A stretch of 64,000 bases of DNA from Amphibalanus amphitrite (lineage: Eukaryota > Arthropoda > Thecostraca > Balanomorpha > Balanidae): NCBI RefSeq assembly GCF_019059575.1, contig NW_024881532.1, forward strand, positions 124,001 through 188,000. The letters are read 5' to 3'. Positions 1-64,000 of this stretch are shown piece by piece; the stretch's first letter is position 1; each line of letters starts with the position of its first letter. The translations under genes and the position numbers were made by a program. The notes below the pieces were generated by a model. That model was given only the letters and a program-made list of their open reading frames with translations. It was not told where the DNA came from and ran no database searches.

Positions 1-597
1 TGAAAGAGTTGGTCTCCGCCAGCTCGGCCGCCGACGCTCCGCAACGGCGCCGCTACAAGGCCTGGGACGGCCGAGCTGACTGTACGGGACTTGGCGGCAC
101 CTTCCGAGGGGGAGAGAGAGGCTCACCACCCCCCACGGTCGGATACCGCCTCCTCCCTTGACGCCTAGCCGAGTCACCGCCAGGGGCAGCGACAGATCAG
201 TCCCACCGACGGAGGACGAGCACAAGTGCCCGAACCCCGCCGGCGACACCTCTCCGACACCACCCCCGGCGGCATCACGACTGGGAATGGCTCCTCAAGT
301 GCGGCGCCCCACTGAGTGTCCCGCCCTTACAGAACTCAGGGCCAAAGAGGCGTGTTGCCCAGCCACCGCGACTGGCTCCGCACGGTGGGGGGCTCAACCT
401 CCAGGATCCCGTTGTCCTGGGGTACGGGTCGGCTCGCCTAGCCTAGTAAAACCGGCTGGTACCCGAGGGGACGCCACTCCCCTTACACTAGCCCAACTCG
501 GCTGTGTTCCTGCGGGTGCAAAAACAACGAAAAAGGGGAGAAAAAGAATCAGAAAGCTGTGATCGAACGAAACGCGGACATCCGGTGAGAAGGAAAT
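1..597 (-). mobile_element. Inverted 5'-region fragment of LINE C family
   Basis: Positions about 10-597 are a near-identical reverse complement of 45981-46554, the 5' untranslated region of the intact LINE at 45568-52347. Similarity begins abruptly at the shared CTTCTCACCGGATGT motif and stops about ten bases before the window edge, so this is either a fragment or a copy that changes at the edge. It lacks the first ~410 bp of the full element, including the 175-bp repeats. The very low divergence points to recent mobility of the family. It lies downstream of the last visible huntingtin exon and could sit in a huntingtin intron. Confidence 0.8.
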
Positions 598-1261
598 GGG
601 GTTTAACATGGGCCAGACCCATTCCAAATGAGCCATGATTTTTTTAATGTTTTACGAACTTAAATGCAAAATAAATTAAACATGGCCAATTTCTCATGAA
701 ATCATATATTAGTAAATCATAAAATACCTTACTTTTTCAAATAAAATGTAATAATCTTATGACCTTGAAGTCTAGTGATGTGTAAACATTGTCGCTAGAC
801 ATTAACCGATTGATAATTGTATGAAAATCGACAATTTTTTTTTTCGCGATTCACGTGATGATACTTTGTCAGGTGAATTCTAAAATTTTGTTTTGTCTAG
901 GGAATAAATCACAGGCCGATCTGAGAAAACTTTTTGAAGGTGGCAGTCTTCCTTTAACATCACTGAGGCACGCAGAGACGGTCCAGCCCATCTAGTCCAG
1001 GGTGCTCACGTCCTTGTTTAGAGGAGTATATGACACAATGCCCAGCATCATCCGAGACACACAAAACCAGAGAGACAGTTCATGTCACTAAGAGCCTGGC
1101 CTCCCGAAAAAAAAAACAGACTTGGAGGGCATTTGTATGACTGACTGCAAGGCATGATTTCTTAAACAGCATGTAAACTAATTATCCTCGCGAAGCCTGA
1201 CACAGCCATAATATTTCAGTCGCACTTAAATTGACCTCGGCGGCTTGGAAAGAATACTCAC
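598..1261. other. Non-coding stretch, no gene seen
   Basis: This AT-rich stretch lies between the LINE fragment and the last visible huntingtin exon. The exon at 1262 ends with a good donor and an open phase, so this is best read as huntingtin intron. I looked for the next expected huntingtin exon on the minus strand. The only faint resemblance, near 1000-1020, is broken by a stop codon and is not accepted. Confidence 0.5.
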
Positions 1262-4186
1262 CTGAGGATGTACTGTTTGAGCACGTCGGCCTCCTGTAGG
1301 TACTGGACGGCCACCGGACTGAAGCGGCCCTGTCTCTGGCGCTCCTGCTCGTCCCAGCCCAGACGGTACACGTCCGGGGGAACGCGCAGGAAACTGGAGA
1401 GCAGGGGCAGGCGGCCCACCGCCAGCACCACGGACCTGTCGGGGTGTGGTGCCGGGTTACACATAAACAGAAACTTAACGGACAATGTCGCTGTTAAAAA
1501 AGAACAAGAAAGAGATGAAGAAAGAAGGTGAACTGTCATACACATGATTCTATCAAGGTAACAAAAGTTAGTATGGAACTGCAACTACATGTAACAGGAG
1601 CTGCATGCCCCAACGATAAACAGAGCCGAACAGAGCCGAACGATATTCGTCGCGCTACAGTCGATTTCTGACCTGATCTTGACGGCTGTCTCGTGTCTGT
1701 CCTGAAGCGCCTCAGCCCACAGCATCAGCGAGGCCATCCGCTGGTAGACCCGCGACTCGACGCCGGTCGACACTGCCGACACCGCTGCAGGCACACATAC
1801 AAACGGGCTGCGTGAGACGTTACTCGGAATGCGTCTATTTAGTAACTGCGGACGTCAAATGGATGGTGACGAAAGTAGCATTTTCGCTTTTGGCGGTAAG
1901 TATAAAACATTGCCGGTAGAATCGCGGCAGCTGATAAACGGTAAGTTCCTCCTACTCAACAAAATCATTTCATTTCGAACAGCTCCTTAGTCACCCCACA
2001 TCAATCAACCTTAGCCCATAACACCCTTGTCATTCTCTTCTCTCTCCCACTCACACGTCTCTGGCAGAGCACCGCGCAGCACGCGCGTCACCCGGTAGAT
2101 GGCGTTGACTGCCAGCACCGTCCACTGGGTGTCCCTGGCAGCCAGCTCGGCCAGCACAGAGGAGAGTCGCAGGCAGCCGGCGGCGGTGCCCAACAGGACG
2201 CGCACGTGTCGCGGCAGTTCCGGCAGACGACAGGTCACGCTGTAGCGTAGAGCCTGACAGTAAGAAAGAAGGGGTTAGAAAATAGGGGAACTGCGGCGGA
2301 GGATCCATTTCGTTCAATCAGCCTATGATCACCAAAATTTACGCATACCGTCTATCACGGCCCATATCACACGGGCCACATCGTGTTAAGACAAACTATT
2401 GATAAGTAAATAGAAAATCAGTTATAGGTTACAGAGTTTACTTCCACACTTCAAATCACATCACCCATTGCGCGTTTTCTTTACCGTACGGTCTTACAAC
2501 AGCCCTTGCGGGGCCGTCGCCTCCGGCCTGACTCCTCTTCTCCCTCCACTCTCTGCCCCTATCTCACCTCCAGACAGAGCAGCGCCAGCCTGGCCAGAGG
2601 CGCGGCAGCCGTCTCCGGCGGCTCCAGATGAACTGTGGCAGTGTGTCGGGAGGCACAGTAGGCCTGGACGCCGGCCGCCAGTCGCAGCAGGCGCCGCCAC
2701 ACGGTCGGCTCACACAGCTGCTCCTCGAGGCGGCGGGTGTATTTACGGTACCGGTCACTGGCGAACGCCTGTCCAGAAATGGAGGAGGGTCAGCCAGTGG
2801 TAAGTGAAAGCAGATAACGGGCAATGGATAATAAAGACACGGGATAACAATAATACCTTGAGCTGTCATCGCAGGTGGTGAAATGAATACAAAATGAAAA
2901 GCCTCGTGAACCTTATTCGTTGACAAATGATCATGATGACTGCCACACAATTGTCAACTTCGTTTTCCAAGTTTTCCATCTGACTGGTAATAACCAGCTG
3001 AATTAAGGCACGTGCCACGTACCTGATCGGGGGAGGGTAGCTGGCTACAGATCAGCTCCAGGTGTTGGCACAGAGCAGTCTCAGCCGCAGCGTACAGTGC
3101 CGAGCCGCCCGCCTGTGCACATAGAAAATACACTGTCGTTATTAGGCATGTCACCGAGACGAAGAAGCGTTATACGTATTTTCAAAGCCATATTCAGCCT
3201 TCGTCTTTTGTATACAATGCACGGTAAAATACGATCGAGATACCCCGACACGTGACCGAGTAAATAGTGACACACACAACAGTAAAAAAAAAAGTTTTAA
3301 CGTAGTCTTTATGACTTCAAAATAGCATCTACGTTATTAGCATGCAAAATATGAGCAGCGACTAACCTCCGTGCCGATATCCGGTTGTCGGAAGCAGTGC
3401 TCCAGGATGGCCAGGTCAGTTCCCTCAGCCATGAGAATGTCCAGGATCTCCTGCTGCTCCAGTCGCGCCAGGAGACGGGCACACTCCCGACCGGGGGCCT
3501 CCGACCAGCCGCTCCTGACGAAACGAACGGGACGCGTCCCATCAACGATCCACACTTCATAAACTTCATAACAATCCTTCTAGCCTACAACCTCACACTC
3601 ACACAATCCCGCCCATAACGTTGCCCGATGGATGGACTATCCTACCCGGTCACACTCACGTGTCCCTGACCAGCTGCAGGTACCAGTCACGGTCTGGCAC
3701 GGCCGGTGGCGCGGCGGCCGGCCGTTCCGCCTCCTCCTCACCCAGAGCCAGGGGAACGCCGAAGAACGTCTGACCCAGCCGGGTCACCAGGGAGGTCAGC
3801 TCGCGTTCCCTGAGGGATGGGGGAACATGGTCATAGCGGAGACGAATCCTGCAAATTGACCACGCAAATGTCAAGACTGACTCCTGTTTCTAAGACAAAA
3901 TCAGCAAAATTACGAAGCACGTCGATTGGCGGGCTTACGCGAGCAAGTCAAAGCACAGGTCCGGGGTCGAATAGCTAGACACAGCAAGAATGAAAAGCAA
4001 ATAAAGACATCAAGCATCTTGCCATTTCTGTACAGCTGTCGCTAACTGTCCCTATCACCCCTACCCTTCCCTTGCCACCAGAAATACCTCATTAGAGATG
4101 GCTCCTTAGATATATTTTCAACCAGCTCGTTGAAGTTGTCTTCTGAGAGTATTCGCTCCTCAGCCGCCAGCATGATCTCCAGCTTC
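1262..4186 (-). CDS. HTT: HTT exons 34-41 (start of C-terminal HEAT region)
   Basis: Exons in transcript order: 4088-4186, 3660-3809, 3367-3514, 3023-3112, 2568-2768, 2055-2253, 1673-1784, 1262-1435. They encode residues about 1722-2113. Recognisable stretches are [27 protein letters not shown] (human SPDKDWYVHLVK), [14 protein letters not shown] and [17 protein letters not shown]. For exon 35 the acceptor at 3810-3812 was preferred over one upstream, because its pyrimidine tract is better and the resulting protein aligns. For exon 39 the donor after ACGT was chosen because only it keeps phase with exon 40. Exon 41 ends in phase 2 at a GTGAGT donor, so the coding sequence continues outside the window. 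Confidence 0.92.
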
Positions 4187-7100
4187 CTGCATGACACACA
4201 TTACACAAAACGTAAAAATGGCTGATTACAGCAAAGAGCATTCAAAACAATAAAAGGGTGTATTGCCAATGTTTTCAGTGAGATCCAAAGGCTGTTCTGG
4301 TTTTTCACAACACCTTACACGCAATATCACAAATCACAATAGGCCGCTGGCTAGAGTTGTCCGAGCAGAATGTGCGCCGGTCGGTGTGACTACACAGGGC
4401 CCGAGCGGGTGACGATCGCAGGCTCCTCTCCCGTGACTGGATGACTAGACGTGGGTCGAGCCGGAGCGGTGTTTCGAGCCGGCCAGCTCAAAGAACAGCA
4501 CGTAAGCCTTTCCGCTGTTGACGTTTCTCTGGTCCATCACGTGGACCCGCGAGTCGTTGTACTCGTACCACTCTGCCGTGTACGGGTGTCGGCAGTGAGC
4601 GGTGTAATGTCCTGAGAGCAGCGTGCCAGAGTGGTTCGCCACGCCGTATAGGCTGTACCGGCAGGGCGTCTGTCCGGCCGAGTAGGGCGACAGGTCCAGG
4701 CCGTTCACCGAAAAGTCGACAGTGGTGTTCAGCTTCCCGCGGAACCTCTCCTGCGGCGAGAACCGCTTCAGGTGGACCACCAAGATACGAGGGAACTTCT
4801 GGATCGAGAGGCTCCTGGTGCACTTTTGGCGCTTCTGGCACTTTGAGCAGGTCGGTTTTTCGTCGCCATCGAGCACCTCCTCTTTGGTGAACAGGTCAAA
4901 ACAGGCCTGTAGGCGCACCTGGCCACTTCGTGACGGGATTGGCAGACTCAGATCCCAGAACGGGTCGAAGGTAACCGATGCGTGGCCACATACCGTGCAC
5001 CGCAGGGTAGCCTTGAGCTGGCCCACGAACAGGTCAACAAACTTGGAGTTTTCCAGGCGCAAGAAACGTTTCCAGGCCTCCATTGACTTTTGACTGGCGC
5101 TCAGTGAGTCGTCGATGTCGGTCGTGATCGGCTTTGGCCGGCTCGTCACCCGGTTCACGTCCTCGTGAAGTCCCTGCAGCAGATATCTGAGGAATTCCTG
5201 CGCGTCCTGCTATGACCTTTCCTGGAATTCCTGCGCGTCGCGGGCATGAAACAATAAAATATTACTAGAAAATATAGACAACCAACAGTATCGTACGTCC
5301 AAGCAAGCTGTTTAACCTCCGGTGCAGTTCTGGAGAGTGACTGACCGACAGTGACCTCAGTGATTCCAGCCCTGCCACGGTGACCCTCAGCGCCTGACTG
5401 ACCTGCACGCTAGCCGAATGACCTCGTCGGCCACGACCAGGTGGTGTGAGGTCATCAGGCGGCGAGACAGTAACAGCAATAGCGGCCCATACTGAGCGGC
5501 AGGCGCTCCCTCCAGACAGCGCAGCACGCGCTGGGCCATCAGCGGCTGTAACGGCAGACAGCAGATCAGACTGAGGGGCTTACGGGTGCAGACGGGACCA
5601 GGTGACCAGACACGGGCGTCGGGCATGAATACTATATTTAGTATAACAATACGTGATACTTACACCATCACACGGGTAGGCACCATCAGACGGGTACTGA
5701 TTACTGACCACGGGCAGATGCCACTACCGCCTTAATCCAGCCTCTCAGACCTACCTACCTGCATGAAGTCAACCTGCATGAAGCCTGCATGAAGTCAACT
5801 CTACTCGTCCCATTCTATACACTACATCCCCACTCACACCCGGTCGCACCACCCACCTGGTCCAGATGCCGACAGCGCGCTGCGATGGCCTGGATCAGCA
5901 GGCCGGACGCCGAGGGGTTCCGGTGGAGCGCGGCCAGCATATCGGAGACGGGAGGCTCGGCACTGAGCGCCACTAGCTCCGTCATGTGAGAAGTGAGCAG
6001 CCAGGCGAGCAGCTCACCGTCCGACGTGTTCTCACACTGGGGAGAACCAGGTAGTCAGAGAAAGGGTGAGCAACCAGCTCACCGTCGGACGTTTCTTACA
6101 CGGATAACATGACAAGTGAGAGAGGGAATATCGATAACAAGTGGCAAAGTATGCATGTGCTCGTCCAAACTAAGTCACGAGGAATGCAAAACGTTCGATT
6201 TAAGATATAATAGCACACTCAAAGCACTTGGTTTTCAATATGGTCATGATCAGAGGAGTTCTCACCATGTAATCACAGAGAAGAATGAGAGCTCCCTTGC
6301 GGGCCAGATCACGGGCGAGGCATCCTGTAGATTCCCAGCTGAAACAGGAAAAGAATGCGTCAACACCGCTCGTTGCCAGCAAGGAAACGAACACATGAGT
6401 GACGTCACGGTATCCAGAAAATCTGTCAGTGTACCCTAGCAATATTACCGTCAAACACTTGAATTACATGCGGATCAGCCAGAGCTATAGGCAGATGGAA
6501 TGCGGCCCAGTCGGCTGAGAGCTGCAGTTGGGACCAGACCTTAATTGCAAAGGCCGGATATTCTGAGCTCTGACCTGAGGTCAGTTGCACGAAACTCGGG
6601 TATGACCTGGGGTCTGATATATTACAGGGCCCAGCCGGTGTGACCTGAATGACTGGAGTCTGGACTAACCTGGGGTCGGCGGGCGGCTGGGTGAGCGCCC
6701 GCCAAAAGTCCAGCTGCCGGTAGTTGAGCAGTGTGAGCAGGTTACACCAGGAGAGCAGCAGCACCGGCTGCACGCCGGCCAGGCTGAGGAAGGCGTTGCT
6801 GATGGGCTCCAGGTCGTACAGGCCCTCCGAGACCAGCCACATGGCGCAGCGCGCGCACTCGCCGAACGCGCCTGAAAACGGACGGGCGATGTAAACGTCA
6901 AGAACACGGAAACAGGAGCTACAAGACGCGAGGAGGAAAAGACTTCCCAGAAAGAAATACAGCAGGGCATTTAGATGGCTTGTTGTTACGGCTTAAGAAC
7001 ACGTTAAGAAAGCAGTTAACTTAAAGTAGTTTCGAATAGAAGCTCCCATTACATCTACTACCAAATACACCTCTCCTAAAACTCCCTTTTCTCAGCTACC

Positions 7101-10100
7101 GTCCGGGCGGGACGGGCGAGTGCGCTAAGTTCACCTGACTGCAGTATGTAGATGATGATCTGCAGGAGCTGTGCCAGCAGTTGGGGCAGACAGGTGGTGG
7201 TGCCCCACATCAGAGGGCTGGCCACCACCGAGGCCAGCTGGCCGACCAGCAGCTCCAGAGCAGACAACAGGAACCTAGCAAGTAGCAACGGGAGACGACA
7301 GTGAGAAATACTGACAGCGACCCGATAGTACGAACCTGGCGATAGTCGGACAAGGTCATGAGAAATACTCGGAGAATAGGGACACAATAGTGAGAAATAC
7401 ATTGCAAGCTTCATCAGGATTCTGGCGGCACACCGCAATAGGGGGACGATGAAACACATCAGCGTTACATCGCGGGCCACTTTGAGAAAATCGTGTCCCG
7501 TATCCATGCCGCAGCCCACCTGACGACGATTTCCTGGGCGCTGACGGCTCGCTCCCGGTCCCGGTGCAGCTCCGTGGTGGCCAGCCCGAGGTCGTCCACC
7601 CTGGCCAGCAGCACGTCTTCCCGCACGTGTGTGACCAACACACGCAGCAGGGCCGATAACATGCCGCCCCAGCGCTGCATGTCCGAGACCGACGACTGGC
7701 GGCATACGGCAGAGACGGGCGGTCAGACAAGGGGAAGTGGTGGAGAGGGAGTCCTATATCAGGAGGGGCAGTTATACAGGAGGCGGGTAGGGGACTGGCT
7801 GTGAGTACATCGCAATAGTACGACAAAATGCCCATGAAGGAATTATAACGATAAAATAAACCAAGCTAGCATACAGCTCATAGGCACTGGGTCAAAGCAA
7901 ACCGAAGTCATGAATTGAACCGACAGGACTCAGCCCTTCCCCACTCACCACGCCGACCGGGTGTCTCAGCAGGCCCGACAGCAGGTCCTCGGCGGGCCGG
8001 AGGGCGCGCGGGCACAGCGCCGCCAGCAGCCGGTGGAGCGCCGCCAGCGCCTCGGGCGAGTCGAGTCGTACGTGCAGCTGCAGCAGCGGCGGCAGCAGGG
8101 CGTCCAGGACGGCGCGCGAGGCGAGCCGCCAGCGCTCCTCACCGTCCCGGCGGGACTCACACACGGCCAGAGACACCAGCTCCAGAACCTGACGGGGAGA
8201 GAGGGGATAGGTCAGACCTGATGGGGAATTGAGATGAGGAATCAGCATATCATGATGAGGAGGAGTCAGTTGATCAGCAGCTGGCGGGGAAACTGGTCGA
8301 GGTCAGGGATAAGTTCTTGCATACAATGTAGTGAGTAGGAAAGAACAAAATATCATAAATGACAGCAAAGACTTGTATATGACGCCACTGTCTTGAGGCA
8401 AACTGACCCAACCGAACTTTCATTTCTGGAGTTGACTCATGCAACCGTTGACCAAGCTCAAGCTACTTCATTCAGTCGCACGATCAGAAACGAAACCGCT
8501 GACAGATCACTGACCCTACTCCCGTCGCCGGCTCGCGCTCCAACACACCCCGCCGGTCCTGACTGACCTCCGGGTACTGGATCAGTCGCAGCAGCATGCT
8601 GAGCAGCACCTCCTTCTGCGCCTCCAGCTCCTTGGCGTCCTGCACCGACGGCCGAGCCGATACGAACAGGTCCTCGACGATGGGACGGAGTGCAGGCAGC
8701 GCTGCGGATCGGACAGAGGAGGTTAGGCCAACTGGGTGCGGGATATGAGACGGTATACGAGTGATGGGTGGCTGGAGCACAGCGTGGCATTTCATAAAAG
8801 TTGCAGCATGACTACAGGAACAATTCTGCAATCCAAAGGCAAAAACGCATATGTCGGTTCATGACCTGACCCGACATATGCGGTTTTGCCTTTGGACGGC
8901 AGAATTATGTAAAAAGGGCTACCCGGTAAACTTAATTGTCAGCCAAAACTTCTTGAAATCAGTTCTTAAAATCGTCACAAGCACTAAAAGTGAAATAAAC
9001 AAAATACCATAAAAACTTGTTCAGCTGTTTAACGTTCGAAGTAAGCCCACATCATTATTGGGTAGCACGTTATATATCTTAAGATATTGGAGAGGATCAC
9101 CGAATACCAAGTAGATGTCTGCCGTTTGAGATTCCAGCCCACACCACCGCTCCCCGTCACTTCCGTACCGTAAGTCTCCGGCGGCTGACCGCTGGCTATG
9201 AGGCCATCGCACAGCTGGATGACCTTGGGTATGGAGACGATCGTCTTGGAGTGGTAGCGCTCGTAGGACAATGCCACCAGAAACCGGAAGATGGCAGGGA
9301 TCACCTGGTTACCCTCCCTGGCGGACGGTCATAAAGGGTCAGGTCAAAATGCGATACAGCGTCGACTAGGGTGCAAAACAGTCAGGCAGGGTAACCAGTA
9401 TCCCATTCAATCACGACTCGTAACACGCGAATCATAATGCAAAGAAAAAGATACGAGTAAGGCTCTGGAGAGCATTAATAACTGACGCGTCATCTGCCAA
9501 ATAAGTTAAGAAAATCAGCTGAACAGACGATACCTTGAACATGCAAGAATTGGAAAGAAATATTCGTTGGGTTGGATGCTATTCCATACTTATCATACCT
9601 CCCTGCGAAATTTCCCACAATTTAATAGTTGTCTAACATAAAACATGTTCCCTGTCTGGCCGTCCTTTTTTCATTAAAGTTGAGCCACTCACTTCATCTG
9701 TCCCTCCTCGACGTACTCCAGCTGTTTGATGACGTAGCCGATGAAGATCTGGTCCGAGTCGAGCAGACAGTAGTTGACTCGCAGCTGGACTAGCTGAATG
9801 AGCAGCCAGAGTACCTGACTCTGCACCTCTGGGTCGCTCGTCACAGTGTACAGCTGGGGAGGAGGGGGAGTGTCTGAACATGCCTTCAGGGGGTTAATGA
9901 GCAGCCAGAGTACCGGACTCTGCACCTCCGGGTCGCTGGTTACCGTGTAGAGCTGAAGAGAGAATGGAGGGAGCGTTTGGACATCTATTCTCGGGGCGAT
10001 CTGCGCGAGGTATGGTCAATCAGAGAGGAGGGATGCTTGAGAAGGTCGAGCACATCAGCTAAGGGCCGGCGGTCCTATGAACGGTCTGAATGTGGCATCT

Positions 10101-13100
10101 AGCAGACACACTATTGGCAAGGACAAGTCGACATATACATTTTTTTAAACAAGCCCTGGTCTCCCTCTCCCTTTACGCCTGCCCACCTTGAGCGCCTTGA
10201 TGACGGACGGCTCGAAGACGCGGATATAGGAGGCCAGTGCCTGTTTGTCGGTACTGCGTCCGGAACTGAGTCCCGGCCGGCGACTGTCGTACTCCGGCCG
10301 TGGCGACGGAGAGCTGGAATTATAGAGCAGTGACTTTAGGTACAGTGACGGAGAGCTGGAACGATGGTGCCAGTGCCACGGTGCAATTAGTCTGCTGAGA
10401 TTGAAATGCATGAGCAGATGACTCATCAAAGCGCAGAAGCATATCATACATTTTGTTTTCCTGCAGACTGCAGCTGTTTGATTCTAAAATTGTGTACCTT
10501 AGAATTTGTACAATCGCTAATATGAGAGTCAGAATGAACAAAACACTAGGAAGCCTTATTATGATGCCCTCGACCACTGTATGCTACCAGTCCCTCCGCC
10601 GCCGCATCCCCTCTCCAGCTCCTATACTATCCCCATTCCGCCGAAATCCCTCCCCTCCATTAACTCCCCTTCTTCCCCGACACCCCGCCACACCCACGTG
10701 CCCTCCTCGTTGGTCGCCGTCAGTCGCCGGGAGGTGGCCACAAACGCGGCCAGCTCGGCGTACGGCCCGTTCACACACGCCTGGTACAGGCCCGGCTCGT
10801 CGTCCGCCGCGCACGACGTCGTGCTGGCGTCCCGCGACAGGTGACCAGCCGAGCCCGACGGTCGAGCAGCGTCCGCAGAGCCGAACATGGCGCGCAGCAG
10901 CTGAAAATGGCGGGAGCCGGCGGCGGGACGTTAGCAGAGATAGCGGAGGACCGATAATGGAAAGAGCAATAGTAGGAGGGCGACGACGATAAAAATGTTG
11001 AGCGGACATTGAGGTGAAGGTTAAGAGTGAATGATGACCACCAGGGTCCTTAAATAATGCAAGACTAAAAAAGGCTAAAAATTGACAGCCTCCGGACGCA
11101 ATAACCATGGAACCATAGTTTGGGATACGAAAGGTGCCACGTTCTCAATCAACCGACCGAACACTGTCTACAGTTCACCTAACTAAATTATTTAGATTGA
11201 GTCTATCTTCTCTCACATCCCAACGTCTCTAACCAGCCACCTGCAACACGAAGTGAACCATCCCCCAGACATTCACTCCACACCCACCTGTAGCACGCAG
11301 TGCAGCGCCAGCGCCGGTGCCAGTCGAATCAGCCCGGTGACGTATCCGAGCAGCTCCTCAGCCAGCGGTGCCACCTGGGCCGTGCCAACCAGCTCGAGCA
11401 GGATGCCCAGCGCCGTCAGACAGCCCGACAGCACGCCCAGCAGCTTCTCAGAGCTCTGGGCGTTCAGCGTGATCTGTCGGCAGAGTGGGGGGGGGGGCTG
11501 TTAGCGAAAGGAAACGCAGCTGGGAGTCACGGCGAGCTGAAGTCAATCATGGATCGCCAATGCTTACATCGTAAAATGGAATGACCGAACCCTATTCTCA
11601 AGAAAAGAAAAAAAACATGGGCGCACAAGGACTGATTCAGTTCACCACAAAATATACAACCTCAGCTCATCACGTACCTTGAATGTCTCGTAAATGGTTT
11701 TGAGCATCGAGTACAGTTTCTGGTACTCAGAAGATGACATGAAGAACCCAACAGCCTGCCGGACCTTTTTGTCCGCCTCCTTCTCTTCCCGCTCTTGTGA
11801 ACCTGACGAAGAAAATCGAAGAAGTCGGCATCAATTGTAGTACCTACATCAAGGAGCGTCCCCGAGGAGGACAAAGTTAAAAAGGAATTCGGAAACCCGT
11901 AGCAGTCCAAGTCGCAACGTGGCACCTGCTTTATAACGATGCAACAACAGCGAACAACATGAAACACCGACCTAGTCGGTCAGAATTGATAATTTTGGGT
12001 TTCAACTTTCAGGACATCAATACTCAGCTCAGCAACTGCCCCGAATTCGGCACACTTTGTTCCAAGAGAAAGCAAACCTACTTTGGCGACAGCTCTGACC
12101 TGCCGCATGCAACACTCAGAGCCACGCAACGTCACGACTCACGAAGGCTACATTGGGGGTGCCTAATAAGCTCAGTACGTACCAGCTCGGTCGGAGGCGG
12201 CAGAGGCGGGAGCCGGTGCGGGCGTGGAAGACGCTGCCGTGGAGGTAGTGGTGGTAGACGTGGCAGACTTGGACCGCTCCGGGGTGCTGCGCTTTTTGAT
12301 CGGCGACAGCGAGCTGGCCGTCGGAAAACTGGGCAGACTCGACCTGTCAGCGTCAAACATTTATTAGTGCATAGCCGGCGGCTGAGTGGACGTTACATTT
12401 ACACCTTTGCAGAGAAAGAAATAAAGTTTGCAACGAGTAGGGAAAATGCATCATGCATCTTCCCATTAAACTGCAGTTATAATACTTTCATGTTTAGCGA
12501 CAGACCCCGTTTCGGAGCCTGCTTCATCCGTCATAGTCTAGCAAAGTGAGACAGCTCGTCTTTTAACAATAATCCCTCAACCCCAGCATAATCCCCGCCG
12601 GCGCCACTGACTTGTTCTGCGGCGTGGTGGGCTGCGTGTCGCCGACCAGGTGGCTGTAGATGTTCATCACACGCATCACGTGGGTCACCAGCGGCTCGAG
12701 CAGGTCCCAGTTGGCCCGCAGCCGCTCCTCCCGGCTCTGGGATGGACGGGCTCGCTGCTGGCGAACACAGATCCCTGCAGGAGAGTGGACTTACTGCTGG
12801 GGTATATGGGAAGGGAAGAGGGGCTTACAGGGTGCGAAGAAATAACAAATCCGATAGACGTACAATTGAAAAATTATACGGTGTGTCCTGTGGTCAGGTT
12901 AATACTTGGCCAGCGGAGAGGCTAATGGCCAGGGTGCATTAGGTTGGTATATCTGATCAGCTGGAGCACCAGGTTATTGTGTATGATCAGGTGCATTACG
13001 TTGGTGTAGCTCACCGGCGGCGAGGCTGGCGGCCAGGTGCACCAGGTTGTTGTGTGTGGCCAGGTCGTGCATCAGCTGTGTGGACGTAACCATGGAAACG

Positions 13101-16100
13101 CACAGCTGGTACAGACCGCGGCGGTACCTGGCGGGGGAACATAAAGCTTGTCAGCGAACTATCACTGTCGTCTGAAGCGGCACAGTATTAACAAAATAAT
13201 TATTTTTCATTTACCATACATGCAAAAAGACACTGTCATTTCACGCCGCTTGAAAGAACGTAATCATGCCATAAAAACAACAAGATTCCGTTCTTTACTG
13301 GTTCCTCATTGGTATTGCTCACCGTTTGTGGTTGACCTGCCAGGCCTCCGGGTATACAGTGGCCGGCATCTTGTCCATGAGAGCCCTGAGCGCCAGAACC
13401 GTTCCCGACTGGTGTGGACCGGCGGACAGAGGAGAGTCAGTCAGCCGGAGACGAAACAGATTCGATGGCAAGCCGACCATAGAAACCATTTACACTACCG
13501 ACGGGTCAGACAATACTTGTGTAGACGAGATTTACAAAAGTAGTACGGACTACGTGAGCGGTAAGAATAAAACATTGACACCTGATTTAATTCCTGGCCC
13601 GTCCGGCCTGAATTCCCCCCCCCCCCCGCCCCCCCCCCCACACACACAATGCAGCCTCCCAGTAACCATTCCACTCACCACCATGTGTTTCGAGTCGGTC
13701 ATCATTAGAGTGCTGATCAGTTTGCCGACCACCAGTGAGAGCGCCGCGCCCAGCTCGGGCCGGGCCGGTCCACCAGCCTCACTGAAGGGCGGCACGGCCC
13801 CCCGGCCGGGACCGGTGACACGGAGACCGGTACCCCAGGGCTGCGGCGGCGGCAGCAGGGCCGAGCGCTGCCGGCCGGCCGCCTCCGACACCCAGCCGTC
13901 CGGCTCGGCGGAGACCGGCACTCGCTGTACGTAACTGGAGGTGAAACAGCAGGGGAGGAGTTAGAGACCGGCACGCGCTGTACGTAACTGGGGGTCAAAC
14001 AACGAGGAAGGAGTTAGAGACCGGCACTCGCTGTACGTAACTGGGGGTCAAACAATGGGGGAGGAGTTAGAGACCGGCATTCGCTGAACGTAACTGGGGG
14101 TCAAACAACGAGGGAGGAGTTAGAGAAAGGAAAAAGCTGTGCGTGACAGGAAGACACAGCAGGAAAGACGGTCAGAGGATAAGGCCGAGATTCGGGATGT
14201 CTAAATTCAGCGACACGGAGTATAAGACGAAGAAAATATGTGATCAACTACGCTAGGATGGTTAACCAGTTACTTCCTAAGGTCCGAATAAAACAAATTG
14301 AATGTGTAACACATCGCATAAAGACGACCAAAGATATTGCAGCAAAATTAAATGGCCGGTCTCATAGGAAGATCGATAAGTCATGACCATACTCGCCCCG
14401 GCATATCCACACCAGACTGCCCCTGTAATCGGGTACAGAGTGCGGTTAGTTTCGCTCCACAGACCGACCTGACGATGGCGGTGGCTGCCGCCTGCTGGAC
14501 GCGCTGGTCGACGTCCTCCAGCAGCCGGAGCAGCAGGTCGTCCAGCAGCAGCTGCTGGTAGCTGCTGTCGTCGGCAGCTCCCCAGCGCCAGAGCAGCTCC
14601 AGCTCCGGCAGCGGCAGCGCTGATACCAGCGAGCACAGGTCCACCTGGAGGACAGCTGAGGGTGGTGAGCGTTCTAACCCGCGAGTTGCTGGGAGGGGGG
14701 GCGTTAAACGCCCCCACTTTTTTCGCCGGGCCATAGCATAAAAACGGCGCGCCGCAGGCGCGCCAAATTTTAGGTACCTGTAGGGAATTGTTTGAAGTTT
14801 ATTGTGACAAAGTTTCAAAAAAATCGTTTGGAAAATTATTGAGATATCGAGGTTTTAGTGACGTCATGATTTCTGAGTTTTGTACCAAAAACGGCATATG
14901 TTCAAAAAATCATATAAAATCACAGAATAGACATACAGACATGCCGTAAACGCCATTAGACTGCCAATACCATGAGCAATCAAATGGCTATCTTCGATTA
15001 TTGATTATCGATCCGCATTTTCCAAAATCTTGAACTGAATCTTGGCAATTTCTCGTGACTAGGTACTTCACGACCATGATACATGCATTTCTTAAATTGA
15101 ACTTTTTGAGCCAAACACGTACACATATGATAAAATGAATGTCACCATCGTGTTCTACGCCCCAAATTACCCAATAAACATGTGTCACAGGCTGCGAATA
15201 TCAGTTTTGATTTTCGGGGATATGTGCCTTGACCTGACCTTGACCCCGACCTATGCTTGACTGACCCCTACATGGAGCTGACACTCTTGTAGGCCTTATA
15301 TGATGGATTGTGCACCGTTTTAACAGAGCTTATGACGAGAGGCGCCCATTGCGAAGTCCTGAAGTCCATGCTACTGAAAGCCCTATTTCAGGTGTTTGAC
15401 CTGACCTTGACCTGACCTGTGACCTCAAAATTCAACTTTGAAGTACTCATCTGAAGCGTCTCGTCGCGTTCTTTCGTTTGCCGCCTCGTGCGTTTCGCTG
15501 CGCCTATTGGTTCTCGAGTTATTGGCTGGGGGCGTTTAACGCCCCCCCCCCCCCCCCAGCAAACGGTGGGTGGCGAAATACCCCAGCAACTGCCGGGCTA
15601 AGGCATACTGACGCCTTATCGGCCAGACAGCTCGGGGATGACAATGACACAATCTGCTGGATCAGGGAATCAGTAAAAAAAAACGGTGTACTTTTGACAC
15701 CGTACCACATGCAAGACTTTGTCATAAATTATACCGATCAGGAATAGGCGGTCAGCTGCTTAACTGGCTTGAAGACTTCCTCTACGATAGGAAACAGAGA
15801 GTTGTAGTCAGCGGAGTCCACTCAAGCTGGGCAAAGGTGGCAAGTGGCGTCCCACAGGGCTCAATGATCGGTCCCACCCTGTTCCTTCTGTTTATTAATG
15901 ACATGCCGGATCAAATAGTTAGCCAGGTGCAAATTTTTGCTGATGACAGTAAAATCTACCGACACATCAAGTCACATGAAGATGTGAAGCGCTTACAAGA
16001 GGATCTCCAAGAGATTGAGCACTGGTCTCGTCAATGGAAACTATGCTGCAATGCTTCTAAGTGCCAGACCCTTCGAATCGGTACAAAACAAATGATGTCC

Positions 16101-19100
16101 GACAGACCAGTCTACATGCTCGGTGGTACTAAGCTGGAGAACACCAACGAACAAAGAGACCTGGGTGTTATTGTTGACTCCTCGCTGGAGTTCAACAAAC
16201 ATATTAACAAATGCACTCAACGAGCATATGCCAGTTGGGGAATGGTAAGGAGAACCTTTGAAAAGCTGAGGCCGGCAATGTTTAATCTCACATACAAAAC
16301 ATTTGTTCGCCCTCACATTGAATTCTGTCCCCAAGTGTGGTCTCCATATAAGAAATATAATATCAAGAAGATTGAAACAGTTCAAAGAGCAGCTACCAGA
16401 AGAGTTGTGGGAATGCAAGGGTTAGATTATCCAGAGCGGCTGAGACAGCTTAAGCTTACCACCCTAGAAGAGAGAAGAGAACGGGGAGACTTACTTGAGA
16501 CCCACAAAATCCTCCATCAGCTCCACGAGTGTGACCTCACCCAATTATTTAACGTTAGAAACCGAACAGAGCGAGATTACCTCAAACTGTACAAGCCCCA
16601 CCACCGGACGTTGAAGAGAGGAATATTTTTTCACAAAGAGTTAAAAATAAATGGAATTTGTTAAGCTCTCACATCAAGATGGCAAAAACATCTAACCAAT
16701 TTAAGTCAAGATACGATAAACATCGGGCAGACAGACAAGACTGACCCAAGAGAAATCAAACTGATGTAGAAAACGTGTGATTCAAAAAAGAAATGGGCTA
16801 CAACATAGACCTCGACGTCTTCTTCCAGAGCCCAAACAACCTTGATTCTTGATTCTTGATTCAATCGATGGGCATGTCGGTGTGACAGGAAAATAGACCA
16901 AGAGAACGTTCGACGGATAGAGTCACAGTTGGCTAAATAGAGAAAATAAGCATTACAGGGAAGTTAGCGATTCAAGGGTCAGACGGACAGTGATCTGGAA
17001 ACACAAATGTACATTGCACATCTGCATTTACATTCATTCAGCTGTCGCACACAAAACCCAGTTCTGGGATCGGCCGGAGCACTGACAGACACGCGGTCCG
17101 CACCTTGACGAGCCAGTAGGAGTGATCGGCCAGCCGGAGCAGCGCAGACAGCAGCGGCAGAAGCAGCTCACACTCGGGTGCCTTCAGCAGCGGCTCCAGA
17201 CACTGGCCGAGCCCCTCCAGCGCCTGACGACTCGACACGTGACTGCTGTCTAATAGGACCTGTGAACGGGGAGACGGGAAGCCGCGTCACATATTCGGTC
17301 CAGAGCCGCTACTGTGCAATCGGCCAAAGACTAAACATTTTGATAAGATGAGGGTCTCTACTCTTAGAGCCAGCATAAATTAAAATATATCGAGCATCAC
17401 ACCAGTCGAAAGTTACCATCCATAGTAATTTTAGATGAGTTCACCAAGCGTAGCCGGGCATCCTAACGATTCTTCTGCAGAAGGCACTGAACAGAGGCAT
17501 GAAATTAAGTCCACTGTTTAACCCGGCGTGAATTGTTCAACCCGCCATTCTACCATGACTTCACACAGCCCGCGTCCCCCCTGACCTGCTGCAGGTGGTC
17601 GAGCAGTGTCCTGGCTCTCAGCGGCGCCGGCCGCTCGGTGCCGTCTCCCTGGGTGGCTGGCTGCAGCGCCGCGGCGCGCAGGTAAGTGCCGATTAGCAGG
17701 GAGACGGCGCCGCGCAGCTGCGGGTCGGCGTCATCCACAAACAGCAGCACGTCCCACAGGTACTGGCACTCGGCTGTGGAAACGGAGGGCAGGGAGGGGT
17801 GCGGTTACAGCGGAACGTCCCACAGGTACTGGCACTCGGCTGGGGGAGAGAAAGAGAGCGTTACTAAATGAGACACTGACAGTACGCTGAGTGATTGGAG
17901 GTTAACAAGTGACGAGCTAAATACATTGCCGCATGCAAAATCAACCTTTCAGAGGAAGTTTTGAACAAGAAGTATCATTCAGCGGCAACTGCTCTGGAAA
18001 TCAAGTGAACAATGTCATTTCCTGAAATTCATTGACCCAAGAGTAACAAATGATGGTTTGATTACCCCATCCCGGCGTTAAGTTCACAGAATGTTGCTGC
18101 CACCCATGTTAAGCTGACCTGATTCAGGATCTTTGTCGATTAGCAGTGGCAGTGACAGTATGTCGGGCGCCAGTGACACGGCCGCGCTGATACAGGTCAC
18201 ACACAGCACCTTGATGCTGACACGCACCTCTCGGTCACCCCTGTCGACACACGATATAGCATAGCAGTTATTATAGTGCGCACACACACGCAGAGATGAA
18301 CGTAACGGTACAGCGAACAGTACGTCATTATTAACAAATATGATATTTCAATGAAGTTCTGGGCATTATCATGAGTACATTTTGACATTTAAAAAAAAAA
18401 TAGCTACCTACGTTGACAGATATGCATCATAACTGCATCATCATGCAGAATGGATTGATAGTAAGTGCATCTACATGCCGGAAATTCGAGCTGGACGAGT
18501 ATCCTGTTTACGTCGGTACTTGGCTCTGACGAGAGGCCCACTCCTTTCCTCTGTAGCTCTCTGTAATTTCGATCTGACTGACCTGATGCCTTTGGGTACG
18601 CCGGTGAGCAGGTACCGCGAGACGAGCAGCCGACAGCAGTAGATGAGAGGGATCCCTCCGTCCGTCAGCGACCCGATGTCGCCGGCCACCGAGCCCTGAA
18701 CGAGCACACACAAGCGTCATTCAGAGTGACCTAAACAATCGTGAATCCAGCAGTTACATCGACTACAAACCTTGCAAAATATTGCACCCCATCAAACTTA
18801 TTTAACTAAAGCCTGCCTGTGAAGAGATATAAATGCAAGAAGAGATTGAAACCTACGACGAAACCTACCTGACAATGCCCTTTTCAAACATAACCAGTGC
18901 CTACACGACTAACCGAGGCACCCACTCCACTGCCAACTCAACGCAGTTACCCCGTTACAGACGGCCCCACCACCACCAACCCGTCGTTACAAACCTGTGT
19001 GTCCCCAGAGGCAGTGTCGGCAGTCTCGTCAGTACACGTGATGTCGTACCGCAACGGATCGATGACGTCATCGGCAGGGGGCGTAGCCACGCGCAGCGGC

Positions 19101-22100
19101 GGCTCTGTCCACACGGAGTGCTCTGTCAGCGCGGGCACCCGAGTGAGGGGAGGGTGGGGCATGGGGTGACACGGGTGGTGATAGAGAGCAATAGAACAAA
19201 TAATCACACATTTACCATGAGGTGAAAAGTCAAGCAGCGCCAAAGGAAATCCAGCCAACCTCGAGCTCCAGATCCACAGTGAAGTGTCCGGAGCGGACCA
19301 AGTCCACAGGCCACCAACCCAGTCCAATTTCACGTCCAATCCGATAGTCACCACCGCAGCACACCTTACTCACTTACCCTCTATCTCAGCCGGAGCCACC
19401 GGCGGTGGCGGAGGCGGTGGCGGGGGCGGCGTCTCCGCGCCCCGCTCGTCCTGACCGGGGTCCTCCGCCGGCCAGAGCAGCGAGTCGGTATCGGCCAGAT
19501 CAGCCTCCTCGCCAGCCAGAGACGGCGCCACGCTGAGCACACCTGAGGTGGGTGGCCGGCCGCCCTCAGCGTCACAGCAAGGTAGGGCACCGAATTACCG
19601 GGAGGCGGAGAGTCCGCGTACCAAGTAGTGGTGTCAATTTCAGAAAACGTATGTCCAAAGTCCGTCCAATGTCCAATGCTTACGTCAACTGTCCGTCCAA
19701 AAATGTCCAAGCCAGCCATTTGTCCAAAGATGCCCGACACCTACGCAATAGTTGACACTCAACACTGATATTTAATTTGCTTTTCATGTACCGTTACCAG
19801 CTCAAAAGTGTTAATCATATTGAAAGCTGAGCTTTCTAATAGCCAATCAATGTTAAACACGATTACTTTTAAAAAATGTTGAGGTGTAGCAAGCGATTGT
19901 CCAAAGTTGTCCAAAGCCTGCTGCCATTGTCCAACCGAATTCCGAATTGGACATTGGACAAAATCGGAATTCCGAAGATTCAAGTTCCGATTGACACCAC
20001 TAGTACCAAGCCTAGCCCCACACACAGCACGCCCAATCACCCCACACATCGGCTTCGCTCGCACGCGGGAAAAGGTGGAGAATATCGCGAGCGAAGAGAT
20101 AAAGGGGAAGGAGAGAAGTGGAATGTCAAGGGAAATAATTGCGTCATGGGAAATAACTGGTGATTTGGGAAGCGGAAGGCCTTTTCAGTTAAGATGACTT
20201 TGGCCGAAATCTCCAAAGCCAGACTGGACTCACGACGAAAGCCTTTATAAGATCGTTATTCATCATGGGATGGGTCTATGAAAAAATATCCGGAATTTTA
20301 CGTACCAGCCCTATCTACAGAAAGTTTACAGGAAAAATCTCCGATACAGGCAGTTGCCAGCAGAAATAAGTGCAGGTGGAATGAAAGCATCAAAGCGTTC
20401 CTTAAACACGCCCTCAAACAGCACCCCCATCCCACTCTCCCCACACTCCACTGACTGTTGGCCTTTCCGACGGCCGGCGCCGCGTCCGGCTGGAGCCTGC
20501 TCCGCTCCAGAGCTCCCTCCGTGATCAGCGCCGCCAGCAGCTCGGCGGGCGGCGCGCGCAGCAGCTGACACAGCGCGTCCAGAGCTGACGTCACCACGTT
20601 GTGGTTGGCGTGCTGTGTCAGGTGCAGCAGCAGCTCGTATAGCTGCGGGGGAGGGGGGGGGGGGGAGATGATGGTGAGGTGACACGATACAGTAGTTCGG
20701 TGGCGTGAGGTGGAATATCGGGTGAGCCTGTTTTGGCTGCGATGTGTTAAATCCCTCTATCTTGTGAACGGGAAGCAGCTTAATAACATCATCCAACGTA
20801 TATCAAGCAAATTAGCACAGCTGATAGAAACGACCGCATCAAAATATCTTAGCCCGCAGAAATGTATTAAAAGCAGCCGTCCCAGCAGCTGGCCGGAAAC
20901 AACAATTCCCTCGTTCGGTTTCCCCTACACGGTTCTCAGGTCTGCGTCTGTACCGACCTGCAGCAGCCGCTCCAGACTGACGCCGTCACAGAGCTCCTCG
21001 AGCAGCGGTGTGATGTCGCGGAGACAGAGGAGTACTCCGAGCACCCGGCCGGCCGACTCCGACTCCGGGGGACGCAGCGGCACCAGCCAGTCTGGAGATA
21101 GGGAGAGACAGGCCGTCACAGTTCACACAGCATGTCGGGGGAGACAGACATAACTAAAACACCGTCACTCAGCGGCACTAGCCAGTGTGCCGGGTAATGA
21201 GGATGCCGACATAGCTCACCAGCGGCAATGCAACGTTACGTTACGTCACAGTCCGTCACGCAACGTCGCATGATGTCAAAGTCCGTCACATGATCGCCAG
21301 CTGTCGCTAAAAGCCAGCATAGCCCTTCTAACTCTGTTCGGTCTGCTGCAACGTCCACTTCACTAACTGATACTTTCCACAAAACAACAGCTCACGACTC
21401 ACACTCCTAATGTCCCACGCTTGTCTCTCACCTAGTAGCGTCGAGAGCAGCCAGGGTAGGAACGTCTCCGGTTTTCGGCACTGAGACACTAGTGCCACCA
21501 TGGCGGCGCTGGCGGCCCGCCGCAGCGGGGCCTGGCTGTGCTCCAGGTTAGGCAGGAACGCCTGCAGCACCGCCTGGCGGCAGAACACGGAAACAATGAG
21601 CGGGCCGATTCACCCGGCTAGTAGAACGTAATACACGTAACACTTTCGAGAGCAGTCCAACATTAGAGTGAACGGTGAACGGCAAGGCTGTGTACGTCAT
21701 CTGCAGAGCGTGCGACGCCTCAACACATGTGGTTAAGTTGTTCAAAGATATACGCTGTTACTTAATGCCGTCACTGGAAGCGACAGGCACTTAGGAAGTC
21801 CACAGAAATTTTAAAAGTCCGACCACCATCCTGAAAGTCACTCGCCCCGACCACTGGACCAAAGTTCCCGCCCTCCTTACCAGTCCCGGTCTCGCCGCCA
21901 CCGCTCACCTTGGTCTCGCCGTCAGTGAAGAACACGCCGAGCACGGGCGCCATTTTGACGAGGGCTGCCGACAGACTCTCCTGCACGGCCAGCTCGGCCC
22001 GCTGCGTCAGGCGCAGGATACACGGGAACAGGTTGACCACGTACGCACGCCGCTTCTGCGGTCTGCTCGATCACAGGGGAACACGCAGGGGCAGCGGTTA

Positions 22101-23794
22101 GTTATGGGGTAGATCACGGGGTAATACGGGCTATATGTTGCAAGGTACGAGTCGCACTAGGAACTACCCGGTCATAAGTCATAAGTCATGATATTAAGAC
22201 ATCAATAAACGAAAGAAATGGATACGGAGCACCCCTCTAGCAGTCGCCTAATCCGGATCTTTGTACATTGAACAACGCGAACTATTGCAGTTGACATCAT
22301 GACTGTTGGTAAATGCAAGATTTCAAATATTAATTTGCACACGAGTGCGACCCTCAGCCGAACGTTGATCCGTACCGTATTCGGTTGGAGAGCTCTGCGA
22401 ACCGCGTGAGCGCGGCGGCCACCGAGCGCGGACTGTGGCCCTGTTTGATCCCCTTGTACAGCTCCACCAGCAGCCGACCGATGTTGTTCTCCGAGAGGCC
22501 CTGCAAAACACACGAAACAAGACGTGATGATGTAAGAACCGGGCTCGGTTTGGTAGAGATCGATACATTATTATAAAGACTAAGATCAGGACGAAAGGAT
22601 GAGCCGCGAGCCTCAGCATTCTGGAGGCAATTTTCAAAAAAAAAAAGTTTTATGATACGGTGCAAAACGCCAGCGTAAACCATCCATCCAGAGGTCGTGC
22701 TTTGTAACTGCGGACACCGCGCCCGTCACCACCTACCCTGACGATCCTGTTGAGGCTCTCGTCGGCAGCCGTGCGCACGTCGGCGTCCGCGTCGTCGGCC
22801 AGCTGGAGCAGCGTCTCGACGACTGCCGGCAGGTGGCGCTGCAGCTGGTCAGGGCTGGGCCGCTGGGCGGCGCTCACCACGCCCTCCGCCAGGTGGCAGC
22901 AGCACTGCTTCTTCTCGCGACTGCTCAGCGCCGCCTCCCGCTGCCTGTGGAATTGATAGAGTCGGGCCGTGAGAGGAGTGCAGGAAGCCGAATACATACA
23001 TAGAGAAGTGAAACTGGACTAGGGTAGGCAGCTCCTGAGGCTTGTTCATCACTTTCCAAAACATTCCAAATGAACTAAGCTTATCTATCAACTGTTTTCA
23101 TTATTTGCTGCTATTTGTCGTTCACACCCGTCCGCCGTTACCATCTTCAGCATGTTCCAATTCTTTTCCTCCACGCCACAACCCTCTCTCCGGGCTGGAC
23201 AGGCACCTTTATCTCATGCGGGCTGGTCCCTTGGAGCGGCACCGCTGCTCCCGAGGGAGCACACCCGTAGCCGGGTGTAGAGAGTAGTTCGGGGGCTGGT
23301 TGGCCTGTCCATTCGGACGGGCTCAGCCCGGTGACTCTCTAGCGTGCCTGCCTAGACCAATGTCTCTCCCTATTATCCTCCCGGCTCTGAAATGGTCCAG
23401 TCAGACCGATCGGACATAACCCAACAAAACAAACAAACTGGCAAATCACTGCAAAACATTCGAAATGAACTGATTTTACCTATCAGCAACTTTTCGTGCC
23501 TTCAATTTCCGCTATTTGTCGGTATCCATCCCGAAATACAACAAATATCACGGCATTCAACTTCATCACGTTCTCAGTTGCAGTTCAATCACTGGATTTT
23601 GTCCACAGCGCCCACTCCCCAACAGCGGCTGCGGCTGCGGCTCACCTGAAGAGCAGAGAGGTCGGCTTCAGGTCGGCCAGACTGGAGCGCAGGGAGGCCT
23701 CCACCGGCGAGCTGGGGGTGGTGGCGCCTCCCGCCGCCGAATCGGAGGTGCGCAGCAGCTCCAGCGCACGCACCAGCTTCTCCAGGGAAGACAT
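1262..23794 (-). CDS. HTT: Huntingtin orthologue, 41 coding exons, 3' end outside window
   Basis: Huntingtin is a very large HEAT-repeat scaffold protein acting in vesicle transport, autophagy and cilia. Exon 1 starts [15 protein letters not shown], matching the conserved huntingtin N-terminus. Diagnostic blocks follow in order, including [24 protein letters not shown]-type, [52 protein letters not shown] and [20 protein letters not shown]. The 41 exons sum to 6,338 nt (about 2,112 codons), and every junction is GT-AG with compatible phase. The order follows human HTT throughout. The last visible exon corresponds to about human residue 2,570, so the remainder must lie below position 1. There is no polyglutamine. 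Introns are mostly 100-600 bp; the largest visible one (14645-17103) carries transposons. Exon coordinates are given in the block entries. Orthology is very secure; single junctions are hand-called. Confidence 0.96.
4445..5206 (-). pseudogene. Orphan USP2-like deubiquitinase C-terminal exon inside an HTT intron
   Basis: An open 254-codon reading frame follows an AG acceptor at 5207-5208 and ends in a stop at 4445. It matches the C-terminal part of the USP2/USP21-type ubiquitin protease catalytic domain. It begins [20 protein letters not shown]. It contains [15 protein letters not shown], the [11 protein letters not shown] block, the two zinc-ribbon cysteine pairs (CTVC and CSKC), the catalytic-His motif [13 protein letters not shown] and the YEYNDS motif. 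The Cys box (GLxNLGNTCFMN) and everything upstream are missing, and no matching exon is seen anywhere upstream on this strand. It sits between HTT exons 33 and 34 in the same orientation. Splicing from HTT exon 33 would enter the wrong frame, so a fusion product is unlikely. It is probably a transposed or duplicated gene fragment; its open frame suggests recent origin or some constraint. Confidence 0.8.
5403..9853 (-). CDS. HTT: HTT exons 24-33 (bridge-proximal HEAT repeats)
   Basis: Exons in transcript order: 9693-9853, 9169-9317, 8568-8701, 7949-8188, 7520-7695, 7135-7274, 6670-6871, 6266-6338, 5857-6036, 5403-5545. They encode residues about 1190-1722. This is the best conserved part: [88 protein letters not shown] and [18 protein letters not shown]. 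Exon 31 uses the acceptor TTTCAG at 6339, not a nearer AG, because only that keeps phase. Exon 24 has a second upstream acceptor that would add 33 in-frame residues. Confidence 0.95.
6060..6104 (-). repeat. Partial duplicate of HTT exon 32 start
   Basis: About 64 bp upstream of the exon 32 acceptor lies a diverged copy of the exon's first ~30 bases, containing GTCCGACGGTGAGCTG. Its acceptor context is degraded. It is one of several exon-edge duplications in this gene. Confidence 0.6.
8822..8906. repeat. Imperfect hairpin in HTT intron
   Basis: Two 36-bp arms (8822-8857 and 8871-8906) are inverted repeats with three mismatches around a 13-bp loop. It is probably a tiny foldback element between HTT exons 25 and 26. 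No coding content is seen. Confidence 0.75.
9854..9952 (-). repeat. HTT: In-frame 99-bp duplication creating a second acceptor for HTT exon 24
   Basis: Directly upstream of exon 24, the exon's first ~57 bases occur again with a few substitutions, preceded by their own TCTCTTCAG acceptor. The two acceptors are exactly 99 bp apart. The intervening 33 codons are open and run in frame into the exon, starting [18 protein letters not shown]. An isoform or even the main transcript could use the upstream acceptor. The human protein has no such insert, so the downstream acceptor is the conservative choice. Confidence 0.8.
10187..11802 (-). CDS. HTT: HTT exons 20-23
   Basis: Exons in transcript order: 11678-11802, 11288-11473, 10698-10900, 10187-10313. 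They encode residues about 976-1189. Exon 20 gives [19 protein letters not shown]; exon 21 gives [19 protein letters not shown], aligned with human [20 protein letters not shown]. Exon 22 gives [10 protein letters not shown] and [18 protein letters not shown], aligned with human LLKTLFGTN and PGLYHYCFMAPYTHF. Exon 23 ends [14 protein letters not shown] (human HIRLFEPLVIKALK). Exon 22 ends in AC and exon 23 supplies C, so the junction codon is Thr. Confidence 0.93.
10314..10362 (-). repeat. HTT: Duplicated acceptor of HTT exon 23, in frame
   Basis: A second copy of the acceptor and exon start (GTTCCAG then CTCTCCGTC) lies exactly 42 bp upstream. The intervening 14 codons are open and in frame ([14 protein letters not shown]). 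Alternative acceptor choice would insert 14 residues into huntingtin. Confidence 0.75.
12183..12343 (-). CDS. HTT: HTT exon 19, Ser/Thr/Pro-rich loop
   Basis: This exon encodes residues about 922-975. It starts [17 protein letters not shown], aligning with human LPSLTNPPSLSPIRRKGK. It continues as a low-complexity Ser/Thr run and an Ala/Pro run. In human HTT the equivalent loop is unstructured and phosphorylated; the same role here is inference. It ends in phase 1 at a GTACGT donor. Confidence 0.9.
12612..18695 (-). CDS. HTT: HTT exons 10-18
   Basis: Exons in transcript order: 18583-18695, 18119-18240, 17586-17773, 17104-17259, 14469-14644, 13679-13934, 13323-13408, 13015-13127, 12612-12774. 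They encode residues about 465-922. Key matches are [20 protein letters not shown] (human [21 protein letters not shown]), [63 protein letters not shown] and [19 protein letters not shown]. Exon 13 is ended at the AAG/GTGCGG donor because that gives 52 whole codons and the best alignment. The 2.4-kb intron between exons 13 and 14 carries a LINE fragment and a palindrome-bounded segment. Confidence 0.92.
12918..12965 (-). repeat. Partial duplicate of HTT exon 17 end
   Basis: Downstream of the exon 17 donor lies a degraded copy of the exon's last ~35 bases, now with a stop in frame. A further partly similar stretch lies at about 12960-13005. Together they are an example of exon-end duplication in this gene. 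Confidence 0.55.
13935..14110 (-). repeat. 53-bp tandem repeat carrying the HTT exon 15 acceptor
   Basis: The acceptor and first ~23 bases of exon 15 are repeated three more times upstream with a strict 53-bp period, giving exon-start equivalents at 13987, 14040 and 14093. Each copy keeps a CCCCCAG acceptor. Reading from the upstream copies runs into stops or changes frame, so 13934 is the productive start. Confidence 0.85.
14695..15557. mobile_element. Segment bounded by palindromic GGGGGCGTTAAACGCCCCC motifs
   Basis: A self-complementary motif, GGGGGCGTTAAACGCCCCC at 14696-14715 and GGGGGCGTTTAACGCCCCC at 15528-15546, marks both ends of an ~860-bp non-coding segment in the HTT exon 13-14 intron. 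The interior includes repeated TGACCT/TGACCTTGACC words at about 15228-15425. No ORF is convincing. It is probably a non-autonomous element, but no target duplication was found. Confidence 0.4.
15744..16862 (+). pseudogene. CR1/L2-like LINE reverse transcriptase fragment
   Basis: An open frame from about 15747 to 16664 encodes the C-terminal half of a CR1/L2-type reverse transcriptase. It contains [20 protein letters not shown], the FADDSKIY active-site box, ERDLGVI-like spacing, and [22 protein letters not shown] typical of the family. A frameshift in a run of T near 16630 displaces the last ~30 residues. The 3' end is the short tandem repeat (TTGATTC) at 16842-16859, as in CR1-like LINEs. 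The endonuclease is missing, so this is a dead 5'-truncated copy. It lies in an HTT intron, opposite to the gene. Confidence 0.88.
17774..17848 (-). repeat. Duplicated acceptor of HTT exon 12
   Basis: The exon 12 acceptor and its first ~24 bases recur exactly 66 bp upstream (exon-start equivalent at 17839) behind a strong pyrimidine tract. The spacing is a multiple of three, but an in-frame TAA follows, so use of the upstream acceptor would truncate the protein. Confidence 0.8.
18995..19542 (-). CDS. HTT: HTT exons 8-9, disordered region with polyproline
   Basis: Exons 19378-19542 and 18995-19122 encode residues about 367-464. Exon 8 is acidic and ends with ten consecutive prolines (residues about 405-414) written with mixed CCG/CCC/CCA/CCT codons. 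Exon 9 reads [16 protein letters not shown] then an acidic tail. The region corresponds in position to the long unstructured segment of human HTT (about residues 400-660), with little residue identity. Phases on both sides are exact: exon 7 ends in A, exon 8 gives GT; exon 8 ends in G, exon 9 gives AG. Confidence 0.82.
19626..20002. mobile_element. Non-autonomous hAT-like MITE
   Basis: A 377-bp element has terminal inverted repeats TAGTGGTGTCAAT and a perfect 8-bp target duplication GTACCAAG (19618-19625 and 20003-20010). The 8-bp duplication is typical of the hAT superfamily. The subterminal regions on both sides are packed with the word TGTCCAA in direct orientation, resembling transposase-binding subterminal repeats. 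No coding capacity is present. It lies in the intron between HTT exons 7 and 8. Confidence 0.88.
20456..23794 (-). CDS. HTT: HTT exons 1-7 (N-terminal HEAT domain)
   Basis: Exons in transcript order: 23646-23794, 22737-22944, 22376-22500, 21909-22062, 21432-21573, 20958-21091, 20456-20642. They encode residues about 1-366. The start at 23794 gives [15 protein letters not shown] (human MATLEKLMKAFESLK). Later blocks are [67 protein letters not shown] and [20 protein letters not shown], matching human order. Exon 1 codes for a short Ser/Pro-containing stretch where vertebrates have polyQ/polyP. The exon 7 donor is ACA/GTCAGT; it was chosen because phase and donor type agree with the rest of the gene. 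Confidence 0.94.
23150..23432 (+). mobile_element. Short retroposon with AACAAAAC-type tail (family D)
   Basis: This ~280-bp segment in HTT intron 1 matches the segments at 37749-39426 (minus the foldback insert) and 45051-45191. It shares CTTTATCTCATGCGGGCTG, CTTGGAGCGGCACCGCTGCT and the tail ACCCAACAAAACAAACAAAC. The tail resembles the 3' end of LINE A, suggesting a SINE-like or 3'-end derivative mobilised by that LINE. Flanking sequence at 23050-23115 recurs at about 23448-23525. Confidence 0.6.
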
Positions 23795-23890
23795 GGCTGC
23801 CTGGCAGACGACAGCAGTCGCTCAAAACAACACTCCGAACATCGTAAAGTGTGCCGGTGAAATGGAAGTAGTACCCTCGAGTCAATCGAT

Positions 23891-23898
23891 CTTATAAG
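23891..23898 (-). promoter_or_regulatory. Possible TATA-like element upstream of HTT
   Basis: The palindrome CTTATAAG lies about 97 bp upstream of the HTT start codon, a plausible distance for a TATA element with a short 5' leader. No other core promoter element is clear, so this is only a candidate. Confidence 0.25.
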
Positions 23899-23988
23899 TA
23901 CCCTAAAAAAAAATCACGACCCATGAGACCCAAATGACCTTTGACCAGTTTCTCGAGACCATGTCGAAGCAAAAACGGTGATTCGTTG

Positions 23989-24215
23989 TACAGTCTGTCT
24001 TAAAAGTACCGCGCAAAGTGACGGTGGATCCATCAAGCCTGACCCAGGAAGGGCCTGCTAAATCTGAGTCACCGAAGCAATTGACATTCTCGTCCATTCC
24101 CCAGGTCAATTGGTTTGGTGACTTTCAAATCAAAACAGGCCCTTCCTCGGTAAGGCTTGATGGATCCAACGTCATTTTGCGCAGTACCTACTTTTAAGAG
24201 TTAAGACAGACTGTA
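23989..24215. repeat. Foldback MITE upstream of HTT
   Basis: Arms at 23989-24057 and 24136-24215 are imperfect inverted repeats of ~70-80 bp starting TACAGTCTGTCTTAA, around a ~78-bp centre. It lies less than 200 bp upstream of the HTT start codon and could affect its promoter. Confidence 0.75.
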
Positions 24216-24982
24216 CATATGTTTAAGTGACCATCTTAACATTAGTTTTGAGTTGAGATAGCCAAATTGGTGGCCATGGCCTGCAAATACCGGTTTGAGC
24301 ACTCACAACATCGAAACATGCTTTAATTCAGAGATATGGAATTTCAAACTTGCAGTTTTCGGATTCTAAGGGGCTAAAGCATTGGGATGCCCCCTTAGAA
24401 TTTGTGATGTCAGCGGTGATCTAACGATTTTAAAACCTTATGCTAACATCTTTGTGAAGCAGTGGTGGTATATGCTATTTGCACGCAACATCTGCCGCAA
24501 ACGCCACACTTCCAAAATAAAGTCGCTAGGAACAGCGGAGATCCCAAAAAAGTAAACAAAAGTAAAAGCCCAATATCTTGAAAACCGGTGAATATTTTTC
24601 GGTGATATTTGGTAGATATTCGTTTTTGGTCTTCCTGAACCGAGCGACATCACTTTCATGCCAATTCATTAACTTTTTTGAAGGAAAGGGTCCCTTTAAC
24701 GCATTCCATGCATTTCAAGGCTTTTGTGATCAGAAAAATGTTATTACATGAAATGATGTTTGTCCCCTGAATTATGGTGGGTGCCAAGGTCTGATAAAGG
24801 TCAATGTGACACAAAATTCAAATTGAAATGATCAATGATGGCAATCTAAATCTCAAGGTGCCTGGCAGTTGAAATCCTGTTACTGAGCTGAACTTGAACT
24901 GAGTGATGCGTACAAATGAAGGCTTTCCAGAAGACCCAATCCCATGGGCTGTAAGAACTTAAAGTTATCTCATAGGAAGTTA
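24216..24982. other. Intergenic, nothing recognised
   Basis: AT-rich sequence with only short unconvincing reading frames. I see no gene, RNA or clear repeat structure here. Confidence 0.5.
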
Positions 24983-25324
24983 GGTATTAGTATATATAAG
25001 GTCCGAGTGGCGAACCGATTATGAAAAGCATACTATACGATGTATTTTGACCTCCTCATTTCATATCTGATAGTTATTCCTTCTGGAACCAAATATCAAA
25101 GCACCTATGAAATACTTACAGGTACCGCAAATCTCTAACGCACTCCACACCAACTCCACACTAGCGCAATGTGCCGGGCGGCAATTACTTGCGCAAAGCT
25201 GGCCAAGGTCAAGTAAATCAAGGATGATATCTAACAGTTGCTATTCAACTGTGAATAATGACGTCATAATACTTCTCGCGGCGAAGCAGCGCAGTGCCGA
25301 AGGCAATGCCTTAGGAGAGATTAC

Positions 25325-25428
25325 AGGCAAGAGTAAATCAAATATTTTTAGGTTAAGTGGTTATGTATCTGGCTTCAGGCCCTGATGCATGACCACTTAA
25401 CCTAAAAATATTTGATTTACTCTTGCCT
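25325..25428. repeat. Perfect 37-bp inverted repeat
   Basis: Arms at 25325-25361 and 25392-25428 match perfectly and contain AGGCAAGAGTAAATC, with a 30-bp loop. It lies ~52 bp before the TTAGG array. Confidence 0.9.
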
Positions 25429-25480
25429 GCAATCTATTCCTGCAAGTAACTTTTTCCTTATCCCCGGTAGGCAAACATCA

Positions 25481-25627
25481 GTAGGTTAGGTTAGGTTAGG
25501 TTAGGTTAGGTTAGGTTTGGTTAGGTTAGGTTAGGTTAGGTTAGGTTAGGTTAGGTCTGGTTAGGTTAGGTTAGGTTAGGTTAGGTTAGGTTAGGTTAGG
25601 TTAGGTTAGGTTAGGTTAGGTTAGGTT
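25481..25627 (+). repeat. Interstitial (TTAGG)n telomere-type array
   Basis: About 29 near-perfect units of TTAGG, the telomere repeat of most arthropods, with only a couple of substitutions. It is the strongest taxonomic marker in the window. Being surrounded by unique and transposon sequence, it is interstitial, not a chromosome end. Confidence 0.95.
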
Positions 25628-26134
25628 CCTTTTTTGTAATTATGACGTCACTTTCATCACACCATTCGTATCGTTTTCTTTTTCCCCACCCAAAACCCCT
25701 GTTCCTAAAATTTCCCCTGAAATGGCAGCAATCCACATATGGCAGCGCTACAACGCCCACGTTTTTCATTCGTCGCGTGTTAATGCAGCCGGGTGGTATT
25801 GTAGTGAAATGGGTTGGTGATTTGGTGTTTTTTCCACGTTTCCAGTACATGTAAGTATCATTTTTGGATTCAGGATGTCAAATATGAAATAATGTAAGAA
25901 TTTGAAAACTTTATCTTTTAACAGGCACTCGGACCTTATGTATACTTTTACCGGAAGTTATATGTATGAGTTACCTTCCCTCAATGAAAATCCAGGCGTT
26001 TAGTACCTAGTCGCATAAAATACAAGTGAATTCAAATTAAACCGATACAACCAATCATTCCATATGACTGCATTATAAGGCATATAAGGCTGGTTCACAT
26101 GACACTTAAGTGCAAGAGTGAAATGTTTCGCCAC

Positions 26135-26606
26135 CTATCAATGGGCCTGTTCCAGCGCCTCCAGAAACCTCCAGAAAGCTCCAGAAAGCTCTAGAATCCT
26201 CCAGAGAGCGTTCCAGCGCCTCCAGAAAGCTCCAGAAAGCTCTCGCCAAAGCTCCAGAAACCTCCAGTAGCCTCCAGAGAGTTGGGAGGTCCAAATTTCT
26301 CTGGAGGCTGTGGTCTACAATTATGGCGCACATGTGACAATCACGAATGTAAACAAAGGACTTTTGACTGGTTGTTTTACAACTTGAATGTGAAGAAAAT
26401 TACATTGCTATAATTTTGTTAATCTTTCTTAATAAAATTGAAAACAAATTTTGCGTTTAAAGAGAGAACAATCGTCATACTTTTGATATCTGTGATGCCA
26501 ATCTCCAGAAATCTCCAGATTGCGTTCCAGCGCCTCCAGTGAAACCTCTGGTAGAGCCTCCAGTCAAGAATTTCTACTGGAGGCGCTGGAACAGGCCCAA
26601 TGATAG
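26135..26606. mobile_element. MITE with CTCCAG internal repeats
   Basis: Inverted termini of ~30 bp (containing TGGGCCTGTTCCAGCGCCTC) bound a 472-bp segment. Both subterminal zones are made of imperfect tandem copies of a ~10-bp CTCCAGAAA(G/C) word; the middle is AT-rich. There is no coding capacity. Termini and subterminal repeats suggest a hAT-like MITE, but the target duplication is not certain. Confidence 0.75.
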
Positions 26607-27538
26607 TTCAACTTGTACCAAGCTGTGGTGATAACTTGGTGATAACCATACCCAAACGTAGAGAAAAAGAACGATTTGTCAAAAATATATTTTTCATAAC
26701 AGGCATGAACAAAGGCTCTTAAAAAATGCATAATCAATTCAATTTTGGTATACCTACTTTCCAAGAAAATTGAATACTGGATAGTCGATGTGAATCGCGC
26801 TAAATAAAATAACTTTTTCAACAACGGCGCAGCAGTGACAATTGCTCTAAAAGATCACGGCCAGCAAATTAATGATTGTGCTGGCAAATGTAAAGGTTGC
26901 TATATCCCAAAGTTGTGATAGATGTGGATGTAGTTGTAGATGCACGGTATTGCCTTTGCATCGGCACCCCTGTTGGTTGCTATGTGGTCCAGGGGCGCTA
27001 AGAGGCCAGAAGGGCTCCAAACAGACGAGGGATGCACGGTGGACGACAGAGACATAAGGGCGCGGGCGAAACGGTCAATAGGGCGCCGTTAAACCATGAG
27101 AATGGCGCAGTGCTGTGAAAAGGGCGCCATTTTCCCAGAAGGGCGCCGACTCGGCGCTCTTCTGGGTGCCCTTTAATCACTTTAATCACTTTGATCACTT
27201 TAATCACTCGGCGCCGCCGAGTGATTAAAAACGCTCATATTATCCAGGAACGCGAGACGGTCAGGACGCCGGTAGAGCATGCGAAGAGCGCCGTGCTCTC
27301 GAAAGGACGCTTGTAAAAGACTTGTGGCCTGTGGGTGCATTTTCATCATTATGGGGGCATAATTTAGGTTTGTGGGTGCATCTGCCATATCTGCCCCCAC
27401 AAGGAGGTATAAAATTACACCCCTGCATTAGACAAATATTTTCTGAAACGGGCACCACCACTTCTTTCCCTCTTTCTCAAATCGGGCGATGGTGTATTGA
27501 ATCAATCAGTATCGCAGTTTCACAGTGATATCCCGGCA
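26607..27538. other. Intergenic with small simple repeats
   Basis: No gene is seen. The stretch at about 27172-27240 contains tandem ATCACTTT words running into a CGGCGCCG palindrome and an inverted ATCACT word. GGGCGCC words recur at 27058-27160. Confidence 0.45.
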
Positions 27539-28249
27539 CACTGAAAAAAATCGGGGAACCCCATTTCTTACAATCTGACACCACATACTCCAAAATACTC
27601 CTAAATTAGGCTCCGTTTTCATGATTTTAGGATGTCATGGGTGTTGTGACACCCGACACGGGAGCCCCATTACCTTTTGACGCCGCAAAAATGTACATGA
27701 CCCCCTTGGGAGAGGTTCGGCTAGCGAACTCCCCAAAAATTGCAGGCCAAAAAATTGGAGTGTCGCTGAGACACCCCCGTTGAAACCCCTCTGGGGTGTC
27801 ATTATCCTGGAGTGACACCCCGTGTTTTTAGCTTCAAATCCTACCGATAGATGGCGCAAACTAAAGTTGGTAAAATCGGGACCTGTTTTTCACGAATGGC
27901 TGGTGCATGTTTGGAGCTAAGGCAAAAGCGTGCATAGCGTAGAGTGGCCAACTATATCATGATGATATCTAGACTGATTACCGTGTCATACGTTGGTCGT
28001 GCACACTACAGGGCGCCGCAAGGCCGCGAACGGAAAGAGTAACTCCTCACCCGGTTATAAATATAGTCTGAGATTCTCGTTCCGAAGGACACAGGTTAAG
28101 GTGATCGTTAACTTGCTTCGGCAGTTGGCATTTCACGGGTTTGTTTAGAGAGCTCTCCTACGCGCGTCCCCACCCCTCACATCCAACCTTTCACCAGTTG
28201 TTCCACCCACTCTCCTTCACTGCCCACAACCGCATCCAGTTGCCCCACG

Positions 28250-29818
28250 ATGGGGAAGCGGCGCCGTCAGCGCCCGCTATCCGACTCCTTATCCGATTCC
28301 GACTCTGACTCCCCTCTGAATCCGACTCCTCCTTCTGCCATGGATACCGACTCCCGCCCGACCGTCAGCCCTCCCTCCTCTACCCACCCTTCGACTGATC
28401 TACCCGGTACCGACCCTCGCTCGTCCACTGACCACGCCCCGACCGCTGACCTGACCTCTGACCCCGCCCGGCACTCTGACCCTCGCTCGTCTACCGACCT
28501 CGCCCGGAGCCATGACCCTCGCCCGTCCACCGACCACTCCCGGAGCTCTGACCCGCGCACGAACTTGGCCAACGCACCTGCCTGTGATTCGGTTGATCGC
28601 TCTCCACTCGAACCGTACTTGTCTCTCGACGGCTCCTTTCTGGTTGTTAAGGCTACCGATAGCGACTTCTCTTTCCGGAAGATTAACGTTTTCTGGCCTC
28701 AGAAGCAGATCGCTGCTATCTGTGGCCAGCATGGCCCCGACATCGAAGCTCCAGCTAACGGCACTCTCGTGATCAAAACTCACAATCGAAGGGACACCAA
28801 AGCACTCCTGAAGACAACCACGTTCTGTGGCAAACAGGTGACGGTCTCTCTCCACCAGAGTCGCAACTCTTGCAAAGGCACGATTTTTGCCCCCGAGATC
28901 CGCCACATGACCGAGGATGAGATCCAGTCAGACCTGAGAGGAGAGGGAGTCACGCACGTCAGACGGCTGACTACCTTCCGCGATGGTCAGCGACGGGACA
29001 CTAGTTTGCTCGTTCTGACTTTCGACTCCACCACCCTGCCCGAGAAGATCGCCATCGGCTGGCTCAAGAAAGACGTCCGAGTTTTCATTCCCAATCCGCT
29101 CCGCTGTTTCAAATGTCAACGATTCGGTCACGGCAGTGCCGCCTGCCGTCAGGCTGCCCGCTGCCAGAAGTGTGGTGAAGCCCCTCATGCGGACTCTGCT
29201 TGCACCAAACCAATTACTTGTCTCAGCTGTGGTAGCTCGGAACATTCAGTCTCTTCCTCTCAGTGCCCCACGTGGCAAAAAGAAAAACGTATCTGTGAGG
29301 TAAAAGCAAAAACCGGCTGCTCCTATCCAGATGCCCGCCGCCGCGTAGAAGCAGAGACAGCCACTCCGGCTCCTGGCCGGTCGTATGCCAAGGCCGCCAC
29401 CACCCAGACTGCTTCCTGCAGTACCCAGACGGACCCCATCGCAGCACTACCCCCTCTCCAGTGTCTGAAGCCTCTGACCACGTCCACGTCTGCGTCCACC
29501 AGCACCAACAACGCGACCGAAACCATTTTCGGTGACCCGATACCCTCCTCTCCTCCAGACTCGCAGCCTGAGGTCTCCCAGGAGATCGCTCAGCAGCCAA
29601 AGCCCTCTACCGGAGCTGGTCGCTCCACCGCAGGCTGGATGAGAGTCCAGCGGTCAAAAGGACCCCGCCCTCAGCCTCCATCAGAGGATGGACGAGCACC
29701 CACCCCTCGCACGTCACGACCAACGGTTCGAGTGTCTATGGGCCACAACCGATCAGCTAGTTGGGCTTCGCCCCGTCGTGGTACGACAAACCAAAGCTCA
29801 CTTTCCAAGAAACAATAA
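28250..29818 (+). CDS. LINE A ORF1, gag-like zinc-knuckle protein
   Basis: A 522-residue intact ORF. Residues ~10-110 are an Asp/Ser/Thr/Pro-rich tract with repeats such as DPRSSTDLARSHDPRPSTDH. Residues ~284-345 hold three CCHC knuckles (CFKCQRFGHGSAAC, CQKCGEAPHADSAC, CLSCGSSEHSVSSSQC), the nucleic-acid-binding module of LINE ORF1 proteins. The C-terminus is Ser/Pro-rich. It overlaps ORF2 by about 57 nt, with ORF2 in the -1 frame. Confidence 0.92.
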   Translation: MGKRRRQRPLSDSLSDSDSDSPLNPTPPSAMDTDSRPTVSPPSSTHPSTDLPGTDPRSSTDHAPTADLTSDPARHSDPRSSTDLARSHDPRPSTDHSRSSDPRTNLANAPACDSVDRSPLEPYLSLDGSFLVVKATDSDFSFRKINVFWPQKQIAAICGQHGPDIEAPANGTLVIKTHNRRDTKALLKTTTFCGKQVTVSLHQSRNSCKGTIFAPEIRHMTEDEIQSDLRGEGVTHVRRLTTFRDGQRRDTSLLVLTFDSTTLPEKIAIGWLKKDVRVFIPNPLRCFKCQRFGHGSAACRQAARCQKCGEAPHADSACTKPITCLSCGSSEHSVSSSQCPTWQKEKRICEVKAKTGCSYPDARRRVEAETATPAPGRSYAKAATTQTASCSTQTDPIAALPPLQCLKPLTTSTSASTSTNNATETIFGDPIPSSPPDSQPEVSQEIAQQPKPSTGAGRSTAGWMRVQRSKGPRPQPPSEDGRAPTPRTSRPTVRVSMGHNRSASWASPRRGTTNQSSLSKKQ

Positions 29819-30089
29819 GTACTCTACTCCAGTGGAACTGCCGAGGCCTAGTCTCTAACTGGGCCGAAAGCAAGATGTTCTTCCTACTCTTAGCCCCGAT
29901 CGTTATAGCCTTACAAGAAACTTGGCTTCTCCCAACAGACCCTTACAACTTTTCACTGTTCAATTATTCGCTATACCGCCATGACGAGACTGATGGTGAG
30001 CGCCGTCACGGCGGCACAGCTCTATATATCAGTAATGATTTTGTTCACCAACAAATTATACTTCATACACCACTACAAGCCGTAGCTTG

Positions 30090-32005
30090 CACTGTAAAAA
30101 ATGCTAACAAACCAGTTAGTTAATTCTTCAAGCAAAATCTAGTATTAAAACACACGTTGTTGCAAAAAACGGGTCAGATAACACATTTGTTTGCAACCTA
30201 ACACCACATCCATTTCATCGAAGCAGAAAAGCTAACATCATTATAAGCCGACAAATATTATCCGTGCAAACCATGCCGTGTTATTTGACAAACATGTTTG
30301 TTTATGCTTCCTTTGCCTTTTTTTCTGGGTAACGTGTTAACTAACAAATTAAACGCATGTTTTAACTCACAATCTTAGTTTTCTTACTACCCTTTTTGTT
30401 GTAGCATTACAAAGATCTTAGTTAATTGAAAAAATCGCCATTTTGTGCGCCCCTCTGCGCCCGCCATGATGTGTTCAGTCTGTGCCAAGTCAGAGAAGGG
30501 ACAGGACGTGTGCGTTGTGAAGGAGCTGAGCTGTGGCGTATAAGTGTTGCGTGTGCAGTATAAGGAGCTGCTGTGGTGTTAAGAATATTAATAATAAGAA
30601 GTCAAACAGTGAAATGATATGGATTGTTGGACATGGCTTTCATCCTTACCTACTGGTATGGTGAGTGATTATGGGAAATATCAGTGCAGATATGGCTGGC
30701 GTTTTAGTGTGGTTTATGTACCTATGTCACTCATTTTCTTTTCAAATGAAGCTCCAACCAGGCTTGGGTCTCAGGTTGGAGACACTGTTCATTTGTTGAC
30801 TGTCAATTGACGTCTATAAGTACATATGACGGACTGATCAATGAGCATGTTGCACACTAAAACTGCATCAAGCTTTGAACAAGAAATTAAATGTACCTAA
30901 TTTTTGGTTGGGCACTCAACCAGTGAACGCGGTGAGGTGCTGTTTTATGCAATTTCTGTCACTGCATCCATGTTGTCAAATAAAATTTTTGTAGACACAT
31001 GAGCCACCATTGTTCGGTCAGGGAATTTTTGCCCTTTTGTCGCAATTTAGTTTACCCATTTCGACAGAAATGAAGCATTCTCAATGTTTTCGTAATAGGT
31101 AGGTATTTGGATCCTGTATGGTGTAATGGCTGGTGCGGATTCCTGCAGGGCGCAGGCTATGTTGCGGGTGTGAATCAGTGCAGATTTGTCACCACGACCG
31201 GTGCAGATTACCGACTGATTTATGACGTTGGTTGGCATGAGGTTGGTTGCGTTGCTTTATACGTTGGTTTGAATAAACATCTTTGTGTTTAAATACTCGT
31301 CTGTATGATACTTTTCTTAAATAAAAATTTTGACGCGTGTCGCAACACGGTGTGTGAAATCGCACAACATGTATGCATACTGTAAAACATATTTGCACGT
31401 TTTGAGTCATCCTGGCAAATCTCACTAACCAAATGCGTGTAAACTTTGTATTTACACACTGCATCCCGAAGTTTACACGCATTTGGCTAATGATATTTGC
31501 CTGGATATTATTGCACGTTGTGCAAATCTCGGCAGAAGCTTGTGAAGCTTGCTCACATTTTGCGTGTAAGCGTGTTTTCTTCTGTGTGTGTTATGTAACA
31601 CCGAAGTTAGTTATCCTGCAACTAGGCGATGCCTAGTTGCATGATAACTAACTTCGGTGTTACATAACACGCACAAAAGGAAACACGCTTACACGCAAAA
31701 TGCTAGTAAGCTTCACACGCTTTTGCCTAGTGAGATTTGCCAGGATAACTAACTTTTTAGTTACTTAACACGCAAAATATTAGTACATTGACAGGTAGAT
31801 ATTAGTTAAGTAACACGGTCACACGCAAAAGGCGTGTAGGTCAACACCACGTCGGAAACTAATGTCTTAGTTTCATAACACGTTTTTTCTTAAAAGCGTG
31901 TTATATAAAACACGTTTGGCCAGGAGATGCGTGTAAACTTTACACGCTTTAGGTTAGTGAGATTTGCCATGATAACACGGAAGTTAGTTAACATTTTTTA
32001 CAGTG
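30090..32005. mobile_element. TIR element full of nested hairpins, inside LINE A ORF2
   Basis: Termini CACTGTAAAAAATG and CATTTTTTACAGTG bound ~1.9 kb with no coding capacity. The right half (31310-31990) is a series of inverted repeats built from CACGC/GCGTGT words, including a long hairpin centred at 31629 (GTTAGTTATC...GATAACTAAC) and another at about 31405-31500. The insertion interrupts ORF2 between TTGCAC and TATCC; the target duplication is ~5 bp and imperfect. A related sequence is at 57518-58381. Confidence 0.82.
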
Positions 32006-33189
32006 TGTACTATCCGCTTGAATGGTCGAGAAATAGATATTTGCTCTATCTATATACCGCCAAACACAGACAATAACACGCTAGAAAGAAACTTAAACAA
32101 TCTCATAGCACAGTTTACTCATCCTTTTCTCTTAGTCGGCGATTTCAACGCCCATAGCCCTCTGTGGGGACGTGGTATTGCTGCTGCAGACCAGCGAGGC
32201 GATATCATTGAACGCGTTTTGGATCACCATTACCTTGTTCTACTCAATAAGGGAGATAATACGCACTTTTCACTTTCACACAACAGTGAAACAGCAATTG
32301 ACTTGTCAATTTGCTCTCCACAAATAGCCACCCTTTTCGAATGGTCCGTGGACTCTGACATACACCATAGTGACCATTATCCCATTACATTACACACTAC
32401 TTTCTCCACCGGTCGTGATGAAGTTCCCGGTTTTATACCCCGCTGGAATCTCAAGAGGGCCGACTGGGGAAAGTTCCACGATTTTTGCAACATTGACCAT
32501 GAACATTTTCTTTCCCCTGAACAAGGCATCAACTATCTTACTGAGGTCATCCTGTCTGCCGCTCAGGCTTCTGTGCCTACCACATCATCATCGGCAAGAC
32601 ACAAACGAGTTCCATGGTGGTCTTTAGAAGTAGCAAGCGCAATAGCAAAACGCAAACGAGCATTTAGAATGTACTTACGACATAAGAACAACGAAAACTT
32701 AATAAAAAGAAACCAAGAGAGAGCTAAGTGTCGGCGAATTATTAGGGAGTCGAAACGTGCTTCTTGGAAGTCTTTTCTCTCACAGTTAAATTACCGCACG
32801 CCTCTCAGTCAGATATGGAATTTGGTTCGGTCGTTGGCTGGCAAGAGAAGTTTTCCATCGCTCCCCGTTCTGCGTATCAACAATACATCTGTGGTGGAAC
32901 CAAGAGATATTGTTAATCATGGGTGTCGATTTGTATACCTTTGGGGGTGCTGCAGCACCCCCAATGCTCAAATGAGCACCCCCAATGGTTTTCCGGGCAC
33001 CCCCGAATGTTCCAGTTAGCACCCCCAATGATTTTGCCCTTCAATAACTCCCACTAACTCTGCTTGAAGAAAATAATTGGTTCTGCAGTCTTTCACTACT
33101 AAAACTAAAACAATTAGGTACACAACTTGCAATGCATGAAATAAAGATGTAAAGAAAAGAAAAGTTAGATTTAAGAAGAAGGGCGAAAA

Positions 33190-34550
33190 AAAACGGTAAG
33201 TTGCAAAGACACTGGTGTGGGTCCGTCGTACACGGGTGTCGGACCCTTAGGGCTGCTGGCGCGTACCCTTTACAAGCCGGCAGGGGGCTCCAGAGACCGG
33301 CGACGGGCCCTCAGAGGCCGACAAAGGGCCATCAAAGGCCGGTGGTAGGTACAGGTCTCGCGAGATTAAGCGGTAGGTTTTGCACTTTTACATTTCCGGT
33401 TATATCTCAGAAACTAATCGATCTACGATGAAGCCATTTTACACGATCATGGCCGGCATGTTACCCAACAAGTCGATCGCATCTTCAACACTTAAAAGCT
33501 TAAGACTACGAAGATATAGCCTGAAGTACACTACATTTTCTAGGTGCAAAACCTACCGCTAAAACCCGCGAGACCTGTACCTTAAGAAACCCTGTGGGGT
33601 CGTCTTTAGGGACCGGCACGGACTCAGCGCCGATGGGGCCCTCAGAGTAGCCGGTGTGGGGCCTTCAAATGTCACCTGTGGGTGGCCGTCACATGCGCAC
33701 TTGTGGGGCCTTTAGAAGCTACGATGTTGGGCCCCCAGAGCCGCCGATATAGGGCCTTAAGAGGCACTAGTGTGGGGCCCTTAGATATGGCAATGTGGGG
33801 CCCTCGGAGCCGCCGGTGTGGAGGGTTCACAGTCGCCGGTGACGGCCCTCACAGGCGCCGTTGTGGGGGCTCTCAGAGACACTGGTTTAGGGCCATCACA
33901 GGCGCGCGTGGTGCCCTCAGAACTGCTGTTACGGAACGGACCCTTCATAGGCCGACAAGAAGATATTAAGAGGTCACCGGTGCCTTCAGGAGCCTTGTAG
34001 AGTTCTCAGAGACTGGTATGGTGCGCTCAGACGCCGCTGGGATCCTCCGAGTTACCTGTGTGGGATCGTCAGGGTCGCTGGTAACTGACAAGGGCCCTCA
34101 GAACCGCCCATGTAGGGTTTTTAAAGCCATTGGTGTAGGGCCTCAGAGTTAGGGGTGTGTGGCCCTTAGATACGCCGGTGTGGCGCTCAGGGGCGCCGGT
34201 GAGGGCCCTCACAGTCGCCGTTATAGGGGCCCTCAGAGAAATGGGTGTGGGGCCATTACAGGCGGGTGTGCAGCTCCTAGAGCTGGCCCCCTATAGGCCG
34301 GTTAGGACCCCCAGAGGCCGGCAAGTGGGCCTCAGAGGCTGACTTGGGGCCCTTATGGAGATCTTAATGTTGGTACTTGTGGGCCCATGAGGTGTTCTTA
34401 CGAGCCCTGTGGGGCCCTACTTAGTCCAAATATGGCCAACGTGGACCCTCAGCGGCCAATTGGCGCCGCAGGGCCCCTCAGGCCCGAATAACCCGAGGGG
34501 CCCCTGAACCTGATGGGGGGGGGGGGCATGTGCCTCACGGGCCCACCTGG
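33190..34550. repeat. Degenerate GC-rich minisatellite
   Basis: Much of the hAT-like element consists of diverged ~28-32-bp units with the core GCCGGTGTGGGGCCCTCAGAG. Units differ by substitutions and small indels. Short ORFs here are by-products of the repeat. The array is interrupted by the MITE at 33348-33581. Confidence 0.7.
33348..33581. mobile_element. Small MITE nested in the hAT-like element
   Basis: A 234-bp segment has inverted termini of ~37 bp (GGTACAGGTCTCGCG ... GCGGTAGGTTTTGCA and its complement) with few mismatches. No coding potential. It breaks the minisatellite, so it arrived after it. Confidence 0.75.
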
Positions 34551-37500
34551 CTACGCCACTGACTGGAAAATCGTAAACCCATAAATATCGAAATACGATC
34601 ACCTGTCATTATCAGAGATTATTATGATCGTCTGATTACCGCCAGAGCTTCGTAGCTACCGTTCCCTCCGCGCAATATCCGCTCCTGCGGACCGCAGGGG
34701 CTGCTGCACCGGTGCTAATCGCCGTCATCGGTTACTGTCGCCTTATTACCGAGGTGCCGGGGCTGCAACCAGCTGCCGGCAAATGTACGACTTTTTTCGG
34801 AAAGATATTTATGTAATAAGGTAGCCAAGTACCTACCAGGACGAGCAGAATGATGCTGAAGAACGTTCAACCTTTGGGAAATATTAGTGGAAATCCCGAG
34901 ATTATCAGTAGGTGCCTTATGGGGATACCCAACCATGCCTTGTATGTACGGTTGTGCCCCATGACAAAGCTGCAATCTTTCACCCGGTGCAGGGGTTGAG
35001 CACCCCCAACCATTTTGAAAAATCGACACCCCTGTTGTTAATACAATAGCCGGAACGTTTGCAAACATCAGCTCAGTGGAACAATATCGTCCTGGTTTTC
35101 GGGAGACAGCCAGCACACAATTTAGTCTACCTCCGAATGCATTCTTGTCTGATAATACCGAATCGTACAACAAAATATTTTCCATGACAGAACTACACGA
35201 AGCCATTGGATCATCTGGCAACACATCTGTAGGTCCAGATAAGTTGCACTACTCATTCTTTCGGCATCTTTCTGAAAGTGTTTTAGAATATATGTTGAAC
35301 ACTTTCAATTCCTTGTGGGTTCAGCATATATTCCCGGAAGCGTGGAAGGAAGCAGTTATAATAGCTTTACCGAAGCCTGGCAAGGACCATCATAATCCGG
35401 AAAGTTATCGGCCTATTTCTTTAACAAGTTGTCTGGGCAAAATATTCGAACGAATGGTATGTAAACGTCTTGACTGGTTTTTAGAGCACAACAATTTATT
35501 ATCAAAATATCAAAGCGGCTTCCGTCGCAACCACACAACACTTGATCACATCATTCGCCTAGAAACGGACATTCGAAAAGGTTTCAAGTTCAAGAAACAC
35601 ACAACAGCCGTGTTTCTAGACATGAGACGGGCTTATGATAGGGTATACAAGCCGATATTGTTATATAAACTATATAAGATGGGTATTCGAGGACACATTG
35701 CTTACTATTTGGCAAACTTTCTTTCTGGTGAACGTCGCTTTCAGTTACGATTCCGTTCGTTATATTCAAACACACATTCGTTATCCACTGGCTTACCTCA
35801 GGGGAGCTGTCTATCACCGATGCTCTTCAACGTTATGATTAATGATCTTTTCGACGCTGTTCCTCCTGGTATTAGTTACTCTTTATTTGCCGATGACTCC
35901 GCTTTCTGGTGTACCGATGACGACGTCGACCACAGCATTCCCCGTTTACAGCGCGTCCTTAATGATTTGGACAAATGGGCAGAGAAGAATGGCTGCATCT
36001 TCGCGCCTACAAAATCTGCGGTAATGACATTTTCTAAAAATAGTAAGATGCTCCAAGCCGCAAACCTCTACTTGTCGGGCAACATTGTTCCACGTGTACG
36101 GTCCTTCAAATTTCTTGGTATAGTTTTGGATACACGATTATCTATGACTAAACACATCGCACACGTTAAATCCAAATGCAGCCGAAGATTGAATTTGTTT
36201 CGATGCATTGCCGGTACGGATTTCGGTGCTGACAGAAAAACTCTTCTTCAACTATATAAAGCATTAGTACTACCGATTATCGAGTACGGTTCAGTCGTGT
36301 ACGCTGGAGGCAGCGAGAACACTTTAAAAAAATTAGATACTATCCAGAATACATTTATACGAATAGCAACCGGCGCGATGAAAACATCTCCAGTGGTTTC
36401 TTTACAAGTGGATGCTGCTATTCCACCTCTCAATCTGCGAAGAATGGAGCAGTCCATAAGATATCAAAGGAAATTGATGCTTTTTCCTGATCACAGTACA
36501 TATAAATCCCTTCATATTTTACCCAATATTCACCACAGCCGCATAGGACCAGCCGAAAAGCGTTCTGGGCTCACTATAGCCTCAAGGCTAAAAACATTTT
36601 CTAAAATACTCGATTTCACTTATCACCATGTTTTCCCTTTACCACAGTTTAGTATTCCTCCATGGGAACGTCACCCAAAGGATGTTTGTTTTCTGTTGGA
36701 ATGCCGGAAATCTGCTGTCACGGAGGAAGAAATCCAGCAGAAGTTCTTCCAATTCCAAGATCAGTTTTCTGACTATACGTTTATTTTCACTGATGGTTCA
36801 AAGATTGGTGAGCGAGTTTCCAACGCCGTTTTCTCTTTCTTTGGTGGTTCTTTTTTCGTTCAACATCGTCTTCCAAGTTATGCAAGCATATATCACGCCG
36901 AACTGCATGCGGTATTAGAAGCCCTCAAGCTCATTCAAACAAGAGCCTGGACAAGGGCAGTTATTTGCACTGACTCACGTTCCGTCATTCACTCATTACA
37001 GAACATGTCTCCATTGTCACCTTTACTCATAAACTTATGTAATACATTTCAAACACTATCAACAAACGGGGTGAAGATAAGATTCGTTTGGATCCCGGGT
37101 CACAGCGGCATAAGCGGAAACATACAAGCGGACAAATATGCAAAAGAAGCACTAACACTCCCACATATCACCGACATTCCGCAAGATTTCCTGTCCGTTA
37201 AATCTTCTCTCCGACAGGCTGTTTATAAAACCTGGCAAAAACAGTGGACAGAGTTAACTACTGAAACACAACTAAGACGCATTAAACCCGAAATTCGAGC
37301 ATGGAACAATTCTGAGCGACAAAGTAGACATGAAGAGAAGGTTTTAACAAGGATGCGCATTGGGCACACATTTTACACGCATAGTTATAGGTATCTATTC
37401 TCAGAGCGAACGGCCTTTATGTGTGCAATGCCATCGCACGCAGACGATAAATCACATTCTTATTCATTGCATGCAATTCCACTTGGAAAGACAGCGGTTA

Positions 37501-37748
37501 AAAGATTCTTGTGCAAAAGCAAACATACCATTCACATTGCAAAATATTCTTGGAGACAAAGACGAAGAAATAACACAAACACTCTTCGCTTTTTTACGAG
37601 CGATCAACATTATGGACAAATTGTAAATCAATCGACATTGCATATATGACATACATTCAGTATAAACTATTATTCCATCCACGGGCATGCAATGGTCAGG
37701 AATGACCGAAATGCCCTAAACTAACAAAACAGAAAACATTCCGAAGGA

Positions 37749-39426
37749 CCCACCTATCCGTGCTTCTATCCTCAGGATACTGAAATCCTTCTCCTCCACA
37801 CCGCCACCCCCTTCCGGGCTGGACAGGCAACTTTATCTCATGCGGGCTGCTCCCTTGGAGCGGCACCGCTGCTCCTGACACGGTTCGTCGGAAGGTCATC
37901 TCAGGCTCAAAAGAAACGGTATATACCATTCGAAAGCTGACGGTGAGCTGAATCCAAAAATGTAATTTTTATCAAAATCGATCGATGGCCTTTTTTGAAA
38001 ATTGTGTTTTTGTAAAAACTTTATAATTTTTTATTCAACGGGCTGTCCCGGGTATTCTTGAAAACATAAACATGTTTTTTCGAGTTCCAGTGAAAGCTGA
38101 ACGCCAAAAGAACAATATTTAGCGAAGCAATATTTCCTAACATTAATATGCGTCTCCCACAGCCGACAATAAGGCGCAATCACACAGCTCAGTGTCACGA
38201 TGGACCAAAGTCGGCCACACAGAGGCGTGAGATGGCCCTTATCGACTCGCAGACCCGGCGCTCTCGGCCCGCCTGACCAGCCACGGAAAGAACGTTCGGC
38301 TCTCGTTCTACTAAATAAATGTCATATTTGTCAGTTTAACTGTCCACATCGCTATTAAAGTTATTCAGGATACCTGTGAAGAAAATTCATTGTTCTGCTT
38401 GATTTACAACATGCTTTAATTTACATTTTTCTTATACATGTTTTGTTCCATCCAGCTGCGCTCAGTGCCCGCGCAGGTGAAGTGAGCGGGGTTTCACTGT
38501 CAGAGGCTGTACTGGTGACAGCTGCTCGGCCGTGCGACCGGTCAAAGGTTACCCTGCCCCACCGGGCGCTACCCCCACTCCACCCGAGCTGAGGCCGGTG
38601 CAGCCTCTGACATTTCAGCGCGGCCAATTTTCCTTATATGGGCATGATACCAAGCTCAATTGAGCAAAGTAGACATGAACAAATGCAAATTAATGCATGA
38701 TGTGAAGATGACCGAGCAATGAATCTTCTGCTCATGTATCCTTAATAACTCCAGTACCGACTTGAATCGTTAAACTAACAAATATGACGCCCGTTTAGTA
38801 GCACGACAGCCGAACCTCCTTGCCGTGGCCGGTCAGGCGGGCCGAGAGCGCCGGGTCTGCGAGTCGATAAGGGTCATTTCACGCTTCTGTGTGGCCGACT
38901 TTGGTCCATCGTGACACTGAGCTGTGTGATTGCGCCTTATTGTCGGCTGTAGGAGACGCATATTAATGTTAGGAAATATTGCTTCGCTAAATATTGTTCT
39001 TTTGGCGTTCAGCTTTCACTGGAACTCAAAAATACATGTTTATGTTTTCAAGAATGTCCGGGACAGCCCGTTGAATAAAAAATTATAAAGTTTTTACAAA
39101 AACGCGATTTTCAAAAAAGGCCATCGATCGATTTTGATAAAAATTACATTTTTGGATTCAGCTCACCGTCAGCTTTCGAATGGTATATATCGTTTCTTTT
39201 GAGCCTGAGATGACCTTCCGACGAACCGTGCTGAGGGAGCGCACCCCGTAGCCGGGTGCAGTGAGTGCCTTGGGGCTGGGTGGCCTGTCTTCGGACGGGC
39301 TCAGCCCCGGCGACTCACTAGGATGCCTGCCCAGACCAATGTCTCCCCCTAATTCCTATCATCCTTCCGGCTCTGCAATGGTCTTGTCGACCGAAAGGGC
39401 CTAACCCAACAAAACAAACAAACAAA
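37749..39426 (+). mobile_element. Family D retroposon in the tandem row, split by a foldback
   Basis: Segments 37749-37878 and 39231-39426 together resemble the copy at 23150-23432 and end in CCCAACAAAACAAACAAACAAA directly before TTCCGAAGGA. The tail (AATGGTC...GACCGAAA...GGCCTAAC) resembles the 3' end of LINE A. It is inserted between two copies of TTCCGAAGGA, like the LINEs on either side. Confidence 0.65.
37879..39230. mobile_element. Foldback element with ~408-bp inverted arms
   Basis: Arms at 37879-38286 and 38823-39230 are near-identical inverted repeats starting CACGGTTCGTCGGAAGGTCA. The ~536-bp centre has no gene. A 4-bp target duplication CTGA (37875-37878 and 39231-39234) and the clean interruption of family D support insertion. 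It is non-autonomous; superfamily unknown. Confidence 0.88.
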
Positions 39427-39599
39427 TTCCGAAGGACCTCAGGCTAAGGTGATCGTTAACTTGCTCTGGCAGTTGGCATTTCACGGGTTTGTTTTGAGAG
39501 CTTCTCCTGCGCCCACCCACCCACATCCCATCAGTTTTTTCCCAATCGTCCCAATCCCTGACTCTCTACTGTCCACAACCGCACCCCGTTTGCCCCATC

Positions 39600-41186
39600 A
39601 TGGGGAAGCGGCGCCGTCAGCGCGCGCTATCCGATTCCTATACCGACTCTGACTCCGACTCCCCTCCAGTTCCGGATCCTGCTCCTGACCCTACTCCTCC
39701 CTCTGCCATGGATACCGACTCCCGCCCGACCGTCAACCCTCCCTCCTCTACCCACCCTTCGACTGATCTACCCGGTACCGACCCTCGCTCGTCCACTGAC
39801 CACGCCCTGACCGCTGACCTGACCTCTGACCCCGCCCGGCACTCTGACCCTCGCTCGTCTACCGACCTCGCCCGGAGCCATGACCCTCGCCCGTCCACCG
39901 ACCACTCCCGGAGCTATGACCCGCGCACGAACTTGGCCAACGCACCTGCCTGTGCTTCTGTCGATCGCTCTCCGCTCGAACCGTACTTGGCTCTCGACGG
40001 CTCTTATCTGGTAGTGAAGGCTAGCGATAGTGACTTCTCTTTCCGGAAGATTAACGTTTTTTGGCCTCAGAAGCAGATCGCTGCTATCTGTGGGCAGCAT
40101 GGCTCAGACATCGAAGCTCCAGCTAACGGCACTCTCGTGATCAAAACTCACAATCGAAGGGACACCAAAGCACTCCTGAAGACAACCATGTTCTGTGGTC
40201 AGAAGGTGACAGTCTCTCTCCACCAGGCTCGCAACTCCTCTAAAGGCACGATTTTCGCCCCCGAACTGCGCCACATGTCCGAAGCTGAGATCTTGTCCGA
40301 GCTGAGAGGAGAGGGAGTGTCCCACATCAGACGACTGACGACCTTCCGTGATGGCCAGCGACGGGACACCAGCTTGCTGGTCCTCACTTTCGACACCACG
40401 ACCCTGCCCGAAAAGATAGCCATCGGCTGGCTCAAAAAAGATGTCCGGGTGTTCATCCCAAACCCACTCCGGTGCTTCAAGTGCCAACGATTTGGACATG
40501 GTAGCTCCACTTGTCGCCAGGCTGCTCGCTGTCAGAGATGTGGTGAGGCTCCTCATGAAAGCTCCGAATGTACTAAGCCGGTCTCTTGCTTGAGCTGTGG
40601 TAGCCCCGATCACTCTGTCTCGTCCTCACAGTGCCCCACGTGGAAGAAGGAAAAGCGTATCTGTGAGATCAAAGCCCAGTCCGGCTGCTCGTACCCCGAC
40701 GCTCGTCGCCGTGTGGAAGCCGAAACAGCCACTCCGGCTCCTGGTCGGTCTTATGCCAAGGCCGCCCGTACAGAGACCACCTCATGCAGTACTCAGACTG
40801 ACCCGATCTCAGCACTCCCCCCTCTTCAGTGTCTGAAACCCCTGACTGCCTCTACGACCACATCTACGAACACCAACGCCGCAACCGAGACCATTTTTGG
40901 TGACCCAATGCCTTCCTCCCCTCCCGACTCACAGCCCGAGGTCTCACAGGAGATCGGTCAGCACCCAAAGCCCTCCACCGGAGCCGGTCGCTCCACTGCA
41001 GGATGGATGAGGGTCCAGCGCACGAAGGGACCCCGCCCCCAGCCTCCATCAGAGGATAGACAGTCCTCAGGCACACGCACGTCACGTCCACCTATCCGAG
41101 TAGCAATGGGCCACAACCGTGCGTCTAGTTGGGCTTCGCCCCGTCGTGGTGTAACAAACAGGTACTCTCTCTTAGAACAACAATAA
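39600..41186 (+). CDS. LINE B ORF1, gag-like zinc-knuckle protein
   Basis: A 528-residue intact ORF closely similar to LINE A ORF1, with the same Asp/Ser/Thr repeats, three CCHC knuckles (CFKCQRFGHGSSTC, CQRCGEAPHESSEC, CLSCGSPDHSVSSSQC) and a Ser/Pro-rich C-terminus. It overlaps ORF2 by 58 nt. The overlap contains TTGGGCTTCGCCCCGTCGTG, identical in LINE A and able to form a small GGGC/GCCC hairpin. Confidence 0.92.
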   Translation: MGKRRRQRALSDSYTDSDSDSPPVPDPAPDPTPPSAMDTDSRPTVNPPSSTHPSTDLPGTDPRSSTDHALTADLTSDPARHSDPRSSTDLARSHDPRPSTDHSRSYDPRTNLANAPACASVDRSPLEPYLALDGSYLVVKASDSDFSFRKINVFWPQKQIAAICGQHGSDIEAPANGTLVIKTHNRRDTKALLKTTMFCGQKVTVSLHQARNSSKGTIFAPELRHMSEAEILSELRGEGVSHIRRLTTFRDGQRRDTSLLVLTFDTTTLPEKIAIGWLKKDVRVFIPNPLRCFKCQRFGHGSSTCRQAARCQRCGEAPHESSECTKPVSCLSCGSPDHSVSSSQCPTWKKEKRICEIKAQSGCSYPDARRRVEAETATPAPGRSYAKAARTETTSCSTQTDPISALPPLQCLKPLTASTTTSTNTNAATETIFGDPMPSSPPDSQPEVSQEIGQHPKPSTGAGRSTAGWMRVQRTKGPRPQPPSEDRQSSGTRTSRPPIRVAMGHNRASSWASPRRGVTNRYSLLEQQ

Positions 41187-44100
41187 ACAACATACTCCAG
41201 TGGAACTGCAGAGGCCTAGTTTCGAACTGGGCCGAAAGCAAAATGATCTTCCTTCTACTAGCACCCATAGTAATAGCGCTACAAGAAACATGGTTACTTC
41301 CAACCGATCCATATAACTTTTCGCTGTTCAACTATTCGCTATATCGATACGATGAGACTGAAGGAGAGCGGCGCCACGGCGGCTCCGCTTTATACATCAA
41401 CAATAACTACGTACATGATTTGATAACGCTCAACACTCCATTGCAAGCGGTGGCTTGCACTATCCGTTTGCACGGACGGAATTTGGACATTTGCTCCATC
41501 TACATTCCTCCGAACACAGACAACCACACACTTGAAAGAAATCTCAACCGTCTAATAGCACAGTTCCGACATCCATTTCTCTTACTCGGAGACTTTAATG
41601 CCCATAGTCCGATGTGGGGCCGTAACATTAGAGTACCCGATGATCGCGGTGAAATAGTTGAACGCTTTCTCGACACGAACCACCTGGTTCTCCTTAACAC
41701 AGGAGAAAACACACATTTTTCTTTAGCACACAACAGTGAATCTGCAATCGATCTTTCGATATGTTCTCCACAAATCGCTGCCCTTTTTGATTGGATAGTA
41801 GATACAGATGTTCACCACAGTGATCACTATCTAATCAAGCTGTGTACAACTTTCCGATCTGATGACGATGCTACTTCCGCTTTTATTCCTCGGTGGAATT
41901 TGAAGAAGGCAGACTGGGCTAAGTTTCAAGAGTTTTGTGCGGTTGACCACGAACAGTTTCATTCTCCAGAACAAGGGATCACCTTTTTAACAAACACAAT
42001 TTTGTCAGCCGCAAACAACTCGATTCCAACCACGACGCCACCAGGAAGGAAACGAGTTCCATGGTGGTCTTCGGAAGTAGCTAGGGCGTTGGCCAAACGG
42101 AAAAGGGCTTTTCGAAGATACCTGCGGCTCCGCGACGAGGAAAGTTTAATTTTACGTAACAGAGAAAGAGCAAAATGCAGAAAAATCATCAGAGAAGCAA
42201 AAAAGGCATCTTGGCGATCCTTTTTATCACAATTCAACACACAGACGCCACTAAGCAAAATATGGTCACTGGTCCGATCGCTTTCCGGGAAACGGACATT
42301 TTCCAGCCTTCCAATACTTCACATAAATAATGCAACCATTACGGAACCACAACAAGTGGTAAATACAATAGCAGAGACATTTTCTCGCTACAGTTCGACT
42401 ACGAATTATAGAGCGGGATTTATTGAAGAATTCAGAAGAACGTCTACTCTACCTCCGAATGCATTTAGGTCCAACAACACAGAAACTTATAACGACGCTT
42501 TCTCCTTATCGGAACTACTTGATGCGATCTCCTCCACCGGAAACACATCAATAGGGCCAGATAAGTTACACTACTCTTTCTTCCGACACTTACCCGACAA
42601 TACTTTGAAGTTCATGCTCTTTACTTTGAACGAGTTGTGGACAAGATGTATTTTTCCAGAAGACTGGCGATCGGCAAATGTTATCCCTTTGCCCAAACCT
42701 GGGAAAGATAGGAGAAATCCCGAGAATTATCGTCCGATATCGTTGACTAGCTGTTTCGGAAAAATATTTGAACGGATGGTGGGTAAAAGACTTGAATGGT
42801 TTTTAGAGACTAATAATTTACTTTCAAAATTTCAGAGTGGTTTTCGAAAAAATCATTCCACATATGACCATATTGTACGATTAGAAACAGACATCAGGAA
42901 GGCATTTAAACACAAAAGACACACAACTGCAGTATTTTTAGACATATCCAGAGCATATGACATGGTATATAGACCTGCACTGATTTGGAAACTACATCGT
43001 CTTGGCTTACGAGGACACCTGGCTCATTATCTAGTAGGATTTCTTTCTGGTATGCGCTACTTTCGATTACGGTGTCGTTCCCTGCACTCCAATATCTATT
43101 CACTTGAAAATGGTTTGCCGCAAGGAAGCTGTTTGTCTCCAATTTTGTTTAATATAATGATTAACGACCTCTTCGACACAGTTCCTCAAGGTATTAGCTG
43201 CTCTTTATTCGCAGACGATTGTGCTATCTGGTGTACAGATTCTGATTCTGAACACTCCATTCCTAGATTACAGATAGCTTTGAATAACATAGATGGATGG
43301 TCTCGAAAAAATGGTTTCGTTTTCTCACCAGCCAAATCAGCTGTCATGACATTTACGAAAAATACTCATATGCGTGATACATCCCATCTTCGGCTTTCTG
43401 GCAACATTATTCCACGTGTAGCTTCATTTAAGTTCCTTGGAATAGTTTTGGATTCTCGACTTAGCATGGTAAAACACGTACAACATGTTAAAGCCAAATG
43501 CTCCAAACGTCTGAATTTATTCAGGTGCATAGCAGGCACGGAGTTTGGAGCGGATAGGAAAACCATGCTTCGGTTGATACAAGGCCATAGTTTTGCCCAT
43601 CATAGAATATGGAGGAGTTATTTATTCAGGGGCCAGTGAAAATACACTTAAAAAATTAGACACCATACAGAACACCTTTATTCGTATCGCCATTGGCGCC
43701 ATGAAGACCACTCCAATTCCATTTCTTCAGGTTGAAGCGGTCGTGCCTCCCCTGCAAATTCGAGGAATGGAACAATCATTACGCTTTATAGCAAAACTTT
43801 CATATCATCCCTATCACAGCACATACCCATCTCTTCGTGTGTTACCCTTCATACATCACAATTACTTAGGTCCGGCAGAGAGAAGATCCGGCCTCACGAT
43901 TGCTTCTCGAGCTAGAAAATTTTCTACTGACTTAAACTACATCCAACCAAACATTTTACCACTCCCGAAGCTTAACATAGTACCATGGCGTAGAAAAGAC
44001 AGGGAAGTCTTATTCCTTTTTGATTGCTCGAAAAAACATATGACAGTAGAAGAAGTACAGCAACAATTTTACCAAGTACGTGAGCAATTCCAGGACTTCC

Positions 44101-44945
44101 ACTTCATCTACACAGATGGTTCGAAAAGTGGTCATCGCACGTCCAATGCAATTTTCTACAATGGTGATGAGCAAATAGTATCTCAAATCCGCTTACAAAA
44201 TGAAACAAGTATATTCACCGCAGAACAGCACGCGGTGCTTGAAGCACTGAAACTCACACAAAACAAACAATGGAACAAAGTAGTAATATGCACCGACTCC
44301 CGATCGGTTATTCAATCTTTACAAAACAAGCATCCGTCATCGCCATTGCACATACACATATATAACTTACATCAAACATTATCAACGAATGGTGTACAAA
44401 TCAAGTTTATTTGGATCCCTGGGCACAGCGGCATACATGGCAATGTCCAAGCCGACAAATACGCCAGAAATGCACTAGCACTTACACATATCACAAATAT
44501 TCCAATTGAATATCAAAGCATTAAAACAGTTCTTAGACAAAAAACACTTGGTCTTTGGAGAAAACAATGGTTGGAGGTAACTCGAGCAACGCAACTTCGT
44601 CGTATTAAAAAAGATATTACTGAATGGCAGAGTTCAAACAGAAACAATAGGGAAGAAGAAAAGGTATTAGCTCGGCTCCGCTTGGGACATGCTTGGTACA
44701 CACACAGTTACATTTACAAACAAGATGCTCAACCAACATGTAATGTATGCCGAACCCCGGTTACAGTCGATCACATAATCATCCAGTGTCCAAAATACGA
44801 AAGGGAAAGGCACCAACTCCGGAACCATTGCAACAGGCACGGTTTACCATTCACATTGGCTACAATTCTTGGAGACTCAGAAGACGGTTTGCAAGATCTT
44901 TTATTCCATTTTCTTCGAAACACAGATCTTTTCACAAGACTATAA
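41129..44945 (+). pseudogene. LINE B ORF2 polyprotein, one frameshift
   Basis: The first frame (to 43639) has the endonuclease (ILQWNCRGLVSNWAESK, ALQETWLLP, GDFNAHSPMWG, SDHYLI) and reverse transcriptase (GLPQGSCLSPILFNIMIND, LFADDCAIW). A one-base indel near 43577 moves the reading to the frame of 43593-44945, which has RNase H (YTDGSKSG, EQHAVLEAL, CTDSRSV, GNVQADKYA) and a terminal zinc motif (CNVCRTPVTVDHIIIQC). No ATG precedes the endonuclease core in the ORF2 frame, so translation probably depends on ORF1. Apart from the indel the copy looks well preserved. Confidence 0.9.
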
Positions 44946-45050
44946 GAAATCCACAGTTTAGTATAGAATAACACAACAAGGGCATGAAATGGTCAGTATG
45001 GCCGAAATGCCCAAAATTCAAAAATCAATCAATCAATCAATTCCGAAGGA

Positions 45051-45191
45051 ACGGGCTTAGCCTTGGAACGGGCTCAGCCCCGGCGACTCACTAGGGTGCC
45101 TGCCCAGACCAATGTTTCCCCCTAAATCCTATCATCCCTCCGGCTCTGCAATGGTCTTGTCGACCGAAAGGGCCTAACTCAACAAACAACA
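45051..45191 (+). mobile_element. 5'-truncated family D tail
   Basis: This 141-bp piece matches the 3' part of family D (GGGCTCAGCCCCGGCGACTC ... GCAATGGTCTTGTCGACCG) and ends in AACTCAACAAACAACA directly before the fifth TTCCGAAGGA (45192-45201). 5' truncation is typical of target-primed reverse transcription. Confidence 0.75.
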
Positions 45192-45565
45192 TTCCGAAGG
45201 ACATGTAATCCTCGCCGGGAGTTTTTCGGAAGTATAGGGGAGTGAAACTTCTCTGAGAGATTCCCTGCTGAAGGCGCGCGGTTCCCCGCGTGGGGGTCAG
45301 GAACAATATGGGGAGTTATATCAGAAAAATAGGGGAGTTGAGCTGCTATATTTTACACCCTAATTTGGGAGTTTGACACCCTGTCGGGTGCTTAGGGACC
45401 AAAAAGCGGTGCTCGGCTGATATTTGAGGGGTGTCACCTGCAGTCTAACGGAACCCCATGTGGGCCGGCGCTGACCCCCCTTTAGCGGCTGCGACTCCCC
45501 ACTATGCGTCGAAACCCTCCTGGGGTGTACGCCAAACACCCCATTTATAATAGCTCAGCGACTCC

Positions 45566-45920
45566 CCCCGCAGGGGGCTGACCGTGGTCAGAGCTGCTGC
45601 TTAGCCGGGGTCATCTGGCTCCGGCTGTGCGGTGGCTGTGACTTCGGCCAGTAAGGGGAGTAGCGCCCCCTCGGCCCCAGCTTGACGCGCGTTTGACCTG
45701 GACTTGCCTTGCTCACCGGATGGATTGTCTGCAGGATTGGCCCCGCAGGGGGTTGGCAGTGGCCTGGGTCGCTGTTGGACTGGGCTCCTTGGGCCCTCGC
45801 CCCGCGGCGGCCCTGGCCTCGGCCAGCAAGGGGAGTAGCGCCCCCTCGGCCCCAGCTTGACCCATGCTTGCTTACGATTTGCTTTTGATCACTGGATGGA
45901 CAGATGGTACGGCCCGACTT
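45566..45920 (+). repeat. 175-bp tandem units in LINE C 5' region
   Basis: Words CCCCGCAGGGGG (45566 and 45741) and AAGGGGAGTAGCGCCCCCTC (near 45653 and 45828) repeat with a 175-bp period. A weaker third match lies at about 46082. Tandem 5' units act as promoter monomers in some LINEs; that role is inference here. Confidence 0.7.
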
Positions 45921-46569
45921 TTCTTGGTTTCCGTGGTTTTGTTTCTCTTGAGCGGTCTTTGTTTGCTTTTGCTTTGCTTCTCACCGGATGTCTGCGTTTC
46001 GTTCGATCACAGCTTTCTGATTCCTTTCCCCTTTTTTCGTTGTTTTTTGCACCCGCAGGAACACAGCCGAGTTGGGCTAGTGTAAGGGGAGTGGCGTCCC
46101 CTCGGGTACCAGCCGGTTTTACTAGGCTAGGCGAGCCGACCCGTACCCCAGGACAACGGGATCCTGGAGGTTGAGCCCCCCACCGTGCGGAGCCAGTCGC
46201 GGTGGCTGGGCAACACGCCTCTTTGGCCCTGAGTTCTGTAAGGGCGGGACACTCAGTGGGGCGCCGCACTTGAGGAGCCATTCCCAGTCGTGATGCCGCC
46301 GGGGGTGGTGTTGGAGAGGTGTCGCCGGCGGGGTTCGGGCACTTGTGCTCGTCCTCCGTCGGTGGGACTGATCTGTCGCTGCCCCTGGCGGTGACTCGGC
46401 GAGGCGTCAAGGGAGGAGGCGGTATCCGACCGTGGGGGGTGGTGAGTCTCTCTCTCCCCCTCGGAAGGTGCCGCCAAGTCCCGTACAGTCAGCTCGGCCG
46501 TCCTAGGCCTTGTAGCGGCGCCGTTGCGGAGCGTCGGCGGCCGAGCTGGCGGAGACCAAGCACACTTCC

Positions 46570-48276
46570 ATGGATGACCGGACCAACCCCCCTTCCCCTC
46601 AATCCAACCCCTCGGCTTCGGCCGATTCTCGCCCGTTGGCCTCGGCCGGCGGGCGAACGTCACACGAGAAGGTTCCTCGAAACCCAAAGATCCTTATCCT
46701 AAGGAGCAGTGACAAACAGCTGGGTGCGCTGTCCCCCTTCCAACGGAAGGACGGCTGCGACCGCCTCGGCAAGATCCTCCGCTGCGATCGGATGCGCGAT
46801 GGGGCTTTGGAAGTCGAATTCGAGAAAAGTGAGGAGGCTGCAAAAGCCTTAAGCGCCACCCGATTTGTGTATACCGAGGGACGGGCCTCCGGCAGGAAGC
46901 TGGTCTCTGTCTCTCTCTCAGTTGAGCCGCACAGGTCAAAGAACTCGAGCAGAGGGGTCATCAACTGCTTTGACCTCAGAGACGTGAGCAATGACGACAT
47001 CGCAGACGGCCTCGCCGACTTTGGCGTCACAGCAGCACACCGCATCTTGGCGAGGAGAGGCACGGTCCCCACGAATAACATTATCTTAACCTTTGACTCC
47101 ACCGACATGCCGAGCGAGGTTCGCGTGGGGTACGTGAGGGTTCGTGTGCGACCTTACGTCCCGGCACCCATGCGTTGTTTCCGCTGTCAACGTTTTGGTC
47201 ATACGAAGGACAACTGCCGAGGCAAACCCGTGTGCTCCAAGTGTGCTTCCCAGGACCACACTGACGACACGTGCAGCTCGGAAACCCCTCGATGCGTCAA
47301 CTGCGGAGAGGGGCAGACACCGCACTCCGCGTATGACAGGTCCTGCCCTACATACGTCAAAGAGAAGGAGATAAACACCATCAAGGCTACCAGAAATCTG
47401 TCGTTTAAAGAGGCCCGGGAGGTGTATAACCAAACTCACCCGAAGACCTCGTATGCCCAAAAGGTGAGAGTGACAAACTCAACCGATGCCTCCCAGATGA
47501 GTGTTGCACAGCTTGTGCAGCTCCTCAAGCGATTCGGCCTCACTGTCGTAGCCACTGATGGCTCAGTGGACCCCCCGGCGCCTCGTGCGCCGCCGAGCGA
47601 CACGGAGCAGGCTGCTCAGGAGTCAGTGTGGGGTCCACCCAGTCCGGCTCCAGCCGCGAGTGGAGACGAGTGGACCGTCGTCCAGCGCCGACAGGGTGGT
47701 CGGCGCCCCCTGGCGCAGGGTAAGGCGCCACCCACCCCGCCCCGCCCCCGACCGTCTACGGCGGTGCAGGAGGCTCTGCGGCGGGGGGAGGAGGAGAGGA
47801 GGGCACGTGAGGCGAGGAGGGCTCGCCTCGTCCAGAAGGCCCTCGAGGCTAAAGAAGCCTCGTCTGCCGACTCCGCCTCCGGGAGTGCCAACGCGGCCGC
47901 CGCCGCTGACACCCCGGAGACACCTGAGGCGGGGACTCGGCCCATCATGGGTCCCCCGCCGCCTCCTCCACCTCCGCAGCGGCGGCCACCACCGCCGCTG
48001 CCAGAGACGCCTGTGTCGAGGACACAGGCCGCCGCCTCGACATCCCCGTCGGGGCGGCAACAGTCCTCCGCGGCTCCAGGGCGCCTCGCCAAGCGGCAGA
48101 CGCCCCCGAGCTGGTCGCCCTCGGAGGGTGACGCCCCTCGGGCGAAAAAGCCCCAGCAGGGCTCGAGCCACGCCCGATCTGCCTCCGCTGAAGGGAGGCT
48201 TCATCGAGAGGGCTCGGGGCACCCCCGCATCCGTTACGGGGGGAGCGCCTCCTCGGAGTTAGAGGACCTAGTCTAG
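46570..48276 (+). CDS. LINE C ORF1, zinc-knuckle protein
   Basis: A 568-residue intact ORF starting MDDRTNPPSPQSNP. Residues ~200-262 carry three knuckles (CFRCQRFGHTKDNC, CSKCASQDHTDDTC, CVNCGEGQTPHSAYDRSC). The C-terminal third is Ala/Pro/Arg/Glu-rich with a proline run, and is probably disordered. As in other LINE ORF1 proteins, it likely coats the RNA in the ribonucleoprotein. It ends 81 nt before the first ORF2 codon called here. Confidence 0.93.
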   Translation: MDDRTNPPSPQSNPSASADSRPLASAGGRTSHEKVPRNPKILILRSSDKQLGALSPFQRKDGCDRLGKILRCDRMRDGALEVEFEKSEEAAKALSATRFVYTEGRASGRKLVSVSLSVEPHRSKNSSRGVINCFDLRDVSNDDIADGLADFGVTAAHRILARRGTVPTNNIILTFDSTDMPSEVRVGYVRVRVRPYVPAPMRCFRCQRFGHTKDNCRGKPVCSKCASQDHTDDTCSSETPRCVNCGEGQTPHSAYDRSCPTYVKEKEINTIKATRNLSFKEAREVYNQTHPKTSYAQKVRVTNSTDASQMSVAQLVQLLKRFGLTVVATDGSVDPPAPRAPPSDTEQAAQESVWGPPSPAPAASGDEWTVVQRRQGGRRPLAQGKAPPTPPRPRPSTAVQEALRRGEEERRAREARRARLVQKALEAKEASSADSASGSANAAAAADTPETPEAGTRPIMGPPPPPPPPQRRPPPPLPETPVSRTQAAASTSPSGRQQSSAAPGRLAKRQTPPSWSPSEGDAPRAKKPQQGSSHARSASAEGRLHREGSGHPRIRYGGSASSELEDLV

Positions 48277-48357
48277 TCTTTCAGTCTAGTCATTTCCTCT
48301 TTTATCCTTTTATCTTTTTCGCGCTATTGCGCTTTTTTACCAGGTGCATTTCTCTCG

Positions 48358-51300
48358 GTGTTTTTTACCTTTTTTGTGGTCAGTCAGGTATCTGCGTGCG
48401 CCTTTGCCTCATGTTATACGCGCCCTTTTTGCGCCTTTTTAACCACGCCTTTTATTCTACAGTGGAACTGTAGAGGCCTCCGGGCCAACTACCAGGACCT
48501 ACAGTCTCTTATCCGTTGGCGCACACCCCTTGTTTTAGGTCTCCAGGAGACCAAGCTTGCGCCAAATGTCACCCTTGCCATCAAGGGCTACTCTGTTTTT
48601 AGGAGAGACCTGGACACCCCTACCATTGCCCATGGAGGTGTGCTTCTGGCGGTTCACCACAGCGTACCTGCGCGCCAGGTGCCGCTGCAGACTCCCCTGC
48701 AGGCGGTGGCCGCCAGAGTTGATTTCAACCACCGGGAACTGACTGTGTGCTCCTTATACCTTCCACCAGGTATAGCGCTCCCGGTGGTTGAGCTTCATCG
48801 ACTTGTCGATGAGCTTCCACCTCCGGTCCTGGTAGTCGGCGATTTTAACGCCCATAGCCTGGCGTGGGGATGCGACACGACTGGCACTCGTGGTCGACTT
48901 TTAGAATCTTTTATCCGCGATGAGGCGCTGTGTATTTTAAATACAGGACAGCGCACCCATTTTACGACACCCTCCGGTCAAACATCGGCTCTGGACCTGA
49001 GCTTAGTCAGTCCGCGGCTAGCTCAGCTTTTTACCTGGTCCGTCCATGACGACCCACTCGGGAGCGACCACTTCCCAGTGTGGCTGGAGCACCAGGAGTC
49101 CCCAGTGTCGGGCAACCGTCCACCTAGGTGGAATGTTCGGAAAGCCGACTGGGGCGAATTCCAGGCCGCTGTAGAGGCCTCTGTTTTAGCCAGAGCCGAC
49201 GCCTCTGTGATGTCTACAGAGGATTTTACATGTTTACTCAATGACTCCGCAAACGGGTGCATACCCAAGACGTCGAGTCAGCCTCGTCGTCCTCCGGTCC
49301 CGTGGTGGACCAAGGAATGCGGAGATGCGATTCGTGCCAGGAAACGCGCTTTTAGAAAGTTTGACCGGAGTAGTACTACTGAGAACCTCATCGCTTTTAA
49401 GAGAGCGCGGGCTTTTGCCCGACGCGTTTTAAAGGAGGCAAAGGCTGTTTCATGGCGCACTTATGTAAGTTCCTTAAACCGTTTTACTCCTACGACCCAA
49501 ATATGGGCACGCATGAAGCGTATTGAAGGCCGGTTCAGCTCTGTTCCGCTTCCGGTTTTAAGAGTGAACAACACGGACATATCTCACCCTTCAGACGTCG
49601 CAGAGACGATAGGTCGTGCACTCTATCAGCGCTGCCGAGGAGAGCCGTCCTCACGACCTGCACCAGCCGCCGTGGACTTCAGCACAGCTGAAAATTTGGT
49701 GTACAACGAGCCTTTCTCTATGGCTGAGCTCACGTCTGCCATCAGCTCGTTGCGCAGCGTCTCAGAAGGTCCGGATGCTGTCCACAACGACATGCTCCGT
49801 CATCTCCCAGCAGTTGCCCTCGAGGCGCTGCTAGCAACCTTCAATTCGCTTTGGGAGACTGGCACTTTCCCTGAGACCTGGCGGGAAGCCACTATCATTC
49901 CTATCTTGAAGGCTGGCAAGTCGGGACATGACCCTCTCCATTATCGGCCCATCTCTCTCACATCATCGCTATCAAAGCTGATGGAGAAGATGGTCAATGT
50001 GCGTTTTAGCTGGTTTCTGGAACACCATGGTGTTTTTACAAACGCCCAGTGCGGTTTTAGAAAGCACCGCAGCCCTGTTGACCACATTTTAGCCCTTGAC
50101 ACCGAGATACGCACCTGTTTTACTGAAAGGAAGCACCTTGGAGCACTGTTCTTTGATATTGAGGCGGCCTATGATACAGTCTTACGACACAGCATACTTT
50201 TCAAAGTATATAAGTACGGCATACGCGGCCGGATGGGCCTCTTTATCGAGAACTTTTTATCGGGTCGTCGGTTTAAAGTCCGAGTCGGTAACCAGTTGTC
50301 TAGCAGTTTTATCCAAGAGAATGGAGTCCCTCAGGGAGGGGTGCTTAGTGTGGCGTTATTCGCAGTGGCGATTAACGATATCGCCGATGATCTCCCGGTC
50401 TCTATCGGCAGATCGCTTTTTGTTGACGATTTTGCCATCTGGTTCGCCGCTTCCAGCGCTCGGCACATGGCCAGACAACTGCAGCTTGCAGTCAGACGGC
50501 TTGAGAGATGGAGCCGCGACAATGGTCTCCGTTTTTCAACGAGGAAGACTGTTGCCATGCATTTCTGTCGCCGCCGCTGCGCCGACCCTACATTGGGTAT
50601 CCGTCTGTACGGACAGACGATCCCCACGCAGCCGGTGGCGAAGTTTCTTGGTATGACGTTTGACGGACGTTTGACGTATAAAGAACATTTTAGAACGCTT
50701 CGGGAACGATGTTTTAAATCCCTGAACGTTTTAAAGTGTGTTGCCCGCACATCATACGGTGCGGATCGCAAAACTCTGCTCCTCTTGTACCGGTCGATCA
50801 TCCGATCGAAGCTGGACTACGCGTGTTTTGTTTATGATTCTGCAAGTGAGTCCAGCAAGAAGTCCCTGGACGCAGTACATCACGCTGCGCTCCGCGTTGC
50901 CACCGGGGCTTTCCGCACTTCTCCAAAGAGTAGTCTTCTGGCTGAAACGAATGAGCCACCTCTAGCTCTTCGTCGCCAGATGCTGGGGATGCGTTACACT
51001 TTGAAACTTCGCCAATACCCAACGCATCCGACGTACCCGTACGTCTTTTCACGTCACGCTACTCGATCTGACGGGAGGGTACGACCGTCGTTTGGAGAAC
51101 GCATGGGAGGTCTTTTTTCAGCTGCTAACATATCCTTGCGTGGCGTTCGGCGTACCTGGGACACGCCCCCTCCACCCTGGAAAAACGCCAATCCGCAAGT
51201 GGACCTCTCACTATCGACTGTTAAGAAGGACAACTTGTTGCCTGCTGAGGCGCGAGCCAGAGCCTTAGAGCACATTGCCGTTTATGATGGTTTTATCACG

Positions 51301-52128
51301 GTTTATACAGACGGCTCGAAGACAACCGAGGGAGCGGGCTGCTCTTTTGTCGCTGGTCGTGACACCCGCTCGTTTTCTCTGCCACCTTCCGCCTCGGTGT
51401 TTTCTTCAGAGCTAGTCGCTATAGAGAAGGCTTTGTGTTTCATCGAGGTTTCTGGCAGTCCCTTTTACTTGATTTTATCTGATTCTCTTAGCAGCTTATT
51501 GGCCTTACGTACTTTTAACTCAGTTGACCCCATCGTGCGGGACATTTTAACTCGGCTTACGTCGGTGGAGCAATCTGGAAAATCAGTCCGTTTCTGCTGG
51601 ATTCCCAGTCACGTCGGCATTGAAGGCAATGAGCTTGCTGATGCTGCTGCCAGACGCGCCGCCGCAGCACCCTGCACTCGGCGCTTGCCTCTGCCTGCCC
51701 GGGATTTTTATCCGCTGGTGCGACCCTTCATGCTTTCAAAGTGGCAGGCAGAGTGGGATTTGTGTGTAAGGAACAAGCTGAGAGAGTTGAAACCAACTCT
51801 AGAGCCTTGGCAGTCTTGCCTGCAAGGCAATCGTTTCCAGGAAGTGGTCCTCTGCAGACTCCGTATTGGTCACACATACGCGACGCACAGCTATCTCCTT
51901 TCAGGAGGTGAGCAGCCTTTGTGCAACAGGTGTTCCGTGCCTCTAACCGTCGCTCACGTTCTTTTATCTTGCCCACTCTTTGAACGGAACCGGACACGCT
52001 ACCTGGGCTGTATTGCTCCTGGTACCACTATCCGCCACCTACTGGGTGACGAGTCACCCTGGGTTTTATCCGGCAATATTTTCTCCTTTATCCGTTCGGT
52101 CAACTTCCAGGTGATTTACTCAACCTGA
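48358..52128 (+). CDS. LINE C ORF2: endonuclease, reverse transcriptase, RNase H
   Basis: An uninterrupted frame of 1,256 codons. The N-terminal APE-like endonuclease has FILQWNCRGLRANYQ, GLQETKL, GDFNAHSLAWG and SDHFPVWL. The central reverse transcriptase has ENGVPQGGVLSVALFAVAIN and LFVDDFAIW, with Val in place of the more usual Ala before DD. RNase H has YTDGSK, SSELVAIEKAL, LSDSLSSL and GNELADAAARRAA, so its four acidic catalytic positions appear present. The C-terminal zinc motif is CNRCSVPLTVAHVLLSC. The frame opens at a GTG; no ATG precedes the endonuclease, so the true initiation mode is unclear. Confidence 0.93.
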   Translation: MFFTFFVVSQVSACAFASCYTRPFCAFLTTPFILQWNCRGLRANYQDLQSLIRWRTPLVLGLQETKLAPNVTLAIKGYSVFRRDLDTPTIAHGGVLLAVHHSVPARQVPLQTPLQAVAARVDFNHRELTVCSLYLPPGIALPVVELHRLVDELPPPVLVVGDFNAHSLAWGCDTTGTRGRLLESFIRDEALCILNTGQRTHFTTPSGQTSALDLSLVSPRLAQLFTWSVHDDPLGSDHFPVWLEHQESPVSGNRPPRWNVRKADWGEFQAAVEASVLARADASVMSTEDFTCLLNDSANGCIPKTSSQPRRPPVPWWTKECGDAIRARKRAFRKFDRSSTTENLIAFKRARAFARRVLKEAKAVSWRTYVSSLNRFTPTTQIWARMKRIEGRFSSVPLPVLRVNNTDISHPSDVAETIGRALYQRCRGEPSSRPAPAAVDFSTAENLVYNEPFSMAELTSAISSLRSVSEGPDAVHNDMLRHLPAVALEALLATFNSLWETGTFPETWREATIIPILKAGKSGHDPLHYRPISLTSSLSKLMEKMVNVRFSWFLEHHGVFTNAQCGFRKHRSPVDHILALDTEIRTCFTERKHLGALFFDIEAAYDTVLRHSILFKVYKYGIRGRMGLFIENFLSGRRFKVRVGNQLSSSFIQENGVPQGGVLSVALFAVAINDIADDLPVSIGRSLFVDDFAIWFAASSARHMARQLQLAVRRLERWSRDNGLRFSTRKTVAMHFCRRRCADPTLGIRLYGQTIPTQPVAKFLGMTFDGRLTYKEHFRTLRERCFKSLNVLKCVARTSYGADRKTLLLLYRSIIRSKLDYACFVYDSASESSKKSLDAVHHAALRVATGAFRTSPKSSLLAETNEPPLALRRQMLGMRYTLKLRQYPTHPTYPYVFSRHATRSDGRVRPSFGERMGGLFSAANISLRGVRRTWDTPPPPWKNANPQVDLSLSTVKKDNLLPAEARARALEHIAVYDGFITVYTDGSKTTEGAGCSFVAGRDTRSFSLPPSASVFSSELVAIEKALCFIEVSGSPFYLILSDSLSSLLALRTFNSVDPIVRDILTRLTSVEQSGKSVRFCWIPSHVGIEGNELADAAARRAAAAPCTRRLPLPARDFYPLVRPFMLSKWQAEWDLCVRNKLRELKPTLEPWQSCLQGNRFQEVVLCRLRIGHTYATHSYLLSGGEQPLCNRCSVPLTVAHVLLSCPLFERNRTRYLGCIAPGTTIRHLLGDESPWVLSGNIFSFIRSVNFQVIYST

Positions 52129-52438
52129 CCCAATTCCTCTCTAGTCTACTTGTCTAGTCAGTTGATTGTTACGACGCTCTTGCGTTGTTCTATCTTACCT
52201 TGCCGTTTTTATCAAGTCTTTTACTTTCTTAGCCTTGGTATATAGAAGGTCTCTTGTTTTGAAACACTTGTTTTATTAGAGTGACGTTATGGGCGCAAAA
52301 TGACCTTCGCAGTCGGCGCGCCCTAAAGCCCCAATAAACAACAACAACTCAGCGACTCCCCTCAAAACACCCCACTCGGGTGTTATTTTTGACATGACCG
52401 TCAATACCCCGTACAGGGTGTCATTTTTTCTTTCAGTG

Positions 52439-54700
52439 CAGTTGTCGGTATTTCGCCGGTGTGCGCGTGTTAAACACTAAATAGCTACTCAGAATACAGC
52501 CACAGCGTCTTAAAAACAGCGACAGAAAAACAGTGACTCATGCTCAAAACAGCGATCGCATGTTGAACGACCTCTAAAACAAACAGCGACTCACGCTTGA
52601 GCGATTACCTATCATATAAAACGGCAATCCGTAATAGCGCGACTTGAGAAGAACATCCACTTTTCTGTAATGGGGGTTGGAAAACGAAAATTGGCGATTC
52701 CTTGCGAAGTATATTTTTGTGTGATAAATGCACTCGTTTCGCGGAACAAGACGTCGTATGACACCCTCCGATATCCCGGCGCGATCGGGGCAAACTTGAC
52801 AGTTAATTTGTGCTGAAAAATCAACGATATATCAACGAAAAATTATCATCATCGAAACGAATGAGCGACTGAGTTGAAACGAACCTGTAAATACGAGTAT
52901 GTTACGAAATAAAGGTAGGTACTTCGATATCGACTCCGACTATGTTGTAGTAAATAGTAATCTTGATCGACTCCTTGCTGTGATTTTTTAGCAAATAATA
53001 ATGCAAAACGAGTGCATTTCACATAAAAATGTATCTACCTACTTCGCAAGAAATCGTCAACTTTTGCTTTTCCAATCACGATTAGCCTAGAATAGTCGCT
53101 GTTTCTCTGAAGTCGCTCTATTATGAATCGCCGTTTCAAACCAAGACCGTACCCATACTTATAATAAGTTTCAAACAATCGCTCAAACATGGGAATCGCT
53201 GCAGCGACTGTTTTGAAGGTCGCTCGCGGCCGATGGGATAGGGTGTGATGTCTCGTTTCATCGAAATTCCTCTCATCAAGTCGCATCGAATGAACTATAA
53301 GTTAACCTTGAAAGGTCAACTTGCAAAGTTGACCTCAGGTCAAGGTTATGACTTGACCCGAAGGGCTATGCTGCATATCAGCCGATCCGTAGGGGAAGTT
53401 GGGGCAATGCCGGAGTTGGGGCAAAGCCGAAATTCGAGATATTTCGAAAACCGTAAGACATGGATGCCACCTGTCAGTGATGCTCTGAAGCTTAAGTGAC
53501 TATACAATTATCGCATGTTTGTTACGAGTCGTCATTCGGAATACTTCGACTGTGAGGGCGCCAAGAGCGTTTTCAAGGTACGTTTCCCTTGTACTACATG
53601 CGCCTTTGAAGCTGCATTTCTTACTCATTATGCTACCGTTTGTCTGGCCAATTCGGTCAAGTAATCTTTAGCATGTCTTTGCATAAGTGTGCTGCCTATT
53701 TGAAATTTATACAGCACGTTGAAAAGTTATGGGCCTGCAAATGAAAGTATGGGAGGCTGGGGTAATGCCGAAAACGTGCGATTACGCACGTGTTAAAAGC
53801 ACGCTACGTGGACTTTACTGCTGTAGAATAGCAACGCGTATTTTTAGTCACACAAATTACACTTTCAACCGACACAACGGCCTGTTACCTATAAGGAATG
53901 ATTTACCCGGCATGTTCTTATTATATCACACAATTATAAAGTTACCAGTGTGCACCGCGTCCTCAAGCTCTTAAAACGCGTGTCAGCTTTGATCAATTCT
54001 GGATAAAGTTTGAGATAAAATGGCAAAACATCAATGTCGGCATTCCCCGTAGATCATTTCTCCCATTTTCGGCTTTCCCCGCAGTCCGGGGCAACGCCGA
54101 AAAAGTCACTTCTTTGATATTTTTAGTTTGTGCGCTTAACGGTATGCGAATTCATCAAATGCGCCTGGTATGTTTGAAAGGCAAAAGACTGGCCTCTCGA
54201 ATGACGCCAACAAGAATAGCTTATGTTGTCTACCTTGCGTGCTACGGGCGTCAGAAAAAAAGTCTTCGGCGTTCCCCCAACTCCCCTATAGTCGAGCGGA
54301 ACAGTGAACACAACCAAGGCATTTTCATCGCTCTAGCGTGCCTCTATCAAAAGTTATTCGCGAAAAACTGTTAGATACCATTCGTGACCTGAAATGACCT
54401 CAAGAGCATATACAGGGGTCACAGGTACCATTTTCATGTTCACTGTGTCAACGTTACTTGTACTTCAGTGTTTCAAAGTGTTTATAACGGCAGCACGGCT
54501 TCCGTCCTAAAGAGGCGCCTTTCAATTTTCTCCCGTTGACTTAGGTAGGTATGGTCCTAATGGGGAGGTCGCAAAATTGACCTGACCTTAGGTTACCGAT
54601 ATCAAAATTGCGAGATAATATTTTGTACATACTATTGCTCTCATCAATCGCTGAAAGCTTCAAAGCAATCGGTCACTCGGTGTAGCTATGGCAGACATAA
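52439..54700. other. Intergenic, nothing recognised
   Basis: No gene could be supported. At 53390-54100 short words of the type TTGGGGCAATGCCG/GGGCAACGCCG recur irregularly. TGACCT-type words appear at 53300-53350 and 54550-54600. Confidence 0.5.
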
Positions 54701-55230
54701 GCCGTTTTCACGACGGGCTAGGTATCCGGCGCGTGCACCTAATTTGACCAAATCTGCACCTAATCTCTTTTACAGCAAATATTTTTTTGATGAATTTATT
54801 TCATTGTTTTAATTGATAATGATGATGCTATCTGATAATATGACAAAGCAGGCAGATAAGCAATTAGTACAACCCTAGCTGATAGTTACTAAGAGATAGT
54901 AGCCGTTTTCACGACGGCCGTCTGGTACACATTTGGTGCATTTGGTCAAATTAGGCTCAGTGTGTCTCTTAGTAGCTGTCAGCTAGGGTTGCACTAATTG
55001 CTTAACTATAAGCCTGCTTTGTCATATTATCAGAGAGCATCATCGATTAATAAATTCATAAAATGAAGATATTTGCTATAAAAGAGATTAGGTGCAGATC
55101 TGGTCAAATAAGGTGCACTCGCCGGATAGCCCGTCGTGGAAACGGCTACACTGAACCTAATTTGACCAAATCTGCCCCTTATCTGCAGATGTGAACTAAA
55201 TGTGTACCAGATGGCCGTCGTGAAAACGGC
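54701..55230. mobile_element. MITE (TAGCCGTTTTCACGACGG family), split by a copy of itself
   Basis: Outer copy with termini GCCGTTTTCACGACGG and CCGTCGTGAAAACGGC. Its parts are 54701-54899 and 55147-55230. An inverted copy of the same family lies between them. TA lies next to the termini of related copies, as expected for Tc1/mariner-type target duplications. Confidence 0.8.
54902..55146. mobile_element. Inverted MITE copy nested in the preceding copy
   Basis: A ~245-bp copy in opposite orientation, flanked by TA. It is inserted where the intact copy at 55776-56042 reads AGAGATACACTAAACC. Confidence 0.8.
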
Positions 55231-55775
55231 TATTGAAACCTTTTATGAGGCGAGGTCACTTTAAAGTTTAAGTGACCTAGTCACCTGACCTTGAACGACC
55301 TTGATCTGAAATTTTTGAACATGTGTAGAATTGATGTATGATAATGTGTGCCAAAAACGGCGGCGCCGGGGGGTGTTCACCCCCCAGCAGGGCGCGAGTT
55401 AATCTTCTCAAAAGGAAAAGCAACGGCTCTGGTGAGTGGTGTTAGCTACGCAACAAAATGTAATGATCTCGTGTGGTACGCCGCAGTTACTATATTCTGC
55501 CAGGCTTTGCAACTGTCAGAACAGGTGAAATTCATATGATCCGACGGGCCGTGCCCACCCTTATCGTCATCATGTTGCGACTGTCCGGATCGGGTATCAG
55601 CTTGCAGTGAGCGGCTAAAGCCCTCACCATTCACCGTCCATCAATGTCCCGGTGCGGCCCCCAATCCGCACTCAGAGTAGACTTTCACTGCAGCTCTGTG
55701 CTTTATACGGACTCACATGGCAGATGTGCCTATTTGGTGTTATTCTCGGCGGGCTGGATTACGTATATGATAATA

Positions 55776-56042
55776 GCCGTTTTCACGACGGACTATCCGG
55801 CGAGTGCACCTAATTTGACCAAATCTGCACCTAATCTCTTTTACGGCAAATATCTTCATATCATGAATTGCTTTGTTTTGATCGATGATACTCTGATTAT
55901 ATGACAAAGCAGGCATAAGCAATTAGCGCAACCCTAACTGATAGCTACTAAGAGATACACTAAACCTAATGTGACCAGATCTGCACCTAATCTGCACCAA
56001 ATGTGCACCAAATGTGTACCAGATGGCCATCGTGAAAACGGC
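55776..56042. mobile_element. Intact MITE copy (TAGCCGTTTTCACGACGG family)
   Basis: A 267-bp copy flanked by TA on each side (55774-55775 and 56043-56044), with inverted termini of ~17 bp and interior CACCTAATTTGACCAAATCTGC shared with the copies at 54701-55230. No coding content. Confidence 0.85.
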
Positions 56043-56407
56043 TAAAATGAACCGTCACTAAATCATGCCTAAGATTAGGAACATGTTCACGATAGAACAT
56101 CTCAAAGCAGGGAAATTATAAATAAAAGTGGCTCTCATCCATACTCCTTACATTGTTCTGAAGTATGTACATTTTTAATAACTTTTAGTACATATTACTC
56201 TTTACAGTCCCTTTACCTTTGCATCGATTGTACATGCCTACATTCCCTTTAGCTTGTGTCAGGGTTTTAATGTTAGTGTGTACCTAGGTAAACGTTGTGT
56301 AGGTATGATTCGAGTACGAATGTTGCTGTGCAATGTGCATTTATGTACCTACTCATTTTAAATTATGACTTCATCAATCAATGGGCCATCCCGTCGGCGC
56401 TTCTGAG

Positions 56408-56462
56408 AAATAAATGAATAAATGAATACATAAATGAATAAATAAATAAATAAATAAATGAA

Positions 56463-56509
<47 letters not shown>

Positions 56510-56511
56510 AG
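56408..56511 (+). repeat. (AAAT)n microsatellite
   Basis: About 25 units of AAAT with a few AATG variants near the left end. The long minus-strand frame of repeated Ile/Tyr/Leu/Phe residues here is an artefact. Confidence 0.95.
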
Positions 56512-56754
56512 GTGCATAGCCTATGACGGTTTTCTACCCGATGCCACCCATATGCCACCACCCATCAGCCATCACCAAGCAACTACATGTAGATAAAGGT
56601 ACCCATACATATGGGAAAAGAATTGATTAAGTAGGTACGCTACGCAAATAAAAACGTTTTGAACCAGTAAAACGCCTTTTGGGGGAAGAACGAGCGAGCG
56701 AGATAGTGAGCCCTGCACGAGCGGAAGGGCGAGAGGGTACTTCCAACGGGCTTG

Positions 56755-57110
56755 TGCAAAGCACCCTTCTAACCGGTCGCTAGCGGTGTGCCAAATTTGA
56801 ACGCAATCGGCCCAGCCGTTCCTGAGATCTGGAAGCGGCATTCTGCACGTGTGCACGTGCAAACGGGGTCCAAAATGACTTTTGCACGGCACCCAACTAA
56901 CCGGTCCCCAACCGTGTACCAAAGTTGAGCGCAATCAGCCCAGCCGTTCTCGAGATCTGGAAACGCCCCCTGCACGTGCGCACGTGCCGTAGCACCCCAA
57001 CCTTAACACATGCAGATGAATTATCTGATGGAAATCTACCTAACTGTGTACCGAGTTTCAATTCAATCGGCCCAACCGTTGTGCCGGTATTGAGGTTGCA
57101 ATTTTGGGGG
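56755..57110 (+). repeat. Diverged ~125-bp tandem repeat, about three units
   Basis: Three successive units share CAATCGGCCCAGCCGTTC-type words and AACCGGTC...GTGTACCAAA words. The third unit is the most diverged. It is bounded by GAGCGAGCGAG at ~56690 and CTCGCTCGCTCG at ~57345-57362, which may be terminal repeats of an element. No gene is supported. Confidence 0.6.
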
Positions 57111-57517
57111 TTCTTAAAAAATGTCCAACTTTACCACGCGCCAGTCGCCACGTGCGGTGGTTGGCAAGAACGCATGGTGGCCATCACACCACAGAACTTT
57201 TACGTCCAAGTGACATTCAGTAAAGAAGACCGCTTGTCAATCGGATGTCCCGTTCCTAAGATATTAGCTTTTGAAGAGCGTCCCGACGGCCGGCCGGCCG
57301 CTCATCTCAGGATTTTCCCTTAATTCAGTATGAACTCGCTCGCTCGCTGCGCTCGCTCGCTCGTAATAATGTGTACCGTGGTCCTACAAAAGGAAGGCCT
57401 AGATAAGTTAAAGCTTTTTCTTAGTTCTGACTTCTGAGGCCAGTTTACCAACAGAAAAATAGCCGCCTGCCGGAATTTTTTGCCTGAAGACCGCACCGCT
57501 TCACATAGTGCGGATTC

Positions 57518-58381
57518 CCAGGCTAGTTGGTGCGAATCAGTGCAGACTTGTCACCACGACCGGTGCAGATTACCGATTGATTTATGACGTTGGTTGACAT
57601 GAGGGTGGTTGCGTTGCCTTATACGTTGTTTGAATAAACATCTTTGTGTTTAATTACTCGTCTGTGTGTTTTATTATAAGATGTAGGCATAAGAAGCAAG
57701 GATGGTTGCATATTTAAACGCATACACGTAAAATGCGGCTTTAATTTCACACGCCTTTTATTAGTGAAAAGTGGCCGGATGACTAACTTTTTTTTTAAAT
57801 TTAGTCCGAACCTTTTGATGGGAAGGATTCACAAGGACAGAGCCACCGCTAAGCGAAGCTTGTTGCGATGACCCTGCCCTCTACCCTCCGATCGCGCAAT
57901 TCCGATTCTATGGCAGAATTTAGAGTCCAAAGTTTAACGTGCGCACAAAGCCGCGCACGGCCGGTCCCCTCACTGACTTCGCCTGGCTACGGCCTGCCAC
58001 CAACCGCAACCATACCTGTCAGGAGGCCCATAAATGTCGAGCGCCCGTCGCGCTTCGAATTCCCGGACTGTCATAACCGGGAACGCGTGCTCTCACCACG
58101 CGGAGTCCAACGCTCTAACCAACTGAGCTACGGGACCGGCAACTTTGACTTTGATGTCATTTCACACGCCAAAAGCTAGTAATCGAACAAGTTTACAAAC
58201 CTTATCTTAGTAGGCTTACAAAATGTCTGAAACAACCTAGTGTGTTTCATAACACGCCAGTTCCATTTTACGTGTGTCTGGAAACACACTTGCACACATA
58301 TTGTGTGTGAAGTCTACTCGCATTTTGTTAGTGAAAAGTGGCCGGATGACTAGGAAGTTAGTAAACATTTTTTACAGTGTA
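57518..58381. mobile_element. Degraded relative of the 30090-32005 element
   Basis: 57535-57660 closely matches 31165-31310 (GAATCAGTGCAGA, CACCACGACCGGTGCAGATT, AATAAACATCTTTGTGTTTA). The right end GTAAACATTTTTTACAGTG matches the right terminus of that element. The left terminus is missing. The tRNA-like sequence lies inside. Confidence 0.7.
58050..58138 (-). ncRNA. tRNA-derived SINE head or tRNA pseudogene
   Basis: On the minus strand GGTCCCGTAGCTCAGTTGGTTAGAGCGTTGG looks like a tRNA acceptor and D arm with a perfect A box (TAGCTCAGTTGG, 58119-58130). A weak B-box-like ATTCGAAGC follows ~65 bases later. The anticodon arm does not fold properly, so this is not a working tRNA. Confidence 0.5.
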
Positions 58382-58524
58382 CACATGATTCGTAAGCGCG
58401 ATGGGCACGTAAGCGGATAGGGCTTTAACGTTTACCGTACCGTATGTGTTAAGCGGTGTTTACTAAAAATAAATAAAAAATCCGGCAGGCGGCTATTTTT
58501 CTGTTGGTAAAACTGGCCTCTGAA

Positions 58525-60828
58525 CATAAGCGTATGGACCACTACTTGAACTTCATAAGCATTTGTCTATAAGTTAGGTTTTTTGAGTGAAGAGAGGTCT
58601 CATATGTTCGGGTCACGGGTGTGCATTATTTTGCTCATACTGTTTCTTTTAATGTACTCGTCCACAAAAGGATGGGCATTAGGAACCGTAAAAACACAGG
58701 CATATACATACGTATAACAAAAGTAGGTATATTTACTGAGTACATGTTTCTGTGTAATGGATAGCAGGCAGATACACCGAGTCGTACCAAAACTCCTCTG
58801 TCGTGGGTATTACATCTTGGAGAGCGAAGTTCATTGCAGCATGGCGACACAGGTGCAAACTACACATAACTTGGCTTACATATAGCTAGGCATAGGTACT
58901 CCCACATGATGTGTTTGGTATACAAATACACAAATACTAGTATCTCTAATGCTAAAATATCGTTAGCATCGTTAGCATGTCTTACCTACTGCAAAACGAG
59001 ACATGTGCTATCCCTACCTATGCATAAAAAACTATAACTTTTTTATCATCTGAAGTAGTCGATCGTCATCAGAAACGCACAATTTAGTGTAGCATGCCTT
59101 TGATAAAATATTGTGTCATTTGTTTGCCCAAAACTGTCGGATCAAAATGAGCGCTGAAAATCACGTGAGCAGCACATAGTCCACTTTTAAGGAACACTAT
59201 TTGCCTTCGACGTTTGAACGTAAAAGCATAGATAACCGTCTCGGAGAGTCTCACTTGTTCATTAACTTAAGCGGAAAATAAACAACTTACCAACCTTGAA
59301 CCTACATAGAAATGAAGAAACACTTTGTCGCCCGATTTCTATACGTAATTTAATTGAATGTTTTAGTCGGGCAACTAAACACGACAGGGGTTACTGATCT
59401 ATCTGAAATACTATATGTACGATGTCCCAATTTTGAAGTCGGTCGTAATCAGGAGTAAAAGGTTTCATGGGGAAGGTGAGTCATTCTTTTTCAAAAAGCT
59501 ACCGACATAGATTACTGAATCTATGCCACCGATTATTGAAGCCCGTTGTTTTGCCATTTTAAACTTAGAAGAAAAGGACACGCATGTTCTTGAAGAAACG
59601 CCTTTGGAAGTTTTTGATTGATTTTTTACATCAAAGACATAGAGTAAGATACCCAAACGCTAATTGCAAGGCATACACTACTGAATAGGTAGGTATTCAT
59701 CTAACAATATTTCTAAATGTTTGTAAAATAATTGTTTTTATTGATGTTCATCTTATGCATTATACATTGATACAAAGATTAACAAAATAACCAATTAACG
59801 CGAACAACAAATATAGCGGATATAAAGTATTGAGATATGTTCATCCAACAGGTGGATGAAAAGGCGTCAAAGTCCAAGGGACTAGCGAGTTTGTTTGGGA
59901 TGGACTGGATGGTGCGGCATCTGCAGCTTCGACTAAAGCGAAGGTTTCCAACTTGGTACATCTGCCGCAGTGTAGACCTTGCAGCATGCAGATCCCGAGC
60001 CTGAGTGACGCCATTTTGTGATCCTGAAACGGTGAGAACAAGATTAGGTATATGGTGATTATATATTAAACTGCGAGTAGGTGGAACAAATCTTTTAAAC
60101 GTCGAGCCGATAGACGAGACGTTTAAAATATTTTTCTACCTAACGAGTGGTTTAATAATTTTATACCGTACCGCCGATATGTTTCGGGCGCTTAAATGTA
60201 AAAAAAATATAAAAATACGACATATTTCAGACTATACGAAATGCCTAATAGACGTTTAACAGTTTGTTAATCGTCAAGACGTTTCACAAATTAGTTGAAC
60301 GACATCTGATAATTTTCTCTCGTATCACGGAAGCAATTGTAAACACTGTCTGCGGTGCCGGATAACAATATTGAAACTGCTCTCTCATATCGGCCGCATT
60401 GAAAGTGGCTATAACGCCCTTTTATTATGTGATTAATGTTGACCGAATAAAAGAGTTGCACTGGACTATAAAGTAACGAAAACAGACTCGGCGAAGTCAG
60501 TATTACGTCTATATAATACATTTATCAAAGGAGTTAACTTCATTAAAGAAGCTACAGAAAAATTTATAAGATGACAAAATAAAGCAATGTTAAGGGACCT
60601 GACCAAAAGAACTTTCCCGATGATAAACTTCATATACGAGTATACTTATGCCTACTGCTATAGCTTCAATTCTCCCAATGAGGGACAAAGAATGGGCTGC
60701 TTAAAACTTCACTGAATATCTTTTTAGCAAAGAGAGCAAGCAACTCGTGTAAAAAAAACTTGCCGTTATTTGCTCATGACAATAGCGTCCCGAACAGCAG
60801 AGGGCGCTCTGTTGAACGGACGTACCTA
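58525..60828. other. Intergenic, nothing recognised
   Basis: AT-rich sequence with frequent TAGGTAGGTA-type words and only short reading frames. A short inverted word (AAACGTC ... GACGTTT) occurs at about 60097-60125. I see no gene. The 3' untranslated region of the gene ending at 60829 should lie just below that position. Confidence 0.5.
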
Positions 60829-62945
60829 TCAGTCGAAGCCCAGGGAGTCCTGCAGTTCCGAGAGCAGCTCGTCGAGCGAGACGCTGCCGGAGACGGTCGT
60901 CTCCCGCGGCGAGCCTCCCCCAGTAGAGGTCGAGATGGTCTCCAGCCATTCGATCACGGGAGACGACGAGCTGGTGACCGACGCACTCTGTGAGCCTCCG
61001 GACACGTCCAGGTCATCCAACAAATCCGAGAGAGAATCAGAGGAGAGTGATTTTGTAGAGGATCGGGAATTTTCAAAGTCTTTAAGCCAGGTGCTGAGAG
61101 GAGATGAAGATGAGTATGAAGTTATTGGTGAGGATCTGGGAGTGTAAAGATCCGTCAGAAGGGAAGCAAGTGAAGTGGGTAGAGAGGAAGAGGTGCTGAT
61201 GGAAACACCAGGCCTGTTCAGGCTGGACAGCAGCGTGTTTATGACATCACCGGAAGGAGAGGATGATCTTGATGAGGATCGAGATGCCATCCTGGACAGC
61301 AGGTTCATGATGATCGAGGAGAAGCGTCCCGGCGAGTGTTTTGACGTCTGCAACCTGTTCAGCTTGGAGATCCACCTGATGAGAGCTCGGAGGGCGGCGC
61401 GGGTCGACATCGGCGCAGGGATGTCGGTCACTGTGCTGTCAGAGGACTGCAGGGGCGCCAAGGGACGCTCTCCGCTCCTGGCCAGCGCACGGATAAGGGC
61501 GGCGATGTCAAGAGGGCGCCTCGAGTCGTCGTCCGACGCTGTGCCGTCCTCGTCCGTCTCTGAGTTCTGCGGATCTCTCAGGAGCCGGCGGATGGCCGAA
61601 ATCAGCTCGGATACCGTCCGGTCAGACGAACTGCCGGACTGAGTTCCTCCTGTCGTCGCAACCACGATCTCCGCCTCTGAGGACTGCCTCCCCAGCAGCT
61701 GTTTGATGATCTCTCCGATACGAGACTCTGTCGTGTCGCCGATCGACACTGAATACACGTCTCCAGAGCCCGATGCTGAAGTTGTTGTTTCTGGTTTCCG
61801 CATGACATCCAGCACCTTGCGAATGAGCGACAGGAGCGAGCCTGTGGATGACACGTTATCGATTGTCTGCGCTGACTCCTGTACAGGATACGTAGCCTCG
61901 TTGCCCGTCAGCGAACCCAGACCGTTCCCGGAGAGCCAGCTGAGGAACGGGGAGGTCTCGGTAGACCTCGCAGACTCCCCCGCCTTCACCGAGGACCGGC
62001 CGCTGACGCCTTTCAGCAGTCTGTCTAGCAGTGACGTGACTGGGGCAGACGACGCGTCTCTGGCGGTGGATATTGTGTCGTCTTCGTATTTGTACGTCGC
62101 TATCGGAACACGCCGAGACGCTGGGGGAAGGGACGACGTGTCACTTAGTAGCATTAACATTTCTGGCATAGGTATGCATGTATCCTCTTATATCTTTTAA
62201 TTTATCTTAAACGCACTTTTCACGGCCTTTATATTTGTATATATACGTAGGTACAGTGCCTAATTTAACATAGCCTCGCTACAGTAATTTTTCCTTCCAC
62301 CTCACCACGTGTTTAAAAAAGAATTGCTCACGTTGTCAAGAGGTAATACGTCATAAGCGTATTTACCTTTAGAATTTATTTATTTTTATTATACGTCTTT
62401 AAGCTGAACAAGCATGGGAGTTAACTTGAAAATAACTCGTACTTTGCAATACACTTACAGTGGAGCGTTTTGCCAAACGCACTGTAGTCCTGTGAGTCGA
62501 TAGCTTCTTTAGTCCTCTTGTATAATGATTTGCCCAGCAAGGAGCCTTCTACAGTCGCAGACATCAGAGACAGCAGTGCCAGCATGGCAGCCAGACGGCC
62601 AAACGGAACCTCAGTACGACTGAAACGAAATCGTTATCACAGTCAAGGGAAACTTTGAATTATGCGCGTTTTGCAATGCATTTATATCGTTATGGCGCGG
62701 TGCATATACAATATACATTCACATTCGGCATTCCACATCACAGTGTCTCACAAATGTACAAATTATTACAACAGAATTTGCTCGATATAATTATCAATTG
62801 ATGAACGACGAATAAAGCAGCAGAGCAGGGATGATCACAGAAGCCCATATGATATCGCCCCAAAGTTGGCATATGGTGCATTGCTCAACACCAGCCTTCC
62901 CAAACCTGAGCTGCCGGCCCCTCTCACCACAGCTACTCACCCCAT
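60829..62945 (-). CDS. Secreted Ser/Thr-rich protein with ~14 amphipathic segments, unknown function
   Basis: Three exons: 62941-62945 (ATG plus two bases, donor GTGAGT), 62459-62619 and 60829-62120. Phases are exact, and the exon 3 acceptor has a CTACTAAG branch site and pyrimidine tract. The protein is 485 residues. Residues 1-27 are a signal peptide ending SATVEG; a possible dibasic site YKR is at 35-37. The mature part is rich in Ser/Thr and has leucine-rich amphipathic segments starting near 84, 113, 150, 188, 225, 257, 298, 322, 347, 373, 396, 416, 442 and 468, e.g. SLLDRLLKG, GEIIKQLLGR, ALRALIRWISKLNR, LDELLSELQDSLGFD. Segments 3-8 are mainly basic and 11-14 acidic. There is no cysteine in the mature chain. 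I do not recognise the family; an extracellular assembling or adhesive protein is conceivable but unproven. Confidence 0.85.
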
Positions 62946-63023
62946 GTCGGAGGTGGGAGGCGACCTTGCAGCTCTGTGACGGTGCCGGTGGCTCACTAGT
63001 ACGGTGGTGTGGTGACGGGCCGA

Positions 63024-63030
63024 CTATATA
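63024..63030 (-). promoter_or_regulatory. TATA box of the secreted-protein gene
   Basis: TATATAG lies ~80 bp upstream of the start codon at 62945. Transcription would start about 30 bases downstream, near 62995, giving a ~50-base leader. The region up to ~63150 is GC-rich. Confidence 0.7.
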
Positions 63031-63787
63031 CCAGCTGAAGGGCCGTCTCAGCACGGCCGCGGCAGTACCGTGACCCGGGCACGGACGGCGCACCGCACCG
63101 GCCGGACCACACGTGCGGGGGTCCGCCGAGCACGCACCCCGTCAGCATGGGGAGGAAATTGGGCCGCACTGCATGCAGTGCAGAGCAAAGTTACTTAGTT
63201 GCATATTAAAGATGCTTGTGCTTTTTAATAACTGAGGCTGCTTTGGATATGGACATAGGTACCTATAAGCTATGCGTATGTTCACGAATTTGTATGTTGA
63301 ATGTTCACGTTAAGATTTGATTGGCTGCTTCGCAATAGGCACGCAAATCAGACGACCCAATATAACATAAAATAGGTAAGGTACACGACGCTGGACTAAC
63401 TACATAGCTGGTACTATACTCCATGCTTCGATTTCTAGTCTTACACATGATTCGTGCGGTGCCGCCGTTTTGCTAACGCAATGCATCAGCCGAAGGTAAT
63501 GGATGCCATTTGAGTACCTATACCGCTTTTGAGTTTTGCGCCAAGGACAAATAAGTAATACAGTGTTTGCATAGGAACAGTTTGCAACTCTGTCCAATGG
63601 AGATAGCGCAGAGACCCGCAGCATCACAGCATCTCTCTATTCAATTAAGCTCTGCTGCGTCTTATTTAGTAGGTACAGACCATGCTCGCGTTGTCTTTTG
63701 CACTGTTCATTTTCACACAATGTGTTTGCCACGCTACTCTGAAAGGAGCGGTACAATATTGTTGGCTAATAGGTAAGTGAATAAGGA
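63031..63787. other. Upstream flank, no gene seen
   Basis: Contains the GC-rich upstream region (to ~63150) of the secreted-protein gene, then AT-rich sequence. No further coding sequence is supported. Confidence 0.5.
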
Positions 63788-64000
63788 CTTTACTCCACAA
63801 GAAATCGTTCGGGTCGGAGCTTTCGAATTGTATTACAAAACTTCGTCAGCGAGTCGTAATCGGGTTCGAGGGGTATCGGTCGCAAAATTCGGTCGCAGAA
63901 TTTTGCGACCGATACCCCTCGAACCCGATTACGACTCGCTGACGAAGTTTTGTAATACAATTCGAAAGCTCCGACCCGAACGATTTCTTGTGGAGTAAAG
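63788..64000. repeat. Perfect inverted repeat, 103-bp arms
   Basis: 63788-63890 and 63898-64000 are exact reverse complements with a 7-bp centre. The palindrome reaches the last base, so the arms may extend further. It may be a foldback element or an assembly artefact. Frames across it are mirror artefacts. Confidence 0.97.

Follow-up and report, generated by a model that had tools for sequence, protein, structure and literature searches.

Organization of the locus

The window, the whole 64,000-nucleotide stretch of barnacle DNA that was analysed, has a GC content near 50% and contains several recognizable features. Huntingtin exons, identified with the Htt bridge and N-HEAT models, are spread over about 17 kb of the minus strand (approximately 5387-22725). 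A ubiquitin-protease (UCH) catalytic exon (4445-5209) shares the minus strand with the huntingtin bridge exons (5387-6992) and is located just past them. This exon has a His box at 4657, a motif scan of the window found no Cys box, and it may represent a nested gene, the next gene or a fragment. Three LINE-like elements lie on the plus strand (28112-37649, 39498-44945 and 46516-52128), each with a gag-like ORF, recognized by eye, and after it ORFs for endonuclease, reverse transcriptase and RNase H whose state varies; the two gag-like ORFs tested gave no Pfam domain. TTAGG is the arthropod telomere-type repeat, and an interstitial array of about 29 such repeats is found at 25482-25627 (20 overlapping 15-mer matches). 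The window ends in a near-perfect palindrome (63767-64000, continuing to approximately 64021) with 103-nt arms, 100% complementary inside the window, and a 7-nt loop. Since its total span with the neighbouring stretch is approximately 255 bp, it is a small fold-back element and not a large inverted duplication.

We concentrated on a gene on the minus strand, which is real and intact and is probably a single-locus gene. Its three exons join to encode a protein of 485 residues. The features of the locus are as follows.

63025..63030, minus strand: TATA box (TATATA), starting at 63030, 85 nt upstream of the ATG
62945-62941, minus strand: coding part of exon 1 (ATGGG), with the phase-2 donor GGG|GTGAGT; identical in the second copy of the gene
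62619-62459, minus strand: exon 2, encoding the signal-peptide-like N-terminus and the segment to residue 55; second copy 96.9% identical
62120-60829, minus strand: exon 3, including the stop codon, encoding residues 56-485 and all 14 amphipathic units; second copy 96.1% identical, with one in-frame 3-nt deletion
60832..62043, minus strand: span of the 14 amphipathic units (residues 82-485)
60421..60426, minus strand: candidate poly(A) signal AATAAA, 402 nt after the stop; distant and weak as evidence

The coding part of exon 1 supplies codon 1 in full and the first two positions of codon 2. Both introns are GT-AG, in phases 2 and 1 when exon 3 starts at 62120, where the acceptor reads CCCCCAG|CG. 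A nearer acceptor, CCAG approximately 40 nt earlier, was ruled out since it yields a TAA codon, hence the exon-3 acceptor must be at 62120. The six-frame list contains an ATG ORF of 446 codons at 62169-60829, and the stop-free run of 452 codons exceeds anything in 500 dinucleotide shuffles (mean 158, maximum 419). We rejected a gene in another frame, as the five other frames contain 2-21 stops and are without the helix periodicity described below. The GC3 of the gene is 0.68 (0.78 for the huntingtin/USP exons of the window) and CTG accounts for 51% of its leucine codons (59% in the same exons), while its introns and 3' flank have a GC content of 0.35-0.43. Thus, the complete gene model read from the sequence in an earlier note holds, with its TATA box, signal-peptide-like exon and GT-AG junctions in phase, as does its description of a Cys-free, Ser-rich chain. 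The 485 residues include no cysteine, 21.2% Ser, 12.0% Leu, 8.9% Thr, 6.8% Gly and 6.4% Ala, with a pI of 5.3, and Ser, Thr, Gly and Ala together form 43% of the mature chain.

Residues 1 to approximately 27 resemble a signal peptide, with the h-region LAAMLALLSLMSATV and a likely cut, judged by eye, at VEG|SL. The N-terminus has the signal-peptide order of basic, hydrophobic and small residues, with a hydropathy peak of 1.63 starting at residue 11. Two replacements between the gene copies, S19P and M21L, leave this predicted signal region hydrophobic. We found no transmembrane-like stretch in the mature chain, in which the 19-residue hydropathy reaches a maximum of 0.84.

Fourteen amphipathic units in Ser/Thr-rich linkers

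Exon 3 encodes 14 short amphipathic segments, chosen by eye, of 11-19 residues each, which recur at a spacing of 20-40 residues (mean 29.8). The linkers between them are composed of 27% Ser and 13% Thr. We took the cores of the units to start at residues 83, 114, 151, 190, 225, 261, 299, 322, 349, 373, 397, 419, 444 and 471. The 8-residue core pattern, PHI-x-x-PHI-[L/I]-x-x-PHI, is complete in 13 of the 14 units, the exception being unit 2 (start 114 or 111). In the best registers, which were picked to fit, positions 3, 4 and 7 are hydrophobic in 14/14 units and position 0 in 13/14.

A scan of the chain with the core pattern, compared with shuffled sequences, provides an unbiased test that is independent of the hand-picked unit registers. 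The scan returned 17 overlapping matches, located in 13/14 units, against a mean of 1.0 and a maximum of 7 in 5000 global shuffles and a maximum of 4 in 5000 local shuffles. Strict core matches numbered 10 (shuffle maximum 4). The earlier note had counted roughly 14 recurring leucine-rich amphipathic segments, and these results bear out both their number and their pattern. Hydrophobic pairs are enriched at the helical spacings i+3 (44, against 26.8 in shuffles) and i+4 (43, against 26.4), with 0/1000 shuffles as high, and are depleted relative to shuffles at i+2 and i+5. The resulting (i+3,i+4)/(i+2,i+5) ratio is 3.0, compared to 0.93-1.35 for eight other ORFs of the window and 0.75-1.27 for the five other frames of the gene DNA. 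Hydrophobic residues form 12 clusters (7.3 in shuffles, 3/1000 with as many), 10 of which have a helical hydrophobic moment of 0.42-0.85; local hydrophobic density has an unremarkable variance (172/1000 shuffles as high).

Across the units, the hydrophobic register is maintained while the polar faces vary, and repeats in the exon-3 DNA are limited to three families, short (12-22 nt) and weak. We therefore rejected a recent tandem repeat as the origin of the units. The earlier note had also called for helix prediction. AlphaFold2, run on the exon-3 protein as a single sequence, placed 14 helices, each overlapping one unit. We took only the helix positions from this model, the best of five, because its confidence is very low (mean pLDDT 37). 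The chain has the regularly repeated motifs in linkers that characterize sticker-and-spacer proteins; that the motifs interact with each other is what we infer.

Charge distribution along the chain

The six segments starting at residues 148-321 carry net charges of +1 to +5, and the segments at 396, 416, 442 and 469 carry 0, -5, -2 and -5, so the shift in segment charge seen in the earlier note is confirmed. Its wording of opposite-charge halves was overstated. Residues 396-485 do form an acidic tail, with a net charge of -11 (31/5000 shuffles as high relative to the rest of the chain, with the boundary taken from that note). However, the whole stretch 150-335 nets just +2, because its linkers are acidic, chiefly around residues 240-256, and charge is not significantly segregated along the chain as a whole (601/5000 shuffles as high). 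The accurate description is an acidic tail with basic middle helices.

A second copy of the gene and selective constraint

We searched the genome to which the window belongs (807,550,619 bases, 2644 contigs) and found one further copy of the gene, on contig C237. Positions 648001-667999 of this contig are collinear with window positions 52438-63733, with large indels that include one of approximately 2.6 kb in intron 2. In the second copy, which encodes 484 residues, the exons, splice signals, stop and frame are all retained, apart from the 3-nt deletion listed above. The three-exon model, for which the earlier note regarded lack of transcript support as fatal, is in this way supported by a second genomic copy and not by transcripts. 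Of the 155 bases of core promoter and 5'UTR (62946-63100), 150 can be aligned between the copies, free of gaps and at 94% identity, while the introns are 80-84% identical with many gaps. Identity is 78% within the aligning part of the nearest 3' flank, 91% in the farther stretch 58500-60000 and 88-94% in other flanking pieces.

The second copy is best read as the other haplotype, although it may be a recent segmental duplication. PMC8270832 describes the coding sequence of B. improvisus as extremely diverse and notes that some contigs of the A. amphitrite assembly may be allelic. Between the presumed haplotypes, the coding exons are 3-4% and the introns approximately 16-20% diverged, and these differences, together with the multi-kilobase indel, amount to extreme heterozygosity within one assembly.

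An exon-3 protein search of the genome (E up to 1) matched the locus itself, the allelic-looking copy and a chance-like sequence at E 0.11 with 3 stops, and none of the 33 candidates scored was a paralogue. A close paralogue family was rejected on these grounds; remote paralogues may escape this search, since only the best candidates were scored.

A dN/dS comparison, another check suggested by the earlier note, could be made between these two copies in one genome. The overall value is 0.19 (34 synonymous and 18 nonsynonymous changes, Nei-Gojobori), a clear sign of purifying selection on the gene as judged from the two sequences. The helix boundaries from AlphaFold2 were fixed before the second copy was seen. 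Within the helices there are 2 nonsynonymous and 13 synonymous changes (dN/dS 0.054), and in the mature chain outside them 14 and 20 (dN/dS 0.245). Helices make up 40% of the mature chain and hold 2/15 of its replacements (P 0.024), and none of the 15 falls on the 56 core positions 0/3/4/7 (P 0.14). Fisher tests of nonsynonymous against synonymous changes gave P 0.053 for the helices and 0.086 for the 8-residue cores. These values are suggestive of stronger constraint on the helices than on the linkers, with a modest contrast (P 0.02-0.05).

Search for relatives

The earlier note could name no family for this protein and held that a clear match to a known one with another role would count against its reading; no recognised family and no clear match emerged from the Pfam, PDB, NCBIfam, viral, phage and prokaryote collections. 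No Pfam-A family scored above its curated cut-off, the best being DUF1117 (E 0.52, 11.3 bits against a cut-off of 25), and phmmer at E up to 10 found no match among 177635 distinct PDB sequences. Pattern matches in IMG/VR (12) and in prokaryote genomes (45) included none confirmed as a relative, and NCBIfam and the phage genomes yielded no relative. By design, these four collections leave out animal proteins, so that their negatives say little about arthropod relatives. Six peptides of the protein do not occur in the main text of the literature searched. We regard the orphan status of the protein, on these searches, as provisional.

A profile of the units matched 11 PDB sequences (E 0.0023-8, with E up to 10 accepted), of which 3 are MetN and 8, going by their names, are helical proteins designed de novo. 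Matches to designed proteins are as expected of generic self-packing helices.

Proposed role and alternatives

From the architecture and constraint observed above we infer a function. The architecture is in keeping with a secreted protein that self-associates, and we put at about even the chance that this is a secreted, largely disordered sticker-and-spacer protein with a structural or adhesive role, its short helices folding as they pair with those of other chains. With a length of two to three helical turns, the 8-residue core would have little stability on its own; it would therefore fold by packing its hydrophobic stripe against the cores of other chains. With fourteen stickers per chain, this packing could build a multivalent extracellular network in the form of a condensate, gel or fibre. 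A pairing preference of the basic units 3-8 for the acidic units 12-14 could help to set the register, while the hydrated Ser/Thr spacers, possibly glycosylated or phosphorylated, would keep the chain soluble until release. The most likely setting would be a glandular adhesive, cement or cuticle-like secretion.

Multivalent helix pairing is the best-supported mechanism and binding to lipids or surfaces is its main rival, although a fairly unlikely one. In the latter case, the helices would lie on lipid droplets, membranes, air/water interfaces or solid surfaces, in the manner of exchangeable apolipoproteins or natural surfactants. Amphipathic helices fit lipid binding equally well, the hydrophobic moments given above are compatible with it, and the basic faces of the middle units could bind acidic lipids. 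However, the apolipoprotein plan is one of continuous 11/22-mers, whereas the units here have a core of just 8 residues and are separated by long Ser/Thr-rich linkers. Furthermore, no Pfam family scored above cut-off, and the acidic C-terminal units would not be typical of lipid binders. We consider it unlikely that the protein belongs to a cuticle or shell matrix, where calcium or chitin would be bound through the phosphorylatable serines and the acidic tail, leaving the helices only to hold the matrix together. The net charge of the tail and 11 S-x-[D/E] sites agree with such a role, but Pfam detected no chitin-binding or other domain, and acidity is limited to the tail and some linkers, chiefly around 240-256.

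An intracellular or nuclear location, in which the hydrophobic N-terminus would not function as a signal peptide and the LxxLL-like cores would bind partners, seems quite unlikely. The core does contain PHI-x-x-PHI-PHI, which resembles coactivator boxes, and the predicted signal region is of moderate hydrophobicity and holds 2 of the 18 residue differences between the copies; against this, the N-terminus retains the order of a signal peptide and its hydrophobicity survives both of those differences. Highly improbable, in our assessment, is a precursor from which many antimicrobial or signalling peptides are cut. Repeated amphipathic segments of 11-19 residues, several of them cationic, recall such a chain, but it has no R-x-[K/R]-R site, its single R-x-x-R lies within a helix, its dibasic pairs number only six, with two or three located within helices and not between them, and the late units are acidic.

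Returning to helix pairing between secreted chains, a bolder form of this proposal, which is tentative and probably goes too far, is that the protein represents a new class of extracellular network protein. Cohesion would come from approximately 14 minimal, Cys-free α-helical stickers, whose basic middle units can pair with the acidic C-terminal set, instead of from the β/amyloid or disulfide assembly reported for known barnacle cement proteins. If helix pairing between secreted chains is the right reading, the protein would be a natural case of extracellular, multivalent self-assembly based on helices. Its 8-residue unit would be simple enough for peptide tests and for copying in materials, and in the barnacle it would add a helix-array component to the adhesive. 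The allele comparison also suggests where in an orphan sequence of this kind the important part lies.

Comparison with known adhesive and helical systems

We compared the protein to barnacle cement proteins. In PMC8371367 and PMC8561864, the leucine-rich cement proteins (LrCP; CP52/CP100) are similar in being secreted, orphan and Leu-/Ser-biased, with CP52k internally repetitive. M. volcano CP52k has four repeats of 113-129 residues with one Cys each (PMC7230167), and PMC8561864 gives CP52k a pI of 10.5-11.5 in rock-attaching species and 4.2-9.2 in a sponge-dwelling species. The protein described here has no repeats of approximately 120 residues with one Cys each, as defined for CP52k (PMC7230167); it has no Cys, a pI of 5.3 and 8-residue cores every 20-40 residues.

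One Mrcp52k peptide, R4-4, from Table 1 of PMC9097139, aligns with unit 4 (27/20000 shuffles as good; best of 11 tried). With the hydrophobic pattern kept in the shuffles, 128/20000 were as good, which, after 11 trials, does not show kinship. Eight of the 11 were printed Mrcp52k peptides; besides R4-4, R4-3 gave 15/300, R2-3 gave 17/300 and the remaining five were unremarkable. We treat the sequence alignment of R4-4 with unit 4 as a lead, not a test.

CP19, CP43 and CP57, as described in PMC5099703, also alternate Ser/Thr-rich low-complexity stretches with charged blocks. They combine silk-like blocks with a high content of Gly, Ala, Ser and Thr, whereas the blocks here are Leu-rich helices; the abundance of all four residues that defines the barnacle GSrCP (CP19/CP43) is not found here, with Gly and Ala at the 6.8% and 6.4% given above. 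A CP19-family protein (member 4) in Table 1 of PMC8371367 has the same length of 485 residues, which we think is chance because the composition is unlike the CP19-family description and no paralogue was detected. The bulk cement proteins of barnacles are grouped into classes that include a leucine-rich and a glycine-rich one. In its composition and predicted helices, the protein fits no barnacle bulk-cement class cleanly, being made of Leu-rich helices and Ser/Thr linkers with no Cys and an acidic pI. Barnacle cement itself is reported to be about half β-sheet with minor helix (PMC12472103). Megabalanus rosa lcp3_36k, from the cyprid cement gland, is likewise an orphan and is a secretory-gland protein with 27% helix by CD (PMC8639568), so helix would not be an entirely new feature of barnacle glue. 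Unlike our protein, lcp3_36k is described in the same paper as 380 residues long, Arg-rich and hydrophobic, with a pI of 11.9 and three Cys.

Beyond barnacles, de novo designed helical bundles and cages are the best-scoring PDB group for the unit profile (8/11, by name). They are not homologous to the barnacle protein, their best E is 0.0023, and no designed chain has a single stretch that passes alone. Dehydrins are intracellular stress proteins of plants. They resemble the barnacle protein in having repeated amphipathic helix-forming segments within a disordered chain (PMC8100072).
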